Shown one piece after another: positions 1 to 64,000 of a stretch of 64,000 nt of DNA (positions are counted from its first letter, which is position 1; each line of letters starts with the position of its first letter). This DNA is from an uncultured Eubacteriales bacterium (GTDB taxonomy: Bacteria; Bacillota; Clostridia; Christensenellales; Aristaeellaceae): contig CADBCY010000005.1 in the NCBI GenBank assembly GCA_902793325.1, positions 1 through 64,000 on the forward strand, in the 5' to 3' direction. Both the position numbers and the translations under genes were made by a program. Below the pieces are notes generated by a model, which was given only the letters and a program-made list of their open reading frames with translations, had not been told where the DNA came from and did no database searches.

Positions 1-428
1 GCCACGGCCACGTCCATGCCGCCCGCGCCGAAGGCCAGCATGCCGATGCCGCCGCCGGTGGGGGTGTGGCTGTCGGAGCCGATCAGCGTCTTGCCCGGCG
101 CGCCGAAGCGCTCCAGGTGCACCTGGTGACAGATGCCGTTGCCGGGGCGGGAGAAGCGGATGCCGTGCTTCTTCGCCACGGACTGGATGTAGCGGTGGTC
201 GTCGGCGTTCTCAAACCCGCACTGGAGGGTGTTGTGGTCGATGTAGGCCACGCTCAGCTCCGTGCGCACCCGCTCGATGCCCATGGTCTCGAACTCCAGG
301 TAGGCCATGGTGCCGGTGGCGTCCTGGGTCAGGGTCTGGTCGATGCGAAGGGCGATCTCCGCGCCCGGCGTCATGTCGCCGGAGACCAGGTGGCTGCCTA
401 TGATCTTCTGTGCGATGGTCATGCCCAT
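1..428 (-). CDS. acn: Aconitate hydratase, N-terminal part (cut by window edge)
   Basis: Only the first ~142 residues lie in the window; the gene continues beyond position 1. The translation (MGMTIAQKIIGSH...) contains the aconitase-family stretches YIDHNTLQ and SDSHTPTGGGIGM, the latter lining the substrate site. Aconitase is a 4Fe-4S enzyme interconverting citrate and isocitrate; the cluster cysteines would be in the missing part. The ATG at 428 lies one base after the stop of the upstream GntR gene, so translation is probably coupled, and a citrate synthase is two genes upstream. An isopropylmalate dehydratase is the alternative, but the motif spelling and the citrate synthase context favour aconitase. 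Confidence 0.88.
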   Translation of the reverse strand, partial: MGMTIAQKIIGSHLVSGDMTPGAEIALRIDQTLTQDATGTMAYLEFETMGIERVRTELSVAYIDHNTLQCGFENADDHRYIQSVAKKHGIRFSRPGNGICHQVHLERFGAPGKTLIGSDSHTPTGGGIGMLAFGAGGMDVAV

Positions 429-429
429 G

Positions 430-1074
430 TCATGCGTCCTCCTCTCCCAGCGCCCGTTCCATGGCGTTGAGGATGTGCCGCTGCATCCGCTCGGCGGCCA
501 GGTCGGCGTCCCGGTGCTGGATGGCCTCCAGGATCTCCCGGTGCTCGCGCACCGAGTGGGACGCCCGGTCCGGGTTGCGCAGCGCGGTGCGGCGGTACTG
601 CTGGATCTTCTTGTGCAGCGGGGCCAGCGTGTCCTTCAGGATCATGCTGCCGCAGCCGGCGTAGATGACCTCGTGGAAGCGGCCGTCCAGCGCCTTGAGC
701 TGGTCCACGTCGCCGCGGGCGAGGTAGAATTCCTGGAAGTCCACGGCCTCGTTCAGCGCCTTGAGGCTCTCCTCGGTGGCGTTCTCGATGAACCCGCGCA
801 CGGCCAGCTCCTCGATGCGCAGCCGGATCTCGGACATGTCGCGGAAGTCCCTGGGCGTGATGCCCAGCACCATGGTGCCCTTGGGGGTATCCTCGATCAG
901 GTGCTCCTGGAACAGGCGGCGCAGGGCCTCGCGGATGGGCGTGCGGCTGACGCCGAGCTCGGAGCAGAGCTGCAGCTCGGTGATGATGTCGCCCCGCTGA
1001 TACTTGCCGCTGAGTATGTTCGACTCGAGGTGTTCAAACACCTGGTCGGACAGGGATACGGTCTTGTAATCCAT
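430..1074 (-). CDS. GntR-family transcriptional regulator with FCD domain
   Basis: This 214-residue protein has an N-terminal winged helix-turn-helix (about 10-75, including ELGVSRTPIREALRRL, typical of GntR proteins) and an all-helical FCD ligand domain. The FCD domain keeps an Asp/His set that usually binds a metal and a carboxylate: DGRFHEVIY, REHREIL and QRHIL. It sits between the Re-citrate synthase and aconitase genes on the same strand, 15 bases after the former. A perfect palindrome of the kind FCD regulators bind overlaps the operon promoter (2517-2528). I infer autoregulation of the citrate branch with citrate or a related acid as effector; the effector is not shown by sequence. Confidence 0.9.
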   Translation of the reverse strand: MDYKTVSLSDQVFEHLESNILSGKYQRGDIITELQLCSELGVSRTPIREALRRLFQEHLIEDTPKGTMVLGITPRDFRDMSEIRLRIEELAVRGFIENATEESLKALNEAVDFQEFYLARGDVDQLKALDGRFHEVIYAGCGSMILKDTLAPLHKKIQQYRRTALRNPDRASHSVREHREILEAIQHRDADLAAERMQRHILNAMERALGEEDA

Positions 1075-1089
1075 GCTCGTTCCTCCCCC

Positions 1090-2466
1090 CTACAGCCTGC
1101 GGTACTTGCCGCCGGACAGCTCCTCGATCTTCGTCTCCAGTTCCGCGGTGGACAGCGTGGTCTGGCGGCCGCCCTCGTACTCGCCGTCGATCCACGCCTT
1201 CAGTGCCGTCACCAGGTCGCTCTTTTTGTCCACGGCCTCCGACCCGGCCAGGCCGTAGTTCTCGTTGATCCAGTAGGCGATGCCCGCCAGGCCGCTGGCC
1301 TTGCCGATCATCACCGAGGGGCTTCTGCCCAGGATCTTCCGCGTGTCGAAGATGGTGTACACCTCCGCGTCCTTCAGCAGGCCGTCCGCGTGGATGCCGG
1401 CGCGCGTGGTGTTGAACTGCCGGCCCACGAAGGGCGTCATCACCGGGATGTCGTAGCCGATCTCATCGTGGAAGAAGCGGGCGATGTCGGTGATGGCGGT
1501 GGGGTCCATGCCGTCCAGGCTGCCGCGCAGGGAGGCGTACTCCATCACCATGGCCTCCAGCGGGATGTTGCCAGTGCGCTCCCCGATGCCCAGCAGCGAG
1601 CAGTTCACCGCGCACGCGCCGTACAGCCAGGCAGTGGAGGCGTTGGCCACGGCCTTGTAGAAGTCGTTGTGGCCGTGCCACTCCAGCAGCTCGCTGGGCA
1701 CGTCGGAGTAGTGCTGCAGGCCGTAGATGATGCCGGGCACGCTCCGGGGCAGCGCGACCTCCGAATACGGCACGCCGTAGCCCATGGTGTCGCAGGCGCG
1801 GATCTTCACCGGGATGCCCGCGTCCTGGCTCATCTCCTGCAAGGCGTTCACGAAGGGCACCACGAAGCCGTAGAAGTCGGCGCGGGTGATGTCCTCCAGG
1901 TGGCAGCGGGGCATGACCCCGGCCTCGAATGCGTCCGCCACGGTGCGCAGGTAGTACTCCATCACCTGCTTGCGGCTCATCTGCATCTTCTTGAAGATAT
2001 GATAGTCGCTGCAGGACACCAGGATGCCCGTCTCGCGGATGCCCAGGTCCTTCACCAGCTTGAAATCGTCGCGGGTGGCGCGGATCCAGGTGGTGATCTC
2101 CGGGAAGCGGTAGCCCAGCTCCTGGCAGCGGGCGACGGCCTCGCGGTCCTTCTCGCTGTAGACGAAGAACTCCGTCTGGCGGATGACGCCGTAGGGGCCG
2201 CCCAGGCGCGCCATCAGCTTGTAGAGCGCCACGATCTGATCCACCGTGTACGGCTCCACCGACTGCTGGCCGTCCCGGAAGGAGGTGTCGGTGATCCAGA
2301 TGTCCTCGGGCATGCCCATCGGCACGCGGCGGTGGTTGAAGGCCACGCGGGGCACCTCGTCGTAGGGGTAGATGTCCCGGTACAGGTTCGGCTTGGGTAC
2401 GTCCTGCAGGGAATACTTGTATTGGCGCTGCTCCAGCAGGTTGGTCTTGTTGGACATTTCCAGCAT
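1090..2466 (-). CDS. Re-type citrate synthase / HMGL-like (homocitrate synthase-like) enzyme
   Basis: This 458-residue HMG-CoA-lyase-like TIM-barrel protein has the family motifs TDTSFRDGQQ (metal and catalytic Asp/Arg near the N terminus), LEDITRADFYGF, and the HGHNDFY metal-binding histidines. Its long N-terminal extension and overall length match the clostridial Re-face citrate synthases described from Clostridium kluyveri rather than ordinary isopropylmalate synthases (about 500-520 residues with a LeuA dimer domain, absent here). Aconitase downstream supports acetyl-CoA plus oxaloacetate to citrate, feeding 2-oxoglutarate and glutamate. It leads a three-gene transcript; the ATG at 2466 follows AGGGAG. 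A homocitrate synthase remains possible. Confidence 0.82.
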   Translation of the reverse strand: MLEMSNKTNLLEQRQYKYSLQDVPKPNLYRDIYPYDEVPRVAFNHRRVPMGMPEDIWITDTSFRDGQQSVEPYTVDQIVALYKLMARLGGPYGVIRQTEFFVYSEKDREAVARCQELGYRFPEITTWIRATRDDFKLVKDLGIRETGILVSCSDYHIFKKMQMSRKQVMEYYLRTVADAFEAGVMPRCHLEDITRADFYGFVVPFVNALQEMSQDAGIPVKIRACDTMGYGVPYSEVALPRSVPGIIYGLQHYSDVPSELLEWHGHNDFYKAVANASTAWLYGACAVNCSLLGIGERTGNIPLEAMVMEYASLRGSLDGMDPTAITDIARFFHDEIGYDIPVMTPFVGRQFNTTRAGIHADGLLKDAEVYTIFDTRKILGRSPSVMIGKASGLAGIAYWINENYGLAGSEAVDKKSDLVTALKAWIDGEYEGGRQTTLSTAELETKIEELSGGKYRRL

Positions 2467-2516
2467 GTTCTCATCTCCCTGGGTCGTCGGTTTTCGGGGC
2501 TCGACGTATGTGCATT

Positions 2517-2528
2517 ATTGTATACAAT
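2517..2528. promoter_or_regulatory. Palindromic operator, probable GntR/FCD binding site
   Basis: ATTGTATACAAT is a perfect 12-base palindrome that includes the -10 hexamer of the citrate operon promoter. A further half-site (TTGTAT, minus strand, 2535-2530) lies in the spacer. TNGTATACNA-like palindromes are typical sites of FCD-type GntR regulators, one of which is encoded in this operon, so occupancy would block RNA polymerase. Repressor identity is inferred. Confidence 0.7.
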
Positions 2529-2545
2529 GATACAAGCGCTGTCAA
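2517..2545 (-). promoter_or_regulatory. Promoter of the citrate operon
   Basis: On the minus strand TTGACA (2545-2540) and TACAAT (2522-2517) are separated by exactly 17 bases, a near-consensus vegetative promoter. It lies about 50 bases upstream of the citrate synthase start. Confidence 0.85.
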
Positions 2546-2568
2546 GCCCTGCGCGCAAAGATAACAAA

Positions 2569-2630
2569 AGGCCGTCCTGCGGATGCGGGCGCTTACTGAA
2601 ACGTAAGGGACCGAATCTTCAGGGCGGCCT
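2569..2630 (-). terminator. Probable rho-independent terminator of putP
   Basis: The arms aggccgtcct (2569-2578) and agggcggcct (2621-2630) pair with one mismatch. Read on the minus strand the second arm is followed by TTTTGTTATC. The loop contains a smaller hairpin with the CGTAAGG motif also seen in two other hairpins of this window. Confidence 0.55.
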
Positions 2631-2640
2631 GACGCAGCGC

Positions 2641-2684
2641 GCGGGAATTCCCTCCGCGCAAGCGGCCTTTCAGGGAATTCCCGC
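2641..2684. repeat. 13-bp perfect inverted repeat
   Basis: gcgggaattccct (2641-2653) and agggaattcccgc (2672-2684) are exact reverse complements around an 18-base loop, just downstream of the putP stop. No T-run follows on either strand, so it looks like an mRNA 3' stem-loop or protein site rather than a terminator by itself. Confidence 0.6.
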
Positions 2685-2710
2685 GGTTGCGGCCTTGATC
2701 GACGCTCCGG

Positions 2711-4273
2711 TCAGTTGCCCGCCTTGACGGAATCGAACGCGGCGGTGATCTTCTTCCCGGGCGCGGCGGTCGCCAGGCTGACGATCACGTTCACCAGGAA
2801 GTTCACGATGAACGCGGGCAGCAGCTCGTAGATGGCCAGCGCGCCGCCCATCGGGGCGATCAGGTACTTCCAGACGAACACCATCACGCCGCCCGCCACC
2901 AGGCCCGCCAGGCAGCCCTGGCGGTTGGAGCGCCGCCAGAACAGCGCCAGCAGCATGGCCGGGCCGAAGGTCGCGCCGAAGCCCGCCCAGGCGAAGGACA
3001 CCACGCGGAACACGGAGCTGTTGGGGTCCCAGGCCAGGGCGATGCCGATGGCCGCGACGACCAGCACCGTGCCGCGGGCGAAGATCATGCTGGCCCGCTG
3101 GCTGAGCTTGATGCCCATGAAGTCCTGGATCAGGTCCTCGGACACGCTGGAAGCCGCCGCCAGGAGCTGGGAGTCGGCGGTGGACATGGTCGCGGCCAGT
3201 ATGCCCGCCATGATGACGCCCGCCATCAGCGCGAAGAACACGCCGCTGTTGCTCATCAGGTCGGCCAGCTTGATGATGATGGTCTCGGACTCGGACGACT
3301 TGCCCAGCAGCGGAATGCTGCCCGTCAGCGACACGCTGTAGCCGATAATGCCGATCAGCATGGCCACCACCATGGACACCACGCACCACACGCTGGCGAT
3401 GCGGCGGGAGAGCTTCAGCTCGCGCTCGTCGCGGATGGCCATGAACCGCAGCAGGATGTGCGGCATGCCGAAGTAGCCCAGGCCCCAGGCCAGCGTGGAC
3501 ACCACGGGCAGGAAGCCGAAGCTGCCCGCCTCGCCGGTGAGGCCCGCCTCGCCGACGCCGCTCGCCACGAAGCCCTTGCCCATGCTCAGGTAGCCGGGCA
3601 GCGCGCGGGCGTTCTCCATCACCTGTCCCATGCCGCCCGCCTTCGCGATGCCGAAGAACACGATCACCGCCAGCGCGATGGTCATGAAGATGCTCTGGAT
3701 CAGGTCCGTGGTGGAGACGGCCAGGAAGCCGCCCATGGTGGTGTAGGCCACGATGATCACCGCGCCGAACACCATCGCCACGTGGTACTCCACGCCGAAC
3801 AGCGTGTTGAACAGCGTGCCCACCGCCTTGAAGCCCGAAGCCGTGTAGGGCACGAAGAACACCAGGATGATCAGCGCCGACACCAGGCTGATGATGTGGC
3901 GCGTGTCGCCGTAGCGGTTCGAGAAGAACTCCGGGATGGTGACCGCCTCGATCTTCGCCGAATAGCGGCGCAGCCGGCGGGAGACCAGCAGGAAGTTCAG
4001 ATAGGTGCCCACGGCCAGGCCGATGATGGTCCAGCCCACCTCGGCCACGCCGGCGATGTAGGCCAGGCCCGGCAGGCCCATGAGCAGGTAGCTGCTCATG
4101 TCCGAGGCCTCGGCGCTCATGGCCGTGACCAGCGGGCCCAGGGAACGGCCGCCGATGTAGAAGCCGGCGGAGGTGTCCGCCGCGCCCTTGCGGTTGAATA
4201 CGACGCCCACCATCAGCATGGCGAACAGGTAGACCGCCATGGTAATGACGATGATGCTCTGTGCGGTAGTCAT
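2711..4273 (-). CDS. putP: Sodium:solute symporter, PutP (proline) type
   Basis: This 520-residue, strongly hydrophobic protein of the SSS family has about 13 predicted membrane segments. The N-terminal part GFYIGGRSLGPLV, AEASDMSSYLLMGLPG and the later GFLAVSTTDLIQ closely follow PutP sodium/proline symporters. The gene starts at the ATG at 4273, where GGAAGGAGG precedes by a good distance; an upstream in-frame ATG at 4303 lies before that ribosome site and is rejected. It has its own promoter (4302-4331) and terminator, so it is monocistronic. Proline is the likely substrate by similarity; pantothenate or other SSS substrates cannot be excluded. Confidence 0.88.
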   Translation of the reverse strand: MTTAQSIIVITMAVYLFAMLMVGVVFNRKGAADTSAGFYIGGRSLGPLVTAMSAEASDMSSYLLMGLPGLAYIAGVAEVGWTIIGLAVGTYLNFLLVSRRLRRYSAKIEAVTIPEFFSNRYGDTRHIISLVSALIILVFFVPYTASGFKAVGTLFNTLFGVEYHVAMVFGAVIIVAYTTMGGFLAVSTTDLIQSIFMTIALAVIVFFGIAKAGGMGQVMENARALPGYLSMGKGFVASGVGEAGLTGEAGSFGFLPVVSTLAWGLGYFGMPHILLRFMAIRDERELKLSRRIASVWCVVSMVVAMLIGIIGYSVSLTGSIPLLGKSSESETIIIKLADLMSNSGVFFALMAGVIMAGILAATMSTADSQLLAAASSVSEDLIQDFMGIKLSQRASMIFARGTVLVVAAIGIALAWDPNSSVFRVVSFAWAGFGATFGPAMLLALFWRRSNRQGCLAGLVAGGVMVFVWKYLIAPMGGALAIYELLPAFIVNFLVNVIVSLATAAPGKKITAAFDSVKAGN

Positions 4274-4301
4274 GAAGCATGCCCTCCTTCCAATGTGTGC
4301 C

Positions 4302-4331
4302 ATTATAGCACAGTATTAAAGCGTTTGTCGG
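4302..4331 (-). promoter_or_regulatory. Promoter of putP
   Basis: On the minus strand TATAAT (4307-4302) is preceded by CCGACA (4331-4326) at 18 bases. The -10 is perfect; the -35 is weak, so regulation by an activator is possible. Confidence 0.6.
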
Positions 4332-4443
4332 GCAGATTCCCGGGAATAACTGAAATTTTACACCCTCCCACTCTGTCCGGGCGCGCAAAACGCCCGGAAA
4401 ACCGGCGGCACCCGGGCCTTTCCAATTGTTAGCACAACCGCCC

Positions 4444-4472
4444 TTGACAACGCCCCGTGCCCATACTACAAT
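4444..4472 (+). promoter_or_regulatory. Promoter of the MATE gene
   Basis: TTGACA (4444-4449), 17 bases, TACAAT (4467-4472), about 40 bases before the coding start at 4514. Confidence 0.85.
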
Positions 4473-4513
4473 GGCACAGATATCGACGATACACCCGTGA
4501 AGGAGCGAGCCGC

Positions 4514-5890
4514 ATGCAGAGGCCGGAGGAGAACAAGATGGGCGTCATGCCCATCCCGAAACTGATACTGAACATGTCCCTGCCCATGATCCTGTCGATG
4601 CTGGTGCAGGCGCTGTACAACATCGTGGACAGCTACTTCGTCACCCGCTTCGACATCCAGGCGCTGACGGCGGTATCGCTGGCCTTCCCGGCCCAGAACC
4701 TGATGATCGGCGTGGCCACGGGCACGGCGGTGGGCGTGAACGCGCTGCTGTCCCGCGCGCTGGGCGAGAAGAACAACGACCTCGCCAACCGCATCGCGGA
4801 GAACGGCGTGTTCCTGGCCCTGGTGGGTTACGCGCTGTTCCTGGTGTTCGGGCTGTTCGGCGCGCGGGCCTTCTTCGCCGCACAGACCCAGGTGGAGGCG
4901 GTCATCAACTACGGCGTGGACTACCTGTCCGTGGTGTGCTGCCTCAGCTTCGGCCTGTTCGGGCAGATCATGTTCGAGCGCCTGATGCAGTCCACCGGGC
5001 GCACGATCTACACCATGTTCACCCAGGGCCTGGGCGCCATCATCAACATCATCCTCGACCCGGTGTTCATATTCGTGTTCCGCCAGGGCGCGCGCGGCGC
5101 GGCCATCGCCACCGTGCTGGGGCAGGTGTTCGCCTTCTGCCTGGCGGCCTTCCTGAACCACCGCAAGAACACCGACATCCACCTGCGCCTGCGCGGCTTC
5201 CGCCCCAGCGGACACATCATCGCGCGCATCTACGCCATCGGCGTGCCCAGCATCATCATGATGGCCATCGGCTCGGTGATGACCTTCGCCATGAACAAGA
5301 TCCTCATCCTCTACACGCAGGGCAAGGAGGCCGCGGCCACAGTGTTCGGCATCTACTTCAAGCTGAACAGCTTCATCTTCATGCCCATCTTCGGCCTGAA
5401 CAACGGCATCATCCCCATCATCGCCTACAACTACGGCGCGCGGAACCGCCTGCGCATGCAGGAGACCATGAAGATGGCCGTCATCTACGCCAGCAGCTAC
5501 ATGTTCCTGGGCTTCATGCTGTTCATGCTGATCCCCGGCCCGCTGCTGAACATCTTCAAGGTGACCGACGAGATGATGCGCATCGGCGTCCCGGCGCTGC
5601 GGATCATCGGCAGCACCTTCCTGCTGGCCGGCGCGTGCATCGCCATCGGCTCGTTCTTCCAGGCGCTGGGCTTCGGCACCTACTCGATGATCGTGTCCAT
5701 CGCGCGCCAGCTCGTGGTGCTGGTGCCCGCGGCCTGGCTGCTGGCGCGGCTGGGGCAGCAGACCGGCAACGAGAACCTGGTGTGGTTCTCCTTCCCCATC
5801 GCTGAGGTCATGTCGCTGGCCGTGACGCTGTTCCTGTTCCTGCGCATGTACCGCAACGTCGTCAAGCCCGTGCCGGACGGCGTGCGGTAG
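4514..5890 (+). CDS. MATE-family multidrug/cation antiporter
   Basis: This 458-residue protein has about 12 membrane segments in the two-bundle MATE layout. The opening PIPKLILNMSLPMILSMLVQALYNIVDSYFV is the usual first helix of clostridial MATE exporters, and the second half repeats the pattern (GLNNGIIPIIAYNYGARN). Such proteins export drugs or metabolites in exchange for Na+ or H+. The start at 4514 follows AAGGAG; a GTG at 4457 would read through the promoter and is rejected. It is monocistronic, with its own promoter upstream and a long hairpin downstream. The substrate cannot be read from sequence. Confidence 0.9.
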   Translation: MQRPEENKMGVMPIPKLILNMSLPMILSMLVQALYNIVDSYFVTRFDIQALTAVSLAFPAQNLMIGVATGTAVGVNALLSRALGEKNNDLANRIAENGVFLALVGYALFLVFGLFGARAFFAAQTQVEAVINYGVDYLSVVCCLSFGLFGQIMFERLMQSTGRTIYTMFTQGLGAIINIILDPVFIFVFRQGARGAAIATVLGQVFAFCLAAFLNHRKNTDIHLRLRGFRPSGHIIARIYAIGVPSIIMMAIGSVMTFAMNKILILYTQGKEAAATVFGIYFKLNSFIFMPIFGLNNGIIPIIAYNYGARNRLRMQETMKMAVIYASSYMFLGFMLFMLIPGPLLNIFKVTDEMMRIGVPALRIIGSTFLLAGACIAIGSFFQALGFGTYSMIVSIARQLVVLVPAAWLLARLGQQTGNENLVWFSFPIAEVMSLAVTLFLFLRMYRNVVKPVPDGVR

Positions 5891-5922
5891 GCAGACGCGC
5901 TTCCCGCGGTCCCGATTCACGG

Positions 5923-5991
5923 AAGATCCCTCGCTTTCCCCGGATGGGCGGGCATTGTGCCTGCGGCCGACCGGGCGGAGCGAGGGATCTT
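5923..5991 (+). terminator. Terminator hairpin after the MATE gene
   Basis: aagatccctcgct (5923-5935) pairs perfectly with agcgagggatctt (5979-5991), with a GC-rich interior. The second arm runs into TTTCGTCT, a short U-tract. Confidence 0.6.
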
Positions 5992-6029
5992 TCGTCTGCG
6001 GCATCGCGCGCCGCGCTTCCCATCGGCGC

Positions 6030-6059
6030 GCATTTTTCGCGCGCCGGCGGGCATACTAT
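6030..6059 (+). promoter_or_regulatory. Putative sigma-E (sporulation) promoter of the DUF1614-spoIIP pair
   Basis: GCATTTT (6030-6036), 15 bases, CATACTAT (6052-6059). This fits the Bacillus/Clostridium sigma-E pattern (KMATATT, 13-15 bp, CATACA-T) with one mismatch in each box. It is upstream of spoIIP, a classical sigma-E-regulated gene. Confidence 0.55.
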
Positions 6060-6099
6060 CCCCGAAATCAAGGCAAACCATGCCATCGGAGGGGATACC

Positions 6100-6762
6100 A
6101 TGACCATCGGTTCCATTCTGCTGCTGCTGACCGGGCTGCTGGTGCTGTTCGGCGCGGGCCAGCGCGCGCTGGATCGCCTGCGGCTCACCGACCGCCAGGC
6201 GCTGCTGTTCATCGCGCTCATCATCGCCGGGGGGTTCCTGCCGGACATCCCGGTGACGCCCCGCTTCTCCTTCAACATCGGCGGCGCGCTCATCCCGCTG
6301 ATCCTGTGCGTATACCTCTGGGTCGGCGCCGACACCGCCGCCGAGCAGGCGCGCTGCCTGCTGGCGGCGCTGGTGACGGGCGCGGCGGTGTTCACCATCG
6401 GCAGGCTCCTGCCCGACGAGCCCGAGGCCATGCCCTTTGACGTGAACTACCTCTACGGCATCGCGGCGGGCCTGATCGGCTGGGTGTTCGGGCGCTCCCG
6501 CCGCGGCGCGTTCATCGCAGGCACGCTGGGCGTCATGCTGGCCAACGTCGCCTCCGCGGCCATGGTGTGGGCGCGGGGCGCGGAGCAGCGGCTGGTGCTG
6601 GGCGGCGCGGGCGGCTTCGACGTGATCGTCATATCCGGGCTGCTGGCGGTGCTGCTGTGCGAGCTCACCGGGGAGATCGCGGAGCGGATCGTGCGCGGCG
6701 ACCGTCCGCCGGAGCGCGCCTTCCGGGACGGCGAATTCGTGCGGCGGGAGGCGCGGCGATGA
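6100..6762 (+). CDS. DUF1614-family membrane protein, co-transcribed with spoIIP
   Basis: This 220-residue protein has about seven hydrophobic segments and a basic C-terminal tail (RGDRPPERAFRDG...). The spacing of segments and motifs such as GGALIPLILCVYLW fit the DUF1614 family, whose function is unknown. The ATG at 6100 follows GGAGGGG. Its stop overlaps the spoIIP start (ATGA at 6759-6762), so the two proteins are translationally coupled, and the shared upstream promoter looks sigma-E-like. I infer a mother-cell membrane role in sporulation; nothing in the protein itself shows a catalytic site. Confidence 0.72.
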   Translation: MTIGSILLLLTGLLVLFGAGQRALDRLRLTDRQALLFIALIIAGGFLPDIPVTPRFSFNIGGALIPLILCVYLWVGADTAAEQARCLLAALVTGAAVFTIGRLLPDEPEAMPFDVNYLYGIAAGLIGWVFGRSRRGAFIAGTLGVMLANVASAAMVWARGAEQRLVLGGAGGFDVIVISGLLAVLLCELTGEIAERIVRGDRPPERAFRDGEFVRREARR

Positions 6763-7823
6763 GGGGCCTCGCGCGCGTCGCCGCCGCGCTTATGCTGTGC
6801 CTCGTCCTCTGCGCCCCGGCCCTGGCGGAGAACGACGGCGACGCGGTGTACACGCTCACGGACCGCTCCGGGCGCGTGCTGACCCAGCGCGCGGGCAGGA
6901 TGTACGTGGGCGACGGGTACATCGCGGGGGACGACGCCGAGTACCGCGTGGTGGCGGTGAACGACGAAGCCCGCACCGCCGTGGCCGAGCCCGTGGCGAC
7001 GGACGCGGCGGCCTTCGCGGCGCTGGCGGCGGAGAAGAAGGACGCCGGCGGCAAAAAGCTCGTGTGCATGTATTCCACGCACAGCGACGAATCCTACGTG
7101 CCGGACGACGGCGATTCCAGCAAGTGGAAGGGCGCGGGCATCTACGACGTGGGCGACCGGCTGAAGGCGGCGCTGGAGGAACGCGGCATCGACGCGGTGT
7201 ACTCCCACGAGACTTTCCTGCCCCACGACGCCGACGCCTATACGCGCTCGCGCCGCACCGCGGAGGAGCTCCTGAAGAAGGGGCCGGACGCGCTGCTGGA
7301 CATCCACCGCGACGCCGTGCCCGCCGAGCAGTACGAGACGGAGGTGGACGGCGAGGACATCAGCAAGGTGCGGCTGTTCGTGGGCCGCTCCAACCAGAAC
7401 GCCGCGGAGAACCGCGCCTTCGCCCGGCAGCTCAAGACCGCGGCGGACGAGCTGTACCCCGGCCTGGTGAAGGACATCTTCATCGGGAAGGGCAACTACA
7501 ACCAGGAGCTGTATCCGCACGCCCTGCTGCTGGAATTCGGCACCCACGAGATCGAAAAGGCGAAGGCCGAGGCGGCCACCGCCTACATGGCGGAGGTGCT
7601 GGACCGCGTGCTCTACGGCGGCGCGGCGAAGGCCGAGGGCGGCGCGGGCGCGGCGAAGGCCCCCGTCGCAAAGGGCATCGGCTGGACGCTGGGGCTGGCG
7701 CTGCTGGCCGCGGCGGTGTACGCGCTCGCCGCCACCGGGTCCCCCGGCGGCGCGTGGAAGAAGCTCCGTGAGCGCGCCGGCGAGCTGACCGGGGGCCTGC
7801 TGGGCGGCAGGCCGCGGAAATAG
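6759..7823 (+). CDS. spoIIP: Stage II sporulation protein P (SpoIIP), peptidoglycan hydrolase
   Basis: SpoIIP is an amidase/endopeptidase that, with SpoIID and SpoIIM, thins septal peptidoglycan during engulfment. This 354-residue version starts with a signal peptide (residues 1-24, ...APALAE) and carries the family motifs MYSTHSDESY with H108, LLDIHRD with H183, VGRSNQNAAEN, and NYNQELYPHALLLEFGTHE with the conserved Glu. Unusually it has a second hydrophobic helix near the C terminus (about 306-325) followed by a basic tail, so the mature enzyme may be anchored by its C terminus. It overlaps the DUF1614 gene by four bases. Confidence 0.9.
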   Translation: MRGLARVAAALMLCLVLCAPALAENDGDAVYTLTDRSGRVLTQRAGRMYVGDGYIAGDDAEYRVVAVNDEARTAVAEPVATDAAAFAALAAEKKDAGGKKLVCMYSTHSDESYVPDDGDSSKWKGAGIYDVGDRLKAALEERGIDAVYSHETFLPHDADAYTRSRRTAEELLKKGPDALLDIHRDAVPAEQYETEVDGEDISKVRLFVGRSNQNAAENRAFARQLKTAADELYPGLVKDIFIGKGNYNQELYPHALLLEFGTHEIEKAKAEAATAYMAEVLDRVLYGGAAKAEGGAGAAKAPVAKGIGWTLGLALLAAAVYALAATGSPGGAWKKLRERAGELTGGLLGGRPRK

Positions 7824-7825
7824 AA

Positions 7826-7880
7826 AAGAGGCTGTCCCGCGCGAACCTCAATCCGTAAGGTTCGCATGGGACAGCCTCTT
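7826..7880. terminator. Bidirectional terminator between spoIIP and yajC
   Basis: aagaggctgtccc (7826-7838) pairs with gggacagcctctt (7868-7880), and an inner stem carries ATCCGTAAGG. On the minus strand the hairpin is followed by TTTTC, so it mainly ends the yajC transcript. Confidence 0.7.
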
Positions 7881-7892
7881 CCGGCGTATGGG

Positions 7893-8291
7893 TCAGATCT
7901 GCGGCTCGGAATCGTTCTCGGTGGCGACGTTCTCCACGGAGCGCACGGCCCAGCGCGCGATCACGATGGTGTTCTGCATCGAGCCCATGGTCAGGGTGAC
8001 CGAGTCGTCCTTCAGGCCGGCCACGGTGCCGTACAGGCCGCCGATGGTGCAGATGCGGTCGCCCACCTTCAGCGCGGCGAGCATGTCCTTCACGGCCTTG
8101 TCCTTCTTGCGCTGCGGACGGATGAGCAGGAAGTAGAACACGGCCACCATGACGACCATCATCACCACGGTGGAAACCAGGCTGCCCGCGCCGGCCTGGG
8201 CGGCGGCGCCTTCGGACCCGGAGGTCGCCGTCACGGCTTCGGTCACGGCGCCGGTGGATTCGGCGAGAATGTGCATGAAATTCAGGTTCAT
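7893..8291 (-). CDS. yajC: Preprotein translocase subunit YajC
   Basis: This 132-residue protein has one strong transmembrane helix followed at once by the family hallmark FLLIRPQRKKDK, then a small basic cytoplasmic domain (KVGDRICTIGGLYGTV). YajC associates with SecDF-SecYEG. The start at 8291 is chosen because AAAGGAG precedes it by a normal distance; an upstream ATG at 8315 lies on the wrong side of that site. The neighbour tgt on the same strand is the usual partner of yajC in bacteria, although yajC has its own promoter here. The acidic N terminus before the helix is longer than in the Escherichia coli protein. Confidence 0.93.
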   Translation of the reverse strand: MNLNFMHILAESTGAVTEAVTATSGSEGAAAQAGAGSLVSTVVMMVVMVAVFYFLLIRPQRKKDKAVKDMLAALKVGDRICTIGGLYGTVAGLKDDSVTLTMGSMQNTIVIARWAVRSVENVATENDSEPQI

Positions 8292-8330
8292 GGAAATATC
8301 TCCTTTGCACGTCATGTGGATGTTTTTACC

Positions 8331-8359
8331 ATTATAACCCAGCCCGCGGGGAATTACAA
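8331..8359 (-). promoter_or_regulatory. Promoter of yajC
   Basis: Minus strand: TTGTAA (8359-8354), 17 bases, TATAAT (8336-8331). It lies in the gap between tgt and yajC. Confidence 0.75.
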
Positions 8360-8411
8360 CTTATTCGGGTTGTTTTTGCCCCATGTCCGGGTAAAATTTG
8401 TGTTTCAGCGG

Positions 8412-9626
<1,215 letters not shown>

Positions 9627-10094
9627 TTATGCCATGGCGCGGCGGCGAAGCAGGATCACCAGCAGCGCGCCGCAGGCGGCGAGGCCCGCGAAGGCGAAGC
9701 CCACGGGCATGGAGCTGTCGCCGGACTGGGGCACCCTGTCGTCCACCACGCGGACGGACACGTCAATGCTCACCAGCATCTTGCCCGCGTCGTCGAAGGC
9801 GTCCATGCGGTACACGCCGGTGTCCTCCACGCTGGCGTTCACCACGTTGTAGACCTTCTGGTTCGCGCCTTCGATGGGTTCGTCGTTGAAGTACCACTGG
9901 TATTTGGAGGGGCTCACGCCATCCACGTTGATCTCGATGCTCAGATCCTCTCCGGCATTCACCACGGCGTTCTGCGTCATGCGGGACACGCGCATCAGCA
10001 CTGTCGTGGAGACCGTGCCTTCGGCCAGTGCCCAGGCCGTGGTCGCCGCCAGCAGCGCCAGCAGCACCGTCAGTATCTTTATAAAGCGCCTCAC
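9627..10094 (-). CDS. Secreted Ig-like domain protein with LPXTG-like C-terminal anchor
   Basis: This 155-residue protein starts at a GTG (10094) eight bases after GGAGG, which gives a clean signal peptide MRRFIKILTVLLALL...ALA. The middle is one immunoglobulin/PKD-like beta-sandwich (SPSKYQWYFNDEPIEGAN... ASVEDTGVYRM), the Y-x-W and D-x-G-x-Y pattern of Ig folds. The C terminus has VPQSGD, a hydrophobic helix and RRRAM, the arrangement of a sortase signal with a variant motif (VPQSG instead of LPXTG). If no sortase uses it, it is simply a C-terminally anchored surface protein. No sortase gene lies in the window. Function is unknown; binding or structural. Confidence 0.72.
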   Translation of the reverse strand: MRRFIKILTVLLALLAATTAWALAEGTVSTTVLMRVSRMTQNAVVNAGEDLSIEINVDGVSPSKYQWYFNDEPIEGANQKVYNVVNASVEDTGVYRMDAFDDAGKMLVSIDVSVRVVDDRVPQSGDSSMPVGFAFAGLAACGALLVILLRRRAMA

Positions 10095-10135
10095 GACGGT
10101 TTCCTCCATTTGTCCATTTCTCATATGTATGCTTC

Positions 10136-10164
10136 ATTTTAGCGCATCGGTGGAGAAAATTCAA
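10136..10164 (-). promoter_or_regulatory. Promoter of the Ig-like protein gene
   Basis: Minus strand: TTGAAT (10164-10159), 17 bases, TAAAAT (10141-10136). Confidence 0.7.
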
Positions 10165-10249
10165 TACCATCGATAAGAACAGCACATTTTTGTCATGTTT
10201 CGGTAACGATTGTCATATTTAACACAGAACGCCGTACAGATCTGCCCGC

Positions 10250-10279
10250 TTTACAGCGGGCGCCGACGGGTGCTATAAT
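10250..10279 (+). promoter_or_regulatory. Promoter of the GT-C-like membrane protein gene
   Basis: TTTACA (10250-10255), 18 bases, TATAAT (10274-10279). The leader to the start codon at 10394 is about 110 bases. Confidence 0.7.
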
Positions 10280-10393
10280 AACAGGACAGCCGGCCCGCGG
10301 GGCGGTTGATCGGGTCGGCGGCGCCCGCGGGGAACGGCGCCGGCGATCGCGGGCTTACGAGCTCCCCGGAATGCACGATGACGGAGGCGCGGT

Positions 10394-12325
10394 ATGGGCG
10401 GTTTTCTGTTGCTGGCGGGCTACCTGGCCTGCGGACTGGGCGTGGCGGACGGGCTTCTGCGCGCGCGGAACCGGCTGCTCCGGCTGTGGTTCGGGCTGTG
10501 CGCGGGCCTGGTGCTGATGATGTGGCTCCCCACGCTGTTCGCCTTTGCGATGCGCTTCACGGCGGCGGCGCAGCTTGCGGGCCTGGCGGTCGCGGCGGCG
10601 CTGGCGGCCGGCTGCCAGTGGCGGGCGCACGGCGCGCGGCGCTGCCGCAAATGGTCGAGCCTGCCGCCGTGGCTCGTGCCGGCGCTGCTCGTCCCCTTCG
10701 CGATCCTCGCGGGCTGGCTGCAGTACAGCCACGTGCTGCGCGCGGCGAACGGCGCGCTGTACGTGGGCCAGTCCACCTTCGGCGACCTCTGCCTGCACCT
10801 GGGCATCGCCACGGGGCTGCGCGGCGCGGCCTATCCGCCGGACTACACGCTGCTGCCGGGCACGCTGCTGGGCTACCCCTTCCTGGGGGACGCCATGGTC
10901 ACCTCCATGCTGCTGTTCGGCGCGGACCTGAAGGCCGCCTTCGCGGTCACGGGCACGCTGATGATGGTGCTGGTGGCGCTGGGCTTCATGCTGTTCGCCT
11001 GGGAGGTTACCCGCAGTCGGACGGCGACGGTGCTGTCGTTCCTGCTGCTGTTCCTGAACGGCGGGCTGGGTTTCCTGTACGCGCTGGACCGCTTCTGGAA
11101 GGATCCCTCCGCCTTCCGGGCCATCTTCACCGGCTTCTACGCCACGCCCACCAACCAGCCCGCGCTGAACCTGCGCTGGGTGAACGTCATCTGCGACATG
11201 ATGGTGCCCCAGCGCACGCTGCTGGCGGGCTGGATGGCCCTGCTGCCCGCGCTGTGGCTGCTGGTGACGGCGGCACGCGGGGAGAACCGGGATTGGTTCG
11301 CGCTGCTGGGCGTGTGGGCGGGCTGCCTGCCCATGATCCACACCCACTCCTTCCTGGCCCTGGGCCTGGCCAGCGCCGGCGCCATGGCCTGGTCGCTCGC
11401 GCACGCGCCGCGGGCCAGGCGTCCGGCGCTCCTGCACGGCTTCCTCCTCTACGGCGGCATCGCCGTGCTGCTGGCCGCACCGCAGCTGCTCGCCTGGTCG
11501 GTGCCGCAGACGGTACGGGGCGGCTCGCTGCGGCTTCGCTTCAACTGGGTGAACAACCGGGGCAACGGGCGGCTGATCGACGGATACTGCTGGTTCTGGA
11601 TCAAGAACGTCGGCCCCGTCTGGCTCCTGATGATCCCCGCGGCGCTGCAGGGCAGGCAGGACCGGAGGGACCCCCGGCGCATGCTGGCCTGCGGCGCGCT
11701 GGCGATCTACGCGGTGGCGGAGTGCATCCAGTTCCAGCCCAACGAATACGACAACAACAAGCTGTTCTACGTGGCCTTCATGCTGATGCTGCCCGCGGTG
11801 GGCATGTACCTGGAGGCCCTGTGGCGCAAGCTGTCCGGGCTGCGGGGCCGGGCGCTGCTGGCGACGGCGTTCCTGCTGGTCTGCTTCCTCTCCGGCGCGC
11901 TGACCATCGGCCGCGAGGTGATCTCGAGCTACCGGCTGTTCTCCCCCCAGGAGGTGGCGGCGGCGCGGTTCATCGACGAAAACACCCCCGCGGACGCCGT
12001 GGTGCTGACCGGCGACCAGCACAACAACGCCGCCGCGGCGCTGGCGGGACGGCACATCGTATGCGGCTCAGCCAGCTATCTCTTCTACCACGGCGTGGAC
12101 TACAACCGCCAGCGGCGGAACGAGCGCGACATGCTGGAGCGCCCCGGCGAGAGCGCCGCGCTGTTTGAGGCCTACGGCGTCGACTACGTCTACATCTCCA
12201 GCCACGAGCGCGCCGCGTTCGCCGTGGACGAGGACTGGTTCCGCGAACACTGTGCGCTGGTGTTCCAGAGCTTCGACGTGTCGCTGTACCGGTACGGGGA
12301 CGCCGCCGAGCGCGGCCTCCCTTAA
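10394..12325 (+). CDS. Large polytopic membrane protein, GT-C glycosyltransferase-like
   Basis: This 643-residue protein has about 12 membrane helices, then a soluble C-terminal part of about 130 residues (EVAAARFIDENTPADAVVLTGDQHNN...). Large loops after the first helices (GQSTFGDLCLHLGIATGLRG) and the QFQPNEYDNNKLFY segment resemble GT-C-fold mannosyl/oligosaccharyl transferases and DUF2298-like proteins that use lipid-linked sugars. A canonical D-x-D or D-E pair after helix 1 is not obvious, so the enzyme activity is only suggested. ATG at 10394 follows GGAGG. It has its own promoter and is followed by an independently promoted lipoprotein gene. Confidence 0.6.
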   Translation: MGGFLLLAGYLACGLGVADGLLRARNRLLRLWFGLCAGLVLMMWLPTLFAFAMRFTAAAQLAGLAVAAALAAGCQWRAHGARRCRKWSSLPPWLVPALLVPFAILAGWLQYSHVLRAANGALYVGQSTFGDLCLHLGIATGLRGAAYPPDYTLLPGTLLGYPFLGDAMVTSMLLFGADLKAAFAVTGTLMMVLVALGFMLFAWEVTRSRTATVLSFLLLFLNGGLGFLYALDRFWKDPSAFRAIFTGFYATPTNQPALNLRWVNVICDMMVPQRTLLAGWMALLPALWLLVTAARGENRDWFALLGVWAGCLPMIHTHSFLALGLASAGAMAWSLAHAPRARRPALLHGFLLYGGIAVLLAAPQLLAWSVPQTVRGGSLRLRFNWVNNRGNGRLIDGYCWFWIKNVGPVWLLMIPAALQGRQDRRDPRRMLACGALAIYAVAECIQFQPNEYDNNKLFYVAFMLMLPAVGMYLEALWRKLSGLRGRALLATAFLLVCFLSGALTIGREVISSYRLFSPQEVAAARFIDENTPADAVVLTGDQHNNAAAALAGRHIVCGSASYLFYHGVDYNRQRRNERDMLERPGESAALFEAYGVDYVYISSHERAAFAVDEDWFREHCALVFQSFDVSLYRYGDAAERGLP

Positions 12326-12358
12326 CATATCGTCCCGGAAAATTTATACGCGGGGGCA

Positions 12359-12387
12359 TTGTATTTTATCGCCGAATCCGCTAGAAT
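12359..12387 (+). promoter_or_regulatory. Promoter of the peptidoglycan-binding lipoprotein gene
   Basis: TTGTAT (12359-12364), 17 bases, TAGAAT (12382-12387), giving a leader of about 125 bases that includes a GC-rich hairpin-prone stretch around 12405-12432. Confidence 0.65.
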
Positions 12388-12519
12388 AGATCGTGGATTG
12401 AGATGGCGTCCGTCCGGTCGGGCGGGCGCTCGAACGATATCGAACGAAACCTTTGGCCGCCGCGATGCGTCCAAGGGATACAGGTCTTGTTTGCTGAAGC
12501 ATTATTCGGAGGTTCCGCT

Positions 12520-14490
12520 ATGCGCAAATGGAAAACCCGCGGGCTGGCCGCCCTGGCGGCGTGCGCGTGCCTGACGCTGACGGGCTGCACCGCGGTGGTG
12601 GACGAGAGCGTGCTGAACACGCAGGCCGACTACTCCGTGGACATCAACATGCCCTACGCCACGGCGACGCCCCTGCCCGACCACCTGAACGTGCCCGACC
12701 CCATCGTCGTGGACGCCGAGGGCAAGGTGTCCGTCAACGACGTCACCGCCATCGAGGGCGACTTCCAGTCCCAGCAGGCCCGGCAGGCCGAGTACCAGAG
12801 CCTGACGCTGGGCAGCACCGGCGCCGAGGTGCAGGCGCTCCAGGCGCGGCTGGAGGCGCTGGGCTATTTCAGCGGCGAGGTCAGCGGCGTGTACGACGCC
12901 GCCACCGAGGAAGCCGTCAAGCGCTTCGAGCGCACCTACGGCACCATGCAGACCGGCGTGGCGACCTCCAAGCTGCAACTGAAGCTCTTCGCCGCGGGCG
13001 CGCCCGCCTACGGCTCCGAGGAATACGAGAACGCCGTCGTGGCGCAGTACTCGGTGCTGCGCGCCGGGAACGTGGGCAGCTCCGTCTACGCGCTGCAGCG
13101 CCGGCTCAAGGAGCTGGGCTATCCCGTGGGCGAGCTGAACGGCGTGTTCAACGACCAGACGGCCCAGGCGGTCGCGCTGTTCTACACCGCCTACGGCCTG
13201 GCCTCCAGCCAGGTGGCGAGCGTGTCCATGCAGCAGAAGCTGTACGCCGAGGACGCCATCGCCTTCGACCCCAACACCGTCATGCCGCACGCGCTGGACC
13301 AGGCCGAGACCGCGGACCTGCCCGCCGGCGAGGACAGCGAGGCCCTGCCCGCGGAGATGCTGGACAACACGCCCACGCCCGAGCCGCAGAGCGAGGAGGA
13401 CGCCTTCGCCGCGCTGGTGGACGCGACGCCCACGCCCCGGGTGGAGGAATCCGTCGGCCTTGGACCGGGCAGCATCGGCCCGCTGGTGGAGGAGATCCAG
13501 AAGCGGCTCATCGAGCTGGGCTACATGGAGGAGGACAGCGCCACCGGCGTGTACGACATCCTCACCCGCGAGGCCGTGGACCGCTTCCTGCTGATGAACG
13601 GCGAGAGCAGCGAGGGCGGCGTGCTGACGCGCGAGCAGCAGGAACTGATCCTGGGCGAGCCGATCTCCGACATCCAGGCCCAGACGGAGTTGCTGACCAG
13701 CCTGGATTACGGCGACAGCGGCGCGGCGGTGATCGTCGTGCAGAACCGCCTCATCGAGCTGGGCTACGCCGTGGGCACCGCCGACGGCAAGTACGGCAGC
13801 TCCACCATCGAGTCGGTGCGCGCCTTCCAGCAGATCAACGACCTGAACGCCGACGGCCGCGCCGACGCGGAGACCCTCAACCGCCTGTACAGCGTGGACG
13901 CCATCAGCTACGAAGAGGGCCGGGAGAAGCTGGAGCGGCTGGCGGCGGAGACCACCCCCGTGCCGGACGTGAACGAGTTCGACGAGCGCGTGTTCTACAA
14001 CCTACACTACGGCTCCGTGGGCAACGCCGTCCAGAAGCTGCAGCAGCGGCTGAACCGGCTGGGCTACCTGGGCAAGGGCGGCATCACCAGCAACTACGAC
14101 GAGAACACCGTGACCGCGGTGAAGAAGTACCAGAAGGCCATCGGCGTGCCCCAGACCGGCGACGCCACCGCGTCGTTCCAGCTCTACCTCTACAGCGACG
14201 CCGCGCCGAACAAGAACTACCGCCTGCACAGCTCCACCCAGGACTACGAGACCCTGAGCGTGGGCAGCTCCGGCGAAGCGGTGGAGCGCCTGCAGCAGCG
14301 GCTGGCGGAGTGCGGCATGCTGTCCGCCGACGACCTGGGCGACGACATCGGGCTCTACAACGAGGCCACCTACCAGGCCGTGGTGCGCGCGCAGGTCAAG
14401 ATGGGCTACAGCGTGGCCGACGGCGAGGCCAGCATCGAGTTCCAGGCGTTCCTCTACTCCCGCTACGGCGCATACCTGAGCACGAAATAA
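12520..14490 (+). CDS. Lipoprotein with six peptidoglycan-binding (PG_binding_1) repeats
   Basis: This 656-residue protein begins at ATG 12520 after GGAGG; the signal peptide ends in a lipobox LTGC with the lipid-bearing Cys at 23. Six repeats of the three-helix peptidoglycan-binding fold follow, recognised by G-S-x-G-x-x-V-x-x-L-Q-x-R-L-x-x-L-G-Y...: starts near 110, 185, 345, 430, 535 and 620. Proline/threonine/glutamate-rich linkers separate repeats 2 and 3 (TPTPEPQ, TPTPRV). No hydrolase domain is present, so it is a binding or scaffold protein linking membrane and wall. Some repeats look diverged (the last has a long insert). Confidence 0.85.
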   Translation: MRKWKTRGLAALAACACLTLTGCTAVVDESVLNTQADYSVDINMPYATATPLPDHLNVPDPIVVDAEGKVSVNDVTAIEGDFQSQQARQAEYQSLTLGSTGAEVQALQARLEALGYFSGEVSGVYDAATEEAVKRFERTYGTMQTGVATSKLQLKLFAAGAPAYGSEEYENAVVAQYSVLRAGNVGSSVYALQRRLKELGYPVGELNGVFNDQTAQAVALFYTAYGLASSQVASVSMQQKLYAEDAIAFDPNTVMPHALDQAETADLPAGEDSEALPAEMLDNTPTPEPQSEEDAFAALVDATPTPRVEESVGLGPGSIGPLVEEIQKRLIELGYMEEDSATGVYDILTREAVDRFLLMNGESSEGGVLTREQQELILGEPISDIQAQTELLTSLDYGDSGAAVIVVQNRLIELGYAVGTADGKYGSSTIESVRAFQQINDLNADGRADAETLNRLYSVDAISYEEGREKLERLAAETTPVPDVNEFDERVFYNLHYGSVGNAVQKLQQRLNRLGYLGKGGITSNYDENTVTAVKKYQKAIGVPQTGDATASFQLYLYSDAAPNKNYRLHSSTQDYETLSVGSSGEAVERLQQRLAECGMLSADDLGDDIGLYNEATYQAVVRAQVKMGYSVADGEASIEFQAFLYSRYGAYLSTK

Positions 14491-14532
14491 CCTGGCCCGC
14501 CGCACGGCAACGGTGATGTGGCGGACATACTG

Positions 14533-14572
14533 ACGGGACCCCGGTCGACATGAACATCGGCCGGGGTCCCGT
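14533..14572. terminator. Bidirectional terminator between the lipoprotein and the ligase gene
   Basis: acgggaccccgg (14533-14544) and ccggggtcccgt (14561-14572) pair perfectly; a T-rich stretch follows on the plus strand (TTTCGCTGTTTT). It closes both the lipoprotein transcript and the long minus-strand acylation operon. Confidence 0.8.
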
Positions 14573-14595
14573 TTCGCTGTTTTCTCTGCCGGGCG

Positions 14596-16065
14596 TCAAA
14601 GGCCCTTCAGTTCCTTCCGCAGGAGCTTGCCGTTGAAGCTGCGGGGGAGGGCGGCGATCTGCTCGATGGACGCGGGCACCTTGTACGGCTCCAGCCGCTC
14701 CGCAAGGAACGCGCGCAGCGCCGCCGCGTCGAACGCCCGGCCCGCCCGCATCTGGACGAACAGCCGCGGGACGCTGCCCTTGAAGGGGTCGTCCATGGGC
14801 ACGACGCCGCAATCCGCCACGTCCGGGTGCTGCCGGGCGGCGTTCTCGATCTCCTCGGGGGAGACCTTGCTGCCGCCGACGTTGATCACGTCGCCCCGCC
14901 GCCCCAGCAGGATGATGTCGCCGTCGCCGTCCACGTAGGCCTCGTCGCTGGAGTACACCACGCCCTCCGCCAGCACGCGCGCGGTCTCCTCCGCGTCCTG
15001 CCAGTAGCCAACCATGTTCATCCTGCCCGCGCTGGCCAGCAGCCCGGCATGGGTCGCGCTCGAGGCGATGGGCCGCCGGTCGTCGTCCACGATGAAGATG
15101 TCGGCGTTGCAGGTGGGCCTGCCCACGCAGCGGCGCTTGGCGTCCGGGCGGTTGAAGTCGTAGATGGCGATGCAGCCGCTCTCGGTGCTGCCGTAGAAGT
15201 TATAGAGCCGCGTTTCGGGCAGCAGGCGGCAGATCTCCGCCCGGTCCGCGTCCGGCATCGGCGCCGCGCCGAACTGGATGTAGCGCAGCTGCGCGCGGTA
15301 GTCGGCCAGCCTGCCCTTCGACAGCTTCAGCACCGCCGACAGCGCCGCGGGCACCATGTCGATGGCGTTGACGCCGTACTCCTCCATGTTGGCCATGAAC
15401 TTCCTCAGGTTCATGGCGCTGCCCAGCAGCACCGCCGCGCTGCCGTTGACCATGTTGGCGTAGTAGCGCCTGAGGCCGTGGGAGTGGTTCAGGGGCGAGA
15501 GGATCATCTCCACGTTGTCCGGCGCCATGCCCACGCCCCGGATGACGTTCTCCGCCAGCGCGACGTCGTTGTCGTGGGTGAGCACGATGCCCTTCTCCTT
15601 CCCCGTGGTGCCCGTGCTGAACAGGATCTCGCTGACGGCGGTGCGCTCGGGGAGCGCGGCGGCCTCATAGGGCGTCGCGGATGCGGCGCCGGCCTCCACC
15701 TCCGCGAGCGTCCGGCAGAGGGGCGCGTCGCAGCCCTCCGCCCGGGCGGAGATCACCGCGGCGGCGTCCACCCGGCGGGCGAAGGCGGCCACCTTCTCCG
15801 GCGCGCAGTTGCGCTCCACCGGCACGAAGATCGCGCCCAGCAGCTGCAGCGCCAGCTCCAGGGCCAGGTAGTTCACGCTCTGGGACGCCTCGACCACCAC
15901 CCTGTCCCCGGCGGCGACGCCCTCCCCGGCCAGGAACCCGGCGTACCGGCGCACCTTGTCCGCGTATTCGCGGTAGGTCGCGCGGTCGGCGTCGTCCGCG
16001 AGGCACAGCGCCTCCGGCCGGCGCGCGGCGTGGTGGAACACGGCTTCTACGATGGAACGGAACAT
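14596..16065 (-). CDS. AMP-forming acyl/amino-acyl ligase of the Dlt-like operon
   Basis: This 489-residue ANL-superfamily enzyme activates a carboxylic acid with ATP. Visible core motifs: FSTGTTGKEKG (A3, P-loop, 149-159), YNFYGSTESG (A5), the YSSDEA...GRRGDVINVGG region (A7/A8) and the A10 lysine in FNGKLLRKE (K480). The substrate-pocket motif is SPLNHSHGL (190-198), like fatty- or aryl-acid ligases; the Asp that DltA and NRPS domains use to hold an alpha-amino group is not evident. It is the last gene of the operon, 19 bases after the ABC ATPase, and the carrier protein upstream is its probable partner. Acyl-CoA formation is an alternative. Confidence 0.82.
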   Translation of the reverse strand: MFRSIVEAVFHHAARRPEALCLADDADRATYREYADKVRRYAGFLAGEGVAAGDRVVVEASQSVNYLALELALQLLGAIFVPVERNCAPEKVAAFARRVDAAAVISARAEGCDAPLCRTLAEVEAGAASATPYEAAALPERTAVSEILFSTGTTGKEKGIVLTHDNDVALAENVIRGVGMAPDNVEMILSPLNHSHGLRRYYANMVNGSAAVLLGSAMNLRKFMANMEEYGVNAIDMVPAALSAVLKLSKGRLADYRAQLRYIQFGAAPMPDADRAEICRLLPETRLYNFYGSTESGCIAIYDFNRPDAKRRCVGRPTCNADIFIVDDDRRPIASSATHAGLLASAGRMNMVGYWQDAEETARVLAEGVVYSSDEAYVDGDGDIILLGRRGDVINVGGSKVSPEEIENAARQHPDVADCGVVPMDDPFKGSVPRLFVQMRAGRAFDAAALRAFLAERLEPYKVPASIEQIAALPRSFNGKLLRKELKGL

Positions 16066-16084
16066 GGCGGTTCTCCTTCGCGGG

Positions 16085-16843
16085 TCAGACTTCCTGGGTG
16101 GCGTACAGCGCGGCGTGCATGCGGTCCCACAGCGCGCCGTAGCCCGGCGACGAGGGGCTCACGGGCCGCGGGATGGGGTTGCGCAGGTCCATGGCCACGC
16201 GGCCGCCGTGCTGCATCAGCATCAGCCGCGTGCCCAGCACGATGCCCTCCTGGATGTTGTGAGTGATGAATATGATCGTGCACTTCTCCTGCCGGGAGAT
16301 GGCCAGCACCTCCTGCTGGAGCGTGTTGCGGGTGATGGCGTCCAGCGCGGCGAAGGGCTCGTCCATCAGTATGATGGCGGGCTTCAGCGCCAGCGCCTTG
16401 GCGATGGCCACGCGCTGCTTCATGCCGCCGGAGAGCTGGTAGGGGTAGTGCTTCTCAAACCCGCTCATCTTCACCTTCGCCAGCACGTCCGCGGCGATGT
16501 CCGCCAGCTTCCGCCTGTCGCGCACGCCCTGGCACTTCAGCGCGTACTGTATGTTCCGCTCCACGGTGAGCCAGGGGAACAGCTGGTTGAAGTCCTGAAA
16601 GACCATGATCCTGTCGGTGCCGGGGCCGGCGATCTCCCGCCCGTCCACCAGGATGCGCCCCCGGCAACGCTCGAACCCCGCGATGCAGCGCAGCAGCGTG
16701 GTCTTGCCACAGCCGGAGGGACCCAGGATGCACAGGAACTCCCCCTGCTCCACCTCCAGGCTCAGGTTGTCGATGACGGCGTGTTCGCGGCTGTCGTCGT
16801 CGTAGACCTTTGACAGGTTCTCAATCTTCAATAGCGCGGTCAT
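16085..16843 (-). CDS. ABC transporter ATP-binding protein, NitT/TauT type
   Basis: This 252-residue ATPase has Walker A GPSGCGKTT, Q-loop VFQDFNQLFPW, signature LSGGMKQRVAIAKAL, Walker B AIILMDEPF and the switch histidine ITHN, all intact. The FQD-x-x-LFPW Q-loop is characteristic of nitrate/sulfonate/taurine importer ATPases (SsuB/TauB/NrtD group). The ATG at 16843 overlaps the permease stop (ATGA), proving tight coupling. With the permease and the NMT1/THI5-like binding protein it forms a complete importer inside the acyl-transfer operon. Confidence 0.92.
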   Translation of the reverse strand: MTALLKIENLSKVYDDDSREHAVIDNLSLEVEQGEFLCILGPSGCGKTTLLRCIAGFERCRGRILVDGREIAGPGTDRIMVFQDFNQLFPWLTVERNIQYALKCQGVRDRRKLADIAADVLAKVKMSGFEKHYPYQLSGGMKQRVAIAKALALKPAIILMDEPFAALDAITRNTLQQEVLAISRQEKCTIIFITHNIQEGIVLGTRLMLMQHGGRVAMDLRNPIPRPVSPSSPGYGALWDRMHAALYATQEV

Positions 16844-17640
16844 GACTTGCGCATCCCCCATTTGCCGACGGTGTGCTTCTCGATCGGGTTGAGTATGCCG
16901 TACTGCACGATCAGCCCGATGATGATGATGACCACCAGCGTGGCGTACATTTCGGCGTTGTTCATGTTGGTGCGCATCTGGTTGATGAACAGCCCGATGC
17001 CCGGCGCCGAGGCGATGCCGAAGATCATCTCCGCGCTGATCAGCCCGCGCCACGCGCGCGCCCAGCCCACCTTCAGCCCGGACAGGATGTAGGACATGGC
17101 GGCGGGGATGTAGATGCCGAACAGCAGCCCCGCGCGGCTGAGGCCGATGTTCATGCCCGCCTCCACGTAGAGCCGCGGCACGGCCCGGAAGCCGTCGATC
17201 AGGTTGCGGGACATGGGCCACACCACCGAGTGCACCACCAGGAACACGATCACCCCCGGCTTCACGCCGAAGATGATGATGACCACCGGCAGCAGCGCCA
17301 CGCCGGGCAGCAGGTCCGCCACGGCCACCAGCAGGCTGTAGAGGTTGTGGAACGTGCGGCTGACCATGGAGAGGCCGGAGCAGAGGAACGCCATGCCGAT
17401 GCCGATGCCCATGCCCGCCAGCAGCAGCTTCATGGAGTTCGCCAGGTACACCCACAGCGTCACCCCGGCGTAGCCCTTCGCGAAGTTCTTGACGAAGGCC
17501 GCGCCGACGGCCTCCAGCGTCGGAAAGATGATCTCCGAGCGCGGGCCGAACACGTGGGCCCGCGCGGCGATCTCCCAGGCCGCCAGCAGCACGGCCACGA
17601 ACGCGACCTTCTGGAGCAGGCTGCGCACACTGTCCTTCAT
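16840..17640 (-). CDS. ABC transporter permease, NitT/TauT (SsuC-like) type
   Basis: This 266-residue membrane protein has six helices and the EAA-loop of BPD permeases (EAGMNIGLSRAGLLFGIYIPAAMSYI, about 166-192), with AAMSYILSGLKVGWARAWRGLISAEM typical of the SsuC/TauC family. It supplies the transmembrane pore, probably as a homodimer. It lies 60 bases downstream of the binding-protein gene and overlaps the ATPase by four bases. Confidence 0.9.
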   Translation of the reverse strand: MKDSVRSLLQKVAFVAVLLAAWEIAARAHVFGPRSEIIFPTLEAVGAAFVKNFAKGYAGVTLWVYLANSMKLLLAGMGIGIGMAFLCSGLSMVSRTFHNLYSLLVAVADLLPGVALLPVVIIIFGVKPGVIVFLVVHSVVWPMSRNLIDGFRAVPRLYVEAGMNIGLSRAGLLFGIYIPAAMSYILSGLKVGWARAWRGLISAEMIFGIASAPGIGLFINQMRTNMNNAEMYATLVVIIIIGLIVQYGILNPIEKHTVGKWGMRKS

Positions 17641-17700
17641 CGTAAAACGCTCCTCCCCGCAATCGTGTGGCGAAGAAACCGCCCCCGCAGGGGAACGGGA

Positions 17701-18654
17701 TCAGTCGCCCCGGACGTTGTCAAACACCAGGTCGGCGTAACTGCCCGGGTCCGCCTCGATGAAGGCGTTCTCGTACATGAACCGCGCCATGGCCTCCACG
17801 CCGCCGGTGGCGGTGTCGTAGTTGCCCAGCCGCAGCCAGGCGGCCTCGTCCTCCACGCTGTTGCCGTCGTACTGGCTGGTCAGCGCCGCGGTGGCCTCCA
17901 CGTGCCCGTTCACGTAGTCGATGGCGTCGGCGATGCCCGCGCACAGGGCGTCGTACAGCGGGCGGTTCTCGTCGTACAGCGCGATCGCGGCCACGCCCAC
18001 GATGAAGGAGTTCTCCTTCGGCCAGGCTTCCCGCAGCGCCTCGATCTCATGCAGGCCCTCGGTCTCCCGCTCGCGGTAGATGTAGGGGCTGGTGGTCAGG
18101 TGCAGCGGCACGCTGCCGGCCAGCAGGGCGCTCATGCCGTCGGGATGCTTCATGGCGACCAGGCTGGCGTCCAGCGCGTGGGGGTCGAAGCCGTTGTCCG
18201 CGAGGCTCTTGGCCAGTATGATGTGCTGGATGGAGCCGATGTTCACCAGCGCGATCTGGCTGTAGCTGTCGATGATGTCGTCGTAGGTCCGGAGGGACTC
18301 GTCGTTGGTCATCAGGCCGTGCTCCTGGCCGGAGAGGTTGGTGAAGATCTTGTAGCTGACGTTCTTGGAGATGCCGGTGATGGCGGGCCCGACGCCCATG
18401 AAGCCCACGTCCACGGAGCCGGACATGACGCCGGTGTTGATGTCAGCGCCGGAGCTCATCTGCACCCATTCGATCTCCAGCGCGCCGTCGTAGGCCTGTT
18501 CGATGAACTTCTCGGTCTGGGCCACCACCAGCGGCGCGTAGGCCAGGCCGTACTGGTAGGCGATGGTCAGGCGGGCGGCGTCCTCCGCGGACGCGGCGGA
18601 CGCGCAGGCGAGCAGCAGCAGCGCCGCCAGCAGCATGGCGAGCATCTTCTTCAT
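17701..18654 (-). CDS. ABC substrate-binding protein, NMT1/THI5 (SsuA/TauA-like)
   Basis: This 317-residue exported protein begins MKKMLAMLLAALLLLACASAASAED. The leader could be cut at ASA or, less canonically, lipidated at the Cys in LLAC. The mature part follows the nitrate/sulfonate/thiamine-precursor binding fold: LTIAYQYGLAYAPLVVAQ, then SSGADINTGVMSGSVDVGFMGVGPAI, the loop that closes over the ligand. Ligands of this family include sulfonates, nitrate and pyrimidines, so the substrate is open; operon context suggests a small molecule used for surface acylation. ATG 18654 follows GGAGG. It lies 46 bases after the carrier protein gene. Confidence 0.88.
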   Translation of the reverse strand: MKKMLAMLLAALLLLACASAASAEDAARLTIAYQYGLAYAPLVVAQTEKFIEQAYDGALEIEWVQMSSGADINTGVMSGSVDVGFMGVGPAITGISKNVSYKIFTNLSGQEHGLMTNDESLRTYDDIIDSYSQIALVNIGSIQHIILAKSLADNGFDPHALDASLVAMKHPDGMSALLAGSVPLHLTTSPYIYRERETEGLHEIEALREAWPKENSFIVGVAAIALYDENRPLYDALCAGIADAIDYVNGHVEATAALTSQYDGNSVEDEAAWLRLGNYDTATGGVEAMARFMYENAFIEADPGSYADLVFDNVRGD

Positions 18655-18700
18655 GGCGTATACCTCCTCGGGGTCGCTCAAAGGTCGGGGGGAAAACGGG

Positions 18701-18922
18701 TTACTGCAGCTCCTCCACCATGGCCCACATGGCCTCGACGGATTCGAAGTTCTCCGGCTGGATGTACTCCATGGTGACGGAGATGTCAAACATGTCCTCC
18801 AGGTTGGCGATGATGCTCACCACGGCCAGGGAATCCAGCAGGCCGCGGGTCATGAGCTGCTTTTCGCGTTCGAAGTCGATCATGGGGAAGTTCTGCTTCA
18901 GCATTTCGAGGATCTGTTCCAT
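18701..18922 (-). CDS. Acyl carrier protein (DltC-like)
   Basis: This 73-residue acidic helical protein carries the phosphopantetheine attachment motif GLLDSLAVVSI with Ser31, and the DltC-like pattern of helix 2 and 3 (LEDMFDISVTMEYIQPENFESVEAM). It would carry the acyl group activated by the ligase at 14596 and present it to the MBOAT protein encoded 18 bases upstream. It is too specialised in context to be the fatty acid synthase ACP. The strong ribosome site GGAGCG lies before ATG 18922. Confidence 0.9.
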   Translation of the reverse strand: MEQILEMLKQNFPMIDFEREKQLMTRGLLDSLAVVSIIANLEDMFDISVTMEYIQPENFESVEAMWAMVEELQ

Positions 18923-18940
18923 GGTTGTTCGCTCCTTTGT

Positions 18941-20524
18941 TTAAAACTGTTCGTAAATGAAGCCGCCTTTGCCGTACCACGGGCCGTAGACGCCGAAGTA
19001 CAATACGAAGAACAGGCAGGCGTAGATCAGCGCCCACCGGAGCGCGATGTTGCGGCGCGAGAGGGCCTCGCGCACCCGCGTGCGTTCCTGGGCGATGTCC
19101 ACGATGAGCAGGATCAGCATGGACACCGCGGCGATGATGGCGTTCGGGGTGTTCATGCCGATGTCAAACCCGGGGCGCAGCAGTTGCGCCAGCGAGATGC
19201 GGGGGGTCCGCACGGCGGCGAAGATCCCGAAGGCGGCGCGCAGGTCGTCGGCGCGGAAGAACACCCGGCCCACGCAGCACAGTACGAAGGTGCGCAGCAT
19301 CTGCCACAGCCGCCAGGGAAGGCGGTCGGGATCGATCCGCAGCCGGCGGTTCGCGGCGGCGAAGGCGGGCTCCAGCAGGCGGCTGCCGATCAGCAGCATG
19401 GCGTGAAAGACGCCCCAGGCCACGAACTTCCAGGCCGCGCCGTGCCAGATGCCGGTGATCATCCACACCACGAAGATGGGAAAGCACGCCGCGAACAGCT
19501 CCGCCGACTGCGGTTTGCCCTTCGCCTTGCAGGCCTTCTTGACCTTCCGCACGAGGTTCGAGGCGGACACGGGGAAGTACACGTAGTCCTTGAACCACTC
19601 CTGCAGCGAGATGTGCCAGCGCCGCCAGAACTCGCCCATGGTGCGGGAAAAGTAGGGGTGGTTGAAGTTCTTGCGCAGCCGGATGCCCAGCATCTCCGAA
19701 ACGCCGGTCACGATGTCGATGCAGCCGGAGAAGTCCGCGTAGATCTGGATGGAGTACGCCGCCACGGCGATCGCCAGCAGCGCGCCGCCGCTGGCGCTCC
19801 AGTGCCCGAACACGGCGTCCACGAACATCCCCAGCCGGTCGGCGATCACCAGCTTCTTGAAAAAGCCCCACAGCGCGAGCTGCGCGCCGAAGGTGAAGGT
19901 CTGGTAGTCGAACGACACGCCCGCCCGGAGCTGGTCGCGGAATTCGTTGAAGCGGTCGATGGGGCCCTGCACCACGTGCGGGAAGTAGGAGAGGTATACG
20001 GCGTAGAGCAGGAAGCTCTCCTCCGCCCGGTAGCGCTTCCAGTACACGTCCAGCACGTAGCTGAGCGCCATGAAGGTATAGAACGATATGCCCACGGGCA
20101 GGATCATGGCGAACATCGGCGTTTCGGGCAGCCCGAAGCAGCGCAGCAGCGCGTTCAGGTTCTCCAGCAGGAAGCCCGTGTACTTGCACGCGACCAGCAG
20201 CGCGATGGGCACGGCCATGCCGACGCCGAGCGCCCGCTTCGCCCGCGCCTTGGCCGCGGCGCGCAGCCGCTTCTTTTCGGCGGCGTCCGAGCAGGCGGCG
20301 ACGGCCTCTTCCGAGGCCCGGTACACGCGGTCGATCCAACGCGCGGCGAAGAACGTGGCGACCATCGTCGCCAGCAGGAAGGGCAGGTAGCGCAGCCCCG
20401 CCACGGCGTAGAACGCCAGGTTCGCCAGCGCCAGCACCGCCAGCTGCCGCTTGCGCCCCGCCAGGTAGTACACGGCCGTCACGACGCCCGCGAAGGCCAG
20501 GAATTGTAACGATTGGTAACTCAT
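18941..20524 (-). CDS. MBOAT-family O-acyltransferase (DltB/AlgI-like)
   Basis: This 527-residue protein has about 11 membrane segments. The MBOAT signature is intact: LPVGISFYTFMALSYVLDVYW, YADFSGCIDI, FWRRWHISLQEWFKDYVYFP with H304, and the catalytic H361 in TGIWHGAAWKF. Family members move acyl groups across the membrane onto extracellular polymers: D-alanyl from carrier protein (DltB) or acetyl (AlgI, PatA). The adjacent ACP and ligase match the DltB logic. It starts 15 bases after the SGNH gene and is followed 18 bases later by the ACP. Confidence 0.93.
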   Translation of the reverse strand: MSYQSLQFLAFAGVVTAVYYLAGRKRQLAVLALANLAFYAVAGLRYLPFLLATMVATFFAARWIDRVYRASEEAVAACSDAAEKKRLRAAAKARAKRALGVGMAVPIALLVACKYTGFLLENLNALLRCFGLPETPMFAMILPVGISFYTFMALSYVLDVYWKRYRAEESFLLYAVYLSYFPHVVQGPIDRFNEFRDQLRAGVSFDYQTFTFGAQLALWGFFKKLVIADRLGMFVDAVFGHWSASGGALLAIAVAAYSIQIYADFSGCIDIVTGVSEMLGIRLRKNFNHPYFSRTMGEFWRRWHISLQEWFKDYVYFPVSASNLVRKVKKACKAKGKPQSAELFAACFPIFVVWMITGIWHGAAWKFVAWGVFHAMLLIGSRLLEPAFAAANRRLRIDPDRLPWRLWQMLRTFVLCCVGRVFFRADDLRAAFGIFAAVRTPRISLAQLLRPGFDIGMNTPNAIIAAVSMLILLIVDIAQERTRVREALSRRNIALRWALIYACLFFVLYFGVYGPWYGKGGFIYEQF

Positions 20525-20539
20525 GCCCCGCTCCTCGTG

Positions 20540-21889
20540 CTATGTGCGAACGCCGACGCCCCTGTAATCGAAGTTCCCGTACCGCGCGCCGCCCCCGGCA
20601 ATGCGCATCGGCACCACGGTGTAGGCGTAGCGGCGCCCCGGCTCGCCGGTTTCGTCCGTCCAGGACGTCCCTTCGGTCTCCGCGATCCGCCGCCAGGCGC
20701 CCTTGCTCCCGTCCCTGCGGTAGACGGCGTAGCGCTCCGCGCCTTCGGACGCCTCCCAGCAGACCGTCACGGCCGCCCCTTCCGCGGCCTTCTCCGCCGA
20801 CAGCCCCGCGGGCACGGGCAGAGAAGCGTCCCGCCCGGCGGCGTCCAGCTCGATGTCCAGGATGCAGGGTGCGAGCTTCTTCGCGTACTTTTCCCAGCCC
20901 CTGTCCCAACTGGCGTAGGCCGCGTCGCCGCGCCGGTCCCGCAGGCCGAAGCGCTCGATGAGGTGCTCGGTGATGAAGTTGGTGACCTTGATCGAGCCGT
21001 GGATGTTGGTGTGCTTCTTGTTGTAGAAGTCCTGCGTCAGGTCCAGGCCGACCTCGCCCGTGCGGTCCGTGAGGTACAGCACCTCGTAGCCGCGCCCGCG
21101 GATCAGGTCGCACACGGTGTTGATCCTGCCCAGCGCGTGTTCGTTGCGCTCGGCGCGCGGCACCGACACGAACAGCACGCGGATGCCCTCCGCGTCGCAG
21201 TAGTCCAGCAGCTTCCGCGTGGACTCCGCCAGCGCGTCGGGCACGCCCGAGCGCTGCTCCGTCAGGATGTACTTGGCGGAGATGTCGCTGATCTTGTTCA
21301 GGTAGCGGTCGTACTTGCTCGTGGCCTTCAGGCCGTCCAGCTTCAGCGGCCCGCTGCGCAGCAGGCTGAACCAGTACTCGCGCGTCCGCACCCACGGAAA
21401 CCGGAATTCCAGCCGCCTTATCCTGCTGTACCCCTTCAGGTCGGAGAGGTAGTTGATGAGCGCTTCCTTGTTGGCCGAGTCCGGCATGTAGTTGACGGTC
21501 CGGTGGATCGCGGCGCCGCTGAGGTCGTCCGCCTCCACGGAGTTGACGTTCACCACGAACACCGCGTCGGGCTGCGTCTTGCGCACGTCTCTCATGATGT
21601 ACTCCGTGGCGCAGAACGGCAACGAGCCGCACGAGAAGGGGTAGATCGCCAGGCCGTAATTGTGCCAGGCCACCAGGGGGTTCCAGAAGGCGTAGCAGTT
21701 GCTCGAGCCGATGTACACGCCGTGCAGCGTGTTCTCCGGCTCCCGGTAGAACCCGCCGATGGACTGGTAGACCCTGTTTTCCGGGTGATGGGAGCCGAAC
21801 CTCGCCATCGCGTAGAACAGCACCAGGAAGATGCAGAGGAAGACCGCCGCCCGGATGAGGTGTTTCTTTCTTGCTTCCATAACAGACAT
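20540..21889 (-). CDS. Membrane-anchored SGNH/DltD-like protein with C-terminal fibronectin-III-like domain
   Basis: This 449-residue protein has one N-terminal membrane anchor (about 11-30) and an extracellular SGNH-hydrolase-like domain: block I GVYIGSSNCYAFWNP with the Ser at 62-63, and the late block QDFYNKKHTNIHGS with D287 and H293. This is the topology of DltD, AlgJ/AlgX and PatB, which complete polymer acylation beside an MBOAT protein. Residues about 365-445 form an added Fn3-like beta-sandwich (GAERYAVYRRDGSKGAW), unusual for DltD. It is the first gene of the operon. No strong ribosome site precedes ATG 21889; ATG 21880 is an alternative start. Confidence 0.78.
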   Translation of the reverse strand: MSVMEARKKHLIRAAVFLCIFLVLFYAMARFGSHHPENRVYQSIGGFYREPENTLHGVYIGSSNCYAFWNPLVAWHNYGLAIYPFSCGSLPFCATEYIMRDVRKTQPDAVFVVNVNSVEADDLSGAAIHRTVNYMPDSANKEALINYLSDLKGYSRIRRLEFRFPWVRTREYWFSLLRSGPLKLDGLKATSKYDRYLNKISDISAKYILTEQRSGVPDALAESTRKLLDYCDAEGIRVLFVSVPRAERNEHALGRINTVCDLIRGRGYEVLYLTDRTGEVGLDLTQDFYNKKHTNIHGSIKVTNFITEHLIERFGLRDRRGDAAYASWDRGWEKYAKKLAPCILDIELDAAGRDASLPVPAGLSAEKAAEGAAVTVCWEASEGAERYAVYRRDGSKGAWRRIAETEGTSWTDETGEPGRRYAYTVVPMRIAGGGARYGNFDYRGVGVRT

Positions 21890-22152
21890 TCAAACGCCGT
21901 CGGCCCGCGCCCATGGGCGCTGCCCGTCCTTTACCGCCAACATACTTTTTTCATATTAGCATCATATTCTTAAGCGAATCTGAAACAGCGCTGTCCGAGT
22001 GTTAATCCTGTTTGTGCTTTGGCGCTTTTTTGTGTCGAAAGCGAAGCAATTCATTCAGATTTCTTTAAGCAAACGCCGATATAATGTATAATCAGAGGTC
22101 GTGTGGGGCGCGGGCATCTCCCCCGCCCCGCGCGAATACACCGAGGTGGACT
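21890..22152. other. Divergent control region between the acylation operon and its two-component system
   Basis: This 263-base gap is clearly AT-richer than its surroundings and contains no ORF I trust. It must hold the promoter of the minus-strand operon (no clear -35/-10 pair found; CTTAAGAATATGAT-like sequence near 21970 is the best candidate) and the plus-strand -10 boxes at 22080-22092. Confidence 0.55.
22080..22092 (+). promoter_or_regulatory. Tandem -10 boxes of the response-regulator gene
   Basis: TATAAT occurs twice seven bases apart (22080-22085 and 22087-22092), but only poor -35 matches lie upstream (TTTAAG at 22064-22069). This suggests activator-dependent or weak constitutive transcription. 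Confidence 0.5.
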
Positions 22153-22821
22153 ATGCGCGTATTGATCGTGGAAGACGACCGGGACATGAACAGCGTCGTA
22201 TCCCGGCATCTCATGGCCAGCGGCTTCGCCGTGGACGCCTGCTTTGACGCGGACGCGGCGCGGGCCATGATCCAGAACAACTGCTACGACGTGATCGTCA
22301 TGGACATCATGCTGCCCGGCGGCGACGGCCTGGAGATCGTGCGCTGGATGCGGCAGTCCGGCATCAACGCCGCGACGCTGATCCTGACGGCGAAGGACGC
22401 CATCACCGACCGCATCACCGGCCTGGACGCCGGGGCGGACGACTACATGACCAAGCCCTTCTCGCTGGACGAGCTGTCCGCCCGCATCCGGGCGCTCTCC
22501 CGCCGGCTGACGGACAACCGGGACAACGTCTACCAGATCGCGGACCTGACGCTGGACATCCAGCGCCGGATCGCCCGGCGCGCCGGGAAGGAGATCGAGC
22601 TGAGCATGCGCGAGTTCGCCATACTCGAATACCTCGTGCGCAACGCCGGCATCGCGCTCTCCCGCGAGCAGATCGAGCACTACATCTGGAATTACGACTA
22701 CATCGGCAATTCCAACATCGTCGAGGTCTACATCAGCGCGCTGCGCAAGAAGATCGACGCCGGGCACGACCACAAGCTGATCCGCACGATACGTTCCGTC
22801 GGCTACACCATCAAGGAGTGA
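22153..22821 (+). CDS. OmpR/PhoB-family response regulator
   Basis: This 222-residue regulator has a receiver domain (1-120) with acidic pocket EDD (7-9), phospho-acceptor D51 in VIVMDIMLPGG and the switch lysine in DDYMTKPFSLDEL, then a winged helix DNA-binding domain (about 128-222; VEVYISALRKKID is the recognition region). Start 22153 is preceded by GAGGTGG; an ATG at 22084 would fall on the promoter. It is followed directly by the sensor kinase. The pair is divergent from the surface acylation operon, which I infer is a target. Confidence 0.94.
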   Translation: MRVLIVEDDRDMNSVVSRHLMASGFAVDACFDADAARAMIQNNCYDVIVMDIMLPGGDGLEIVRWMRQSGINAATLILTAKDAITDRITGLDAGADDYMTKPFSLDELSARIRALSRRLTDNRDNVYQIADLTLDIQRRIARRAGKEIELSMREFAILEYLVRNAGIALSREQIEHYIWNYDYIGNSNIVEVYISALRKKIDAGHDHKLIRTIRSVGYTIKE

Positions 22822-22826
22822 TCCGC

Positions 22827-24182
22827 ATGAAGGGAATCCGCCGGCGCTCCATCAAGTTCCGCATCATGGTGTGGTACGCCGTGTTCGTGGTGCTGATCGT
22901 GGCGCTGTTCCTGGGCATGCTGCTCGCGGCGCAGGACATCTCCTCCGAGGACTTCTACTCCGACAAACTCCGGGAGGCGCTGCAGGAATCGGACGAGGAC
23001 ATCGAGATCCTGCAGGACGCGCTGGAGGCCGCGCAGGCCCGGGATTCCGGCGTCCGGCTGACGGTCGTGGCGCAGGACGGAACGCTGCTGGCCGGCGACC
23101 GAACCTTCCACTGCAAGCTGAAGGAGGACTCCATGCGCATCCGCGCCGGCCGCGAGGACAACTTCTGGTTCGTCATGGACCGGCGCATCGAGCTGCGCGA
23201 CGGCGGAGCCGTCTGGCTGCGGGGCTACATCTCCTCGGAGGTCTCCGAGCGCTACTACGAAACCGTGCTGCACATCCTGCTGTACGCCGTCCCCGTGCTG
23301 CTGCTGGTGGTCCTCGGCGGGGGCTACCTGCTGACGAAGCGCGCCTTCCGCCCGCTGGACGACATCATCAACGCCGCGCGGGACATCTCCGCCCGCACGG
23401 ACCTGCGGCAGCGCTTTCGCACCGGCGCGCAGCAGGACGAGGTCGGCCGCCTGGCCGACGCGCTGGACGGCATGCTCGACCGGCTGGAGCGCTCCATGGA
23501 GGACGAGCGCACCTTCATCTCCGACGCCTCGCACGAGCTGCGCACGCCCATCAGCGTCATCCGCGCCCAGAGCGAGTTCGCGCTGAAGCCCGGCCGCACG
23601 CCCGCGGAGAAGGACGCGGCGCTGGAGATCATCCAGGCCCGCAGCATCCGGGCGGGCCAGATGCTCTCGCAGATGCTGCTGCTCTCCCGGATGGACTACG
23701 AGCGCCTGCCGCTGAACCCGGAGCGCGTCAACCTGTCGGAGCTGCTGAGGCAGGTCGCCCAGGAGATGGAGCTGCGCGCCGGCGAGCGGGACATCGCGCT
23801 GCTGTGCGACGTGGAGGAGGGCGTCTGCTGCCGCTGCGACGAGCTGCTGATGATGCGCGCGGTTTCGAACCTGCTGGAGAACGCCATACAGTACGGCAGG
23901 CCGGGCGGGCACATCTGGCTCGCGCTGCGCGGGGGCGAGGAGCGCCTGACGCTGACCGTCCGCGACAACGGCATCGGCATCGCCGAGGCGGACCAGCCCA
24001 AGATCTGGCAGCGCTTCTATCGCGTCAACAAATCGGGCGGCTCGGGCTACGGCCTGGGGCTGTCCATCGTGCAATGGATCGTCCGCGCCCACGGCGGCGA
24101 CATCTCCGTGACCAGCGCCCCCGGGGTGGGGAGCACCTTCGCGCTCGAGCTCCCCGTCGACCCCGGCAGCGCGCGGCAATAA
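22827..24182 (+). CDS. Two-component sensor histidine kinase
   Basis: This 451-residue kinase has membrane helix 1 (about 14-36), an extracytoplasmic sensor of about 110 residues without a recognised fold, helix 2 (about 150-172), a HAMP linker, the dimerisation box SDASHELRTPISVI with phospho-acceptor H236, N box LLENAIQYG, G1 DNGIGIAE, F box WQRFYRV and G2 GYGLGLSIVQW. It starts at 22827, where AAGGAG (overlapping the regulator's end) sits eight bases upstream. It should phosphorylate the regulator just upstream; the mid-sized sensor domain suggests an envelope signal. Confidence 0.93.
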   Translation: MKGIRRRSIKFRIMVWYAVFVVLIVALFLGMLLAAQDISSEDFYSDKLREALQESDEDIEILQDALEAAQARDSGVRLTVVAQDGTLLAGDRTFHCKLKEDSMRIRAGREDNFWFVMDRRIELRDGGAVWLRGYISSEVSERYYETVLHILLYAVPVLLLVVLGGGYLLTKRAFRPLDDIINAARDISARTDLRQRFRTGAQQDEVGRLADALDGMLDRLERSMEDERTFISDASHELRTPISVIRAQSEFALKPGRTPAEKDAALEIIQARSIRAGQMLSQMLLLSRMDYERLPLNPERVNLSELLRQVAQEMELRAGERDIALLCDVEEGVCCRCDELLMMRAVSNLLENAIQYGRPGGHIWLALRGGEERLTLTVRDNGIGIAEADQPKIWQRFYRVNKSGGSGYGLGLSIVQWIVRAHGGDISVTSAPGVGSTFALELPVDPGSARQ

Positions 24183-24257
24183 TCCCCTTCCGAAAATTTG
24201 CGAAAGTCTTTCCTTCCGCCCGCGGATGTGTTATCATGGAATCGGCTTGAATTGAAC

Positions 24258-24265
24258 AAACGTTT
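24258..24265. promoter_or_regulatory. Possible LacI-type operator core before the GH5 gene
   Basis: AAACGTTT, a perfect palindrome with the central CG of LacI-family sites, sits 30 bases before the GH5 start, downstream of a weak -10-like TATCAT (24232-24237). No LacI regulator is in the window, so this is tentative. Confidence 0.3.
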
Positions 24266-24295
24266 CCACGACACCCAAGCGGAAGGAGCATTGTC

Positions 24296-25330
24296 ATGCG
24301 CAGATTTACCGGCTTTCAGCACGGGGTGAACCTGGGCGGGTGGCTGTCCCAGTGCGTCGCCACCACCGAGGAGCACTTCAACACCTTCATCACCGCGGAC
24401 GATTTGCTGCGCATCGCGGGCATGGGGCTGGACCACGTCCGCCTGCCCGTGGACTACAACTGGATCGAGGACGAAGAGGGCAACCCCGTCGAGGCGGGCC
24501 TCGCGCACATCGACGACTGCCTGCGCTGGTGCGAGGAGACAGGGCTGAACCTGCTGCTGGATCTGCACAAGGCCTTCGGCTACACCTTCGACCCGCTGGA
24601 CACCGGCGCCGACCGGGAAATCTTCTTCCACGACGCGGCGCTGCAGGCGCGCTTCATCGCGCTGTGGCGGCGGCTGGCCCTGCGCTACGGGAAGAACCCC
24701 CGCGTCGCCTTCGACCTTCTGAACGAGGTCGTCTCGCCCAACGTGGCGGAGGCCTGGAACGGCATCGCGGACCGCACCATCGACGCCATCCGCGAGATCG
24801 CCCCGGACACCTGGATCGTCGTGGGCGGGGTGTGCTACAACAACGTCAAGAGCGTGCCGCTGCTGGCCGCGCCGCACGACGCCCGCGTGGTGTACAACTT
24901 CCACTGCTACGAGCCCATGGTCTTTACCCACCAGAAGGCATACTGGGTGGAGGGCATGCCGGACGACCTGGACGTGGCCTATCCCGACGACCTGGAGCAC
25001 TACAAGGCGCTGTCCGTGCAACTGTCCTTCGACCTCGCCGGGGCCATCGCCGGGGAGCGCGTGGACGCCCTCGGCCCCGGCTTCTTCGAGGCCCTGTTCG
25101 CCCCGGCCGTCGCCGCGGCGGAGGCGCACGACGCGCCGCTCTACTGCGGGGAATACGGCGTCATCGACCGCGCGCCCGCGGCGGACGCCGTGCGCTGGCA
25201 CCGGGACATCGGCGCGGTGTTCGACCGCCACGGCATCGGCCGCGCGCTGTGGAACTACAAGAACAAGGATTTCGGCCTCGTCGATTCCCATTACGACGGC
25301 GTGCGCGACGAACTGGTCAGGCTCCTGTAG
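24296..25330 (+). CDS. Glycoside hydrolase family 5 (cellulase-like), intracellular
   Basis: This 344-residue TIM-barrel enzyme has GH5 features: GVNLGGWLSQ at the N terminus, HVRLPVDYNW, the acid/base Glu144 in FDLLNEVV and the nucleophile Glu286 in LYCGEYGV, plus HCYEPMVFTHQ. There is no signal peptide, so it acts on imported oligosaccharides in the cytoplasm; glucan, mannan or steryl-glucoside-type substrates are possible within GH5. ATG 24296 follows GGAAGGAGC. It stands alone between the sensor kinase and the enoate reductase, though the latter is only 46 bases downstream and may be co-transcribed. Confidence 0.88.
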   Translation: MRRFTGFQHGVNLGGWLSQCVATTEEHFNTFITADDLLRIAGMGLDHVRLPVDYNWIEDEEGNPVEAGLAHIDDCLRWCEETGLNLLLDLHKAFGYTFDPLDTGADREIFFHDAALQARFIALWRRLALRYGKNPRVAFDLLNEVVSPNVAEAWNGIADRTIDAIREIAPDTWIVVGGVCYNNVKSVPLLAAPHDARVVYNFHCYEPMVFTHQKAYWVEGMPDDLDVAYPDDLEHYKALSVQLSFDLAGAIAGERVDALGPGFFEALFAPAVAAAEAHDAPLYCGEYGVIDRAPAADAVRWHRDIGAVFDRHGIGRALWNYKNKDFGLVDSHYDGVRDELVRLL

Positions 25331-25376
25331 CGCCGGAACGACCGCGGACACCGAACCACACGAGAGGGGAATGAAT

Positions 25377-27323
25377 ATGGAACGCAAGTATCCGAACCTT
25401 TGCAAGCCCATCACGCTGGGCCGCGTCACCTTCCGCAACCGCATGTTCTCCACGCCCATGGGCGGCACGGACATCGCCAACGACGGCTGCATCGGCCCGA
25501 AGTCCACGGCGTTCTACGAGCTGCGCGCGAAGGGCGGCGCGGCGTCGGTCACCGTCAGCGAGTGCATGGTGCACCCCGCCACCGACGGCAGCCACGCCTA
25601 CCACCTGGACGAGAGCATCCTGAACTCGCTGGCCTGCGCCACCTACACCGCGGACGCCATCCGCCGCCACGGCGCGATGCCCTGCCTGGAGCTCTCCCAC
25701 TCCGGCATGTACGCGGGCACCTACATGACCGACAAGACCAAGCAGAAGGGGCTCAACCAGTGGAGCGCCTCCGCGTGCACCCGCGCCGACGGCGTGGAGG
25801 TCCGGGCGCTCACCAAGCCCATGATCGACGACATCGTCGCCGCCTACGGCCACGTGGCGGGGCTCGCCAAGCGCGCGGGCTTCGAACACATCATGATCCA
25901 CGGCGGCCACGGCTGGCTCATCAACCAGTTCCTCTCCCCCATGTTCAACCGCCGCGACGACGAGTACGGCGGGAGCCTCGAGAACCGCTGCCGCTTCGCC
26001 ATCGAGGTGCTGAAGTCCGTGCGCGCCGCCGTCGGCCCCGGCTTCCCGATCGAGTTCCGGCTCTCCGGCTCGGAGTGCGTGCCCGAGGGCTACGACCTGG
26101 ACGAGGGCATCCGCATCGCGCAGCAGCTCGAGCCGTACATCGACCTCCTGCACGTCACGGCGGGCACCTACCAGAAGACCTTCGGCATCACCCACCCCTC
26201 CATGTTCGAGGAGCACGGCAGGAACGTGTACCTGGCCGCGGAGATCAAGAAGCACGTGAAGGTACCGGTGGCCACGCTGGGCGGCCTGAACGACCCCGCG
26301 CAGATGGAGGAGATCATCGCCAGCGGCAAGGCCGACGTGGTGTACATGGGCCGCGCGCTGCTGGCCGACCCGTTCCTGCCGCGCAAGGTCGCCGAGAACC
26401 GGGACGATGAGATCGTGCGCTGCCTGCGGTGCTTCACCTGCATGGCCGAGCGCGCCGCCACCGCCACCCGGCGCTGCGCGGTAAACCCGCTGATCGGCCG
26501 CGAGATGGAGGGCGACGAGATCCTGCCCGCGCCGGTGAAGAAAAAGGTGCTCGTGGCGGGCGGCGGCCCCGGCGGCCTGTACGCGGCCTGGACCGCGGCG
26601 CGGCGCGGCCACAGGGTCGTGCTGTGCGAGAAGGAGGGCGAGGTCGGCGGCATCCTCAAGGGCGAAGCCGCGCTGCCCTTCAAGCGCGAGATGTTCGAGC
26701 TGGCCGGCACCTATCGGCTGCTGGCGGAGAAGGCGGGCGTGGAGATCCGCCTGAACACGGAGGTCACGCCGGAATACGCGGCGAAGGAAGCGCCGGACGC
26801 GCTGATCATCGCCGTGGGCTCCGCGCCGCTGGTGCCGCCGATCCCGGGGCTGGACGGGGAGAACGTCATCATCGTCAACGACTACTACAGGCATGCCGAC
26901 GAGGTCGCCGACGACGTGGCGGTGTTCGGCGGCGGGCTCGCGGGCTGCGAGATCGCGCTGCACCTGGGCCGCCTGGGCAAGCGCGTGCACATCGTGGAGA
27001 TGCGCGACCGCCTCGCCCCCGACGCCAACGTGCGCCATCGCCCGCTGCTGCTGAAGGAGCTGGACAAGTGCGTCACCGTGCACACCTCCTGCAAGGGCAA
27101 GGCGGTGCGGCCGGACGGCATACTGTGCGAGGACGCGGAGGGCCGCGAGGTGCTCATCCCCGGCGCGACGGTGATCTGCGCGCTCGGCCAGCGCTCCCGG
27201 ACGGATGCGGTCGACGCCCTGCTGGACAGCGCGCCGTTCGTGCGCGTGATCGGCGACGCCTCCCGGGTCTCCACCATCACCAACGCGGTGTACTGGGGCT
27301 ACCACGCGGCGCTGGATATCTGA
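25377..27323 (+). CDS. Old-yellow-enzyme-type enoate reductase / NADH:flavin oxidoreductase with Fe-S and FAD domains
   Basis: This 648-residue enzyme has an FMN-binding TIM barrel (1-~340; HGGHGWLINQFLSPMFNRR is the active-site signature), a 4Fe-4S site C349-x2-C352-x2-C355-x11-C367, and a C-terminal FAD/NAD(P) reductase part with dinucleotide fold VLVAGGGPGGLYAAW and a second one VAVFGGGLAGCEIAL. This is the architecture of 2-enoate reductase, 2,4-dienoyl-CoA reductase and BaiCD/BaiH. It reduces alpha,beta-unsaturated carbonyls; the true substrate is unknown. Start 25377 is preferred over ATG 25371 because GAGGGG is at proper spacing. Confidence 0.9.
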   Translation: MERKYPNLCKPITLGRVTFRNRMFSTPMGGTDIANDGCIGPKSTAFYELRAKGGAASVTVSECMVHPATDGSHAYHLDESILNSLACATYTADAIRRHGAMPCLELSHSGMYAGTYMTDKTKQKGLNQWSASACTRADGVEVRALTKPMIDDIVAAYGHVAGLAKRAGFEHIMIHGGHGWLINQFLSPMFNRRDDEYGGSLENRCRFAIEVLKSVRAAVGPGFPIEFRLSGSECVPEGYDLDEGIRIAQQLEPYIDLLHVTAGTYQKTFGITHPSMFEEHGRNVYLAAEIKKHVKVPVATLGGLNDPAQMEEIIASGKADVVYMGRALLADPFLPRKVAENRDDEIVRCLRCFTCMAERAATATRRCAVNPLIGREMEGDEILPAPVKKKVLVAGGGPGGLYAAWTAARRGHRVVLCEKEGEVGGILKGEAALPFKREMFELAGTYRLLAEKAGVEIRLNTEVTPEYAAKEAPDALIIAVGSAPLVPPIPGLDGENVIIVNDYYRHADEVADDVAVFGGGLAGCEIALHLGRLGKRVHIVEMRDRLAPDANVRHRPLLLKELDKCVTVHTSCKGKAVRPDGILCEDAEGREVLIPGATVICALGQRSRTDAVDALLDSAPFVRVIGDASRVSTITNAVYWGYHAALDI

Positions 27324-27332
27324 TCCAAAACG

Positions 27333-27375
27333 CGCAGGGGGCACAGGGACCGACGGCCCCTGTGCCCCCTGCGCA
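27333..27375 (+). terminator. Strong hairpin terminator after the enoate reductase
   Basis: A 17-base perfect stem: gcgcagggggcacaggg (27333-27349) with its reverse complement ending at 27375, loop of nine bases, followed by ATCTTAT. Confidence 0.75.
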
Positions 27376-27425
27376 TCTTATACGAAACCCGATCCAAAAT
27401 CGAACCGGTGCGGAGGCCGGCAGGC

Positions 27426-27953
27426 ATGGACTACATACTGCGCTACGATTCGCCCCTGGGGGGCATACTGCTCGCCAGCGACGGCGAGGCGCTGACCGGG
27501 CTGTGGTTCGACGGGCAGCGGTACTTCGCCGCGGGGCTGGCGCCGGCGCACGCGGAGCGGTCCCTGCCCGTATTGGACGAGGCCCGGCGGTGGCTGGACC
27601 TCTACTTCTCCGGCCGCGACCCCGGCTTCACGCCGCCCCTCTCCCCGCGCGGCACGGCCTTCCGGCGCGCCGTGTGGGACGCCCTGCGGACCATCCCCTA
27701 CGGCGACACGCGAACCTACGGGGCGCTGGCCCGGCAGGTCGGCGGGCGGACAGGCGGCGCGCGCGCCGTGGGCGCCGCGGTGGGCCGCAACCCCATTTCG
27801 CTGATCGTCCCCTGCCACCGCGTCATCGGCGCGGACGGCGGGCTGACCGGCTACGCGGGCGGGCTCTGGCGAAAGGCCCGTCTGCTGGAGATGGAGGCGG
27901 AGGGCCGCGGCGTTTCAGAAAGGCGCTTCGGGCCGCCCGGAAGCGCGACCTAG
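27426..27953 (+). CDS. ogt: Methylated-DNA-protein-cysteine methyltransferase
   Basis: This 175-residue protein repairs O6-alkylguanine by transferring the alkyl group to its own cysteine. The active site IVPCHRVIG has C130 and its His/Arg partners; upstream is the DNA-binding helix-turn-helix [19 protein letters not shown] and the N-terminal ribonuclease-like domain. The start is at ATG 27426, nine bases after GGAGG. The stop codon overlaps that of the convergent GNAT gene by two bases. Confidence 0.95.
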
Positions 27954-28534
27954 AAGATCCGAACCTTGCTGTCAAAGACCTCCTTCGCCAGCATGGCGCG
28001 GTACACGGCGGCGTACACGCGGCGCGTCTCCGCCGGGTCGGGCATGGCCCCGACCGGCAGCGCCAGCACGCGGAACGCCACCCCGTACACCTCCGCCGTC
28101 ACGCCGGTGTCTCGCAGGCCGTTTGACAGGTAGAACCGCAGCCTGCGCTCGCAGACGGCCCGCTCCGCCGGCGTCGGCGCGAAGTCGGGGTCGTCCACCT
28201 CCAGCAGCACGCAGGCCATGTCCCGGAGCGGGCCAGCCATCAGCGCCTTGAGGAAGCGCCCGCCCACGCCCTGCCCGCGCAGGTCCGCGCGCACGGCGTA
28301 GTAGTCGAACAGCGACACCATGCCCCCGGGCTCGTCCACCTGCGCGAAGAACGCATAGGCCAGCAGCTCCCCGCCCGCCGTCGCCCCGTAGCAGACGTAT
28401 TCGCCCCGCGCCAGCGCGCGCTCGATGACGCCCAGCGGCTTGATCTCGTCCGGCGGGAAGTCCGCGCTCATGCGCCGGGCGTAGATCTCGCGGATGCAGG
28501 GCAGGGTCAGGGTTTCGATTTCAAAGGATCGCAT
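27950..28534 (-). CDS. GNAT-family N-acetyltransferase
   Basis: This 194-residue protein has the GNAT core: a beta-4 strand [29 protein letters not shown], which includes the acetyl-CoA pyrophosphate-binding R/Q-x-x-G-x-G/A (RGQGVG, about 107-112), and C-terminal strands [11 protein letters not shown]. The acceptor substrate is unknown. ATG 28534 follows GAGGA. It ends inside the ogt stop (TAG overlap at 27950-27953), so there is no room for a terminator between the two genes. Confidence 0.82.
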
Positions 28535-28591
28535 GCGGGTTCCTCGCTTTCCGGGGATGGCGCGGGTTGCGCTCCGCTTTAACACCATCCC

Positions 28592-28644
28592 CACGGATAC
28601 AGGGGCGGCTTGTTGACCGCTGTTTCCATGGATACAGGGGCGGC
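28592..28644. repeat. Two direct repeats of an 18-base unit, 35 bases apart
   Basis: cacggatacaggggcggc (28592-28609) and catggatacaggggcggc (28627-28644) differ at one base. The second copy is also the left arm of the terminator hairpin at 28634-28664; the first can pair with the same right arm, so two alternative structures are possible. Confidence 0.7.
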
Positions 28645-28664
28645 CAGTTAAAGGCCGCCCCTGT
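28634..28664. terminator. Terminator hairpin between the GNAT and phosphoglucomutase genes
   Basis: acaggggcggcc (28634-28645) pairs with ggccgcccctgt (28653-28664), a perfect 12-bp stem with a seven-base loop. It lies just past the phosphoglucomutase stop (28690) on the minus strand. Confidence 0.65.
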
Positions 28665-28689
28665 TTACGCTTATTTGGTAGGCTGTCGA

Positions 28690-30414
28690 TTACAGGCTCT
28701 CCAGCAGCTTGACGGCGGCGTCGGCGTAGGCGTTGAGCAGCTCCTTCGTCTTTGCGTCGCTGTCGGAGACGGCGTTCACGTACAGCTTGATCTTCGGCTC
28801 GGTGCCGGAGGGGCGCACGCACACCCACGCCTTGTTCTCGAGCTCGAAGTACATCACGTTGCTCTTGGGCAGGGTCAGCGTCTCGGTCTGGCCGTCGCAG
28901 GTCGTGCGCACGCTGGTCTGGTAATCGCGCACCGCCACGACCTTCTCGCCGGCGAAGTCCACGGGCGGGTTCTCGCGCAGGGCGGCCATGGTGTGCTTCA
29001 TCTTCTCCAGGCCGTCCTTGCCCGGCAGCACGAACGAGGCCACCTTGTCGCCGTAGTAGCCGTACTTCTCGTACAGCATGTCGATGGCGTCGGCCAGGGT
29101 CTTGTTGTACATCTTCTTGTACCAGCTCGCGGCCTCGGCGATCAGCATGCAGGCGTTCACGCCGTCCTTGTCGCGCACGTCGGTGCCGGACAGGAAGCCG
29201 TAGCTCTCCTCGAAGCCGAACATGAAGGTGTTGCAGCCGGTGGTCTCAAAGATGTGGATCTGCTCGCCGATGTACTTGAAGCCGGTCAGCACCTTGATGA
29301 GCTTGCAGCCGTAGTCCTCGGCGATGGCGCGGGCCATCTCGGTGGACACGATGGTGGTGACCGCCGCGGCGTTCGCGGGCAGCTCGCCGCGCTCCTTCTT
29401 CTGGGAGAGGATGTAGTGCAGCAGGATGCAGCCGATCTGGTTGCCGTTCAAAAGCCTCAGCCCGTCGTCGGTCATGCAGGCGATGCCCACGCGGTCGCAG
29501 TCGGGGTCGGTGCCCACGCACAGGTCGGCGCCCAGCTCCTTTTGCATCTTGAGCGCCAGCGTGAAAGCCGCGGGGTCCTCGGGGTTCGGCACCTTCACGG
29601 TGGGGAAGTCGCCGTCGGGCAGCTCCTGCTCCTTGACGACGTACACGTTCTCCATGCCGATCTCCCTGAAGATGCGGCGCACGGGGAGGTTGCCGGAGCC
29701 GTGCAGGGGCGTGTAGACGATCTTGAGGGTCTTGCCCATCTCCTGCGCGAGCTCGGGGTTGACGGACAGCTTTTTGATGGCGGCGATGTAGGCGTCGTCC
29801 ACGTCCTTGCCGATGTAGGTCAGCAGGCCCTTCGCGATGGCCTCCTGCTCGTCCATGGGCAGGGACTCGGCGTCGGTGGTGTCGGGCAGGCGGTCGGTGA
29901 TGCCCTTGACGGACTCGGGCGGCATCTGGCCGCCGTCAGACCAGTAGACCTTGTAGCCGTTGTACTGCTTGGGGTTGTGGCTGGCGGTGATGACCACGCC
30001 GCCGATGCAGTTCAGGTGGCGGACGGTGAAGGACAGCACCGGCACGGGCCGCAGGCTCTCATACAGGAACGCCTTCACGCCGGAATTGGCCAGCACCAGC
30101 GCGGTCTCCCTGGCGAACTCGGCGCTCTTGTGGCGGGAGTCATAGGCGATGGCCACGCCGCGCTGCGCGCCGTCGGGCGTGGTGAGGATGTACTTCGCCA
30201 GCGCCCGGGTCGCCCGGCGCACGTTGTACTTGTTCAGCCGGTTGGTGCCCGCGCCCAGCACGCCGCGCATGCCGGCGGTGCCGAACTCCAGCTCGCGGTA
30301 GAAGCGATCCTCGATCTCCTTGGGGTCGTCCTTGATGGCCATGAGGTCCGCGACCGTCTCCGGGTCGTCGGCATAGTCCCTCAGCCACTGTTCATAGAGC
30401 TTCATGGGTTCCAT
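28690..30414 (-). CDS. pgcA: Phosphoglucomutase / phosphomannomutase
   Basis: This 574-residue alpha-D-phosphohexomutase interconverts glucose-1- and glucose-6-phosphate. It has all four family sites: phosphoserine S145 in GGVVITASHNP, metal loop GTDPDCDRVG, sugar-binding GFEESYGF and phosphate-binding RPSGTEPKIK. Size matches Bacillus PgcA-type enzymes rather than the shorter GlmM (about 450). The start at 30414 is nine bases after GGAGG. The DUF1858 gene lies 67 bases upstream on the same strand and probably shares its transcript. The product would supply UDP-glucose for glycolipids and wall polymers. Confidence 0.93.
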   Translation of the reverse strand: MEPMKLYEQWLRDYADDPETVADLMAIKDDPKEIEDRFYRELEFGTAGMRGVLGAGTNRLNKYNVRRATRALAKYILTTPDGAQRGVAIAYDSRHKSAEFARETALVLANSGVKAFLYESLRPVPVLSFTVRHLNCIGGVVITASHNPKQYNGYKVYWSDGGQMPPESVKGITDRLPDTTDAESLPMDEQEAIAKGLLTYIGKDVDDAYIAAIKKLSVNPELAQEMGKTLKIVYTPLHGSGNLPVRRIFREIGMENVYVVKEQELPDGDFPTVKVPNPEDPAAFTLALKMQKELGADLCVGTDPDCDRVGIACMTDDGLRLLNGNQIGCILLHYILSQKKERGELPANAAAVTTIVSTEMARAIAEDYGCKLIKVLTGFKYIGEQIHIFETTGCNTFMFGFEESYGFLSGTDVRDKDGVNACMLIAEAASWYKKMYNKTLADAIDMLYEKYGYYGDKVASFVLPGKDGLEKMKHTMAALRENPPVDFAGEKVVAVRDYQTSVRTTCDGQTETLTLPKSNVMYFELENKAWVCVRPSGTEPKIKLYVNAVSDSDAKTKELLNAYADAAVKLLESL

Positions 30415-30481
30415 AGATACCAGCCTCCTGTGTGTACTCGTATTGGGTGCGGTTTCGGGTTCGTCGGTTCGGCCTGGCCGC

Positions 30482-30682
30482 TTACTTCCTGGATTCCAGG
30501 TACTCGTTCAGTTCCTTGACCATCTTGTCCGCGTCGGCGCCGTGGACGGCGCAGGCCATTTCCAGCGACTCCATCTGGGAGGCCGGACAGCCCAGGCAGT
30601 GCATGCCGTACTGCATCATGATGGCCGCGGCGCCGCGGTCGATGCCCAGCACTTCGCCAATGGTCATTTGCTTGTTGATCAC
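30482..30682 (-). CDS. DUF1858-family small redox-disulfide protein
   Basis: This 66-residue protein (MINKQMTIGEVLGIDRGAAA...) has the central HCLGCPAS motif, a CxxC pair typical of the DUF1858 family that is often found next to hybrid-cluster or Fe-S proteins. It has no signal peptide. Start is GTG 30682, six bases after GGAGG. A role in disulfide or metal handling is inferred from the family; its link with phosphoglucomutase is not obvious. Confidence 0.82.
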   Translation of the reverse strand: MINKQMTIGEVLGIDRGAAAIMMQYGMHCLGCPASQMESLEMACAVHGADADKMVKELNEYLESRK

Positions 30683-30723
30683 GGGAACACCTCCATTGCG
30701 TCGTTTGAAATCCCATCAATTAC

Positions 30724-30752
30724 AGTGTACAACAAACGGCGCAAGAATGCAA
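30724..30752 (-). promoter_or_regulatory. Promoter of the DUF1858-pgcA unit
   Basis: Minus strand: TTGCAT (30752-30747), 17 bases, TACACT (30729-30724). Confidence 0.55.
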
Positions 30753-30816
30753 GGCGGATTTTCGCCGGGCATTGGCATTTCCCCGCGATTTCTAATCTTT
30801 CTCTAATCTTCTTTTC

Positions 30817-30844
30817 TTGCCATTTCATGTTCGGGCGGTATAAT
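30817..30844 (+). promoter_or_regulatory. Promoter of the DUF4342 gene
   Basis: TTGCCA (30817-30822), 16 bases, TATAAT (30839-30844), within a notably T-rich stretch. Confidence 0.7.
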
Positions 30845-30890
30845 GACCCCGTCAACAGGAAAACGACGGGTTCGCAAGGAGGTTTGCACC

Positions 30891-31400
30891 ATGACGAATT
30901 ACGAAATGACCGAGAAGCTGAGCGAGAAGATGCACGTGAGTATGGAAGAGGCCAAGGCGGCCCTGGAGGCGTGCGACTGGGATATGCTGGACGCGGCGCT
31001 GATGCTGGAAAAGGAGCACGGCGGCGAAAAGGAAGCCTACTCCACGAAGCAGGCGGAGGCCGGGGAAGCGCAGGCGGAGGGCCGGCACGAGCGGGGCTAT
31101 ATCGTCCGCAACATCGGCCGCGTGATCCGCAAGATCGTGCTGTGCGGCAACCGCAACCGCTTCGAGGTGCGGCGCAAGGGCCGGGACGAAGTGGTGCTGG
31201 ACCTGCCGGTGACGGCGATGGTGCTGCTGCTGCTGTTCGCGTTCTGGGTGTGCGTGCCGCTGCTGATCATCGGCCTGTTCGCCGGCTTCCGGTACGCCTT
31301 CAGCGGCGCGGAGCTGGGCAGGGAAAGCATCAACAAGGCCATGGACAAGGCCGCCGCGGCCGCCGACCGCGTGGTGGACGAAATCCGGCACGAGGATTGA
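30891..31400 (+). CDS. DUF4342-family protein with UBA/TS-N-like N-terminal domain
   Basis: This 169-residue protein has an N-terminal three-helix UBA-like domain (TEKLSEKMHVSMEEAKAALEACDWDMLDAALMLEKEHG, as in EF-Ts), a charged linker, an amphipathic beta segment (RFEVRRKGRDEVVLDLPV) and one membrane helix (about 110-137), then a soluble tail. This layout fits the DUF4342 family of unknown function. ATG 30891 follows AAGGAGG. It is directly upstream of a two-component system whose -35 box overlaps its stop codon. Confidence 0.7.
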   Translation: MTNYEMTEKLSEKMHVSMEEAKAALEACDWDMLDAALMLEKEHGGEKEAYSTKQAEAGEAQAEGRHERGYIVRNIGRVIRKIVLCGNRNRFEVRRKGRDEVVLDLPVTAMVLLLLFAFWVCVPLLIIGLFAGFRYAFSGAELGRESINKAMDKAAAAADRVVDEIRHED

Positions 31401-31425
31401 CAGCCGGCCCGTCCTGGGCTATAGT
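31397..31425 (+). promoter_or_regulatory. Promoter of the second two-component system
   Basis: TTGACA (31397-31402), 17 bases, TATAGT (31420-31425). The -35 box overlaps the stop codon (31398-31400) of the DUF4342 gene. Confidence 0.75.
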
Positions 31426-31429
31426 GGAA

Positions 31430-31476
31430 GGGGGACGCGCTTCCGGCATCCCGGCGGGGTTCGGAAGCGCTCCCCC
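31430..31476 (+). other. Stable hairpin at the probable 5' end of the two-component mRNA
   Basis: ggggg(ac)gcgcttccg (31430-31445) pairs with cggaagcgc(t)ccccc (31462-31476). The transcript from the promoter at 31397-31425 would begin at about 31431, so the mRNA starts with this stem, as in 5' stabilisers. Confidence 0.5.
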
Positions 31477-31502
31477 GAAAACGCGCGAGGAGGCGGGCGA
31501 CA

Positions 31503-32183
31503 GTGGCGGAGCGGATACTGATCGTCGAGGACGAGGAGCGAATCGCCCGGTTTGTGGAGCTGGAGCTCAGGCACGAGGGCTACGAGGTGGACAAGGCCGC
31601 GGACGGTCGGACGGGCCTGGAGCGCATGGAATCCGGCGAGTACGACCTGGTGCTGCTGGACATCATGCTGCCGGGGCTCAACGGGCTGGAGGTGCTGCGC
31701 CGCGCGAGGCGCACGGTGGATACCCCGGTCATCATGCTCACGGCCAGGGACACGGTGATGGACAAGGTCACGGGCCTGGACATGGGCGCGGAGGACTACA
31801 TCACCAAGCCCTTTGAGATCGAGGAGCTGCTGGCGCGCATCCGCGTGTGCCTGCGCAAGGTGGAGCGCCGCACGGCCCGCGCGAAGGCGCTGGAGGTGGG
31901 CGATCTGGTGCTCGACCCGGACCGCCACACGGTGAGCTACGACGGCCACCCGGTGGAGCTGACCCACCGGGAGTTCGATCTGTTGAAGATCCTGATGGAA
32001 AACGAGGGCATCGTCATGGCCCGCAGCACGCTGATGGAGCGCGTGTGGGGCTACGACTACATGGGCGAGACGAACATCGTGGACGTCTACGTCCGCTACC
32101 TGCGCGGCAAGCTGGACGACGCATACGGCGTGAAGCTGCTGCACACGGTGCGCGGCGTGGGCTACGTGCTGAGAATCGGTTGA
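31503..32183 (+). CDS. OmpR-family response regulator (second system)
   Basis: This 226-residue regulator has a receiver domain with acidic pocket EDE, phospho-acceptor D53 in LVLLDIMLPG and lysine in EDYITKPFEIEEL, and a C-terminal winged helix (TNIVDVYVRYLRGKLDD). It starts with GTG at 31503, nine bases after GAGGAGG. The kinase begins 12 bases after its stop. Overall it looks like the ArlR/CssR-like group, and it is upstream of cardiolipin synthase, hinting at membrane or envelope stress. Confidence 0.94.
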   Translation: MAERILIVEDEERIARFVELELRHEGYEVDKAADGRTGLERMESGEYDLVLLDIMLPGLNGLEVLRRARRTVDTPVIMLTARDTVMDKVTGLDMGAEDYITKPFEIEELLARIRVCLRKVERRTARAKALEVGDLVLDPDRHTVSYDGHPVELTHREFDLLKILMENEGIVMARSTLMERVWGYDYMGETNIVDVYVRYLRGKLDDAYGVKLLHTVRGVGYVLRIG

Positions 32184-32195
32184 GTAGGTGAGTAT

Positions 32196-33488
32196 ATGAA
32201 CGCGAAGCGCCGGGTAAACTCCATTGCGCGCCGCATCCAGCGCTCCTGGCAGTGGAAAAAGCTGTGGCACACGCTGCTGGTGGACGCCGCCGCGCTACTG
32301 GCCTGCGCCGCGGCCTACCTGTACGTCCGGGAGACGGAAATCACCGGGGCGTTCGCGGGCTGGGACATCGTGCGCGGCCTTACGGGCCGCAGCGGGCTGT
32401 CGGGCCTGGCGTGGCTGCGGACGCTGACCTACACCTTCGCCTGGGAGGGCGTCGTCCACGAGGTGCCGCTGCTGCCCTTCATGCGCCTGGCGTGGCTGTT
32501 CGGGCGCCCGCTGCTGATCGTCGAGGGCGTGCTCTGGCTGCTGGGCTTCTTCGGCGGCGCGCACAGCGCGCGCCGGCTGCTCAAGCCCCTGGACAAGATG
32601 GCGGAGACGGCGCAGCGGCTCACCGACGCCGCAGCGGCCCGCCCGGCCCTGGACGAATCCAAGTTCCACGACCTGGAGCACGCCATCGAGCGCATCGACA
32701 TCGGCGACCGCCTGTCCACCGGCGACAAGGACCTGAAGGGCCTGGAGGACGCCATCAACGCGCTGCTGGCGCGCATGCACGCCGCCTACCGGCAGCAGGC
32801 CCAGTTCGTGTCCGACGCCTCGCACGAGCTGCGCACGCCCATCGCGGTGCTGCAGGGCTACGCGGGCATGCTGGACCGCTGGGGCAAGGACGACCCGCAG
32901 GTGCTGGAGGAGTCCATCGCCGCCATCAAGAGCGAGACGGAGCACATGAAGACGCTGGTGGAGCAGCTGCTGTTCCTGGCCCGCGGCGACAACGGCCGCA
33001 TGCAGCTCGCCCCGGAGCCCATGGACCTGTCCGCCATGATGGCCGAGGCGCTGGAGGAATACCGCATGATCGACCCGGACCACGACTGGCGGCAGGGAGC
33101 CTTCTCCCCTTCTCCGGTGCTGGCCGACCCGGCGCTCATCAAGCAGGCGGCGCGGGTGCTGATCGACAACGCCAAGCGCTACACACCCGAGGGCGGGCCG
33201 ATCCGCCTGAGCTGCGGCAGCGACGGCGAAAACTGCTGGTTCGAGGTGCAGGACGGCGGCATCGGCATCGACGAGGCGGACGTGCCCCACATCTTCGACC
33301 GCTTCTTCCGCGCCGACCGCGCCCGCACGCGGCAGAGCGGCGGCACGGGGCTGGGGCTGTCCATCGCCCGCTGGATCGTGGAGCGCCACGACGGCTGGTT
33401 CGAGGTGACCAGCCGGCCCGGCCTCGGCACCCGCATCCGGGTGCTGCTGCCCCGCGCGGAGGCGGCGGCGCAGGCCGTCGGGGCTTGA
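32196..33488 (+). CDS. Sensor histidine kinase (second system)
   Basis: This 430-residue kinase has two membrane regions (about 25-45 and 105-125) around an extracytoplasmic loop of about 60 residues, a HAMP-like linker (SARRLLKPLDKMAETAQRL), the dimerisation box SDASHELRTPIAVL with H210, N box IDNAKRYTPEGG, G1 DGGIGIDE, F box FDRFFRADRAR and G2 GTGLGLSIARW. A basic N-terminal tail precedes helix 1. It pairs with the regulator 12 bases upstream. Confidence 0.93.
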   Translation: MNAKRRVNSIARRIQRSWQWKKLWHTLLVDAAALLACAAAYLYVRETEITGAFAGWDIVRGLTGRSGLSGLAWLRTLTYTFAWEGVVHEVPLLPFMRLAWLFGRPLLIVEGVLWLLGFFGGAHSARRLLKPLDKMAETAQRLTDAAAARPALDESKFHDLEHAIERIDIGDRLSTGDKDLKGLEDAINALLARMHAAYRQQAQFVSDASHELRTPIAVLQGYAGMLDRWGKDDPQVLEESIAAIKSETEHMKTLVEQLLFLARGDNGRMQLAPEPMDLSAMMAEALEEYRMIDPDHDWRQGAFSPSPVLADPALIKQAARVLIDNAKRYTPEGGPIRLSCGSDGENCWFEVQDGGIGIDEADVPHIFDRFFRADRARTRQSGGTGLGLSIARWIVERHDGWFEVTSRPGLGTRIRVLLPRAEAAAQAVGA

Positions 33489-33513
33489 TTTTTGCGGGTT
33501 CGACGATTATAAT
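33485..33513 (+). promoter_or_regulatory. Promoter of cardiolipin synthase
   Basis: TTGATT (33485-33490), 17 bases, TATAAT (33508-33513). It starts inside the last codons of the kinase gene. Confidence 0.75.
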
Positions 33514-33561
33514 TGGAAACGTTGATTTTCCCCCCCCGATTCCCTCCCGAGGTTGTATTGA

Positions 33562-35166
33562 ATGGACCAGGAAAAGGCAAAGATCCGCGAGCGAAGCAGC
33601 AGCGAGGACGAACCGATCCTGCTGCTGGAAAAGGGCAAGCGCGGCATACTGAACGTGATCTTCGGGCGCACGATGCTCATCGTGCTGATGCTGGCCGCCC
33701 AGATCGCGCTGATCGTGCTGGCGTTCAGCTCGCTGGCGAAGTACATCCCCTACCTGTACGGCGTACAGACCGCGTTCTACGCGGTCATCATACTGCGCCT
33801 GGTAAACAAGCCCAACAACCCCACGATCAAGATTACCTGGATCCTGCTGATGGTCGTGCTGCCGGTGGTGGGCGTTTCGCTGTACCTGTTCGCGGAGACG
33901 GACCTCGGGCACCGGGTGCTGAACCGGCGGCTCTCGCGGCTGCTGAAGCAGACCGAGGCCGAGATGGAGCGCCCCGCGCCGCCCTCCGCGGAGGCGCTCG
34001 ACGCCCGGCCCGACCTGAAGGGCCTGTCGCGCTACCTGGAGAAATGCGGCGGCTACCCCGTGTACGGGAACACCGACGTGCGCTACCTCGCCAGCGGCGA
34101 AGCCTCCATGGAGGCCATGTTGCGGGACCTGAAGCGCGCGAAGCAGTTCATCTTCCTGGAGTTCTTCATCATCGACGAGGGCTACATGTGGGGCCGGGTG
34201 CTGAAGGTACTGGAGGACAAGGTCCGGGAGGGCGTGGAGGTGCGCGTGCTGTACGACGGCACCTGCGCGCTGTTCCGCCTGCCCTACCGCTACCCGAAGA
34301 TGCTGCAGAAGCTGGGCATCCAGTGCAAGATGTTCTCCCCCATCCGCCCGATGATGAGCACCCACTACAACAACCGCGACCACCGCAAGATCCTGGTGGT
34401 GGACGGCCGCGTGGCCTACACCGGCGGCGTGAACCTGGCGGACGAATACGTGAACCGGCGCAGGCTCTACGGCCACTGGAAGGACGTGTCGCTGCGGCTG
34501 GAGGGCGAGGCCGTGCGCAGCTTCACGCTGATGTTCCTGCAGATCTGGAACATCGACGAGCCCGGCGACCATTTCGCCCGCTACCTCGCCGCCACCCGGC
34601 CGCTGGAATCCCCCCGCCCCGGCTGGGTGCTGCCCTACGGCGACAGCCCGCTGGACAACGAGCGCGTGGGCGAGATGGTGTACCTGGACATCATCAGCCG
34701 GGCGGAGCGCTACGTGCACATCATGACGCCCTACCTGATCCTGGACCAGGACATGCTCACGGCGCTGTGCTTCGCCGCGCGGCGGGGCGTGGACGTGGCC
34801 ATCATACTCCCCCACATCCCCGACAAGCGCTACGCCTTCGCGCTGGCCAAGACGCACTACCGGACGCTGATCGAGAGCGGCGTGCGCATCCTGGAGTACA
34901 CGCCGGGCTTCGTGCACGCAAAGGTGTTCGTCAGCGACGACTGCAAGGCCGTGGTGGGCACTGTGAACCTCGACTGGCGCAGCCTGTACCTGCACTTCGA
35001 GTGCGCCGCGTACCTGCGGGACGTGCCCGCCATCGCGGACATCGAGGCCGACTTCCGCGCCACCGCCGCCCAGTGCACGGAGCGCACGCTGGAGAGCCTG
35101 CGCGACGAAAAGCTCTCCACGCGCCTGGCCGGCTGGCTTTTGAAGGTGCTCGCGCCGGTGATGTGA
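33562..35166 (+). CDS. cls: Cardiolipin synthase
   Basis: This 534-residue phospholipase-D-superfamily enzyme joins two phosphatidylglycerols into cardiolipin. It has two N-terminal membrane helices (about 35-58 and 62-112) and two HKD motifs: HRKILVVDG with H274 and HAKVFVSDD with H452, each followed by the usual G-G-x-N/G-x-x-N segment (TGGVNLADEY, VGTVNLDWRS). Length is slightly above the usual 480-510 because of a longer N terminus. It has its own promoter and terminator but sits right behind a two-component system. Confidence 0.95.
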   Translation: MDQEKAKIRERSSSEDEPILLLEKGKRGILNVIFGRTMLIVLMLAAQIALIVLAFSSLAKYIPYLYGVQTAFYAVIILRLVNKPNNPTIKITWILLMVVLPVVGVSLYLFAETDLGHRVLNRRLSRLLKQTEAEMERPAPPSAEALDARPDLKGLSRYLEKCGGYPVYGNTDVRYLASGEASMEAMLRDLKRAKQFIFLEFFIIDEGYMWGRVLKVLEDKVREGVEVRVLYDGTCALFRLPYRYPKMLQKLGIQCKMFSPIRPMMSTHYNNRDHRKILVVDGRVAYTGGVNLADEYVNRRRLYGHWKDVSLRLEGEAVRSFTLMFLQIWNIDEPGDHFARYLAATRPLESPRPGWVLPYGDSPLDNERVGEMVYLDIISRAERYVHIMTPYLILDQDMLTALCFAARRGVDVAIILPHIPDKRYAFALAKTHYRTLIESGVRILEYTPGFVHAKVFVSDDCKAVVGTVNLDWRSLYLHFECAAYLRDVPAIADIEADFRATAAQCTERTLESLRDEKLSTRLAGWLLKVLAPVM

Positions 35167-35222
35167 TCCCCGCCCCGCCGGCGTCGCGCGCCCGCCGGGC
35201 GTCGCGGGCAAGCAACAAAAAC

Positions 35223-35280
35223 AAGCGCGGCGGAAACCCTTCGGATCTCAACGGATCCGTAAGGCGTTTCCGCCGCGCTT
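35223..35280. terminator. Bidirectional terminator between cls and the TSUP gene
   Basis: aagcgcggcggaaa (35223-35236) pairs with tttccgccgcgctt (35267-35280); an inner stem carries GATCCGTAAGG. T-rich sequence follows on the minus strand (TTGTTTTTG). Confidence 0.75.
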
Positions 35281-35409
35281 CTTGTGCTGAACTCAAAAGG
35301 CGAGCCTATGCGGAGCGGGTATTTCGTCCTGCCCAGGCCGAACGGAGGGAGGCGACGGCAGGGCGGAGAAGACGCCCGCGGAGGGTTGCCGTTTCGATGG
35401 GGTTTGGCG

Positions 35410-36174
35410 TTAATCCAGGCCCAGCGCCTCCGCCGCCAGCCGCACGGTCAGCAGCGCCAGCACGCCCAGCATCACCCACCGGATGAGCCGCGCGCCGCGG
35501 GTGAGCGCCAGCTTCGCGCCCAGCCAGCCGCCCAGCACGGAGCAGCACACGGCGGGGACCGCCAGCGCGTAGAGCACGTTCCCGGCGGCGACGCGGGTGA
35601 CGAGGGAGGCCACGTTGCTGGCGAGGTTCACCGGCTTGCAGGTGGCGGAGGCGGTGACCATGTCCATGCCCAGCAGCCACGTGAACAGCACGATGAGTAG
35701 CGTGCCGGTGCCCGGGCCGAAGAAGCCGTCGTAGAAGCCCACGGCCAGCCCGATGGCGGCGCAGACGGGGTACTGCCGGGGCGTGACGGGGCGGGAGGTC
35801 TCCGGGCCCTTGCCCCTGAACAGCACCAGCACGCCCACCGCGGGGATGGCGAACACCATGAACACGTGCATGACGCGGTTCCCCAGCGCCATGGCGGCGC
35901 GCGTGCCCAGCCAGCTTCCGGGCAGCGCCAGCGCCGCGGTCACCAGCGCCGGCACGGCGAGGATCTTCCCGCTGCGGGCGTAGCGCACGGCGGCCATCAG
36001 CGTGCCGAAGGTAGAAGAAAACTTGTTGTTCCCCGACGCGAAGTCGTAGTTCAGCCCCGCCAGCGTATAGGCGGGCAGCGAGATCAGCCCGCCGCCCCCG
36101 GCGATGGCGTCCACCACCGCCGCGAGGAACACCATCGGCAGCACGATCAGGTACATACTCAGCGAAACCTGCAT
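35410..36174 (-). CDS. TSUP (TauE/SafE)-family permease
   Basis: This 254-residue membrane protein has about eight helices in two repeated halves, with DAIAGGGGLISLPA in the first (D-x-x-x-G-G-G-G is the TSUP hallmark) and GFYDGFFGPGTGTLL in the second. Family members move sulfite, sulfonates or other organosulfur anions, in either direction. It stands alone; a TATAAT at 36200-36205 (minus strand) is the likely -10, with no clear -35. The sulfonate-type ABC importer elsewhere in the window may or may not be related. Confidence 0.88.
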   Translation of the reverse strand: MQVSLSMYLIVLPMVFLAAVVDAIAGGGGLISLPAYTLAGLNYDFASGNNKFSSTFGTLMAAVRYARSGKILAVPALVTAALALPGSWLGTRAAMALGNRVMHVFMVFAIPAVGVLVLFRGKGPETSRPVTPRQYPVCAAIGLAVGFYDGFFGPGTGTLLIVLFTWLLGMDMVTASATCKPVNLASNVASLVTRVAAGNVLYALAVPAVCCSVLGGWLGAKLALTRGARLIRWVMLGVLALLTVRLAAEALGLD

Positions 36175-36331
36175 ACGGCTCTCCCTCCCACCGCGGGGTA
36201 TTATAGCAGATCGCGGGGCGGGGCGGGTTAAGTTTTCGGCGACGGTCGATTAGCTTTTTGCGCTTCCCCGGCGCATCGCGGCGCCCCGGATTCCGACATA
36301 CTTTTGTCGAAAAGCCTCTACAGTGGGCGGC

Positions 36332-36360
36332 TTGCGCGGCGGGGCCGGGGATACTATAAT
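36332..36360 (+). promoter_or_regulatory. Promoter of the FHA-FtsW-PBP operon
   Basis: TTGCGC (36332-36337), 17 bases, TATAAT (36355-36360). Confidence 0.65.
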
Positions 36361-36445
36361 GAAGGGTGCCCGGGCGACGTGCATCTTTTTTCCGGTTGCC
36401 TTCGTCCAAGCGGCAGGAAAAAAACGGCGGAAGGGGGGCGCGCGC

Positions 36446-37063
36446 GTGAACGGGCAACTGTACGAGCTGGCAGCGCTGGCGGGGCGATACGTGTTCGCGG
36501 CGCTGATGGTGCTGATCGTGCTGCGGGCGGCGCGCATCACGCTGATCGATGCCCGCCGCGCCGCCGCGCTGCGCCGCATGTCCCCCGAGACGGGCGTGAT
36601 CGGCGAGCTGCTGGTCACCTCCGGCGGCCAGAAGGCCCGTACCGGCATGCGCTACCCCGTCATCCGCGAGGGCATGATCGGCTCCTCCCGCCGCGCGGAC
36701 GTGCGCATCCGCCACGCCAGCGTGCGCCGCAGGCACGCCTGGTTCCAGCAGGCGGAGGGCGGGCTGAAGATCCGCGCGCACGCCGGCGCGCCGCTGCGGG
36801 ACGGCGAGGGCGAACCGCTGCGCGCCGCGCTGCTCGAAGACGGCGACGTGCTGCGGATCGGCGCGGTGGAGGTCATGCTGATCCTGAACGAGGCCCCCGA
36901 GCCGGCCCGCCGGCCCGCGCGCCGACGCCCCGAAGCCCCCGACGCGGACGATCCCGACGCCCTGTTCGAGCCCGCCGACGAAGAGGAGATTCAGTTTTTC
37001 GAAGTGGGAAAGCCGCCGCGCGCGCCGCAGGCGCGCGGGGAAGACGGCGATCCCTGGGAATAG
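36446..37063 (+). CDS. FHA-domain protein of the cell-division/elongation cluster
   Basis: This 205-residue protein starts at GTG 36446 behind AAGGGGGG. One membrane helix (about 12-30) is followed by a forkhead-associated domain (about 65-160): GMIGSSRRADVRIRHASVRRRHAWF includes the phosphothreonine-binding G-S/R-x-S/H-x-x-H pattern, then LLEDGDVLRIGAVEVML. The C-terminal 45 residues are acidic and disordered. FHA proteins beside FtsW/RodA and PBP genes are known in Actinobacteria and Clostridia, where they read Ser/Thr kinase signals; no kinase gene is in this window. Confidence 0.85.
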   Translation: MNGQLYELAALAGRYVFAALMVLIVLRAARITLIDARRAAALRRMSPETGVIGELLVTSGGQKARTGMRYPVIREGMIGSSRRADVRIRHASVRRRHAWFQQAEGGLKIRAHAGAPLRDGEGEPLRAALLEDGDVLRIGAVEVMLILNEAPEPARRPARRRPEAPDADDPDALFEPADEEEIQFFEVGKPPRAPQARGEDGDPWE

Positions 37064-37084
37064 GCGGCGCGCCCGTCGCCCGCC

Positions 37085-38392
37085 ATGCTCCGAACGACCA
37101 CAGCCATGAACAATAAACTCGACAAGATGAAGCGGGCGCTGCGGCGCTCGAACACGCGGCTGCTGCTGACCGCGGTGATGGCCTTCCAGGCGCTGACGCA
37201 GGCGCTGATCGCCTTCCAGGATCGCGCCGTCAACCCGCAGGCGCTGATCCTGGCGGTCGCGCTGCCGCTGGTCACCATGCTGGTGACGAACCTGATGGGC
37301 CGCCTGTGGCCCGTGGATCGCGCCATACTCATCATGGTGCTGTTCCTGTGCAGCCTGGGCATCATTACGCTGCAGGACATCGCGCGGGCGGACGTCACGC
37401 CCCGCACCCAGGCGATCTACGCCGGGGCGGGGCTGGTCGCCATGTTCACGGGCGCGACCTTCATCCGCGCGTTCAGGAGCTGGAAGAAGCTGCTGCCGCT
37501 GATGATGGGCCTGTGCCTGATCGCGCTGCTGACGCCCTGGACGCCCGGCATCGGCATCTACAAGTACGGCGCGCGCAACTGGGTGGGCCTGGGCGGCTTC
37601 AGCGTGCAGCCCAGCGAATTCATGAAGCCGGTGATGATCCTCTGCCTGGCGGCGGGCTTTGCCAACCGCCCGCGCTTCCTGAAGTGCCTGCCCGCCATCG
37701 GCTTCGCGGCGGCCTGCTGCGCGGTGCTGCTGTCGGAGAAGGACCTCGGCGCGGTGCTGCTGTACTTCCTGACCACGGTGTTCATGTACTACGCGGCCAC
37801 CTCCAACGCCTTCATCACGCTGTCCGGGCTGGGCATGGGCGGCGCGGCGGCGGTGATCGCCTACCGCTTCCTGCCCTACGTGCGGGACCGCGTGGCCATC
37901 TGGCGGAACCCCTGGAGCGACTACGACGGCGCGGGCTACCAGCTTGTGCAGAGCCTGATCGCCATCGGCAGCGGCGGGCTGTTCGGCATGGGCGTGGGGC
38001 TGGGCTCGCCGCGGAAGATCCCCCTCTACCACAGCGACTTCATATTCGCCTCCATCACCGAGGAGTTCGGGCTGATCCTCGCCATCGGCCTGCTGGCGGT
38101 GTACGTCATGATCATCCTCCGCGGGCTGATCGTGGCCTTCAACGCCCGCACGTCCTTCCACTCGCTGGCGGCCTTCGGGCTGGTCATCATGCTGGGGCTG
38201 CAGACGATGCTGATCGTGGGCGGCAACACGAAGCTGCTGCCCCTCACGGGCGTGACGCTGCCGCTGGTGTGCTACGGCGGCTCCTCGCTGATCAGCACGT
38301 TCTTCTCAATGGGCATACTGCTGGGCATCTCCAGCATGAACGCCCTGGACGAGGCCCGCGACATCGAACAGCTCGAGCTGCGCGAGGACTGA
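37085..38392 (+). CDS. SEDS-family peptidoglycan polymerase (FtsW/RodA/SpoVE)
   Basis: This 435-residue protein has about ten helices. SEDS hallmarks are present: GARNWVGLGGFSVQPSEFMK (the loop with the conserved RNW and QPSE), the catalytic-Asp region SDFIFASITEEFG, and the C-terminal TGVTLPLVCYGGSSLIS. It polymerises glycan strands from lipid II with a class B PBP, which is the next gene. No convincing ribosome site precedes ATG 37085; ATG 37106 (MNNKLDK) is an alternative. FtsW versus RodA cannot be decided from the sequence alone. Confidence 0.92.
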   Translation: MLRTTTAMNNKLDKMKRALRRSNTRLLLTAVMAFQALTQALIAFQDRAVNPQALILAVALPLVTMLVTNLMGRLWPVDRAILIMVLFLCSLGIITLQDIARADVTPRTQAIYAGAGLVAMFTGATFIRAFRSWKKLLPLMMGLCLIALLTPWTPGIGIYKYGARNWVGLGGFSVQPSEFMKPVMILCLAAGFANRPRFLKCLPAIGFAAACCAVLLSEKDLGAVLLYFLTTVFMYYAATSNAFITLSGLGMGGAAAVIAYRFLPYVRDRVAIWRNPWSDYDGAGYQLVQSLIAIGSGGLFGMGVGLGSPRKIPLYHSDFIFASITEEFGLILAIGLLAVYVMIILRGLIVAFNARTSFHSLAAFGLVIMLGLQTMLIVGGNTKLLPLTGVTLPLVCYGGSSLISTFFSMGILLGISSMNALDEARDIEQLELRED

Positions 38393-38440
38393 TACCCGGC
38401 CCGCCGGCAATGCCCAATTCCCATCCCGGGGGTGATTTTC

Positions 38441-39847
38441 TTGAAGGAGCTTCGCCGCAACATGCGGCTGATCGGATGGCTGGTCGTGGCGCTGTTCGTC
38501 GGGCTGAGCGCGTGGTTCGCCTGGACGGCCTTCACCCAGGGCGCCATCTGGGCCAGCGACGTGCACAACACCCGCCTGGCCGCCGCCAACGCCCTGCGGG
38601 GGGATATCCTCGACCGCGACGGCCACGTGCTGGCCACCACCGACTCCGACGGCACGCGCCGCTACCTGGAGAGCGACGCCGCCCGCCGCGCCCTGTCCCA
38701 GACCGTGGGCGACACGCGCGGCATGAGCGGCACCGGCGTGGAGAGCTTCTACTCCGCGTCGCTGCTGGACATCTCCGGCTCCCTGCTCGACCGCATGAGC
38801 GAGCTGTTCAGCGGCGTGCGGCACGTGGGCAGCAGCGTGCGGCTGACCATCGACGGCCCGCTGCAGGCCTACGTCGCCGGGCAGTTCCCCTCCGGCTACA
38901 GCGGCGCGGCCTGCGTGACCAACTGGCGCACGGGCGAGATCCTGGCCATGGTGTCCCTGCCCAACTACGACCCCTACGACGTCATGGAGGGCCGGGAGGA
39001 GCGCGTGCCCGACACCGCCTACCTGAACCGCTGCCTGCAGGGGCTGTACACCCCCGGCTCCATCTTCAAGATCGTCACGCTGGCCTCGGCGCTGTCCAAC
39101 GACCCCGCCGTGGTGGACCAGCCCTTCACCTGCGCCGGCGTGTGGGACTACGAGGGCGGGCACATCAACTGCGCGGGCAACACCGCCCACGGCACGGTGG
39201 ACCTGGAGACGGCCTTCAAGCGAAGCTGCAACGTCACCTTCGGCAAGCTCGCCTACCAGCTCGGGGCGCAGCGCCTGCGGGAGACCGCCGAGCGCCTGGG
39301 CTTCAACGAAAACTTCAAGTTCGGCGACTTCGTGGTGTACAATTCCGCCTTCCCCGGCCGCATCAGCGGGACCTCCGGGCTGGTGTGGGCGGGCATCGGT
39401 CAGGGCGAGGTGCTGGTCACCCCGCTGCACATGACGCTGATCACCGGCGCGGTGGCCAACGGCGGCGTCATGATGAAGCCCTGGCTGGTGAAGGGCGTGA
39501 CCACCGCGCTCGGCGCGCCGTCCGCCACGGGCGTGTCGACGCCCTACCGGCAGGTGCTGGACGAGGCCGTGGCGGGCACCATCGCGGCGTACATGCGCGA
39601 AACCGTGAAGAGCGGCACCGCGAAGCGCGCCGCGATCAAGGGGCTCAGCGTTTGCGGCAAGACCGGCTCGGCGGAGGTCAGCGACGACAAGAGCGTGGAG
39701 ACCAACGCCTGGTTCACCGGCTTCATCGATGATCCCGCCCACCCCTACGCCATCTCCGTGGTCATCGAGGGCGGCGGCGCGGGCGCCCGGCTCCCCAGCG
39801 AGCTGGCCGCCAGGGCGCTGAAGAAGGCGGTAGAGTACGTGGGCTGA
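38441..39847 (+). CDS. Class B penicillin-binding protein (PBP2-like transpeptidase)
   Basis: This 468-residue protein has one N-terminal membrane helix, a short non-catalytic region and a transpeptidase domain with S207-x-x-K210 (GSIFKIV), S262-x-N264 (SCN) and K407-T-G (CGKTGSAE). It cross-links peptides for the SEDS polymerase upstream. The start is read as TTG 38441 because GGGGGTGAT, complementary to the 16S tail, sits just before it; GTG 38432 lies inside that ribosome site. The N-terminal dimerisation domain is short, as in Actinobacterial PbpA. Confidence 0.93.
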   Translation: MKELRRNMRLIGWLVVALFVGLSAWFAWTAFTQGAIWASDVHNTRLAAANALRGDILDRDGHVLATTDSDGTRRYLESDAARRALSQTVGDTRGMSGTGVESFYSASLLDISGSLLDRMSELFSGVRHVGSSVRLTIDGPLQAYVAGQFPSGYSGAACVTNWRTGEILAMVSLPNYDPYDVMEGREERVPDTAYLNRCLQGLYTPGSIFKIVTLASALSNDPAVVDQPFTCAGVWDYEGGHINCAGNTAHGTVDLETAFKRSCNVTFGKLAYQLGAQRLRETAERLGFNENFKFGDFVVYNSAFPGRISGTSGLVWAGIGQGEVLVTPLHMTLITGAVANGGVMMKPWLVKGVTTALGAPSATGVSTPYRQVLDEAVAGTIAAYMRETVKSGTAKRAAIKGLSVCGKTGSAEVSDDKSVETNAWFTGFIDDPAHPYAISVVIEGGGAGARLPSELAARALKKAVEYVG

Positions 39848-39872
39848 CCGCGTGGCGCGCGACAAACAGGAT

Positions 39873-39901
39873 TTGCCATCGCGGCTAAAATATGCTATGA
39901 T
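39873..39901 (+). promoter_or_regulatory. Promoter of the pepV-cmk-plsC operon
   Basis: TTGCCA (39873-39878), 17 bases, TATGAT (39896-39901). Confidence 0.7.
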
Positions 39902-39943
39902 ATTCCCGTTATCCTATCATTCAGCCCAACGGAGGTTTGCGAT

Positions 39944-41374
39944 ATGAACTATGAAAAGCTCGACCGGCTGGTCGAATCCTATCGGGAGGAACTGATCGAA
40001 AACATACGCAGGTGGGTGTCCGTGCCCTCGGTACAGGGCGAACCCGCGGGGGCGAACGCGCCCTTCGGCGCGGAGGTCCAGCGCATGCTGGACATGGCGC
40101 TGGCGGACGCCGCGGCGTTCGGCTTCGAGGTGCGGGACGTGGACGGCTACGCCGGCGACGTCAGCTTCGGCAGCGGCCCGGAGACGATGGGCATGCTGGC
40201 GCACCTGGACGTGGTGCCCCTGGGCGACGGCTGGCACCACGACCCGCTGGGCGGGGAGATCGTGGACGGGAAGATGTACGGCCGCGGCACCACCGACGAC
40301 AAGGGCCCGGCGCTGTGCGCGCTCTACGCCATGCGCGCGGTGAAGGAGGCGGGCATCCCCATGAAGGACGGGGTGCGGCTGATCCTGGGCTGCGACGAGG
40401 AGACGGGCATGAGCGACATGCGCTACTACGCCTCGAAGTATAAAATGCCCGACTACGGCTTCTCGCCCGACGCGGAATTCCCGGTCATCAACATCGAGAA
40501 GGGCGGCGTGAACCTGCTGCTCAGCAAGGTCACCGGCGGCGAGGCGAACGCCGCCATGCCCGTGTACAGCCTGTACGCCGGCGAGCGGCCCAACGTGGTG
40601 CCCGCCGTGGCGAAGGCGGAGGTGGGCCTGGGCGGCCTGAGCATCGAAGCGCTGAACGCGAAGCTGGACGCCGTCTGCGCCGCGCACGAGCGCTTCCGCC
40701 TGGAGGCCTTCCCCAGGGGCGACGGCCGGGCGGAGATCGTCGCCACCGGCGTCAACGCCCACGCCAGTACCCCGCACCTGGGCGTGAACGCCGCGGGCAT
40801 GCTGCTCATCGCCCTGAAGGAGCTGGGCGCGGGCGGCGGCAGCCGCGGGGCCATCGCCTGCCTGGCGGACACCGTGGGCATGGAGGGCGACGGCCGGTCG
40901 CTGGGCATCGCCACGGCGGACGAGCTGTCCGGCCCGCTGACCTGCAACCTGGGCATCCTGCGCTACGACGGGAACGAGCTCAGCGCGCACCTGGACATCC
41001 GCTATCCGCTGTGCGCGAGCGAGGAGCTGATGCTGGGCCAGGCGGCAAAGACCGTGTCCCCGGCGGGCATGGCGGTGACGCTGCTGGGCAGCCACACCCC
41101 GCTGCACGTGCCCGCGGAGCACAAGATCGTGAAGGGCCTGCTGAAGGTGTACCACGAGGTCACCGGCCTGCCCGCCTACACCATCGCCATCGGCGGCGGC
41201 ACCTACTCCCGCATGATGCCCAACACCGTGGCGTTCGGCGTGTGCTTCCCCGGCGACATGGACGTGTGTCACATCGCGGACGAGTACATCGACGTGGAGA
41301 AGATGATGACCGGCGTGAAGATCTTCGCCCATGCCATCGTGGAGCTGGCGGGCGCGGAGGAGGCGAAGGCATGA
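39944..41374 (+). CDS. pepV: Dipeptidase PepV-like (M20 metallopeptidase)
   Basis: This 476-residue M20 enzyme cleaves dipeptides. Dinuclear zinc ligands are visible in MGMLAHLDVVPLGDGW (His, Asp), GRGTTDDKGPALC (bridging Asp), and GCDEETGMSDM (Glu pair), with the late His-containing GGGTYSR segment. The lid domain (about 180-370) contains GVNAHASTPHLG. Size and order fit PepV/Sapep rather than PepT. ATG 39944 follows GGAGG. Its stop overlaps the cmk start (ATGA). Confidence 0.92.
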   Translation: MNYEKLDRLVESYREELIENIRRWVSVPSVQGEPAGANAPFGAEVQRMLDMALADAAAFGFEVRDVDGYAGDVSFGSGPETMGMLAHLDVVPLGDGWHHDPLGGEIVDGKMYGRGTTDDKGPALCALYAMRAVKEAGIPMKDGVRLILGCDEETGMSDMRYYASKYKMPDYGFSPDAEFPVINIEKGGVNLLLSKVTGGEANAAMPVYSLYAGERPNVVPAVAKAEVGLGGLSIEALNAKLDAVCAAHERFRLEAFPRGDGRAEIVATGVNAHASTPHLGVNAAGMLLIALKELGAGGGSRGAIACLADTVGMEGDGRSLGIATADELSGPLTCNLGILRYDGNELSAHLDIRYPLCASEELMLGQAAKTVSPAGMAVTLLGSHTPLHVPAEHKIVKGLLKVYHEVTGLPAYTIAIGGGTYSRMMPNTVAFGVCFPGDMDVCHIADEYIDVEKMMTGVKIFAHAIVELAGAEEAKA

Positions 41375-42051
41375 GCGCGGACAGGACCTTCTCCGTCGCC
41401 ATCGACGGACCCGCGGGGGCGGGCAAGTCCACCATCGCACGCGCGCTGGCCCGCCAGTTGGACGCCATGTACCTCGACACCGGCGCCATGTACCGGGCCA
41501 TCGGCCTGGCCATGCAGCGCGCGGGCATCGACCTGGAGGACGCCGCCGCCGTGGCCGCGGGCGTGGACGACATCCCCATCTCCGTGGATTACCTGGGCGG
41601 CGAGCAGCACATCTTCCTGGGCGACGAGGACGTCACCGGCGCCGTGCGCCAGCCCGAGGTCTCGCTGCTGGCCAGCAAGGTTTCCGCCGTGCCGCACGTG
41701 CGCGAGCGCATGGTGGCGCTGCAGCGGCAGATCGCCCAGGGCCACAGCGTGGTCATGGACGGGCGGGACATCGGCACCAAGGTGCTGCCCGACGCCACGC
41801 TGAAGGTGTACCTGGACGCCTCCCCCGAGGTGCGCGCCCGGCGGCGCTGCCTGGAGCTGGCGCAGAAGAACATGCCCGAGCCCTACGAAAAGGTGCTGGA
41901 GGACATGAAGCAGCGCGACTGGCTGGACAGCCACCGCGCCGCCTCCCCGCTGACCCGGGCCGACGACGCCGTGGTGCTCGACAGCAGCGACCTCGCCCCG
42001 GACGAGGTGGTCGCCGCCCTGCGCGCGCTGCTGGAAAAGGCCCTGAACTGA
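41371..42051 (+). CDS. cmk: Cytidylate kinase
   Basis: This 226-residue enzyme phosphorylates CMP/dCMP. It has the P-loop GPAGAGKST (13-21), the acceptor region LDTGAMYRAI, VMDGRDIGTKVLPDA (with the R-D-I-G CMP-binding signature) and the LID RRRCLELAQ...KQRDWLDSHRAASPL. Length is normal. It overlaps the PepV gene by four bases and is followed 18 bases later by an alpha/beta hydrolase; cmk-plsC-ispH-rpsA is a standard clostridial order, so the hydrolase is an insertion. Confidence 0.96.
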   Translation: MSADRTFSVAIDGPAGAGKSTIARALARQLDAMYLDTGAMYRAIGLAMQRAGIDLEDAAAVAAGVDDIPISVDYLGGEQHIFLGDEDVTGAVRQPEVSLLASKVSAVPHVRERMVALQRQIAQGHSVVMDGRDIGTKVLPDATLKVYLDASPEVRARRRCLELAQKNMPEPYEKVLEDMKQRDWLDSHRAASPLTRADDAVVLDSSDLAPDEVVAALRALLEKALN

Positions 42052-42069
42052 CGCCCGGGAGGGATGGCC

Positions 42070-42879
42070 ATGCTGAGAGGCGCGCTCGATACCCCGCGGG
42101 GCAGCATCGCCTACTGGCGCGGCGGGGCCGACCCCGGCGGGCCGACCCTGGTGTTCCTGCCGGGGCTCACCGCGGATCACCGGCTGTTTGAAGAGCAGCT
42201 CGGGCACTTCGAGGGCAGGCGCGACGTGCTGGTCTGGGACGCCCCCGGCCACGGCGCGTCCCGGCCCTTCGCCGGGGACTACACGCTGATGGACAAGGCC
42301 GGGTGGCTGCACGACATCCTGCGCCGGGAAGGCGTGGCGCGGCCCGTGCTCGTGGGCCAGTCCATGGGCGGCTACGTGGCCCAGTGCTTCATGGAGCGCT
42401 ATCCCGGCGAGGCGGCGGGCTTCGTGTCCGTCGACTCCTGCCCGCTGCAGCGGCGGTACGTCACCGCACTCGAGCTCTTCCTGCTGCGCCGCATGCTGCC
42501 CGTGTACAGGATGATCCCCTGGGAGGCGCTGAAGCGGGCGGGCATCCGCGGCTGCGCGGAGACGGACTACGGCCGCGCGCTGATGGCGTCCTTCGTGGAA
42601 GCCTACGACCGGGAGGAATACTGCCGGCTGGCCGCCCACGGCTACCGCATGCTGGCGGACGCCATGGCGGCGGACCTGCCCTACCGCGTGGACTGCCCCG
42701 CGCTGCTGATCTGCGGCGAGCGCGACCGCGCGGGCTCCGCGAAGCGCTACAACCGGCGCTGGGCGGAGGTCTCCGGCATTCCCCTGCGCTGGATCCCCGG
42801 CGCGGGCCACAATTCCAACACCGACCGGCCCGAGGAGGTCAACGCCCTGCTGGAGGCGTTCCTGGACGGGCTGGGATGA
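42070..42879 (+). CDS. Alpha/beta-fold hydrolase
   Basis: This 269-residue enzyme has the alpha/beta hydrolase pattern: oxyanion segment FLPGLTADH, the nucleophile elbow VGQSMGGYVAQ, an acid Asp near CGERDRAGS and the catalytic His in GAGHNSNTDRP. The substrate is unknown (ester, lactone or lysophospholipid are all possible; location next to plsC makes a lipid attractive but unproven). Start 42070 follows GGGAGGG at six bases; the in-frame ATG 42064 overlaps the ribosome site. Confidence 0.86.
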   Translation: MLRGALDTPRGSIAYWRGGADPGGPTLVFLPGLTADHRLFEEQLGHFEGRRDVLVWDAPGHGASRPFAGDYTLMDKAGWLHDILRREGVARPVLVGQSMGGYVAQCFMERYPGEAAGFVSVDSCPLQRRYVTALELFLLRRMLPVYRMIPWEALKRAGIRGCAETDYGRALMASFVEAYDREEYCRLAAHGYRMLADAMAADLPYRVDCPALLICGERDRAGSAKRYNRRWAEVSGIPLRWIPGAGHNSNTDRPEEVNALLEAFLDGLG

Positions 42880-42912
42880 ACCCAATCACGCATTACAACG
42901 GAGGTCTGCCCC

Positions 42913-43506
42913 ATGGGCAAGCGCTTTTACCGATTCTGCTACATGGTGTTGAAGCCCATCTACAGCGTGTTCCTGCCCAGCGACGTCAGCGGGCTGGAGC
43001 ACGTGCCGGACGAGGGCGGCTTCATACTCTGCGCCAACCACCTGAGCAACCGCGATCCCCTGTACCTGGCGCAATGCTGCCCCAAGCGGCGGTTCCACTT
43101 CATGGCCAAGGCGGAGCTGTTCCGCTTCAAGCCCCTGGCCTGGTTCCTGAAAAAGCTGGACGCCTTCCCGGTGGACCGCGGCCACAACGACCTCAACGCC
43201 GTGCGCACGGCGCTGAAGATCACCGCCGACGGCCACGCGCTGGGCATCTTCCCCCAGGGCACCCGCAGCCGCGACAACACCCCCACCCCCATGCTGGGCG
43301 GCGCGTCCCTCATCGCCATGCGGGCCAGGGTGCCGGTGATCCCCTGCTACATCGGCGGGCCCTACCGCGTCTTTCGGCGCACGCCGGTGCGCTTCGGGCC
43401 GCCCGTGGAGCTGGCCGACCTGGGCCGCCGGCTCGATTCCGACACCCTCCGCGCCGCCACCAAGCGCATCGAGGACGCCGTCTGGAGCATGCGCGACGCG
43501 AAGTAA
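42913..43506 (+). CDS. plsC: 1-acyl-sn-glycerol-3-phosphate acyltransferase
   Basis: This 197-residue membrane-associated enzyme makes phosphatidic acid. Block I NHLSNRD has H43-x4-D48; block III is FPQGTRSRD; block IV VPVIPCYIGG. One N-terminal amphipathic or membrane helix is present. ATG 42913 follows GGAGG, 33 bases after the hydrolase. It belongs to the cmk-plsC-ispH-rpsA cluster. Confidence 0.94.
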   Translation: MGKRFYRFCYMVLKPIYSVFLPSDVSGLEHVPDEGGFILCANHLSNRDPLYLAQCCPKRRFHFMAKAELFRFKPLAWFLKKLDAFPVDRGHNDLNAVRTALKITADGHALGIFPQGTRSRDNTPTPMLGGASLIAMRARVPVIPCYIGGPYRVFRRTPVRFGPPVELADLGRRLDSDTLRAATKRIEDAVWSMRDAK

Positions 43507-43524
43507 TCCCCCTTCCCCGGGGGT
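43507..43524 (+). terminator. Short hairpin after plsC
   Basis: ccccc...ggggg around positions 43507-43524, followed by a T-rich stretch (TATTCTGTATTT). The stem is short, so partial termination at best. Confidence 0.35.
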
Positions 43525-43712
43525 ATTCTGTATTTCCATTCAGCGGGAATCCCCTGTAAGCGGCGCGCGGCGCGCCTTTTATCCCGCCGCCACCGCCCCG
43601 CCGCCCGATCGACGGCGGGGCCGCGGGAGCGCCGTCCTGCGCGCGCTCAGGGCCATTTTTCCACCCCATGTAAATCCTTTGTTATTTCTTATAAATCATG
43701 CAGGATTTCTTA

Positions 43713-43742
43713 TTGCTGTAATCGAAATAACACGGATAGCAT
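43713..43742 (+). promoter_or_regulatory. Candidate promoter of ispH-rpsA
   Basis: TTGCTG (43713-43718), 18 bases, TAGCAT (43737-43742), within a markedly AT-rich leader (43675-43765) that is unlike the rest of this GC-rich segment. Confidence 0.4.
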
Positions 43743-43759
43743 AAATAGAATATTTATGC
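43739..43759. repeat. Perfect 8-bp AT-rich inverted repeat in the ispH-rpsA leader
   Basis: gcataaat (43739-43746) and atttatgc (43752-43759) around a five-base loop, 29 bases before the start codon. It could be an RNA hairpin for S1 autogenous control or a protein site. Confidence 0.5.
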
Positions 43760-43787
43760 GCATACCCAGTGTTTCCCATGGAGGTCG

Positions 43788-45797
43788 ATGGCTATTTCCA
43801 GGGTTGAATTGGCCAGGCACGCCGGCTTCTGCTTCGGCGTCCGCCGGGCGGTGGAGACCGCGGAGCGGTCCGCGCCCGCCATCACCCTTGGGCCCATCAT
43901 CCACAACCCGCAGGTGGTTGCGCGGCTGGCGGCGTTGGGCGTGACCAGCGTCGACCGACCGGAGGACGTCCCCCGCGGCGCGCGGGTGGTCATCCGCTCC
44001 CACGGCGTGGGGCCGGAGGCTTACGCGGCGCTACGGGCGAGGGACTGCGAGATCGTGGACGCCACCTGCCCCTTCGTGCAGCGCATCCACGACATGGCCC
44101 GCCGGGCGTCCGGCGAGGGCGTGCCGCTGATCGTCGCAGGCGAGACGGAGCACCCGGAGGTGCGGGGCATCCTGGGCTGGGCCGAAGGGCCGGCCTGGGC
44201 GGTGCTGACCCCGGAGGATGTGGACGCCCTGCCCCCCATGGAACGCGCCCTGGTGGTGAGCCAGACCACGATGCCGGAAGCCCGTTTCGAGGAATTGTGC
44301 GGCCTGCTGAAGGCGCGCATCCCCGATTTGCGGGTGGCGGTCACCATCTGCCCCGCCACGCGGGACCGACAGGGCGAGGCGGCGGAGCTGGCCGCCCGAT
44401 GCGACGCCATGGTGGTGATCGGCGGGCGGGAGAGCTCCAACAGCCGGAAGCTGTACCACATCGCTTCCGCGCTGTGCCCGCGCACCGCGTTCGTGGAATC
44501 GGCCGCGGAGCTGGACGGGCTGAGCATCGCCCCGGAAGACACGATTGGGATTACAGCCGGTGCTTCCACGCCGGATTGTATAATTAAGGAGGTTGTTGCA
44601 AGAATGAACGACATCGAGAAGAAAGAAGCCCCCATTGAGACTCAGGAAGCCCCCATTGAGACTCAGGAACAGGACGTCATGACTATGGAAGACGTTGAAA
44701 AGACGCTTGTTCAGATTCGCCCCGGCCAGATCGTGACCGGACGGGTCATTTCGATCTCGGAAGACGAAGTCTCCGTCGACGTCGGCTATAAGACTGATGG
44801 TCTGGTAAAGAAAACCGATCTTTCCTCTACCGATGTCAAGCCCGGCGATGAGATCGAGGTTGAGGTCGTCAAGGTGAACGACGGCGATGGCAATGTGCTT
44901 CTGAGCCAGAAGAACATCATCAACCGCAAGGCCTGGGAAGAGATCGTCGCCAAGGAAGAGGCGGGCGAGTACGTCGAGGGCGTGGGCAAGGAGGCCGTCA
45001 AGGGCGGTCTGCTGGCCGACGTGAACGGCATTCGCACCTTCATTCCCGCATCGCAGCTCTCCCTGCGCTACGTCGAGAAGATCGACGAGTTCGTGGGCCA
45101 GACCATGACCCTGAAGATCATCGAGATCGACAAGGCCAAGAAGCGCATCGTCGCCAGCCGCAAGGCCGTGCTGATCGCCGAAGAGGCCGAGAAGAAGGCC
45201 AAGATCTGGGAGTCCCTCGAGGCCGGCACCATCGTCAAGGGCGTTGTGCGCCGCCTGGCGGACTTCGGCGCCTTCGTGGACATCGGCGGCGTGGACGGCC
45301 TGGTGCACGTCACCGACCTGAGCTGGGGCCATGTGAAGCATCCCTCCGACGTGGTTTCCGTCGGCCAGGAGATCGACGTGAAGATCAAGAAGGTCGATCC
45401 CGAGCACGAGCGCATTTCCCTGTCCTACAAGGACACCCAGCCCCATCCGTGGTCCGTGGCGGGCGAGAAGTACCCCGTGGGCTCCGTGGTGGAGGGCAAG
45501 GTCGTCCGCATCACCACCTTCGGCGCCTTCGTGGAGCTGGAGCCCGGCCTGGACGGCCTGGTGCACATCTCCCAGTGCGCGCTGACCCGCATCGCCGAGG
45601 TCAAGGACGCCGTCTCCGTGGGTGAGATCGTGCGCGTGAAGGTGCTGGACGTGAACACCGAAGCCCGTCGCATTTCCCTGTCCATCCGCGAGGTCCTTGA
45701 GGACGAGGCGCTGGACGCGGCGGACGACGCCGAGTACGATATCCCCGGCGATATCGAGGGCGAGCCGGAGGCCGGCGAGGCCGAAGCCGAGGAATAA
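43788..45797 (+). CDS. ispH: Fusion: HMBPP reductase (IspH) plus ribosomal protein S1
   Basis: This 669-residue protein joins IspH (1-~275), which makes IPP/DMAPP with a 4Fe-4S cluster held by C15 (GFCFG), C94 (DATCPF) and C188 (TICPAT), to an S1 part with four OB-fold repeats (starts near 311, 395, 480 and 565; GAFVDIGGVDGLVHVTDLSW is a classical S1 motif). The same fusion is known in Clostridia. The linker holds a 21-base tandem repeat (EAPIETQ twice). An internal AAGGAGG (44586-44592) and in-frame ATG 44604 (M273) could make S1 alone. The S1 half uses visibly different codons, as highly expressed genes do. The SD-to-ATG gap at 43788 is only three bases. Confidence 0.93.
   Translation: MAISRVELARHAGFCFGVRRAVETAERSAPAITLGPIIHNPQVVARLAALGVTSVDRPEDVPRGARVVIRSHGVGPEAYAALRARDCEIVDATCPFVQRIHDMARRASGEGVPLIVAGETEHPEVRGILGWAEGPAWAVLTPEDVDALPPMERALVVSQTTMPEARFEELCGLLKARIPDLRVAVTICPATRDRQGEAAELAARCDAMVVIGGRESSNSRKLYHIASALCPRTAFVESAAELDGLSIAPEDTIGITAGASTPDCIIKEVVARMNDIEKKEAPIETQEAPIETQEQDVMTMEDVEKTLVQIRPGQIVTGRVISISEDEVSVDVGYKTDGLVKKTDLSSTDVKPGDEIEVEVVKVNDGDGNVLLSQKNIINRKAWEEIVAKEEAGEYVEGVGKEAVKGGLLADVNGIRTFIPASQLSLRYVEKIDEFVGQTMTLKIIEIDKAKKRIVASRKAVLIAEEAEKKAKIWESLEAGTIVKGVVRRLADFGAFVDIGGVDGLVHVTDLSWGHVKHPSDVVSVGQEIDVKIKKVDPEHERISLSYKDTQPHPWSVAGEKYPVGSVVEGKVVRITTFGAFVELEPGLDGLVHISQCALTRIAEVKDAVSVGEIVRVKVLDVNTEARRISLSIREVLEDEALDAADDAEYDIPGDIEGEPEAGEAEAEE
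44579..44606 (+). promoter_or_regulatory. Internal start region for stand-alone S1 inside ispH-rpsA
   Basis: TATAAT (44579-44584) without a clear -35, AAGGAGG (44586-44592) and ATG (44604-44606) lie in frame at the IspH/S1 junction. The ribosome site is stronger than the one at the gene start. TATAAT is too close to serve this ATG as a promoter, so the site matters for translation of the long mRNA. Confidence 0.45.
44625..44666. repeat. Two perfect 21-base tandem repeats in the IspH-S1 linker
   Basis: gaagcccccattgagactca(g) at 44625-44645 is repeated exactly at 44646-44666, duplicating seven residues of an acidic linker. Confidence 0.85.
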
Positions 45798-45810
45798 TCG
45801 ACGCTTCCGG

Positions 45811-45841
45811 GGAGCGGCGCAATCGCGCCGCTCCTTTTTTG
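45811..45841 (+). terminator. Rho-independent terminator of ispH-rpsA
   Basis: ggagcggcgc AATC gcgccgctcc, a perfect 10-bp stem with four-base loop, followed by TTTTTT. Confidence 0.95.
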
Positions 45842-45912
45842 TGGTTTCATTCCTGCGCATGCGTTTTTGCCGGGGAAATTGCAAACTGGCTATGGCTTTT
45901 TCCCGCGTTTCA

Positions 45913-45921
45913 TGGTATGAT
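45913..45921 (+). promoter_or_regulatory. Extended -10 promoter of the GH32 operon
   Basis: TGGTATGAT is an extended -10 (TGnTATGAT). No good -35 lies at 16-18 bases, as expected for this class or for an activated promoter. Confidence 0.5.
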
Positions 45922-45970
45922 GGTCTTGCCTGTGATCCGTATTACAGATTATGCAAAGGGGGCGGAAACC

Positions 45971-47428
45971 ATGAGGGAGTGGACCCGAGACGAGCGCTAT
46001 CGCGTATTGAAGAGCCCGGAGGAGATCCGGGAGCTGTACGACCGCATCCAGGCCTCGGCCTACCGGCAGCGCTACCACGTGCAGCCCGTGACCGGTCTGT
46101 CCAGCGACCCCAACGGCTTCGCGCTGCACCGGGGGACGTGGCACCTGTGCTACCAGTGGTGTCCCTGGGGCGCCGTGCACGGCCTGAAGTACTGGTACCA
46201 CGTGACCAGCCCGGACCTGGTCCACTGGGAGAACGCCGGCATCGGCCTGAAGCCGGACTGCTTCTACGACAACCGCGGCACCCACTCCGGCAGCGCCATC
46301 TCCCACGGCGACGAGCTGGTGTTCTTCTACACCGGCAACCACCGCGACGAGGACTGGACCCGCACGCCCTACACCTGCGCGGCGGTGCTCGGCCCGGACA
46401 ACCGCCCGGTGAAGCTGCCCGAGCCGCTGTTCGGCCCCCGGGACGACCACAGCGAGCACCAGCGCGACCCGAAGGTGGTGTGGAACGAGGCCAAGCGGAA
46501 GTACTACATCTTCATCGGCGCACAGACCCTGGACCTGCGCGGCTGCGTGTTGATCTACGAGTCGGAGGAGCTGCTGCGCGGCTGGCGGTTCGCGGGCGAG
46601 CTGAAGGTGCCGGGCTACGAGTCCTTCGGCGGCATGTGGGAGTGCCCCTACATCGTCAACATCAGCGGCAAGGACGTGCTCATCTTCTCGCCCCAGTACA
46701 CCAAGCTGCCCGGGCGCGCCGAGAGCACCAACCACAACGTATACCTGATCGGCCGCATGGACTATGATACCCTCACCTTCATCCCCGAGGGGCCCTACCG
46801 CCACCTGGACTACGGCTTCGACTTCTACGCCGCCCAGGGCGCGGCCAGCATCGGCGACCCGGACAAGGCCATCCTCATCGCCTGGATCGGCCTGCCGGAC
46901 AACCACTACCCCACCGAGGAGGAGGACTGGGAGGGCAGCCTGTCGCTGCCCCGGGAACTGCGGATCGTGGACGGCAAGCTCCGGCAGACGCCCCTGGCGG
47001 CGCTGGAGGGCCTGCGCGGGGCGGAGCTCGTCCCCGACGGCACGCTGCCCGCCGCCTGCGAGCTGGACGTCGCCGCCCCGGACGGGGACTTCGAGCTGGC
47101 GCTGTTCACGAAGGCGGACGGCGCCGGCGGGCTGCGCCTGAAGTACGACAGCGCGCGGAAGGTCTGCACCGTGGACCGCACCGGCCTGGACCGCCGCTTC
47201 AACGAAAAGGTGGGCGAGGTGCTGGACATGCCGCTGGAGGCGCCGCTGCGCGCGCTGCGCATCTTCATCGACCGCTGCTCCGTCGAGATCTTCGCCAACG
47301 ACGGCGAGGCCACCTTCACCACCCACGCCTACCCCACCGAGCGCGAGTTCCACTACGCCGCCCCGGAGGGCGTAAAGCTCCGCCTGTGGCCGATGAACGC
47401 ATCCGTGACGGACAAATTCGTGATCTGA
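45971..47428 (+). CDS. Glycoside hydrolase family 32 (sucrase/fructanase-type), first copy
   Basis: This 485-residue enzyme hydrolyses beta-fructosides. The three GH32 acids are present: nucleophile D46 in SSDPNGF, transition-state D166 in QRDPKVV and acid/base E224 in MWECPY, then a C-terminal beta-sandwich (about 345-485). The usual W-M-N-D-P-N-G is altered to L-S-S-D-P-N-G, so the pocket may differ. No signal peptide is present, so it works on imported sugar. It is the first gene of a three-gene unit: the HAD phosphatase starts 13 bases after its stop. Confidence 0.9.
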   Translation: MREWTRDERYRVLKSPEEIRELYDRIQASAYRQRYHVQPVTGLSSDPNGFALHRGTWHLCYQWCPWGAVHGLKYWYHVTSPDLVHWENAGIGLKPDCFYDNRGTHSGSAISHGDELVFFYTGNHRDEDWTRTPYTCAAVLGPDNRPVKLPEPLFGPRDDHSEHQRDPKVVWNEAKRKYYIFIGAQTLDLRGCVLIYESEELLRGWRFAGELKVPGYESFGGMWECPYIVNISGKDVLIFSPQYTKLPGRAESTNHNVYLIGRMDYDTLTFIPEGPYRHLDYGFDFYAAQGAASIGDPDKAILIAWIGLPDNHYPTEEEDWEGSLSLPRELRIVDGKLRQTPLAALEGLRGAELVPDGTLPAACELDVAAPDGDFELALFTKADGAGGLRLKYDSARKVCTVDRTGLDRRFNEKVGEVLDMPLEAPLRALRIFIDRCSVEIFANDGEATFTTHAYPTEREFHYAAPEGVKLRLWPMNASVTDKFVI

Positions 47429-47441
47429 GGAGGTCGACCGC

Positions 47442-48212
47442 ATGAAGAAAAAGGTCTTTGCCAGCGACTTTGACGGCACGCTGTACTTCTACAAAGCGGA
47501 CGTGAAGCTGCCGCCGGAAAACGTGGAGAAGATCCGCGAGTACCAGGCCGCGGGCCACCTGTTCGGGCTGTGCACCGGGCGGCAGGTGGGCGGGCTGACG
47601 CCGTTCATCACGGGCTTCGTGAAGCCCGACTTCTACATCACCAGCAGCGGCGCGAACATCGTCGACGGCGACTTCAACCCCATCCTCAAGCGCGGCGTGG
47701 ACCGCGACGTGGCCGACGCGCTGGTGCGGGAGCTGAACCCGCTGGGCTACCGCCTGACGCTGGACGTGGAGGGCGACATCTGCGTGTTCGCGCCCATGGA
47801 CTACCCCGGCAAGTACTACGTGATCACCGGCGTGGACGACGCCCCGCCCGGCCTGATCCACCAGGTGAGCATCCACACCGAGAGCCTGGAGGACGCCGCG
47901 CGGCTGTCCGCCTCCATCAACGAGCGCTACGGCGACAAGGTGGAAGCCTTCCAGAACGTGATCGAGATCGACATCGCGCCGCGCGGCTGCTCCAAGGGCA
48001 AGGGCGTCATGGCGCTGCGGGAGCACATGAAGGACGTGTACGGCGATTTCAAGCTCTACGGCATCGGCGATTCCATCAACGACCTGCCGCTGCTGGAGGC
48101 CTCCGACGTATCCTACACCTTCCCCTACGCCCCCGAGGTCTGCCGGCAGAAGGCCGACAAGGTGGTCGACACCATCGTGGACGCGCTGGAAGACAGCATG
48201 AACGACCAATAA
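47442..48212 (+). CDS. HAD-superfamily (Cof-type) phosphatase
   Basis: This 256-residue hydrolase has motif I ASDFDGTLYF (D9 nucleophile, D11 acid), motif II around LFGLCTGR, motif III K in the PRGCSKGKG segment and motif IV IGDSINDLPLLEA. The C2-type cap (about 80-180) places it with Cof/sugar-phosphatases. Between two GH32 genes it plausibly dephosphorylates a sugar phosphate, but the substrate is not identifiable. ATG 47442 follows GAGGAGG. Confidence 0.9.
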   Translation: MKKKVFASDFDGTLYFYKADVKLPPENVEKIREYQAAGHLFGLCTGRQVGGLTPFITGFVKPDFYITSSGANIVDGDFNPILKRGVDRDVADALVRELNPLGYRLTLDVEGDICVFAPMDYPGKYYVITGVDDAPPGLIHQVSIHTESLEDAARLSASINERYGDKVEAFQNVIEIDIAPRGCSKGKGVMALREHMKDVYGDFKLYGIGDSINDLPLLEASDVSYTFPYAPEVCRQKADKVVDTIVDALEDSMNDQ

Positions 48213-48234
48213 CGACAGAAAAGGATATGCGCAC

Positions 48235-49746
48235 ATGAGCCAGGCACTTCGGGACGCGCGCCGGTATGAGGAGGAGCGGGAACGCTCCATCGCCCCCGGC
48301 GCCCGCCCCGCCTTCCACCTCTCCGCCCGCGTGGGCTGGATGAACGATCCCAACGGCTTCAGCTGGTACGGCGGGCAGTATCACCTGTTCTACCAGTACC
48401 ACCCCTACGACTCCCACTGGGGCCCCATGCACTGGGGCCACGCCGTCAGCGACGATCTGCTGCACTGGCGCTACCTGCCCGCCGCCATGGCCCCGGACAT
48501 GCCCTACGACCGCGACGGCTGCTACTCCGGCGGCGCGCTCACCCTGCCCGACGGCCGCCACCTGCTGATGTACACCGGCGTGGCGGAGGAGCTGACCGAG
48601 ACCGGCGCGCTGCGCAGGGTGCAGACCCAGAACCTGGCCTTCGGGGACGGGATGAACTACCGCAAGTACGAGAAGAACCCCGTCATCGCCGCCGCCGATC
48701 TGCCCGAGGGCGGCAGCCGCTACGACTTCCGCGACCCGCGCGTGTGGCAGGAGCCCGACGGCTCCCTCCGCGCGCTCGTCGCCAACGACCATCCCGGCGA
48801 GGGCGGACGGCTGCTGCTGTACGGCAGCGAGGATATGGAGCACTGGAAGCTGTTGAGCGTGGTGGCGGAGAACCGCGGCCGCCTGGGGCTGATGTGGGAG
48901 TGCCCGGATCTGTTCCGCCTGGACGGCCGCGACGTGCTGGTGGCCAGCGCGCAGGACATGCTGCCCAAGGGCTTCGAATACCACAACGGCAACGGCACGT
49001 TCTGCCTGATGGGCCGCATGGACCCCGACACCGGGCGGTTCATCGAGGAATCCGACCAGGCCGTCGATTACGGCATCGACTTCTACGCCCCGCAGACCGT
49101 GCTCACCCCCGACGGGCGGCGCGTGATGATCGGCTGGATGCAGAACTGGGATACCTGCAACCTGCACGTGAAGTCCACGCCATGGTTCGGCCAGATGAGC
49201 CTGCCCCGCGAGCTCTCCATCCGCAACGGCGTGCTGTTCCAGCGGCCCATCCGGGAGCTGGAGGCGCTGCGCGGCCCCTGCGTGGAATACCGGGGCGTGG
49301 CGCTGGCGGACGGCGAGATCGCGCTGCCGGGCATCCGGGGCCGCACGGGCGACCTGGAGATCGAGCTGGAGCCGGAGGACGGCGCGGAGCTGTTCCACCG
49401 CTTCGCGGTGCGCTTTGCCAAGAGCGAGCTGTACCACACCGGCGTCAGCTTCCGGCCCGTGGAATCGGTGCTGAAGGTGGACCGCAAGTTCTCCGGCTCG
49501 CGCCGGGCCATCATCCACCAGCGCCGCGCCAAGGTGAACCACGACCGCGGGCGGCTCAAGCTGCGGCTGATCCTGGATCGCTTCAGCGTGGAGGCGTTCG
49601 TGAACGACGGCGAGAAGGTCATGACCGCCACGCTGAACACCGACCTCGCGGCCGACGGCATCACCTTTTTCGCCGACGGACGGCTGCGCATGAACGCGCG
49701 GTTCTGGCCGCTGGAGGCGAAGAAAACCCCCACGGCTGCCGACTGA
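48235..49746 (+). CDS. Glycoside hydrolase family 32, second copy
   Basis: This 503-residue enzyme has the canonical GH32 acids: D38 in WMNDPNGF, D167 in YDFRDPRVW and E222 in LMWECPDLF, and the C-terminal sandwich. It resembles intracellular sucrose-6-phosphate hydrolase/beta-fructosidase and lacks a signal peptide. It differs enough from the first copy (motif spelling, N-terminal helix) that the two are unlikely to be a recent duplication and may split substrates. It begins 22 bases after the HAD gene and ends the operon before a terminator. Confidence 0.93.
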   Translation: MSQALRDARRYEEERERSIAPGARPAFHLSARVGWMNDPNGFSWYGGQYHLFYQYHPYDSHWGPMHWGHAVSDDLLHWRYLPAAMAPDMPYDRDGCYSGGALTLPDGRHLLMYTGVAEELTETGALRRVQTQNLAFGDGMNYRKYEKNPVIAAADLPEGGSRYDFRDPRVWQEPDGSLRALVANDHPGEGGRLLLYGSEDMEHWKLLSVVAENRGRLGLMWECPDLFRLDGRDVLVASAQDMLPKGFEYHNGNGTFCLMGRMDPDTGRFIEESDQAVDYGIDFYAPQTVLTPDGRRVMIGWMQNWDTCNLHVKSTPWFGQMSLPRELSIRNGVLFQRPIRELEALRGPCVEYRGVALADGEIALPGIRGRTGDLEIELEPEDGAELFHRFAVRFAKSELYHTGVSFRPVESVLKVDRKFSGSRRAIIHQRRAKVNHDRGRLKLRLILDRFSVEAFVNDGEKVMTATLNTDLAADGITFFADGRLRMNARFWPLEAKKTPTAAD

Positions 49747-49766
49747 TCTTATCATTTGTTGCGATA

Positions 49767-49805
49767 ACGCGCCCCGGACGATTTTCGCCCGGGCGCGCGT
49801 TTTTT
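49767..49805 (+). terminator. Terminator of the GH32 operon
   Basis: acgcgccccgg (49767-49777) pairs imperfectly with cccgggcgcgcgt (49788-49800), followed by TTTTTT. Confidence 0.8.
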
Positions 49806-49901
49806 GCGGGAATTCCAAGAGAAATATTAACCAACATTGATAATCCAACTTGATAATGCTGGTACAAACGATCAAAAAATGCGATGTGACATAAAACGTT
49901 A

Positions 49902-49930
49902 TTGACAAAAGTGGTTCCCGGTGGTAAAAT
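49902..49930 (+). promoter_or_regulatory. Promoter of the sugar ABC transporter operon
   Basis: TTGACA (49902-49907), 17 bases, TAAAAT (49925-49930). Upstream (49830-49860) two TTGATAAT repeats could be a regulator site. Confidence 0.85.
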
Positions 49931-49994
49931 AACTGTGTTCTGTTGGAGAGGGTTCCGATCCGATCCAATAAATAAATCGAAGGAGTGTACTCGT

Positions 49995-51041
49995 ATGAAG
50001 AAGATTCTTGCTCTGATCGTTTGCGTGCTGCTCGTCGTGGCCAGCATGAGCGCGCTGGCCGAGGGCCAGAAGGTTGGCGTTTCGATGCCCACCAAGGACC
50101 TGCAGCGTTGGAACCAGGATGGCGCCAACATGGAAGCCATGCTGAAGGAAGCCGGCTACGAGGTCGAGCTGCAGTACGCCGCCAACGACGTCCAGCAGCA
50201 GCTTTCTCAGGTTGAGACCATGATCGACAACGGCTGCGAAGTGCTGGTCATCGCCGCCATCGAGGGTTCTTCCCTGGGCTCCGCCCTGGAGAAGGCCGCA
50301 GAGAAGGGCATCCCGGTCATCGCTTATGACCGCCTGCTGATGCAGTCCGACGCCGTTTCCTACTATGCCACCTTCGACAACTACATGGTCGGCACCGTGC
50401 AGGGCACCTATGTGAAAGAGACCCTGGATCTGGACAACGCGGAAGGCCCCTTCAACATTGAGTTCACCGCGGGCGATCCCGGCGACAACAACGCTGGCTT
50501 CTTCTTCAACGGCGCGATGGACGTGCTGAAGCCCTACATCGAGTCCGGCAAGCTGAACGTCGTGTCCGGCCAGACCGAGTTCACCGACGTCGCCACCCCC
50601 ACCTGGAAGACTGAGGTCGCCCAGAGCCGCGCCGAGAACATCCTGTCCTCCTACTATGCCGACGGCACCGAGCTGGACGCCTGGGTGTGCTCCAACGACT
50701 CCACCGCCCTGGGCGTGACCAACGCGCTCGAGGCCAACTACACCGGCAAGTGGCCCATCATCACCGGTCAGGACTGCGACATCCAGAACACCAAGAACAT
50801 GATCGCCGGCAAGCAGAGCATGTCCGTGTTCAAGGATACCCGCACCCTGGCGGCTCAGGTCGTGAAGATGGTCGGCCAGATCCTGTCCGGCGAAGAGGTT
50901 GACGTGAACGACACCACCACCTATGACAACGGCGTGAAGGTCGTTCCCTCCTTCCTGTGCGAGCCGGTGTTCGCCAGCGCTGACAACTACAAGGAGCTGC
51001 TGATCGACTCCGGCTACTACACCGAGGATCAGCTGCAGTAA
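49995..51041 (+). CDS. Sugar ABC transporter substrate-binding protein (ChvE/XylF-like)
   Basis: This 348-residue exported protein (signal peptide 1-22, ...MSALA) folds as a periplasmic-binding protein type I: VGVSMPTKDLQRWNQDGANM, the hinge ...VLVIAAIEGSSLGSALEKAAEKGIPVIAYDRL, and the ...WVCSNDSTALGVTNAL, VDVN and ITGQDCD segments. It binds monosaccharides such as xylose, galactose or arabinose. It has no lipobox cysteine at the cleavage site, unusual for a single-membrane Gram-positive. A 12-bp hairpin follows the gene, likely giving more SBP than downstream mRNA. Confidence 0.93.
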   Translation: MKKILALIVCVLLVVASMSALAEGQKVGVSMPTKDLQRWNQDGANMEAMLKEAGYEVELQYAANDVQQQLSQVETMIDNGCEVLVIAAIEGSSLGSALEKAAEKGIPVIAYDRLLMQSDAVSYYATFDNYMVGTVQGTYVKETLDLDNAEGPFNIEFTAGDPGDNNAGFFFNGAMDVLKPYIESGKLNVVSGQTEFTDVATPTWKTEVAQSRAENILSSYYADGTELDAWVCSNDSTALGVTNALEANYTGKWPIITGQDCDIQNTKNMIAGKQSMSVFKDTRTLAAQVVKMVGQILSGEEVDVNDTTTYDNGVKVVPSFLCEPVFASADNYKELLIDSGYYTEDQLQ

Positions 51042-51064
51042 TAGACCCCAACCAAAGGGTTTGT

Positions 51065-51093
51065 GATGCAGGCGGGCGAGTCCCGCCTGCATC
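51065..51093 (+). terminator. Intercistronic hairpin between the sugar-binding protein and ATPase genes
   Basis: gatgcaggcggg (51065-51076) pairs perfectly with cccgcctgcatc (51082-51093) around a five-base loop; no long T-run follows, so it acts as an attenuator or 3' stabiliser within the operon. Confidence 0.7.
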
Positions 51094-51156
51094 ATTTCAG
51101 GCTCGCGCACACGGCCTGATTGAATCCATCCTGACTGGAAAGCTGGAGGGAAAGCC

Positions 51157-52701
51157 ATGGCAAGCATACTGCTGGAAATGAAGAACATCACCAAGACCTT
51201 CCCCGGTGTAAAAGCCCTCGACAACGTCAATCTGCAGGTGGAGAAGGGAGAAATCCACGCGCTGGTGGGTGAAAACGGCGCCGGCAAATCCACGCTGATG
51301 AACGTGTTGAGCGGCATTTATCCCTATGGCACCTACACGGGCGACATCGTGTACGACGGGCAGGTCTGCAAGTTCTCAAACATCAAGGATTCCGAAAAGA
51401 AGGGCATCGTCATCATCCACCAGGAGCTGGCGCTGGTCCCTGAAATGACCATCGGCGAGAACATGTACCTGGGCAACGAGCGCGGCCACAAGTTTGCGAT
51501 CGACTGGAACATCACCTACGCCGAGGCGGACAAGTACCTGAAGATGGTGGGCCTGACGGAGAGCAGCAAGGTTCAGGTCAAGACCATCGGCACGGGCAAG
51601 CAGCAGCTGGTCGAGATCGCCAAGGCGCTCGCGAAGAACGCGCAACTGCTGATCCTGGACGAACCCACGTCTTCGCTGAACGAGGAAGATTCCCGCGCGC
51701 TGCTGGACCTGATGCTGGGCTTCAAGAAGCAGGGTATGACCATGATTATCATATCCCACAAGCTCAACGAGGTCGCCTACGTCGCGGACAAGATAACCGT
51801 CATCCGCGACGGCACCACCATCGAAACCATCGACAACCGCGGCCCCGAGCCGGTGAGCGAGGAGCGCATCATCAAGGGCATGGTCGGCCGCGAGATGACC
51901 AACCGCTTCCCCAAGCGCGAGGGCGTGAAGGTCGGCGACATCATGATGGAGGTATCGCACTGGACGGTGCACCATCCGCTGTACCCCGAGCGCAAGGTCG
52001 TGGACGACGTGTCCATCAACGTTAGAAAGGGCGAGGTCGTGGGCATCTACGGCCTGATGGGCGCCGGCCGCACGGAGCTGGCCATGTCCATCTTCGGCCA
52101 GAGCTATGGCGTCAACTTCTCCGGCGAACTGAAGATCGACGGCAAGCCGGTCAAGATGAAGAAGAGCGAGGCCGACGCCATCCGGCACAAGATCGCCTAC
52201 GTCACCGAGGACCGCAAGGGCAACGGCCTGGTGCTGAGCCAGTCCATCAAGGTGAACACCTCGCTGGCAAACCTGGACAGCATCGCCAGCCACACCGTCA
52301 TCGACCGCGACAAGGAATACGCCGTGGCCGAGGAGTACCGCGGCAAGCTGAGCATCAAGACCCCCTCGGTGGAGCAGCTCGTCGGCAACCTCTCCGGCGG
52401 CAACCAGCAGAAGGTGCTGCTGGCCAAGTGGATGTTCGCGGAGCCGGACATCATGATCCTCGACGAACCCACCCGCGGCATCGACGTGGGCGCCAAGTAC
52501 GAGATCTACTGCATCATCAACGACCTGGCGGCGGCGGGCAAGTGCGTCGTCATGATCTCCTCGGAGCTCCCCGAAGTGCTGGGCATGAGCGACCGCATTT
52601 ACATCATGAACGAGGGCAAGATGGTGGGCGAGATGAAGGCCAGCGAAGCGACGCAGGAAAACATCATGGCTGCCATACTTAAATCGGGAAGGGGTGCATG
52701 A
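51157..52701 (+). CDS. Sugar ABC transporter ATPase (MglA/XylG/GguA-like, two nucleotide-binding domains)
   Basis: This 514-residue protein has two fused ATPase halves. Half 1 has Walker [11 protein letters not shown]-loop [10 protein letters not shown], a degenerate signature [14 protein letters not shown], Walker [12 protein letters not shown]. Half 2 has the altered Walker [10 protein letters not shown], signature [15 protein letters not shown] and [12 protein letters not shown]. This is the CUT2 monosaccharide family, where half 2 is the weaker ATPase. It has a good GGAGGG ribosome site and its stop overlaps the next permease start. Confidence 0.96.
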
Positions 52702-53885
52702 CGATGAAAGCGACCAAGATCACTTCCTTCATCCAGAAGTATACCATGGTGCTGGCCCTTGTCGTGGTGACCGCATTCTTCGCCATTCGCACGGGCGGCA
52801 AGACCCTGTTCCCCGGCAACATCAACAACCTGATCTCCCAGAACGGCTACGTGTTCGTACTGGCGTCCGGAATGCTGCTGTGCATCCTGACCGGCGGCAA
52901 CATCGACCTGTCCGTCGGCTCGGTGGTGTGCTTCACCGCCGCCATCGGCAGCGTGATGATGAAGGCCGGCGCCAACATGTGGGTCGCCACCCTGGCCATG
53001 CTGGCCATCGGCCTGGCCATCGGCACCTTCCAGGGCTTCTGGATCGCCAAGGTGCACGTGCCGCCCTTCATCGCGACGCTGGCCGGCATGTACGCCTTCC
53101 GCGGCTTCTCCAACGTGGTACTGCAGGGCTACCAGGTTTCCATCTCCAACGAGAGCTTCCTGAACATCTTCGGCGGCGGCGCGAACTGCTACGTGCCGGA
53201 CTTCATCGGCCAGATGATGGGCCGCGAGGGCAAGCCGAACGTCACCTGCCTGGTGGTGGGCATCATCGCGGTGGTCGTGTACCTGCTGCTGACCTTCCGC
53301 AAGATCTCGGTGCAGAAAAAGCTGGGCATCAGCCAGTCCGTGTACGGGCAGTTGATCACCGCGGCGCTCATCTCCATCGTGGTCGTGTGGCTGACCTGGA
53401 AGCTGGCCAACCACAAGGGCATCCCCACCGTGCTGATCTGGATTTGCCTGGTGGTGGGCATTTACAACTACGTGACCAACCGCACGGCCATCGGCCGCCA
53501 CCTGTACGCGGTGGGCGGCAACGAGAAGGCCACGGCGCTCTCCGGCGTCAACGCGCGCAACGTCTACTGGTTCGCCTATGCCAACATCGGCCTGCTGGCG
53601 GGCCTGGCGGGCGTGCTCACCGCCGCGCGCGCCAAGGGCATCGACCCCACCTACGGCGAAGGCTATGAGATGGACGCCATCGCGGCTTGCTTCATCGGCG
53701 GCGCCTCCGCCTACGGCGGCATCGGCAAGGTGTCCGGCATGATCATCGGCGCCACGCTGATGGGCGTCATCAACCAGGGCATGGGCATCATGGGCGTCGA
53801 CTCCAACTACCAGAAGGTCGTCAAGGGCATCGTGCTGCTGGTTGCGGTCATGTTCGACGTGTTGTCCAAGCGGCAAAAGCGCTAG
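52698..53885 (+). CDS. Sugar ABC transporter permease 1 (GguB/XylH-like)
   Basis: This 395-residue CUT2 permease has about ten helices with the family segments [38 protein letters not shown] and [20 protein letters not shown], and C-terminal [22 protein letters not shown]. The start at 52698 overlaps the ATPase stop (ATGA); ATG 52704 has better spacing to AAGGGG and is equally likely. It is followed by a paralogous permease, so the pore is probably a heterodimer. Confidence 0.92.
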
Positions 53886-53905
53886 TGCGGGGAGGATGAC
53901 AAACA

Positions 53906-55075
53906 ATGGATAAGAAAATCGTCATTTCAGCATTGAAAAAGAATGCCATGCTGGTCGTCCTGGTCCTCGTCTACCTGTTCTTTATGGTTCTGACGGGCGG
54001 AGGCATCTTCAAGCCTTCGAGCTTCAACGCGCTGATCACCCAGAACGCCTACGTGTACATCCTCGGCTGCGGCATGCTGATGTGCATGCTCACCGGCGGC
54101 AACATCGACCTGTCCTGCGGCGCGTTCGTGTGCCTGCTGGGCGCCCTGGGCGGCGTGATGATGGTCATTAAGGAGCTGAACACCGGCCTGTCCATCGTGC
54201 TGATGCTGCTCATCGCCATCGTGTACGGCTGCGGCCTGGGCTTCCTGATCGCCTACGTGAACGTTCCGCCGTGGATCGCGACGCTGGCCGGTTACCTGGC
54301 CTTCCGCGGCCTGGGCACCTCCATCCTGCGGAACAACTCCGTCACCGGCTCCATCGCGCCCTTCCCCCGTTCCTTCCTGGACATCTTCTCCGGCACGCTC
54401 TTCAAGTCGGCGGAGGGCACGATCAACATTCCATGCCTGATCGCGGGCATCGCGGCCGCGGCCATCGTGGTGCTGTCGGTGTTCTGGACCCGCAGCTCCC
54501 GGCTGAAGAAGGGCTATGAGGCGGATACCGTCGGCGCGGCGGCCGCCAAGGCCGGCATCGGCGCGGCGGCGATCCTGCTGGTCATGATCAAGCTGTCCCT
54601 GGCCGGCGGCATCCCGGTGGTGCTGCTCTGGGTCGCGGGCGTGGTGCTGATCTACAGCTTCATCACCAGCCGCACGACCATCGGCCGCCACTTCTACGTG
54701 GTGGGCGGCAACATGGAGGCGGCGCGCCTGTCCGGCGTGAACACCCGCCGCATCATGTTCATCGCCTACCTGAACATGGCCATCCTGACGGCCATCTCCG
54801 CCATGACGGTGCTCTCCCGCTTCACCGCGGCCAACGCGGACGCGGGCAAGAACTTCGAGATGGACGCCATCTCCGCCTGCGTGGTGGGCGGCGTGTCCGC
54901 CAGCGGCGGCGCGGGCTCCATACTGGGCATGGTCATCGGCGCGACGCTGATCGGCGTCATCAACCTGGGCATGTTCCAGATCAGCCTGGACGCCAACTAC
55001 CAGAAGGTCGTCAAGGGCTTCGTGCTGCTGGCAGCCGTGGTCTTTGACATCCTCTCCAAGAAGCGCGACACCTGA
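53906..55075 (+). CDS. Sugar ABC transporter permease 2, paralogue of permease 1
   Basis: This 389-residue CUT2 permease has the same elements as its neighbour ([76 protein letters not shown]), so the two genes are an old tandem duplication that has diverged throughout. Having two large permeases in one CUT2 operon is less common than a single gene. It begins after GGGGAGG, 20 bases after permease 1, and ends at a terminator. Confidence 0.93.
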   Translation: MDKKIVISALKKNAMLVVLVLVYLFFMVLTGGGIFKPSSFNALITQNAYVYILGCGMLMCMLTGGNIDLSCGAFVCLLGALGGVMMVIKELNTGLSIVLMLLIAIVYGCGLGFLIAYVNVPPWIATLAGYLAFRGLGTSILRNNSVTGSIAPFPRSFLDIFSGTLFKSAEGTINIPCLIAGIAAAAIVVLSVFWTRSSRLKKGYEADTVGAAAAKAGIGAAAILLVMIKLSLAGGIPVVLLWVAGVVLIYSFITSRTTIGRHFYVVGGNMEAARLSGVNTRRIMFIAYLNMAILTAISAMTVLSRFTAANADAGKNFEMDAISACVVGGVSASGGAGSILGMVIGATLIGVINLGMFQISLDANYQKVVKGFVLLAAVVFDILSKKRDT

Positions 55076-55103
55076 TCCCGTAGCGCTTCCGACCAACGCA
55101 AAG

Positions 55104-55130
55104 GGGCCGCCTCGTTGTGAGGCGGCCCTT
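55104..55130. terminator. Bidirectional terminator between the sugar transporter and ylmH
   Basis: gggccgcctc GTTGT gaggcggccc, a perfect 10-bp stem, between converging genes that end at 55075 and 55150. Confidence 0.85.
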
Positions 55131-55149
55131 CAGTTTATTGTCAGATGGA

Positions 55150-55902
55150 TCATCCCCTGTAGCGGAACGCGCTGACGACGCGGCGGCCGCGGCGGGATTC
55201 CCCCAGGAATTCCTCGACCCGGACGCGGCCCAGCCCCCGCGCGGAGATCAAATCGCCCTCCCGGAGCCGGGCGTCGGCGCGCAGGTTCGGCACGTGGTTG
55301 AGCTTCACCAGCCCGGCGGCGATCAGCCGCTGCGCCTCGGCGCGGGACAGCCGGCACGCCGCCGCCAGCACCGCGTCCAGGCGCTCGTTCTGCACCGTCA
55401 GGCGCAGGCGCTCCCCCTCCGGCGGCAGGATGTTCGGCGCGCCGGTCTCCACGCTGACCTTCACCGTCGCCCGCCCGGCGCTCGCCAGGTTGGCGCAGAT
55501 GTAGCCCGCCACGTCCGCCAGGCAGAACAGGTAGGCGCACGGCGCGCCGTCGCGCGCGCCCGGCGCGATGTCCCCGAGCGTCTCCCGCTCGAGGCCCAGG
55601 CCCATCGCCGCACCGAGCAGGTCGCGGTGGCCCGGGTGGTTGAAGCGGTCGTTCCAGTCGATGCGCAGCACCGCCAGCGGATAGTCCTCCGGCGCGGGCG
55701 GTTCGTCCGCGTAGAAGGCCGCCACCCGGCGCTCGGCCTCCTCAAAGCCGCCGTAGAACGCCGCGTGCGCGCCCGCCCGGTTCGCCGCGCCCCGGGCCGC
55801 GTCCAGCATGGAGGGCTCCAGAAAGCGCGTGAACGCCGGGCCGCCCGTGTACGCCGCCCGCAGCGCCAACTCCTCCAGGCGCTTCTGCTCCGGCGCGATC
55901 AC
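55150..55902 (-). CDS. ylmH: YlmH-like RNA-binding protein with S4 domain
   Basis: This 250-residue protein has a divergent N-terminal domain and a C-terminal S4 RNA-binding domain (about 170-250: NERLDAVLAAACRLSRAEAQRLIAAGLVKLNH). YlmH binds the large ribosomal subunit in Bacillus and is encoded near yggT and division genes. It starts at GTG 55902, overlapping the yggT stop (GTGA), proof of coupling. The N-terminal 14-residue extension in a longer ORF is not likely to be translated. Confidence 0.88.
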   Translation of the reverse strand: MIAPEQKRLEELALRAAYTGGPAFTRFLEPSMLDAARGAANRAGAHAAFYGGFEEAERRVAAFYADEPPAPEDYPLAVLRIDWNDRFNHPGHRDLLGAAMGLGLERETLGDIAPGARDGAPCAYLFCLADVAGYICANLASAGRATVKVSVETGAPNILPPEGERLRLTVQNERLDAVLAAACRLSRAEAQRLIAAGLVKLNHVPNLRADARLREGDLISARGLGRVRVEEFLGESRRGRRVVSAFRYRG

Positions 55903-56195
55903 CGGTACAGGCCCCGGGCGATCAGGCTGTACAGCACCCACCACAGCCTGCGCAGGATGCGGAAGCCGATCAGCGCGAACCAGCAGGTGAAGTCGATCGG
56001 CGCGTTGAAGTAGCGCATCACCGCCAGCGACAGCTTTTGGAACGGCGACACGAAGGGCTGTATAAACCGGCGCAGCCAGTAGAACGCCTGGAAGTTGGGC
56101 CGAAACCAGCTCAGGATGCAGTAGACGAGTATTGCCGTGGAGATGAGCTGGATGAACAGGTCCCCGGCGTAGAATACCTCGTAGAGTCCCCTCAC
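55899..56195 (-). CDS. YggT-family membrane protein
   Basis: This 98-residue protein has two membrane helices with the family motif VYCILSWFRPNF and RFIQPFVSPFQ, normal length for Gram-positive YggT. It sits before ylmH as in the ylmD-sepF-yggT-ylmH division cluster of Firmicutes, but here sepF and divIVA are not nearby and proA is the upstream gene. It starts with GTG 56195 after GGAGGAG. Confidence 0.88.
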   Translation of the reverse strand: MRGLYEVFYAGDLFIQLISTAILVYCILSWFRPNFQAFYWLRRFIQPFVSPFQKLSLAVMRYFNAPIDFTCWFALIGFRILRRLWWVLYSLIARGLYR

Positions 56196-56211
56196 GGTCG
56201 ATCTCCTCCCC

Positions 56212-57468
56212 TCATCGGACCTGTCCGTCGCCCTTGACCACGTACTTGCAGGTGGTCAGCTCCTCCAGCCCCATCGGGCCGCGGGCGTGGAGCTTCTGGG
56301 TGGAAATGCCCATCTCGCAGCCCAGGCCGAACTCGCCGCCATCGGTGAAGCGCGTCGAGCAGTTCAGGTACACCGCGGCGCTGTCCACGCTCCGCGCGAA
56401 GCGCTCCAGCACGGCCGGGTCGCGGGACACCACCGCTTCGCTGTGGCCGGTGGAGTGCGCCGCGATGTGCCGGATGGCCGCGTCCGCGTCCTTCACCACG
56501 GCCACCGCCAGGATGTAGTCCAGGAACTCCGTGTCGAAGTCCCGCTCCCCCGCCGGCGTGCCGGGGATGATCTCCGCCGCGCGCGCGTCCAGCCGCAGCT
56601 CCACGGGCGTCAGGCCCTTCGCGGCGCGGTCGTCCACCAGGCGCCGGCGCAGCTTCGGCAGGAACTCCGCCGCGACGGCCTCGTGCACCAGCAGCACCTC
56701 CTCGGCGTTGCACACCGAGGGCCGGCTGGTCTTGGCGTTGTCGATGATGTCCAGCGCCATGTCCTGGTCGGCGGCGGCGTCCACGTACACATGGCAGATG
56801 CCCGTGCCCGTCTGGATGCAGGGCACCCGCGCGTTCTCCGTGCAGGTGCGGATCAGCCCCGCGCCGCCGCGGGGGATCAGCAGGTCCACCAGCCCCACGG
56901 CGGTCATCAGCTCCGTCGCGCTCTGGCGGGTGGTGTCCTGCACCAGTTGCACCAGCGCCGCGGGCAGGCCGACGCGCTCCAGGCCCTTCTGCATGGCCGA
57001 GACGATGGCGTTGGCCGAGCGGAAGGCCTCCTTGCCGCCGCGCAGCACGCAGGCGCTCCCGGCCTTCAGCGCCAGCGCCGCGGCGTCGCTGGTGACGTTC
57101 GGCCGGCTCTCGTAGATGATGGCGATGACGCCCATGGCCACGCGCGTCTTTTCGATCACCAGGCCGTTGGGGCGCACCGTGCGGGTGACCACCGCGCCGA
57201 CGGGGTCGGGCAGCGCGATGAGCTGGCGAATGCCCTCCGCCATGCCCGCCACGCGCTCGGGGGTGAGCCGCAGCCGGTCCAGCATCACGGGGCTGATGCG
57301 GCCCTTCGCCGCCTCCATGTCCGCCGCGTTCGCCGCCAGGATCTCCGCCTCCTGCGCCAGCAGCGCCGCCGCCATGGCGTCCAGCGCCGCGTTCTTCTTC
57401 GCGGTATCCGCGTCCTGCAGCGCGGGCCAGGCCGCGCGGGCCGCCCGCAGAATCTCCATCGTCGTCAT
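56212..57468 (-). CDS. proA: Gamma-glutamyl phosphate reductase
   Basis: This 418-residue enzyme reduces gamma-glutamyl phosphate to glutamate semialdehyde in proline synthesis. The aldehyde-dehydrogenase-like fold shows the catalytic C253 in PSVCNAEEVLL, the NADPH-binding GRGGAGLI segment written as IPRGGAGLI, and family stretches IYESRPNVTSDAA and GPMGLEELTT. Length is normal. It overlaps proB by four bases (ATGA) and precedes yggT by 16 bases. Confidence 0.96.
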   Translation of the reverse strand: MTTMEILRAARAAWPALQDADTAKKNAALDAMAAALLAQEAEILAANAADMEAAKGRISPVMLDRLRLTPERVAGMAEGIRQLIALPDPVGAVVTRTVRPNGLVIEKTRVAMGVIAIIYESRPNVTSDAAALALKAGSACVLRGGKEAFRSANAIVSAMQKGLERVGLPAALVQLVQDTTRQSATELMTAVGLVDLLIPRGGAGLIRTCTENARVPCIQTGTGICHVYVDAAADQDMALDIIDNAKTSRPSVCNAEEVLLVHEAVAAEFLPKLRRRLVDDRAAKGLTPVELRLDARAAEIIPGTPAGERDFDTEFLDYILAVAVVKDADAAIRHIAAHSTGHSEAVVSRDPAVLERFARSVDSAAVYLNCSTRFTDGGEFGLGCEMGISTQKLHARGPMGLEELTTCKYVVKGDGQVR

Positions 57469-58244
57469 GACCGTGCCTTCCTTTCCCCGATGAAGCGCGT
57501 GCCCACCGGCTTGCCGTCCAGTATGTCGTAGAGCAGGGCGGGGTTCTCGCCGTTGGCGATCACCATGTCGATGCCCGCCGCCCCGGCGATGCCCGCCGCG
57601 CGCAGCTTGGTCACCATGCCGCCGGTGCCGAGCGACGAGCCGTGCCCGCCCGCCAGGGCCTCGATCTCGGGCGTGACGGCCTCCACCACCGGGATGAGCT
57701 CGGCGCCCTCGCCCTTCTTCGGGTCGGCGGTGTACAGGCCGTCGATGTCGCTGAGCAGCACCAGCAAGTCCGCCTTCACCGTGCGGGCCACGATGGCGGA
57801 CAGCGTGTCGTTGTCGCCGATCACGATCTCGTCCGTGGCGATGGTGTCGTTCTCGTTGATGACCGGCAGCGCACCCAGCTCCAGCAGGCGATACAGCGTG
57901 TTGTGGAAGTGGGCGCGGCGGGCGTCGTCCTCCACGTCGTCGCCGGTCACCAACAGCTGCGCCACGGTGTGGTTGTACTCGCCGAACAGCCGGTCGTAGG
58001 TGTACATCAGCTCGCACTGGCCCACGGCCGCGGCGGCCTGCTTGGTGGGGATGTCCGTGGGCCGCTCCTTCAGGCTCAGCTTGCCCACGCCCATGCCGAT
58101 GGCGCCCGAGGACACCAGGATCACCTCGTGCCCGGCGTTCTTCACGTCGCTGAGCACCTTGCACAGCGCCTCCACGCGGCGGATGTTCATGCGCCCCGTG
58201 GGGTGGGACAGGGTGGACGTGCCCACCTTGACGACGATTCTCAT
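57465..58244 (-). CDS. proB: Glutamate 5-kinase, short form without PUA domain
   Basis: This 259-residue amino-acid kinase phosphorylates glutamate. It has VVKVGTSTLSH, LVSSGAIGMG, INENDTI and GDNDTLSAIVA, and the ATP-binding GTGGMVTKLRAA. The C-terminal PUA domain found in E. coli ProB (367 residues) is absent, as in many Clostridia. It is cotranscribed with proA and lies 36 bases after the DUF3592 gene. Confidence 0.96.
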   Translation of the reverse strand: MRIVVKVGTSTLSHPTGRMNIRRVEALCKVLSDVKNAGHEVILVSSGAIGMGVGKLSLKERPTDIPTKQAAAAVGQCELMYTYDRLFGEYNHTVAQLLVTGDDVEDDARRAHFHNTLYRLLELGALPVINENDTIATDEIVIGDNDTLSAIVARTVKADLLVLLSDIDGLYTADPKKGEGAELIPVVEAVTPEIEALAGGHGSSLGTGGMVTKLRAAGIAGAAGIDMVIANGENPALLYDILDGKPVGTRFIGERKARS

Positions 58245-58280
58245 GGGGAAATCACCTCGTATTCTGTCGATCGGAAACCC

Positions 58281-58766
58281 TTACCGCCTGAGCCACCGGT
58301 ACCGCGCCAGCCACTGAACCCGCGGGCTCGTCAGCGTCACGATCGCCACCGCGATCAGGGCGACGGCCAGGCAGCCCGCGCCCACGGCGGTAAACACCCG
58401 GAAGAGCGTCCGGGCTTCCTCCTCGCCCGCCACGCGAAAGGCGGCGGGGTCGTCGGGGTCGTAGAGCACGGTCACCCGCTGGCCCTCGTAGTACTTCTTG
58501 CGCGAGACGCTGTCTGCGGCCTCCAGGCTGATCCTGCGGCCCTCGTAGTCGAACTCCACCAGCGGGCGCCAACTGACGGACGACCCGCTCGAAGAATGAC
58601 TCTCGTGGCGCACCATCTCCAGCACGACGCCGTCGGTCCGGGCGCGCAGGCGCTCCTCACGGCGCGTCCAGGCGCGGCGCATCGCGAGCCCGATCGCCAG
58701 AAAGACAATGCCGATCAGCGCCCATACGCCGCCGAAGATAGCGGCGAATATCCAGCGATCCGACAC
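58281..58766 (-). CDS. DUF3592-family membrane protein
   Basis: This 161-residue protein has two membrane helices (about 7-28 and 125-148) flanking an extracytoplasmic beta-rich domain (GVVLEMVRHESH, WRPLVEFDYEGRRISLEAADSVSRKKYYEGQRVTVLYDPDDPAAFRV), the pattern of DUF3592 proteins of unknown function. It starts with GTG 58766 after GAGGAGGG. A TATAAT at 58793-58788 (minus strand) is a probable -10. It leads the proBA-yggT-ylmH operon, but no functional link is evident. Confidence 0.72.
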   Translation of the reverse strand: MSDRWIFAAIFGGVWALIGIVFLAIGLAMRRAWTRREERLRARTDGVVLEMVRHESHSSSGSSVSWRPLVEFDYEGRRISLEAADSVSRKKYYEGQRVTVLYDPDDPAAFRVAGEEEARTLFRVFTAVGAGCLAVALIAVAIVTLTSPRVQWLARYRWLRR

Positions 58767-58836
58767 GAAGCATCCCTCCTCAACACCATTATAACGGACT
58801 TGTCAACGATTCACCATACCCTGGGGGAGAGATAAT

Positions 58837-58865
58837 TTGTATTTTCCCGTAAAATCTGCTATAAT
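58837..58865 (+). promoter_or_regulatory. Promoter of the polA operon
   Basis: TTGTAT (58837-58842), 17 bases, TATAAT (58860-58865). Confidence 0.8.
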
Positions 58866-58929
58866 AAAATGGATTTGAAATGTCCTGCCGTGGGAATCGC
58901 CCCGGCGCGGACAGGACGGGAGGTCGCCC

Positions 58930-61509
58930 ATGACCGGGAAGATCGTGATACTGGATGGCTACAGCCTGATGTACCGGGCCTATCACGCCCTGCAGACGCC
59001 CATGAACGCCCCGGACGGCACCCCCACCAACGCCGTGCACGGCTTCGTGATGATGCTGCTGAAGGTGGTGGAGGACGAGCGCCCCGACGCCCTGGCCGTG
59101 GCCTTCGACCTGCACGCGCCGACCTTCCGGCACAGGATGTACGACGCCTACAAAGGCACGCGCAAGCCCATGCCCGACGAGCTGCGGGCGCAGGACCCCA
59201 TCATCCGCGAGCTGATCGGCCAGATGGAAATTCCCATCCTGGAGCTGGAGGGCTACGAGGCCGACGACATCATGGGCACGGTGTCCCGCTACTGCGAGGA
59301 GCACGACCTGGACGCGCTGCTGGTCACCGGCGACCGCGATTCGTTCCAGCTCTCCGGCCCGCGCACCACGATCCTGTACACCAAGAAGGGCATCACCGAC
59401 ACGGTTCGGGTCACGCCCGCATACATTGAGGAGACCTATGGCCTCGCCCCGGCGCAGTTGATCGACGTGAAGAGCCTGATGGGCGACGCCAGCGACAACA
59501 TCCCCGGCGTGCCCGGCGTGGGCGAAAAGACGGCCCTGCGGCTGGTGCAGCAGTACGGCAGCCTGGCCGCGGTGCTGGACCGGGCGGACGCCGAGCAGAA
59601 GGGCAAGCTGCGCGAGCGCCTGCTGGAGCACCGCGATCTGGCGGAGCTCAGCCACGCGCTGGCGACGATCGACCGGCAGATCCCGCTGGACGTGGACCCG
59701 GACGCCTGGAAGCTGGGCAACCTCGCCGCGGCGCTCCCCCGCCTGCGGGAGCTCCGTATGAACGCCGCGGCCCGGCGGCTCGCGGACGTGGCGCGGGCGT
59801 GCGTGCCCCCGGAGCTGCTGGCCGCCCATGCCGCCGACGCGCCGTCGGAGGCGCTGCCCCCGGTGGAGGCGCTGCCCGACCTCGCCGCCCTGTCGGCGCG
59901 AATCGCGGACATCGCCGGCGGCGCGGCCTGGGTGTCCCTCTGCCTGGGCGCGGACTTCACGCTGGCCACCGACGCCGCGCGGCTGAGCCTGCCCCTGGGC
60001 GGCGACCTGCTGTCCCCCGGCGTCAGCGAGGAGGACGCGCTGGCGGCGGCGCGGCCCCTGCTGGAAAAGGACATCCCCACCTTCCTGTGGAACCTGAAGG
60101 CGCTGCCGATGCCGCTCGAGGACATCCGCGGGGAGATCGTGGACGTCATGCTGGCCGCCTACGCGCTGAACCCGCAGCGGCCCGGCTTCGACGCGGAATC
60201 GCTGTGCGCGCAGGAGGGCGTCGAGGGCTTCCGGGAGCACCCCGCCACGGCCGTGCGCCGGCTGGCGACGGCGCAGCGCGCCCAATTGAAGGAGAACGAC
60301 CTGGACGGCGTGTACCGCGACATCGAGCTGCCGCTGGCCTATGTGCTGCGCCGCATGGAGCGCGAGGGCTTCCTGGTGGACGCCGACGTGCTGCGGTCGC
60401 TGGGCGACACCTTCCGCGCGCGCATCGCCGAGCTGGTGGACGAAATCGACGCCATGGCCGGGGAGAAGATCAACCTCAACTCCCCCAAGCAGTTGGGCGA
60501 GCTGCTGTTCGTCAAGCTGGGCATCCCCTCGCCCAGGAAGAAGATCTCCACCAACGCCGAGGTGCTGGAGTCCCTCGCGGACGAATACCCCATCTGCGGC
60601 AAGGTGCTGGAATACCGCAAGTACCAGAAGCTGGAGAGCACCTACATCGACGCGCTCATCCCCATGCGGGATGAAAACGGGCGCATCCACACGCGCTTCG
60701 ACCCGGTGGGCACGGCCACGGGTCGCATCAGCTCCGCCGAGCCGAACCTGCAGAACATCCCCGTGCGCACGGAGCTGGGCAAGGCCATCCGCGGCGCGTT
60801 CGTGGCGCGGCCGGGCTGGCTGCTGGTGGACGCGGACTACAGCCAGATCGAGCTGAGGGTGCTGGCCCACATGGCCGGCGACGCGACCATGATCCACGCC
60901 TTCCGCGAGAACCAGGACATCCACGCCCGCACGGCGGCGGAGGTCTACGGCGTGCCGCTGGACCAGGTCACCGGGCAGATGCGCTCGGCGTGCAAGGCCG
61001 TGAACTTCGGCATCGTGTACGGCATCTCCGACTTCACGCTGGCGCGGAACATCGGCGTCAGCCGCTTCGAGGCCCGGGACTTCATCGACCGCTACTTCGA
61101 TCGCTACCCCGGCGTGAAGCGCTACATGGACGACGCCGTGGCGAAGGGCAAGGCCCAGGGCTACGTCACCACGCTGATGCACCGGCGGCGCTACCTGCCG
61201 GAGCTCAGCAGCAGCAACTACAACATGCGCGCCTTCGGCGAGCGCTGCGCCATGAACAGCCCCATCCAGGGCACCGCGGCGGACATCATCAAGCTGGCGA
61301 TGATCGCCGTGGACCGCGCCCTGCGCGACGAGGGGCTGGCGGCGAAGCTGATCCTGCAGGTGCACGACGAGCTGATCGTGGAGGCGCCCGAGGCCGAAGC
61401 GGAGGCCGTCGTCGCGCTGCTGAAGCGCTGCATGGAGCACATCGTGACGCTGGACGTGCCGCTGCGCGCGGACGTTTCCATCGGGAGGGATTGGCGTGCC
61501 TGCAAATAA
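58930..61509 (+). CDS. polA: DNA polymerase I
   Basis: This 859-residue enzyme has a 5'-3' exonuclease domain (1-~290: DGYSLMYRAYHAL, ITGDRDSFQL, GDASDNIPGVPGVGEKTA), a middle domain where the D-x-E, N-x3-D and Y-x3-D proofreading residues are not visible (so proofreading is probably lost, as in many Firmicutes), and the polymerase domain with motif A DADYSQIELRVLAH, motif B KAVNFGIVYG and motif C QVHDELI. ATG 58930 follows GGGAGGT. It overlaps coaE by 14 bases. Confidence 0.97.
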   Translation: MTGKIVILDGYSLMYRAYHALQTPMNAPDGTPTNAVHGFVMMLLKVVEDERPDALAVAFDLHAPTFRHRMYDAYKGTRKPMPDELRAQDPIIRELIGQMEIPILELEGYEADDIMGTVSRYCEEHDLDALLVTGDRDSFQLSGPRTTILYTKKGITDTVRVTPAYIEETYGLAPAQLIDVKSLMGDASDNIPGVPGVGEKTALRLVQQYGSLAAVLDRADAEQKGKLRERLLEHRDLAELSHALATIDRQIPLDVDPDAWKLGNLAAALPRLRELRMNAAARRLADVARACVPPELLAAHAADAPSEALPPVEALPDLAALSARIADIAGGAAWVSLCLGADFTLATDAARLSLPLGGDLLSPGVSEEDALAAARPLLEKDIPTFLWNLKALPMPLEDIRGEIVDVMLAAYALNPQRPGFDAESLCAQEGVEGFREHPATAVRRLATAQRAQLKENDLDGVYRDIELPLAYVLRRMEREGFLVDADVLRSLGDTFRARIAELVDEIDAMAGEKINLNSPKQLGELLFVKLGIPSPRKKISTNAEVLESLADEYPICGKVLEYRKYQKLESTYIDALIPMRDENGRIHTRFDPVGTATGRISSAEPNLQNIPVRTELGKAIRGAFVARPGWLLVDADYSQIELRVLAHMAGDATMIHAFRENQDIHARTAAEVYGVPLDQVTGQMRSACKAVNFGIVYGISDFTLARNIGVSRFEARDFIDRYFDRYPGVKRYMDDAVAKGKAQGYVTTLMHRRRYLPELSSSNYNMRAFGERCAMNSPIQGTAADIIKLAMIAVDRALRDEGLAAKLILQVHDELIVEAPEAEAEAVVALLKRCMEHIVTLDVPLRADVSIGRDWRACK

Positions 61510-62140
61510 GCCCTATGTGGTGGGGCTGACCGGCGGCATCGGCTGCGGAAAGTCCGAGGCCGCGAGCTTCCTGGAGCGCCTCGGCGCGGCGCACCTGGAC
61601 GCCGACGCCGTCTCGCGGACGCTCACCGCCGCGCCCGGCAGCGCGCCCTCGCCCCTGACCGGCGCGGCGCTGCCGGAGATCCGGCGGGTCTTCGGCGACG
61701 GCGTGTTCCGCGAGGACGGCTCGCTGGACCGCCGCGCGCTGGCGTCGGTGGTGTTCTCCGACCCCGCCGCGCGCCGGACGCTGGAGGGCATCCTCCACCC
61801 GCTGGTGCAGCGGGCCATGCTGGAGGGCATGGACGCCGCCCGGCGGGCCGGGGCGAAGGTCGTCATACTGGACGTGCCGCTGCTCTTCGAGACGGGCATG
61901 GACGCCCTGTGCGACGAAACCTGGACGCTGGTGGCCGGCCGGGAGACGCAGATCGCCCGCGTGGCGGCCCGCGACGGCCTGCCGCGGGAGGCCGTGGAGG
62001 CGCGCATCGACAGCCAGCTCTCCTCCGAGGCGCGCGCCGCCCGCGCGACCCGCGCCATCAGCACCGAGCGCCCCGTAGAAAAGACGCGTGCCGAGCTGCA
62101 GCAGCTCTACCAGGCGGCGCTGAAGCGCGCGGGCGAGTAG
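61496..62140 (+). CDS. coaE: Dephospho-CoA kinase
   Basis: This 214-residue enzyme makes the last step to CoA. It has P-loop GGIGCGKS (13-20), LDADAVSR with the catalytic Asp, DVPLLFETGMD, and RVAARDGL in the lid. It starts with GTG 61496 inside polA, with a GGGAGGG ribosome site in the polA coding sequence, a polA-coaE order frequent in Clostridia. An internal in-frame alternative is not needed. Confidence 0.95.
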   Translation: MPANKPYVVGLTGGIGCGKSEAASFLERLGAAHLDADAVSRTLTAAPGSAPSPLTGAALPEIRRVFGDGVFREDGSLDRRALASVVFSDPAARRTLEGILHPLVQRAMLEGMDAARRAGAKVVILDVPLLFETGMDALCDETWTLVAGRETQIARVAARDGLPREAVEARIDSQLSSEARAARATRAISTERPVEKTRAELQQLYQAALKRAGE

Positions 62141-62189
62141 AACGAACAACGGCCGGCCCCCTCGGGCCGCGGCCGGGAACGGAGGCACC

Positions 62190-62795
62190 ATGTCCATGAA
62201 GCGAAGCGCGCGCCGGGCGGCGCGGCGTTCCCGGCTGCCCGCCGTCGTCACGCTGGCGGTGCTGGCGCTGGCGCTCGTCGGCTTCGGGCTGTGGATGCTG
62301 TTCGCCCGCGCCCCGGAGGTCACGGTGCAGACCTATCCCCTGGAGTACCAGGACCTGATCCGCGCCTGCGCGGCGGAGAACGACCTCGACCCCGCCTACC
62401 CCGCCGCGGTCATTATGGCGGAGTCCAGCTACCGGCCGGAGGCGGTGTCCTCGGCCAACGCCCAGGGGCTCATGCAGTTGTTGCCGGACACGGCGAGCTG
62501 GATCGCCGGCAAGTTCGGCGAGACTTACGTGGAAGGCATGCTGTTCGACCCGGAGACGAACATCCGCTACGGCTGCTGGTACCTGGGCTTCCTGATGAAG
62601 CGCTATCACGGCGACATGACCTGCGCCTCCTCGGCCTATCACCAGGGGCAGGGCACGGTGGACAAGTGGCTCCAGGACCCCTCCCTCAGCGCCGACGGCG
62701 CGACCCTGACCTCCATCCCCTCGGAGGCCACGGATACCTATGTAAAGCGGGTATTGAAGTACTATGAGCGATATGTTGAACTGTATGCGGCGTAG
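62190..62795 (+). CDS. Membrane-anchored lytic transglycosylase (SLT-like)
   Basis: This 201-residue protein has a basic N terminus, one membrane helix (about 20-42) and an SLT lysozyme-like domain: catalytic Glu in IMAESSYRPEAVSSANAQGLMQLLP, then NIRYGCWYLGFLMKRY and ASSAYHQGQGTVD. It cleaves peptidoglycan glycan strands. It sits 49 bases after coaE in the same operon, a usual clostridial neighbour of polA/coaE. ATG 62190 follows GGAGG. Confidence 0.93.
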   Translation: MSMKRSARRAARRSRLPAVVTLAVLALALVGFGLWMLFARAPEVTVQTYPLEYQDLIRACAAENDLDPAYPAAVIMAESSYRPEAVSSANAQGLMQLLPDTASWIAGKFGETYVEGMLFDPETNIRYGCWYLGFLMKRYHGDMTCASSAYHQGQGTVDKWLQDPSLSADGATLTSIPSEATDTYVKRVLKYYERYVELYAA

Positions 62796-64000
62796 CGCGC
62801 TGGCGGCGCTGCTCATCCTGGCACTGGCCGCGCCCGCGCTCGCGTCGGACCTGGCCAACGACCTGGGCGGCGCCTTCGTGGCCACGCCCGCCGACACCGG
62901 CGAATCCGACCAGCCCGTGGATGAGGTGGACATGCTCACCGCCGACGCCACCATCGGCTACATCGGCAGCGGCGTGCCCATCCTGAACCCCGTCGGCTGC
63001 ACCGAGTGGAACCTGGTGAGCCTCAACCAACTGGTGTTCGAGCCGGTGGTGGACCTGGACGAGAACATGAAGCCCGTGCCCATGCTGGCCAACAACTGGG
63101 AGAAGCGCAACCAGTACTGGCGCTTCAACCTGCGCGAGGGCATCCAGTTCCACAACGGCCTCGACCTGACCGCCTACGACGTGGTGCAGAGCTGGAAGGC
63201 GCTGAAGGCGGCCGGGGAGGACAACCCCTATTACAGCCGCCTCGAGCGCATCAAGGCTATGGAGGCCACGGACATCCTGACTCTGACCGTGGAGGCCAAA
63301 GACGCCAGCTACCTCACGCTGTACGCCATGAACTTCCCGGTGATCCAATACGCCACGCTCCAGGATGAAATGCCCCGCGGCACCGGTCCCTACTGGTACG
63401 TGCAGGCGGATACCGACGGCATCGTGCGCCTGGAGGCCAACCCGCTGTGGTGGAAGCAGGCCCCGCTGCTGCACAGCATACTGCTGCGGCCCTACGCCGA
63501 GCCCGCCGACGCCGTGGAGGCCATCCAGACCAACCAGATCAGCATGCTGTCCACCAAGAGCCCGAAGGCGGCGCTGTGCCGGAAGCTGGCGGACCTCACC
63601 AGCCGCGACTATTCCACGCTGACCTACGAGATGCTGGTACCCAACGCCGGCGGCCGGTCGCTGTTGAAGGACGTGCGGGTGCGCAAGGCGGTGATGTACG
63701 CCATCGACCGCTCGCTGCTGGCCTCCAACGCCTATCTGGACATGGCGGTGTCCAGCGAAGTGCCCATCCCGCCCGTATCCTGGCTGTACGAGAGCCAGAG
63801 CGCCATATACTACTACAGCCCCGAGCGCGCCCTGCAACTGATGAACGAGGTCGGCTGGCGCGACATGAACGGCGACGGGCGGCTGAACCGGGTCAACGGC
63901 GTGCGGCTGATGGAGCCGAGCCTGACGATCTGGACCTACAACGAGAGCACCAACTCCATCCGGGAGAACGCGGCCAATATGATCGCGGATTACCTGCGGG
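62764..64000 (+). CDS. Peptide/oligopeptide ABC substrate-binding protein, N-terminal part
   Basis: At least 412 residues are visible before the window ends; family members have about 500-550. It is an SBP_bac_5 (DppA/OppA-like) protein: WNLVSLNQLVFEPVVDLDENMKPVPMLANNWEKRN..., LREGIQFHNG, VRKAVMYAIDRSLL. A signal peptide (RRSALAALLILALAAPALAS) lacks a lipobox Cys. ATG 62764 overlaps the transglycosylase by 32 bases; ATG 62785 (MRRSAL) is an alternative. It may bind murein peptides released by the upstream hydrolase, which is inference from position only. Confidence 0.88.
   Translation, partial: MSDMLNCMRRSALAALLILALAAPALASDLANDLGGAFVATPADTGESDQPVDEVDMLTADATIGYIGSGVPILNPVGCTEWNLVSLNQLVFEPVVDLDENMKPVPMLANNWEKRNQYWRFNLREGIQFHNGLDLTAYDVVQSWKALKAAGEDNPYYSRLERIKAMEATDILTLTVEAKDASYLTLYAMNFPVIQYATLQDEMPRGTGPYWYVQADTDGIVRLEANPLWWKQAPLLHSILLRPYAEPADAVEAIQTNQISMLSTKSPKAALCRKLADLTSRDYSTLTYEMLVPNAGGRSLLKDVRVRKAVMYAIDRSLLASNAYLDMAVSSEVPIPPVSWLYESQSAIYYYSPERALQLMNEVGWRDMNGDGRLNRVNGVRLMEPSLTIWTYNESTNSIRENAANMIADYLR

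Follow-up and report, generated by a model that had tools for sequence, protein, structure and literature searches.

The window, the whole stretch of 64,000 nucleotides that was analysed, carries at 14596-21889 seven intact and tightly packed ORFs, all on the minus strand. In transcription order they encode a DltD-like protein, an MBOAT, an ACP, a binding protein, a permease, an ATPase and an AMP-ligase. The intergenic gaps of 15, 18, 46, 60, -4 and 19 bases agree with a sequence-only reading of this DNA, which had described seven same-strand genes with gaps of at most 60 bases or overlaps. A GGAG-type site, as judged by eye, lies directly 5' of five of the seven gene starts. Pfam assigns MBOAT, NMT1_2, BPD_transp_1, ABC_tran and AMP-binding plus AMP-binding_C domains within the operon, and the ACP and the DltD-like protein have no Pfam match at 1e-3. 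To see whether the ABC genes might have a promoter of their own, 14380-22350 was scanned with a consensus; the minus strand has no sigma-70-like site anywhere in it, this being a weak test in a GC-rich genome. Scanning the window with Rfam and for tRNAs gave no matches. The divergent two-component layout next to the operon matches that of L035, from another genus (genome G037; Pfam on L035 3951-5862).

Table. Features of the operon and its flanks, in positions of the window
Feature	Position	Strand	Basis
DltD-like SGNH acyltransferase, N-terminal helix and C-terminal Fn3	20540..21889	-	ORF, AF2, Foldseek, invariant S63/D287/H293
MBOAT acyltransferase, DltB-related	18941..20524	-	PF03062, TIGR04091, conserved His
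C-terminal acyl-shuttle hexapeptide FIYEQF of the MBOAT	18944..18961	-	motif alignment, 41 MBOATs
ACP, DltC/AmcB-like, presumed phosphopantetheine site Ser31	18701..18922	-	NF058660, NF003464, Ser conserved
SsuA/TauA (NitT/TauT) kind of substrate-binding protein	17701..18654	-	PF13379, TIGR01728, AF2, PDB fold matches
ABC importer permease	16840..17640	-	PF00528, 54.1 bits
ABC importer ATPase	16085..16843	-	PF00005, 113.1 bits
AMP-forming acyl ligase, putative acyl-ACP ligase	14596..16065	-	PF00501, 183.7 bits; PF13193, 56.7 bits; family alignment, n=48
Codon of ligase pocket residue Arg199	15469..15471	-	profile alignment to 6mfy; aligns with GrsA position 239
Strong 17-pair hairpin between operon end and convergent + strand gene 12520-14490	14532..14573	.	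T-run on + strand side
Response regulator and histidine kinase, divergent two-component pair with a possible regulatory role	22153..24182	+	Pfam

The MBOAT matches PF03062 with 64.5 bits and the DltB model TIGR04091 with 154.5 bits, against a cut-off of 375 for the latter. It was aligned with 40 MBOATs of at least 380 bits from the related loci (n = 41). H304 is present in 41/41 of these sequences and H361 in 40/41, and all of them end in F-x-Y-x-x-F/Y, 35 exactly in FXYXXF, as does the window protein. A C-terminal FXYXXF motif and its shuttle chemistry are described for MBOATs in excerpts of PMC12148441, and the MBOAT of the operon resembles PatA, with its built-in shuttle, more than DltB. 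For the DltD-like protein, the AF2 model (pLDDT 92.6) retrieves DltD structures 3bma and 6pfx at E about 1e-4 in Foldseek, plus many Fn3 domains, and its identity as SGNH/DltD with Fn3 is confirmed only at the level of the predicted fold. The triad-like residues S63, D287 and H293 are invariant in 19/19 aligned members, all of at least 150 bits, weaker DltD-like proteins being left out. The ACP matches AmcB and DltC models, each below its cut-off (NF058660, 34.8 bits; NF003464, the DltC model, 33.5 bits against 68), and its carrier Ser is kept in 40/40 sequences.

The best NCBIfam matches of the ligase are acyl-CoA ligase models, below cut-off. Its register was taken from the profile alignment to 6mfy, and the pocket positions follow GrsA numbering, with Arg199 at position 239. 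This Arg is present in 48/48 aligned family members (alignment A6, 48 of the 50 first listed, L165, in a wrong frame, and L170 being left out). Position 235, occupied by Asp in the D-alanine ligase DltA, is Ser in 43 and Ala in 5 of the 48, whereas position 236 is His in 39/48 and a second Arg occurs at 330 in 16/48. The comparison was then based on 133 matches, 101 with at least 330 bits and 32 below, from which 22 and 5 gapped or duplicate rows were removed. Arg occupies position 239 in 78 of the resulting 79 family rows versus none of the 27 other AMP-ligase rows. A few repeats of one gene may persist in both sets (a different measure, applied ahead of the gap filter, gives 76 and 30 distinct rows). 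Some of the lower-scoring ligases carry the motif FD, whose Asp binds the amino group in enzymes of the DltA kind. Since the family was defined by its own profile and set against all else, the Arg contrast marks the ligase family and does not prove its substrate. A conserved Arg in the pocket suggests an anionic substrate.

Like DltABCD(X), the operon contains an AMP-ligase, a small carrier protein, an MBOAT and a DltD-like SGNH protein, and the acyl group would be delivered by ACP, not CoA. The ligase is not DltA-like: it is without the amino-group Asp and has the conserved Arg. In addition, the shuttle peptide is fused to the MBOAT while that of Dlt is on the separate DltX, and the operon has importer genes and an Fn3 domain on its SGNH protein. 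A true Dlt operon is ruled out by the ligase pocket and the position of the shuttle. With PatA/PatB, the operon shares an MBOAT with C-terminal FXYXXF and conserved His and an SGNH partner, but these pathways, as presented in excerpts of PMC12148441, use acyl-CoA and no carrier protein, whereas the operon encodes an ACP and a ligase.

These pocket residues also bear on whether the operon could be a Dlt variant that scavenges its own amino acid, beta-alanine or D-alanine. Its ACP resembles DltC, although below the model cut-off, and TauA-type proteins may bind beta-amino compounds. In L075, L094 and L103, moreover, the importer is followed by genes of PanB/PanC type, whose products use beta-alanine (Pfam for one member of each of these three clusters). 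An amino acid substituent is nonetheless very unlikely, as the amino-group Asp is replaced and the pocket contains an Arg, which weakens the case for beta-alanine despite the PanBC-type genes, adjacent in only 3 of 74 binding-protein loci.

The binding protein matches PF13379 and reaches 62 bits with TIGR01728 (SsuA_fam), far under the cut-off of 163.5; other binding proteins, in the HpfG clusters L208 and L216, do exceed this cut-off. The first seven PDB fold matches of its AF2 model (pLDDT 93.4) are TauA/SsuA chains, which are sulfonate binders, and MES or MOPS is bound in two of these structures, though fold neighbours at about 3.5 Å rmsd do not settle the ligand. The best NCBIfam models are SaoP, TauC and SsuC for the permease and SaoA, PhnT2 and the taurine ATPase for the ATPase, all below cut-off. 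The three proteins thus form an importer of NitT/TauT type, a binding protein of SsuA/TauA fold with its own permease and ATPase, and both Pfam and fold bear out the proposal of a complete sulfonate/nitrate-type importer inside the operon. The modelled fold would suit a sulfonate ligand; we know of no defined ligand for this importer. SsuABC and TauABC have the same three components and the closest folds, but the operon proteins score far under the SsuA/TauA cut-offs and are linked to acylation genes, and no gene for desulfonation was noticed next to them.

The same run, DltD-MBOAT-ACP-binding protein-permease-ATPase-ligase, is found in genomes G003, G004, G005 and G037, with binding proteins 74-78% identical. 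Extra MBOAT and DltD copies lie upstream of the run in the first three. To assess the linkage more widely, 74 loci were retrieved by the binding protein alone, gene calls in relatives being ORF choices made in this analysis. Within 9 kb, the ligase family (at least 480 bits) is present in 47/74, the MBOAT in 38 (37 at 380 bits or above) and the ACP in 39; all three occur together in 35/74, in shuffled orders. Conservation of the gene set in shuffled orders rules out chance clustering. The linkage, in many gene orders, spans the window's family and records titled Lachnospiraceae, Anaerovorax, Emergencia, Solobacterium and Peptostreptococcaceae. It is also visible at the genome level. In the family sample of G342 (record titled Lachnospiraceae), the ligase is found in 10/11 genomes with the binding protein versus 12/288 others (Fisher p = 5e-12), and in the sample of the window's family in 7/7 versus 11/293, or 7/9 if two weaker binding-protein matches are counted. 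On these counts the importer is no passenger in the operon. Its assignment to the acylation pathway, proposed from the window, is supported by comparative and structural evidence. A lack of joint conservation in related genomes had been named as the main observation that would refute it, and the ABC genes are instead conserved with the MBOAT, ACP and ligase genes across relatives.

The importer could, on the other hand, serve sulfur or carbon nutrition, its linkage to acylation reflecting shared regulation or hitch-hiking only. A LysR gene immediately precedes the binding protein in 19/74 loci, ligase and importer are oppositely oriented in several, so that they do not always form one operon in relatives, and L112 and L171 have a gene for an OAH sulfhydrylase nearby. 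Ligase, ACP and MBOAT are all missing from 24/74 loci and, among loci flanked by 6 kb or more on each side, from 12/40, many records being MAGs in which absences are weak. Nearby genes at importer-only loci (aminotransferase, cation exchanger, PucR regulator) yielded no coherent pathway. Against nutrition as the sole role, co-occurrence persists in genomes where importer and ligase are unlinked: 16 of the 24 have a ligase match elsewhere, five of them partial (12 of the 16 were inspected, G340, G355, G356 and G361 being left out). The genomes of L122-L124, with the most remote binding proteins, have no ligase match at 1e-60, and in L171, L172 and L173 LysR is fused to the ligase. Ligase clusters without the importer are also informative. 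Nine of the 11 such genomes in the sample of the window's family were inspected (G252 and G321 left out). Of nine importer-less clusters, 4 have a DASS-type anion symporter and 1 a sodium:solute carrier instead, with no carrier in view in the other four (L036, L163, L166 and L167). L036 is itself part of A2, the alignment used as ligase query, which raises the scores of importer-less clusters. Taken with these observations, the purely nutritional explanation is improbable.

HpfG, the sulfopropanediol dehydratase, is present in 12/50 importer genomes versus 8/299 in the family sample. CutC, taken as a control, shows no clear enrichment (2/50 versus 4/270 over cut-off, n being 270, not 299, for this comparison). 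The 50 genomes were hand-chosen from those of the 74 loci, not all belong to the comparison family, and the window's genome and its closest operon-bearing relatives (L052-L055, L113) are outside the set; in the even sample alone, HpfG is found in 1/11 importer genomes versus 7/288 (p = 0.26, not significant). In L176, the sole locus with HpfG adjoining the ligase cluster, the genes ligase-ACP-DltD-MBOAT and HpfH-HpfG-LysR-aldehyde dehydrogenase abut end to end. In L213, a second ligase, which is divergent and has lost the pocket His, is separated from HpfG by about 9 kb, and the aldehyde dehydrogenase beside DltD-MBOAT-ACP-ligase in L169 is 65% identical to the one in the L213 HpfG cluster, of another genome. 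The HpfG/HpfX/HpfYZ dihydroxypropanesulfonate pathway makes 3-sulfopropionate, the substituent proposed here. Its thioester, 3-sulfopropionyl-CoA, is known from Enterococcus gilvus as an energy-yielding intermediate, after which 3-sulfopropionate is released as product, and the excerpts of PMC11489063 that present this pathway describe no polymer transfer.

An ordinary dicarboxylate such as succinate or malonate could be handled by the same machinery. The pocket Arg suits any distal anion, and DASS carriers, encoded in several clusters, also move plain dicarboxylates, classically those with four carbons. The nearest folds of the binding protein are nevertheless sulfonate binders, HpfG occurs more often among genomes with the importer than in the family sample, and we know of no NitT/TauT importer for succinate. 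We consider a plain dicarboxylate unlikely. To the earlier reading we add that the attached group is probably an anion and may be sulfonated.

The analysis shows which genes are present and linked, their motifs and predicted folds, and how the pocket residues align; from these we infer a pathway, including each reaction step, the substrate and the acceptor. A small anionic carboxylate, most likely short and sulfonated (3-sulfopropionate or sulfoacetate class), would enter through the SsuABC-like importer, and the ligase would convert it to acyl-AMP and load it on the ACP. The MBOAT would then transfer it from the ACP onto the Tyr of its own FIYEQF tail at the outer membrane face, and the DltD-like protein would accept it on Ser63 and esterify with it a hydroxyl group of an exported glycopolymer of the envelope. 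To this scheme as a whole we assign an even chance.

As for the acceptor, no acceptor-polymer gene was identified among the window neighbours examined by Pfam. In relatives, ligase-ACP-MBOAT clusters stand alongside a CDP-glycerol glycerophosphotransferase and an IspD-type cytidylyltransferase (L217) or an ABC-2 exporter and a GlfT2-like transferase (L036). The MBOAT/SGNH pair might instead acylate a lipid or a secreted small molecule, and the Fn3 of the SGNH protein could bind a non-polymer. This option is very unlikely, given that the DltD-like fold and the shuttle motif are typical of polymer acylation and given the neighbours of the two clusters just cited.

The recurrence of the importer with attachment enzymes in many gut Clostridia points to what may be an undescribed surface decoration. 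In its most specific form, the proposal is that gut and rumen Clostridia scavenge a free sulfonated carboxylic acid (3-sulfopropionate or sulfoacetate, which arise when plant sulfolipid and taurine are broken down), load it on a dedicated carrier and esterify a surface polymer with it. Such enzymatic sulfo-acylation by a Dlt/PatAB hybrid, an anionic counterpart of D-alanylation, is a tentative idea to which we give somewhat less than even odds. The charge contributed by the substituent would be negative, in contrast to the positive charge brought by D-alanylation. Familiar envelope acylations, with D-alanine or acetyl groups, use acyl groups made inside the cell; a self-imported substituent would tie cell-surface charge to gut contents. 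To our knowledge, diet- and bile-derived sulfonates serve only as sources of carbon and of sulfite or H2S, and a sulfonated substituent would give them a structural use. Searches of open PubMed Central for polymers bearing sulfopropionyl or sulfoacetyl groups, for an ABC transporter joined to a dlt operon in Lachnospiraceae, or for an MBOAT paired with SsuA gave nothing on the subject among the matches listed. The combination of ACP and fused shuttle offers a way to test what makes an MBOAT take its acyl group from a carrier protein or from CoA. Three of the proteins, the ligase, the ACP and the binding protein, are soluble and readily assayed, so the question is directly answerable.

In the window, the genes of the operon are separated by gaps of 15, 18, 46, 60, -4 and 19 bases. 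Pfam together with NCBIfam supports the assignments of the MBOAT, the NMT1/SsuA-like binding protein, the permease, the ATPase and the AMP-ligase, and the ACP is weakly recognized as DltC/AmcB-like (NCBIfam). The first protein of the operon has no match in Pfam or NCBIfam. Its AF2 model (pLDDT 92.6) matches DltD (3bma, 6pfx) by fold and shows a C-terminal Fn3 domain, bearing out the sequence-only reading of this gene as SGNH/DltD-like with Fn3. A strong hairpin lies between the operon end and a convergent gene encoding peptidoglycan-binding domains (Pfam), and at the operon start a two-component system is transcribed divergently, a layout shared by locus L035 of another genus.

Positions of the operon and of further features in the window and in loci of relatives
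Sequence	Positions	Strand	Feature
Window	14596-21889	minus	Operon, seven open genes (window ORFs)
Window	9627-10124		Small protein, single immunoglobulin-like domain (Pfam I-set), hydrophobic ends by eye
Window	10394-12325		Protein of 643 aa with no Pfam match; by eye it looks membrane-like
Window	35410-36156		Membrane carrier of the TauE/SafE type (PF01925, 139 bits); operon ~13.5 kb away
L055	8107-9681		MBOAT copy with the conserved His361 replaced by Leu
L171	7819-10263		LysR (HTH_1 + LysR_substrate) fused to AMP-ligase in one frame (Pfam)
L172	6881-9409		As L171
L173	8660-11158		As L171
L217	7708-9819		Nitroreductase domain fused to AMP-ligase

An MBOAT search of 100 relatives supplied 20 neighbourhoods. 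The gene order of the window operon is repeated in four genomes (G003, G004, G005 and G037), the first three of which carry extra MBOAT and DltD copies in tandem inside the operon (L032, L033, L034). The component kinds of the window operon also occur, in other orders and with binding proteins 41-45% identical, in G027 and G049, though no DltD was seen in the neighbourhood stretch examined in G049. Cultured relatives carrying the complete cluster include Hominisplanchenecus faecis CLA-AA-H246 (L101) and Anaerovorax odorimutans SL.3.17 (L087). Genome contigs were then searched with the binding-protein alignment alone, and the resulting 74 loci (L052-L125) were scored with seven profiles. In 47 of them a ligase scoring 480 bits or more was found no more than 9 kb away; within the same distance an MBOAT was present in 38, an ACP in 39 and a DltD-like gene in 32, and 35/74 had ligase, ACP and MBOAT together. 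Where both flanks extended over 6 kb or more (40 loci), the ligase was present in 26, the MBOAT in 21, the ACP in 23 and all three in 20, with all three absent in 12. Since gene order and orientation are highly variable among the 74 loci, the association of importer and acylation genes is kept despite changes of layout. The 24 loci devoid of ligase, MBOAT and ACP come from genomes with a ligase match at 1e-60 elsewhere in 16 cases (five partial); in the other eight, no ligase match at 1e-60 was found anywhere in the genome, and three of these (L122-L124) have binding proteins more distant than any others, at 29-35% identity.

The association was also assessed at the genome level. The first sample comprised 299 genomes from the family of G342 (record title Lachnospiraceae), itself picked as an importer carrier. 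The binding protein was detected at 1e-80 in 11 of them and the ligase at 1e-100 in 22; both were present in 10 (Fisher p = 5e-12), G603 being the sole genome with the binding protein but without the ligase. The second sample, 300 genomes of the window's family with the window's genome among them, contained the ligase in 18 genomes and a strong binding protein in 7, or 9 when the matches of G041 and G124 (E = 1e-65) are included. Assuming that the binding-protein and ligase draws represent one identical genome set, the ligase is present in 7/7 genomes with a strong binding protein and absent from G041 and G124. A ligase without a strong importer match occurred in 12 genomes of the first sample and 11 of the second. 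The importer thus predicts the ligase, yet the ligase fails to predict the importer. We consider it very likely that the two share a pathway, and on comparative-genomic grounds the earlier proposal stands, namely that the importer is a dedicated part of an acylation system with ACP, MBOAT and SGNH proteins.

Nine of the 11 importer-less ligase genomes of the second sample were read (L036, L161-L168). A DASS/CitMHS-type symporter lies in or beside the cluster in four (L161, L162, L165, L168) and a sodium:solute symporter in one (L164); the stretches examined in the other four (L036, L163, L166, L167) contained no carrier. L168 has the ligase and the symporter, with no MBOAT in the stretch examined. 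Among 12 ligase neighbourhoods from genomes whose importer is located elsewhere (L169-L180), three carry a DASS-type gene (L170, L178, L180), and five (L171-L174, L177) have no MBOAT in the stretch examined. Both DASS and the ABC importer are present at L112. That other types of small-anion carrier take the same place elsewhere argues that the importer feeds the ligase. In the window's genus, five loci (L037, L038, L040, L041, L042) harbour a different cluster without this importer, composed of an AMP-ligase of a different type, a ~215-aa protein, an ACP, an MBOAT and a weakly DltD-like protein.

The register of the ligase pocket was derived from a profile alignment to a gramicidin synthetase A domain, in which H194, S195, H196 and R199 correspond to what we take to be GrsA positions 234, 235, 236 and 239. 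R199 is invariant in 48/48 aligned ligases; the H196 position is His in 39/48 and position 330 is Arg in 16/48. Across the loci collected up to that analysis, arginine occupies the R199 column in 78/79 rows of at least 330 bits versus 0/27 lower-scoring AMP-ligase rows, several of which carry a DltA-like 'FD' motif. Because it was the ligase family's own profile that delimited the family, the pocket arginine is a hallmark rather than proof of the substrate. Its conservation at the pocket wall nevertheless suggests that the substrate bears a distal anion, and an anionic substituent is fairly likely. The fusion of a regulator to an acyl ligase at L171-L173 is unusual; in these genomes the importer lies elsewhere (L102, L104, L107), with no gene of the LysR cluster beside it.

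For the binding protein, the seven top-ranked PDB matches of the AF2 model (pLDDT 93.4) are TauA and SsuA chains from five entries, among them structures with bound 2-aminoethylphosphonate, MES or MOPS; later matches are a Staphylococcus binding protein, Thi5, CmpA/NrtA-type proteins and thiamin binders. Its sequence scores to the SsuA/TauA models are well under the cut-offs (NCBIfam), and a sulfonate-type ligand is thus a candidate, not proven. A LysR gene is found in 25 of the 74 importer loci, immediately ahead of the binding protein in 19 (Pfam-confirmed in two members). The two-component pair recurs in 14/74, its identity at L054 being judged from the equivalent genes of L035. At L075, L094 and L103, genes for a DUF2520/Rossmann protein and for the pantothenate-synthesis enzymes PanB and PanC come after the importer, perhaps through a link to phosphopantetheine supply, or by chance.

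The window MBOAT ends in FIYEQF. According to PMC12148441, FXYXXF is an acyl-shuttle motif, located in Dlt on the separate protein DltX with a carrier protein as donor, and fused in PatA-like MBOATs, whose donor is acyl-CoA. The exact motif closes 35/41 MBOATs of our set, and F-x-Y-x-x-F/Y all 41; H304 is kept in 41/41 and H361 in 40/41. The ACP serine is invariant (40/40). In the SGNH protein the same is true of S63, D287 and H293 (19/19), which presumably act as a triad. With an ACP and a ligase alongside a fused shuttle motif, the system joins a Dlt-type donor to a PatA-type shuttle: it resembles Dlt in its carrier-protein donor but not in the placement of the shuttle, and PatA in the fused shuttle but not in the donor. 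We would place the system, as a variant, among the MBOAT-SGNH systems for envelope acylation.

An envelope polymer is, in our estimation, the probable acceptor. The second cluster of G342 (L217) places ligase, ACP and MBOAT amid a CDP-glycerol glycerophosphotransferase, an IspD-type cytidylyltransferase and epimerases, and the cluster of G022 (L036) is next to an ABC-2 exporter and a GlfT2-like transferase. These neighbouring genes point to putative teichoic-acid-like or galactan-like acceptors in G342 and G022.

A link to sulfonates emerges at L176, where ligase-ACP-DltD-MBOAT lies end to end with genes for HpfH, HpfG (the sulfopropanediol dehydratase, scoring 1286 bits with the cut-off at 1000), LysR and an aldehyde dehydrogenase, with an ATPase gene and one for an NMT1-type binding protein ahead. 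HpfG exceeded its cut-off in 12/50 importer genomes versus 8/299 of the family sample, G539 being common to both. When only the importer-free genomes of that sample serve as reference, the contrast is 12/50 versus 7/288 (Fisher p = 7e-7), and restricting the 50 to the 34 with Lachnospiraceae-type titles, as counted by hand (HpfG in 8/34), gives p = 3e-5. Within the even sample alone, the HpfG-importer link is not significant (1/11 versus 7/288, p = 0.26). The control enzyme CutC was over cut-off in 2/50 importer genomes versus 4/270 and detected at 1e-200 in 4/50 versus 13/270 (Fisher p = 0.24 for CutC). Furthermore, full-length aldehyde dehydrogenases of the HpfG clusters L213 and L215 fall into a single family (47-65% identical) together with their counterparts in L176 and L169, and a fragment in L214 also belongs to it; the L169 gene adjoins DltD-MBOAT-ACP-ligase. 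In E. gilvus, as PMC11489063 describes, the HpfG product is converted via a CoA thioester to 3-sulfopropionate, the dehydrogenase is CoA-acylating, and TauE is the probable 3-sulfopropionate exporter. On these grounds we regard 3-sulfopropionate, or an acid like it, as the leading candidate for the substituent, a sulfonated group as such being a tentative proposal that falls a little short of probable. HpfGH also lies beside a separate permease-ATPase-binding protein set at L207, L208, L209 and L216; at L208 and L216 this binding protein scores over the SsuA_fam cut-off.
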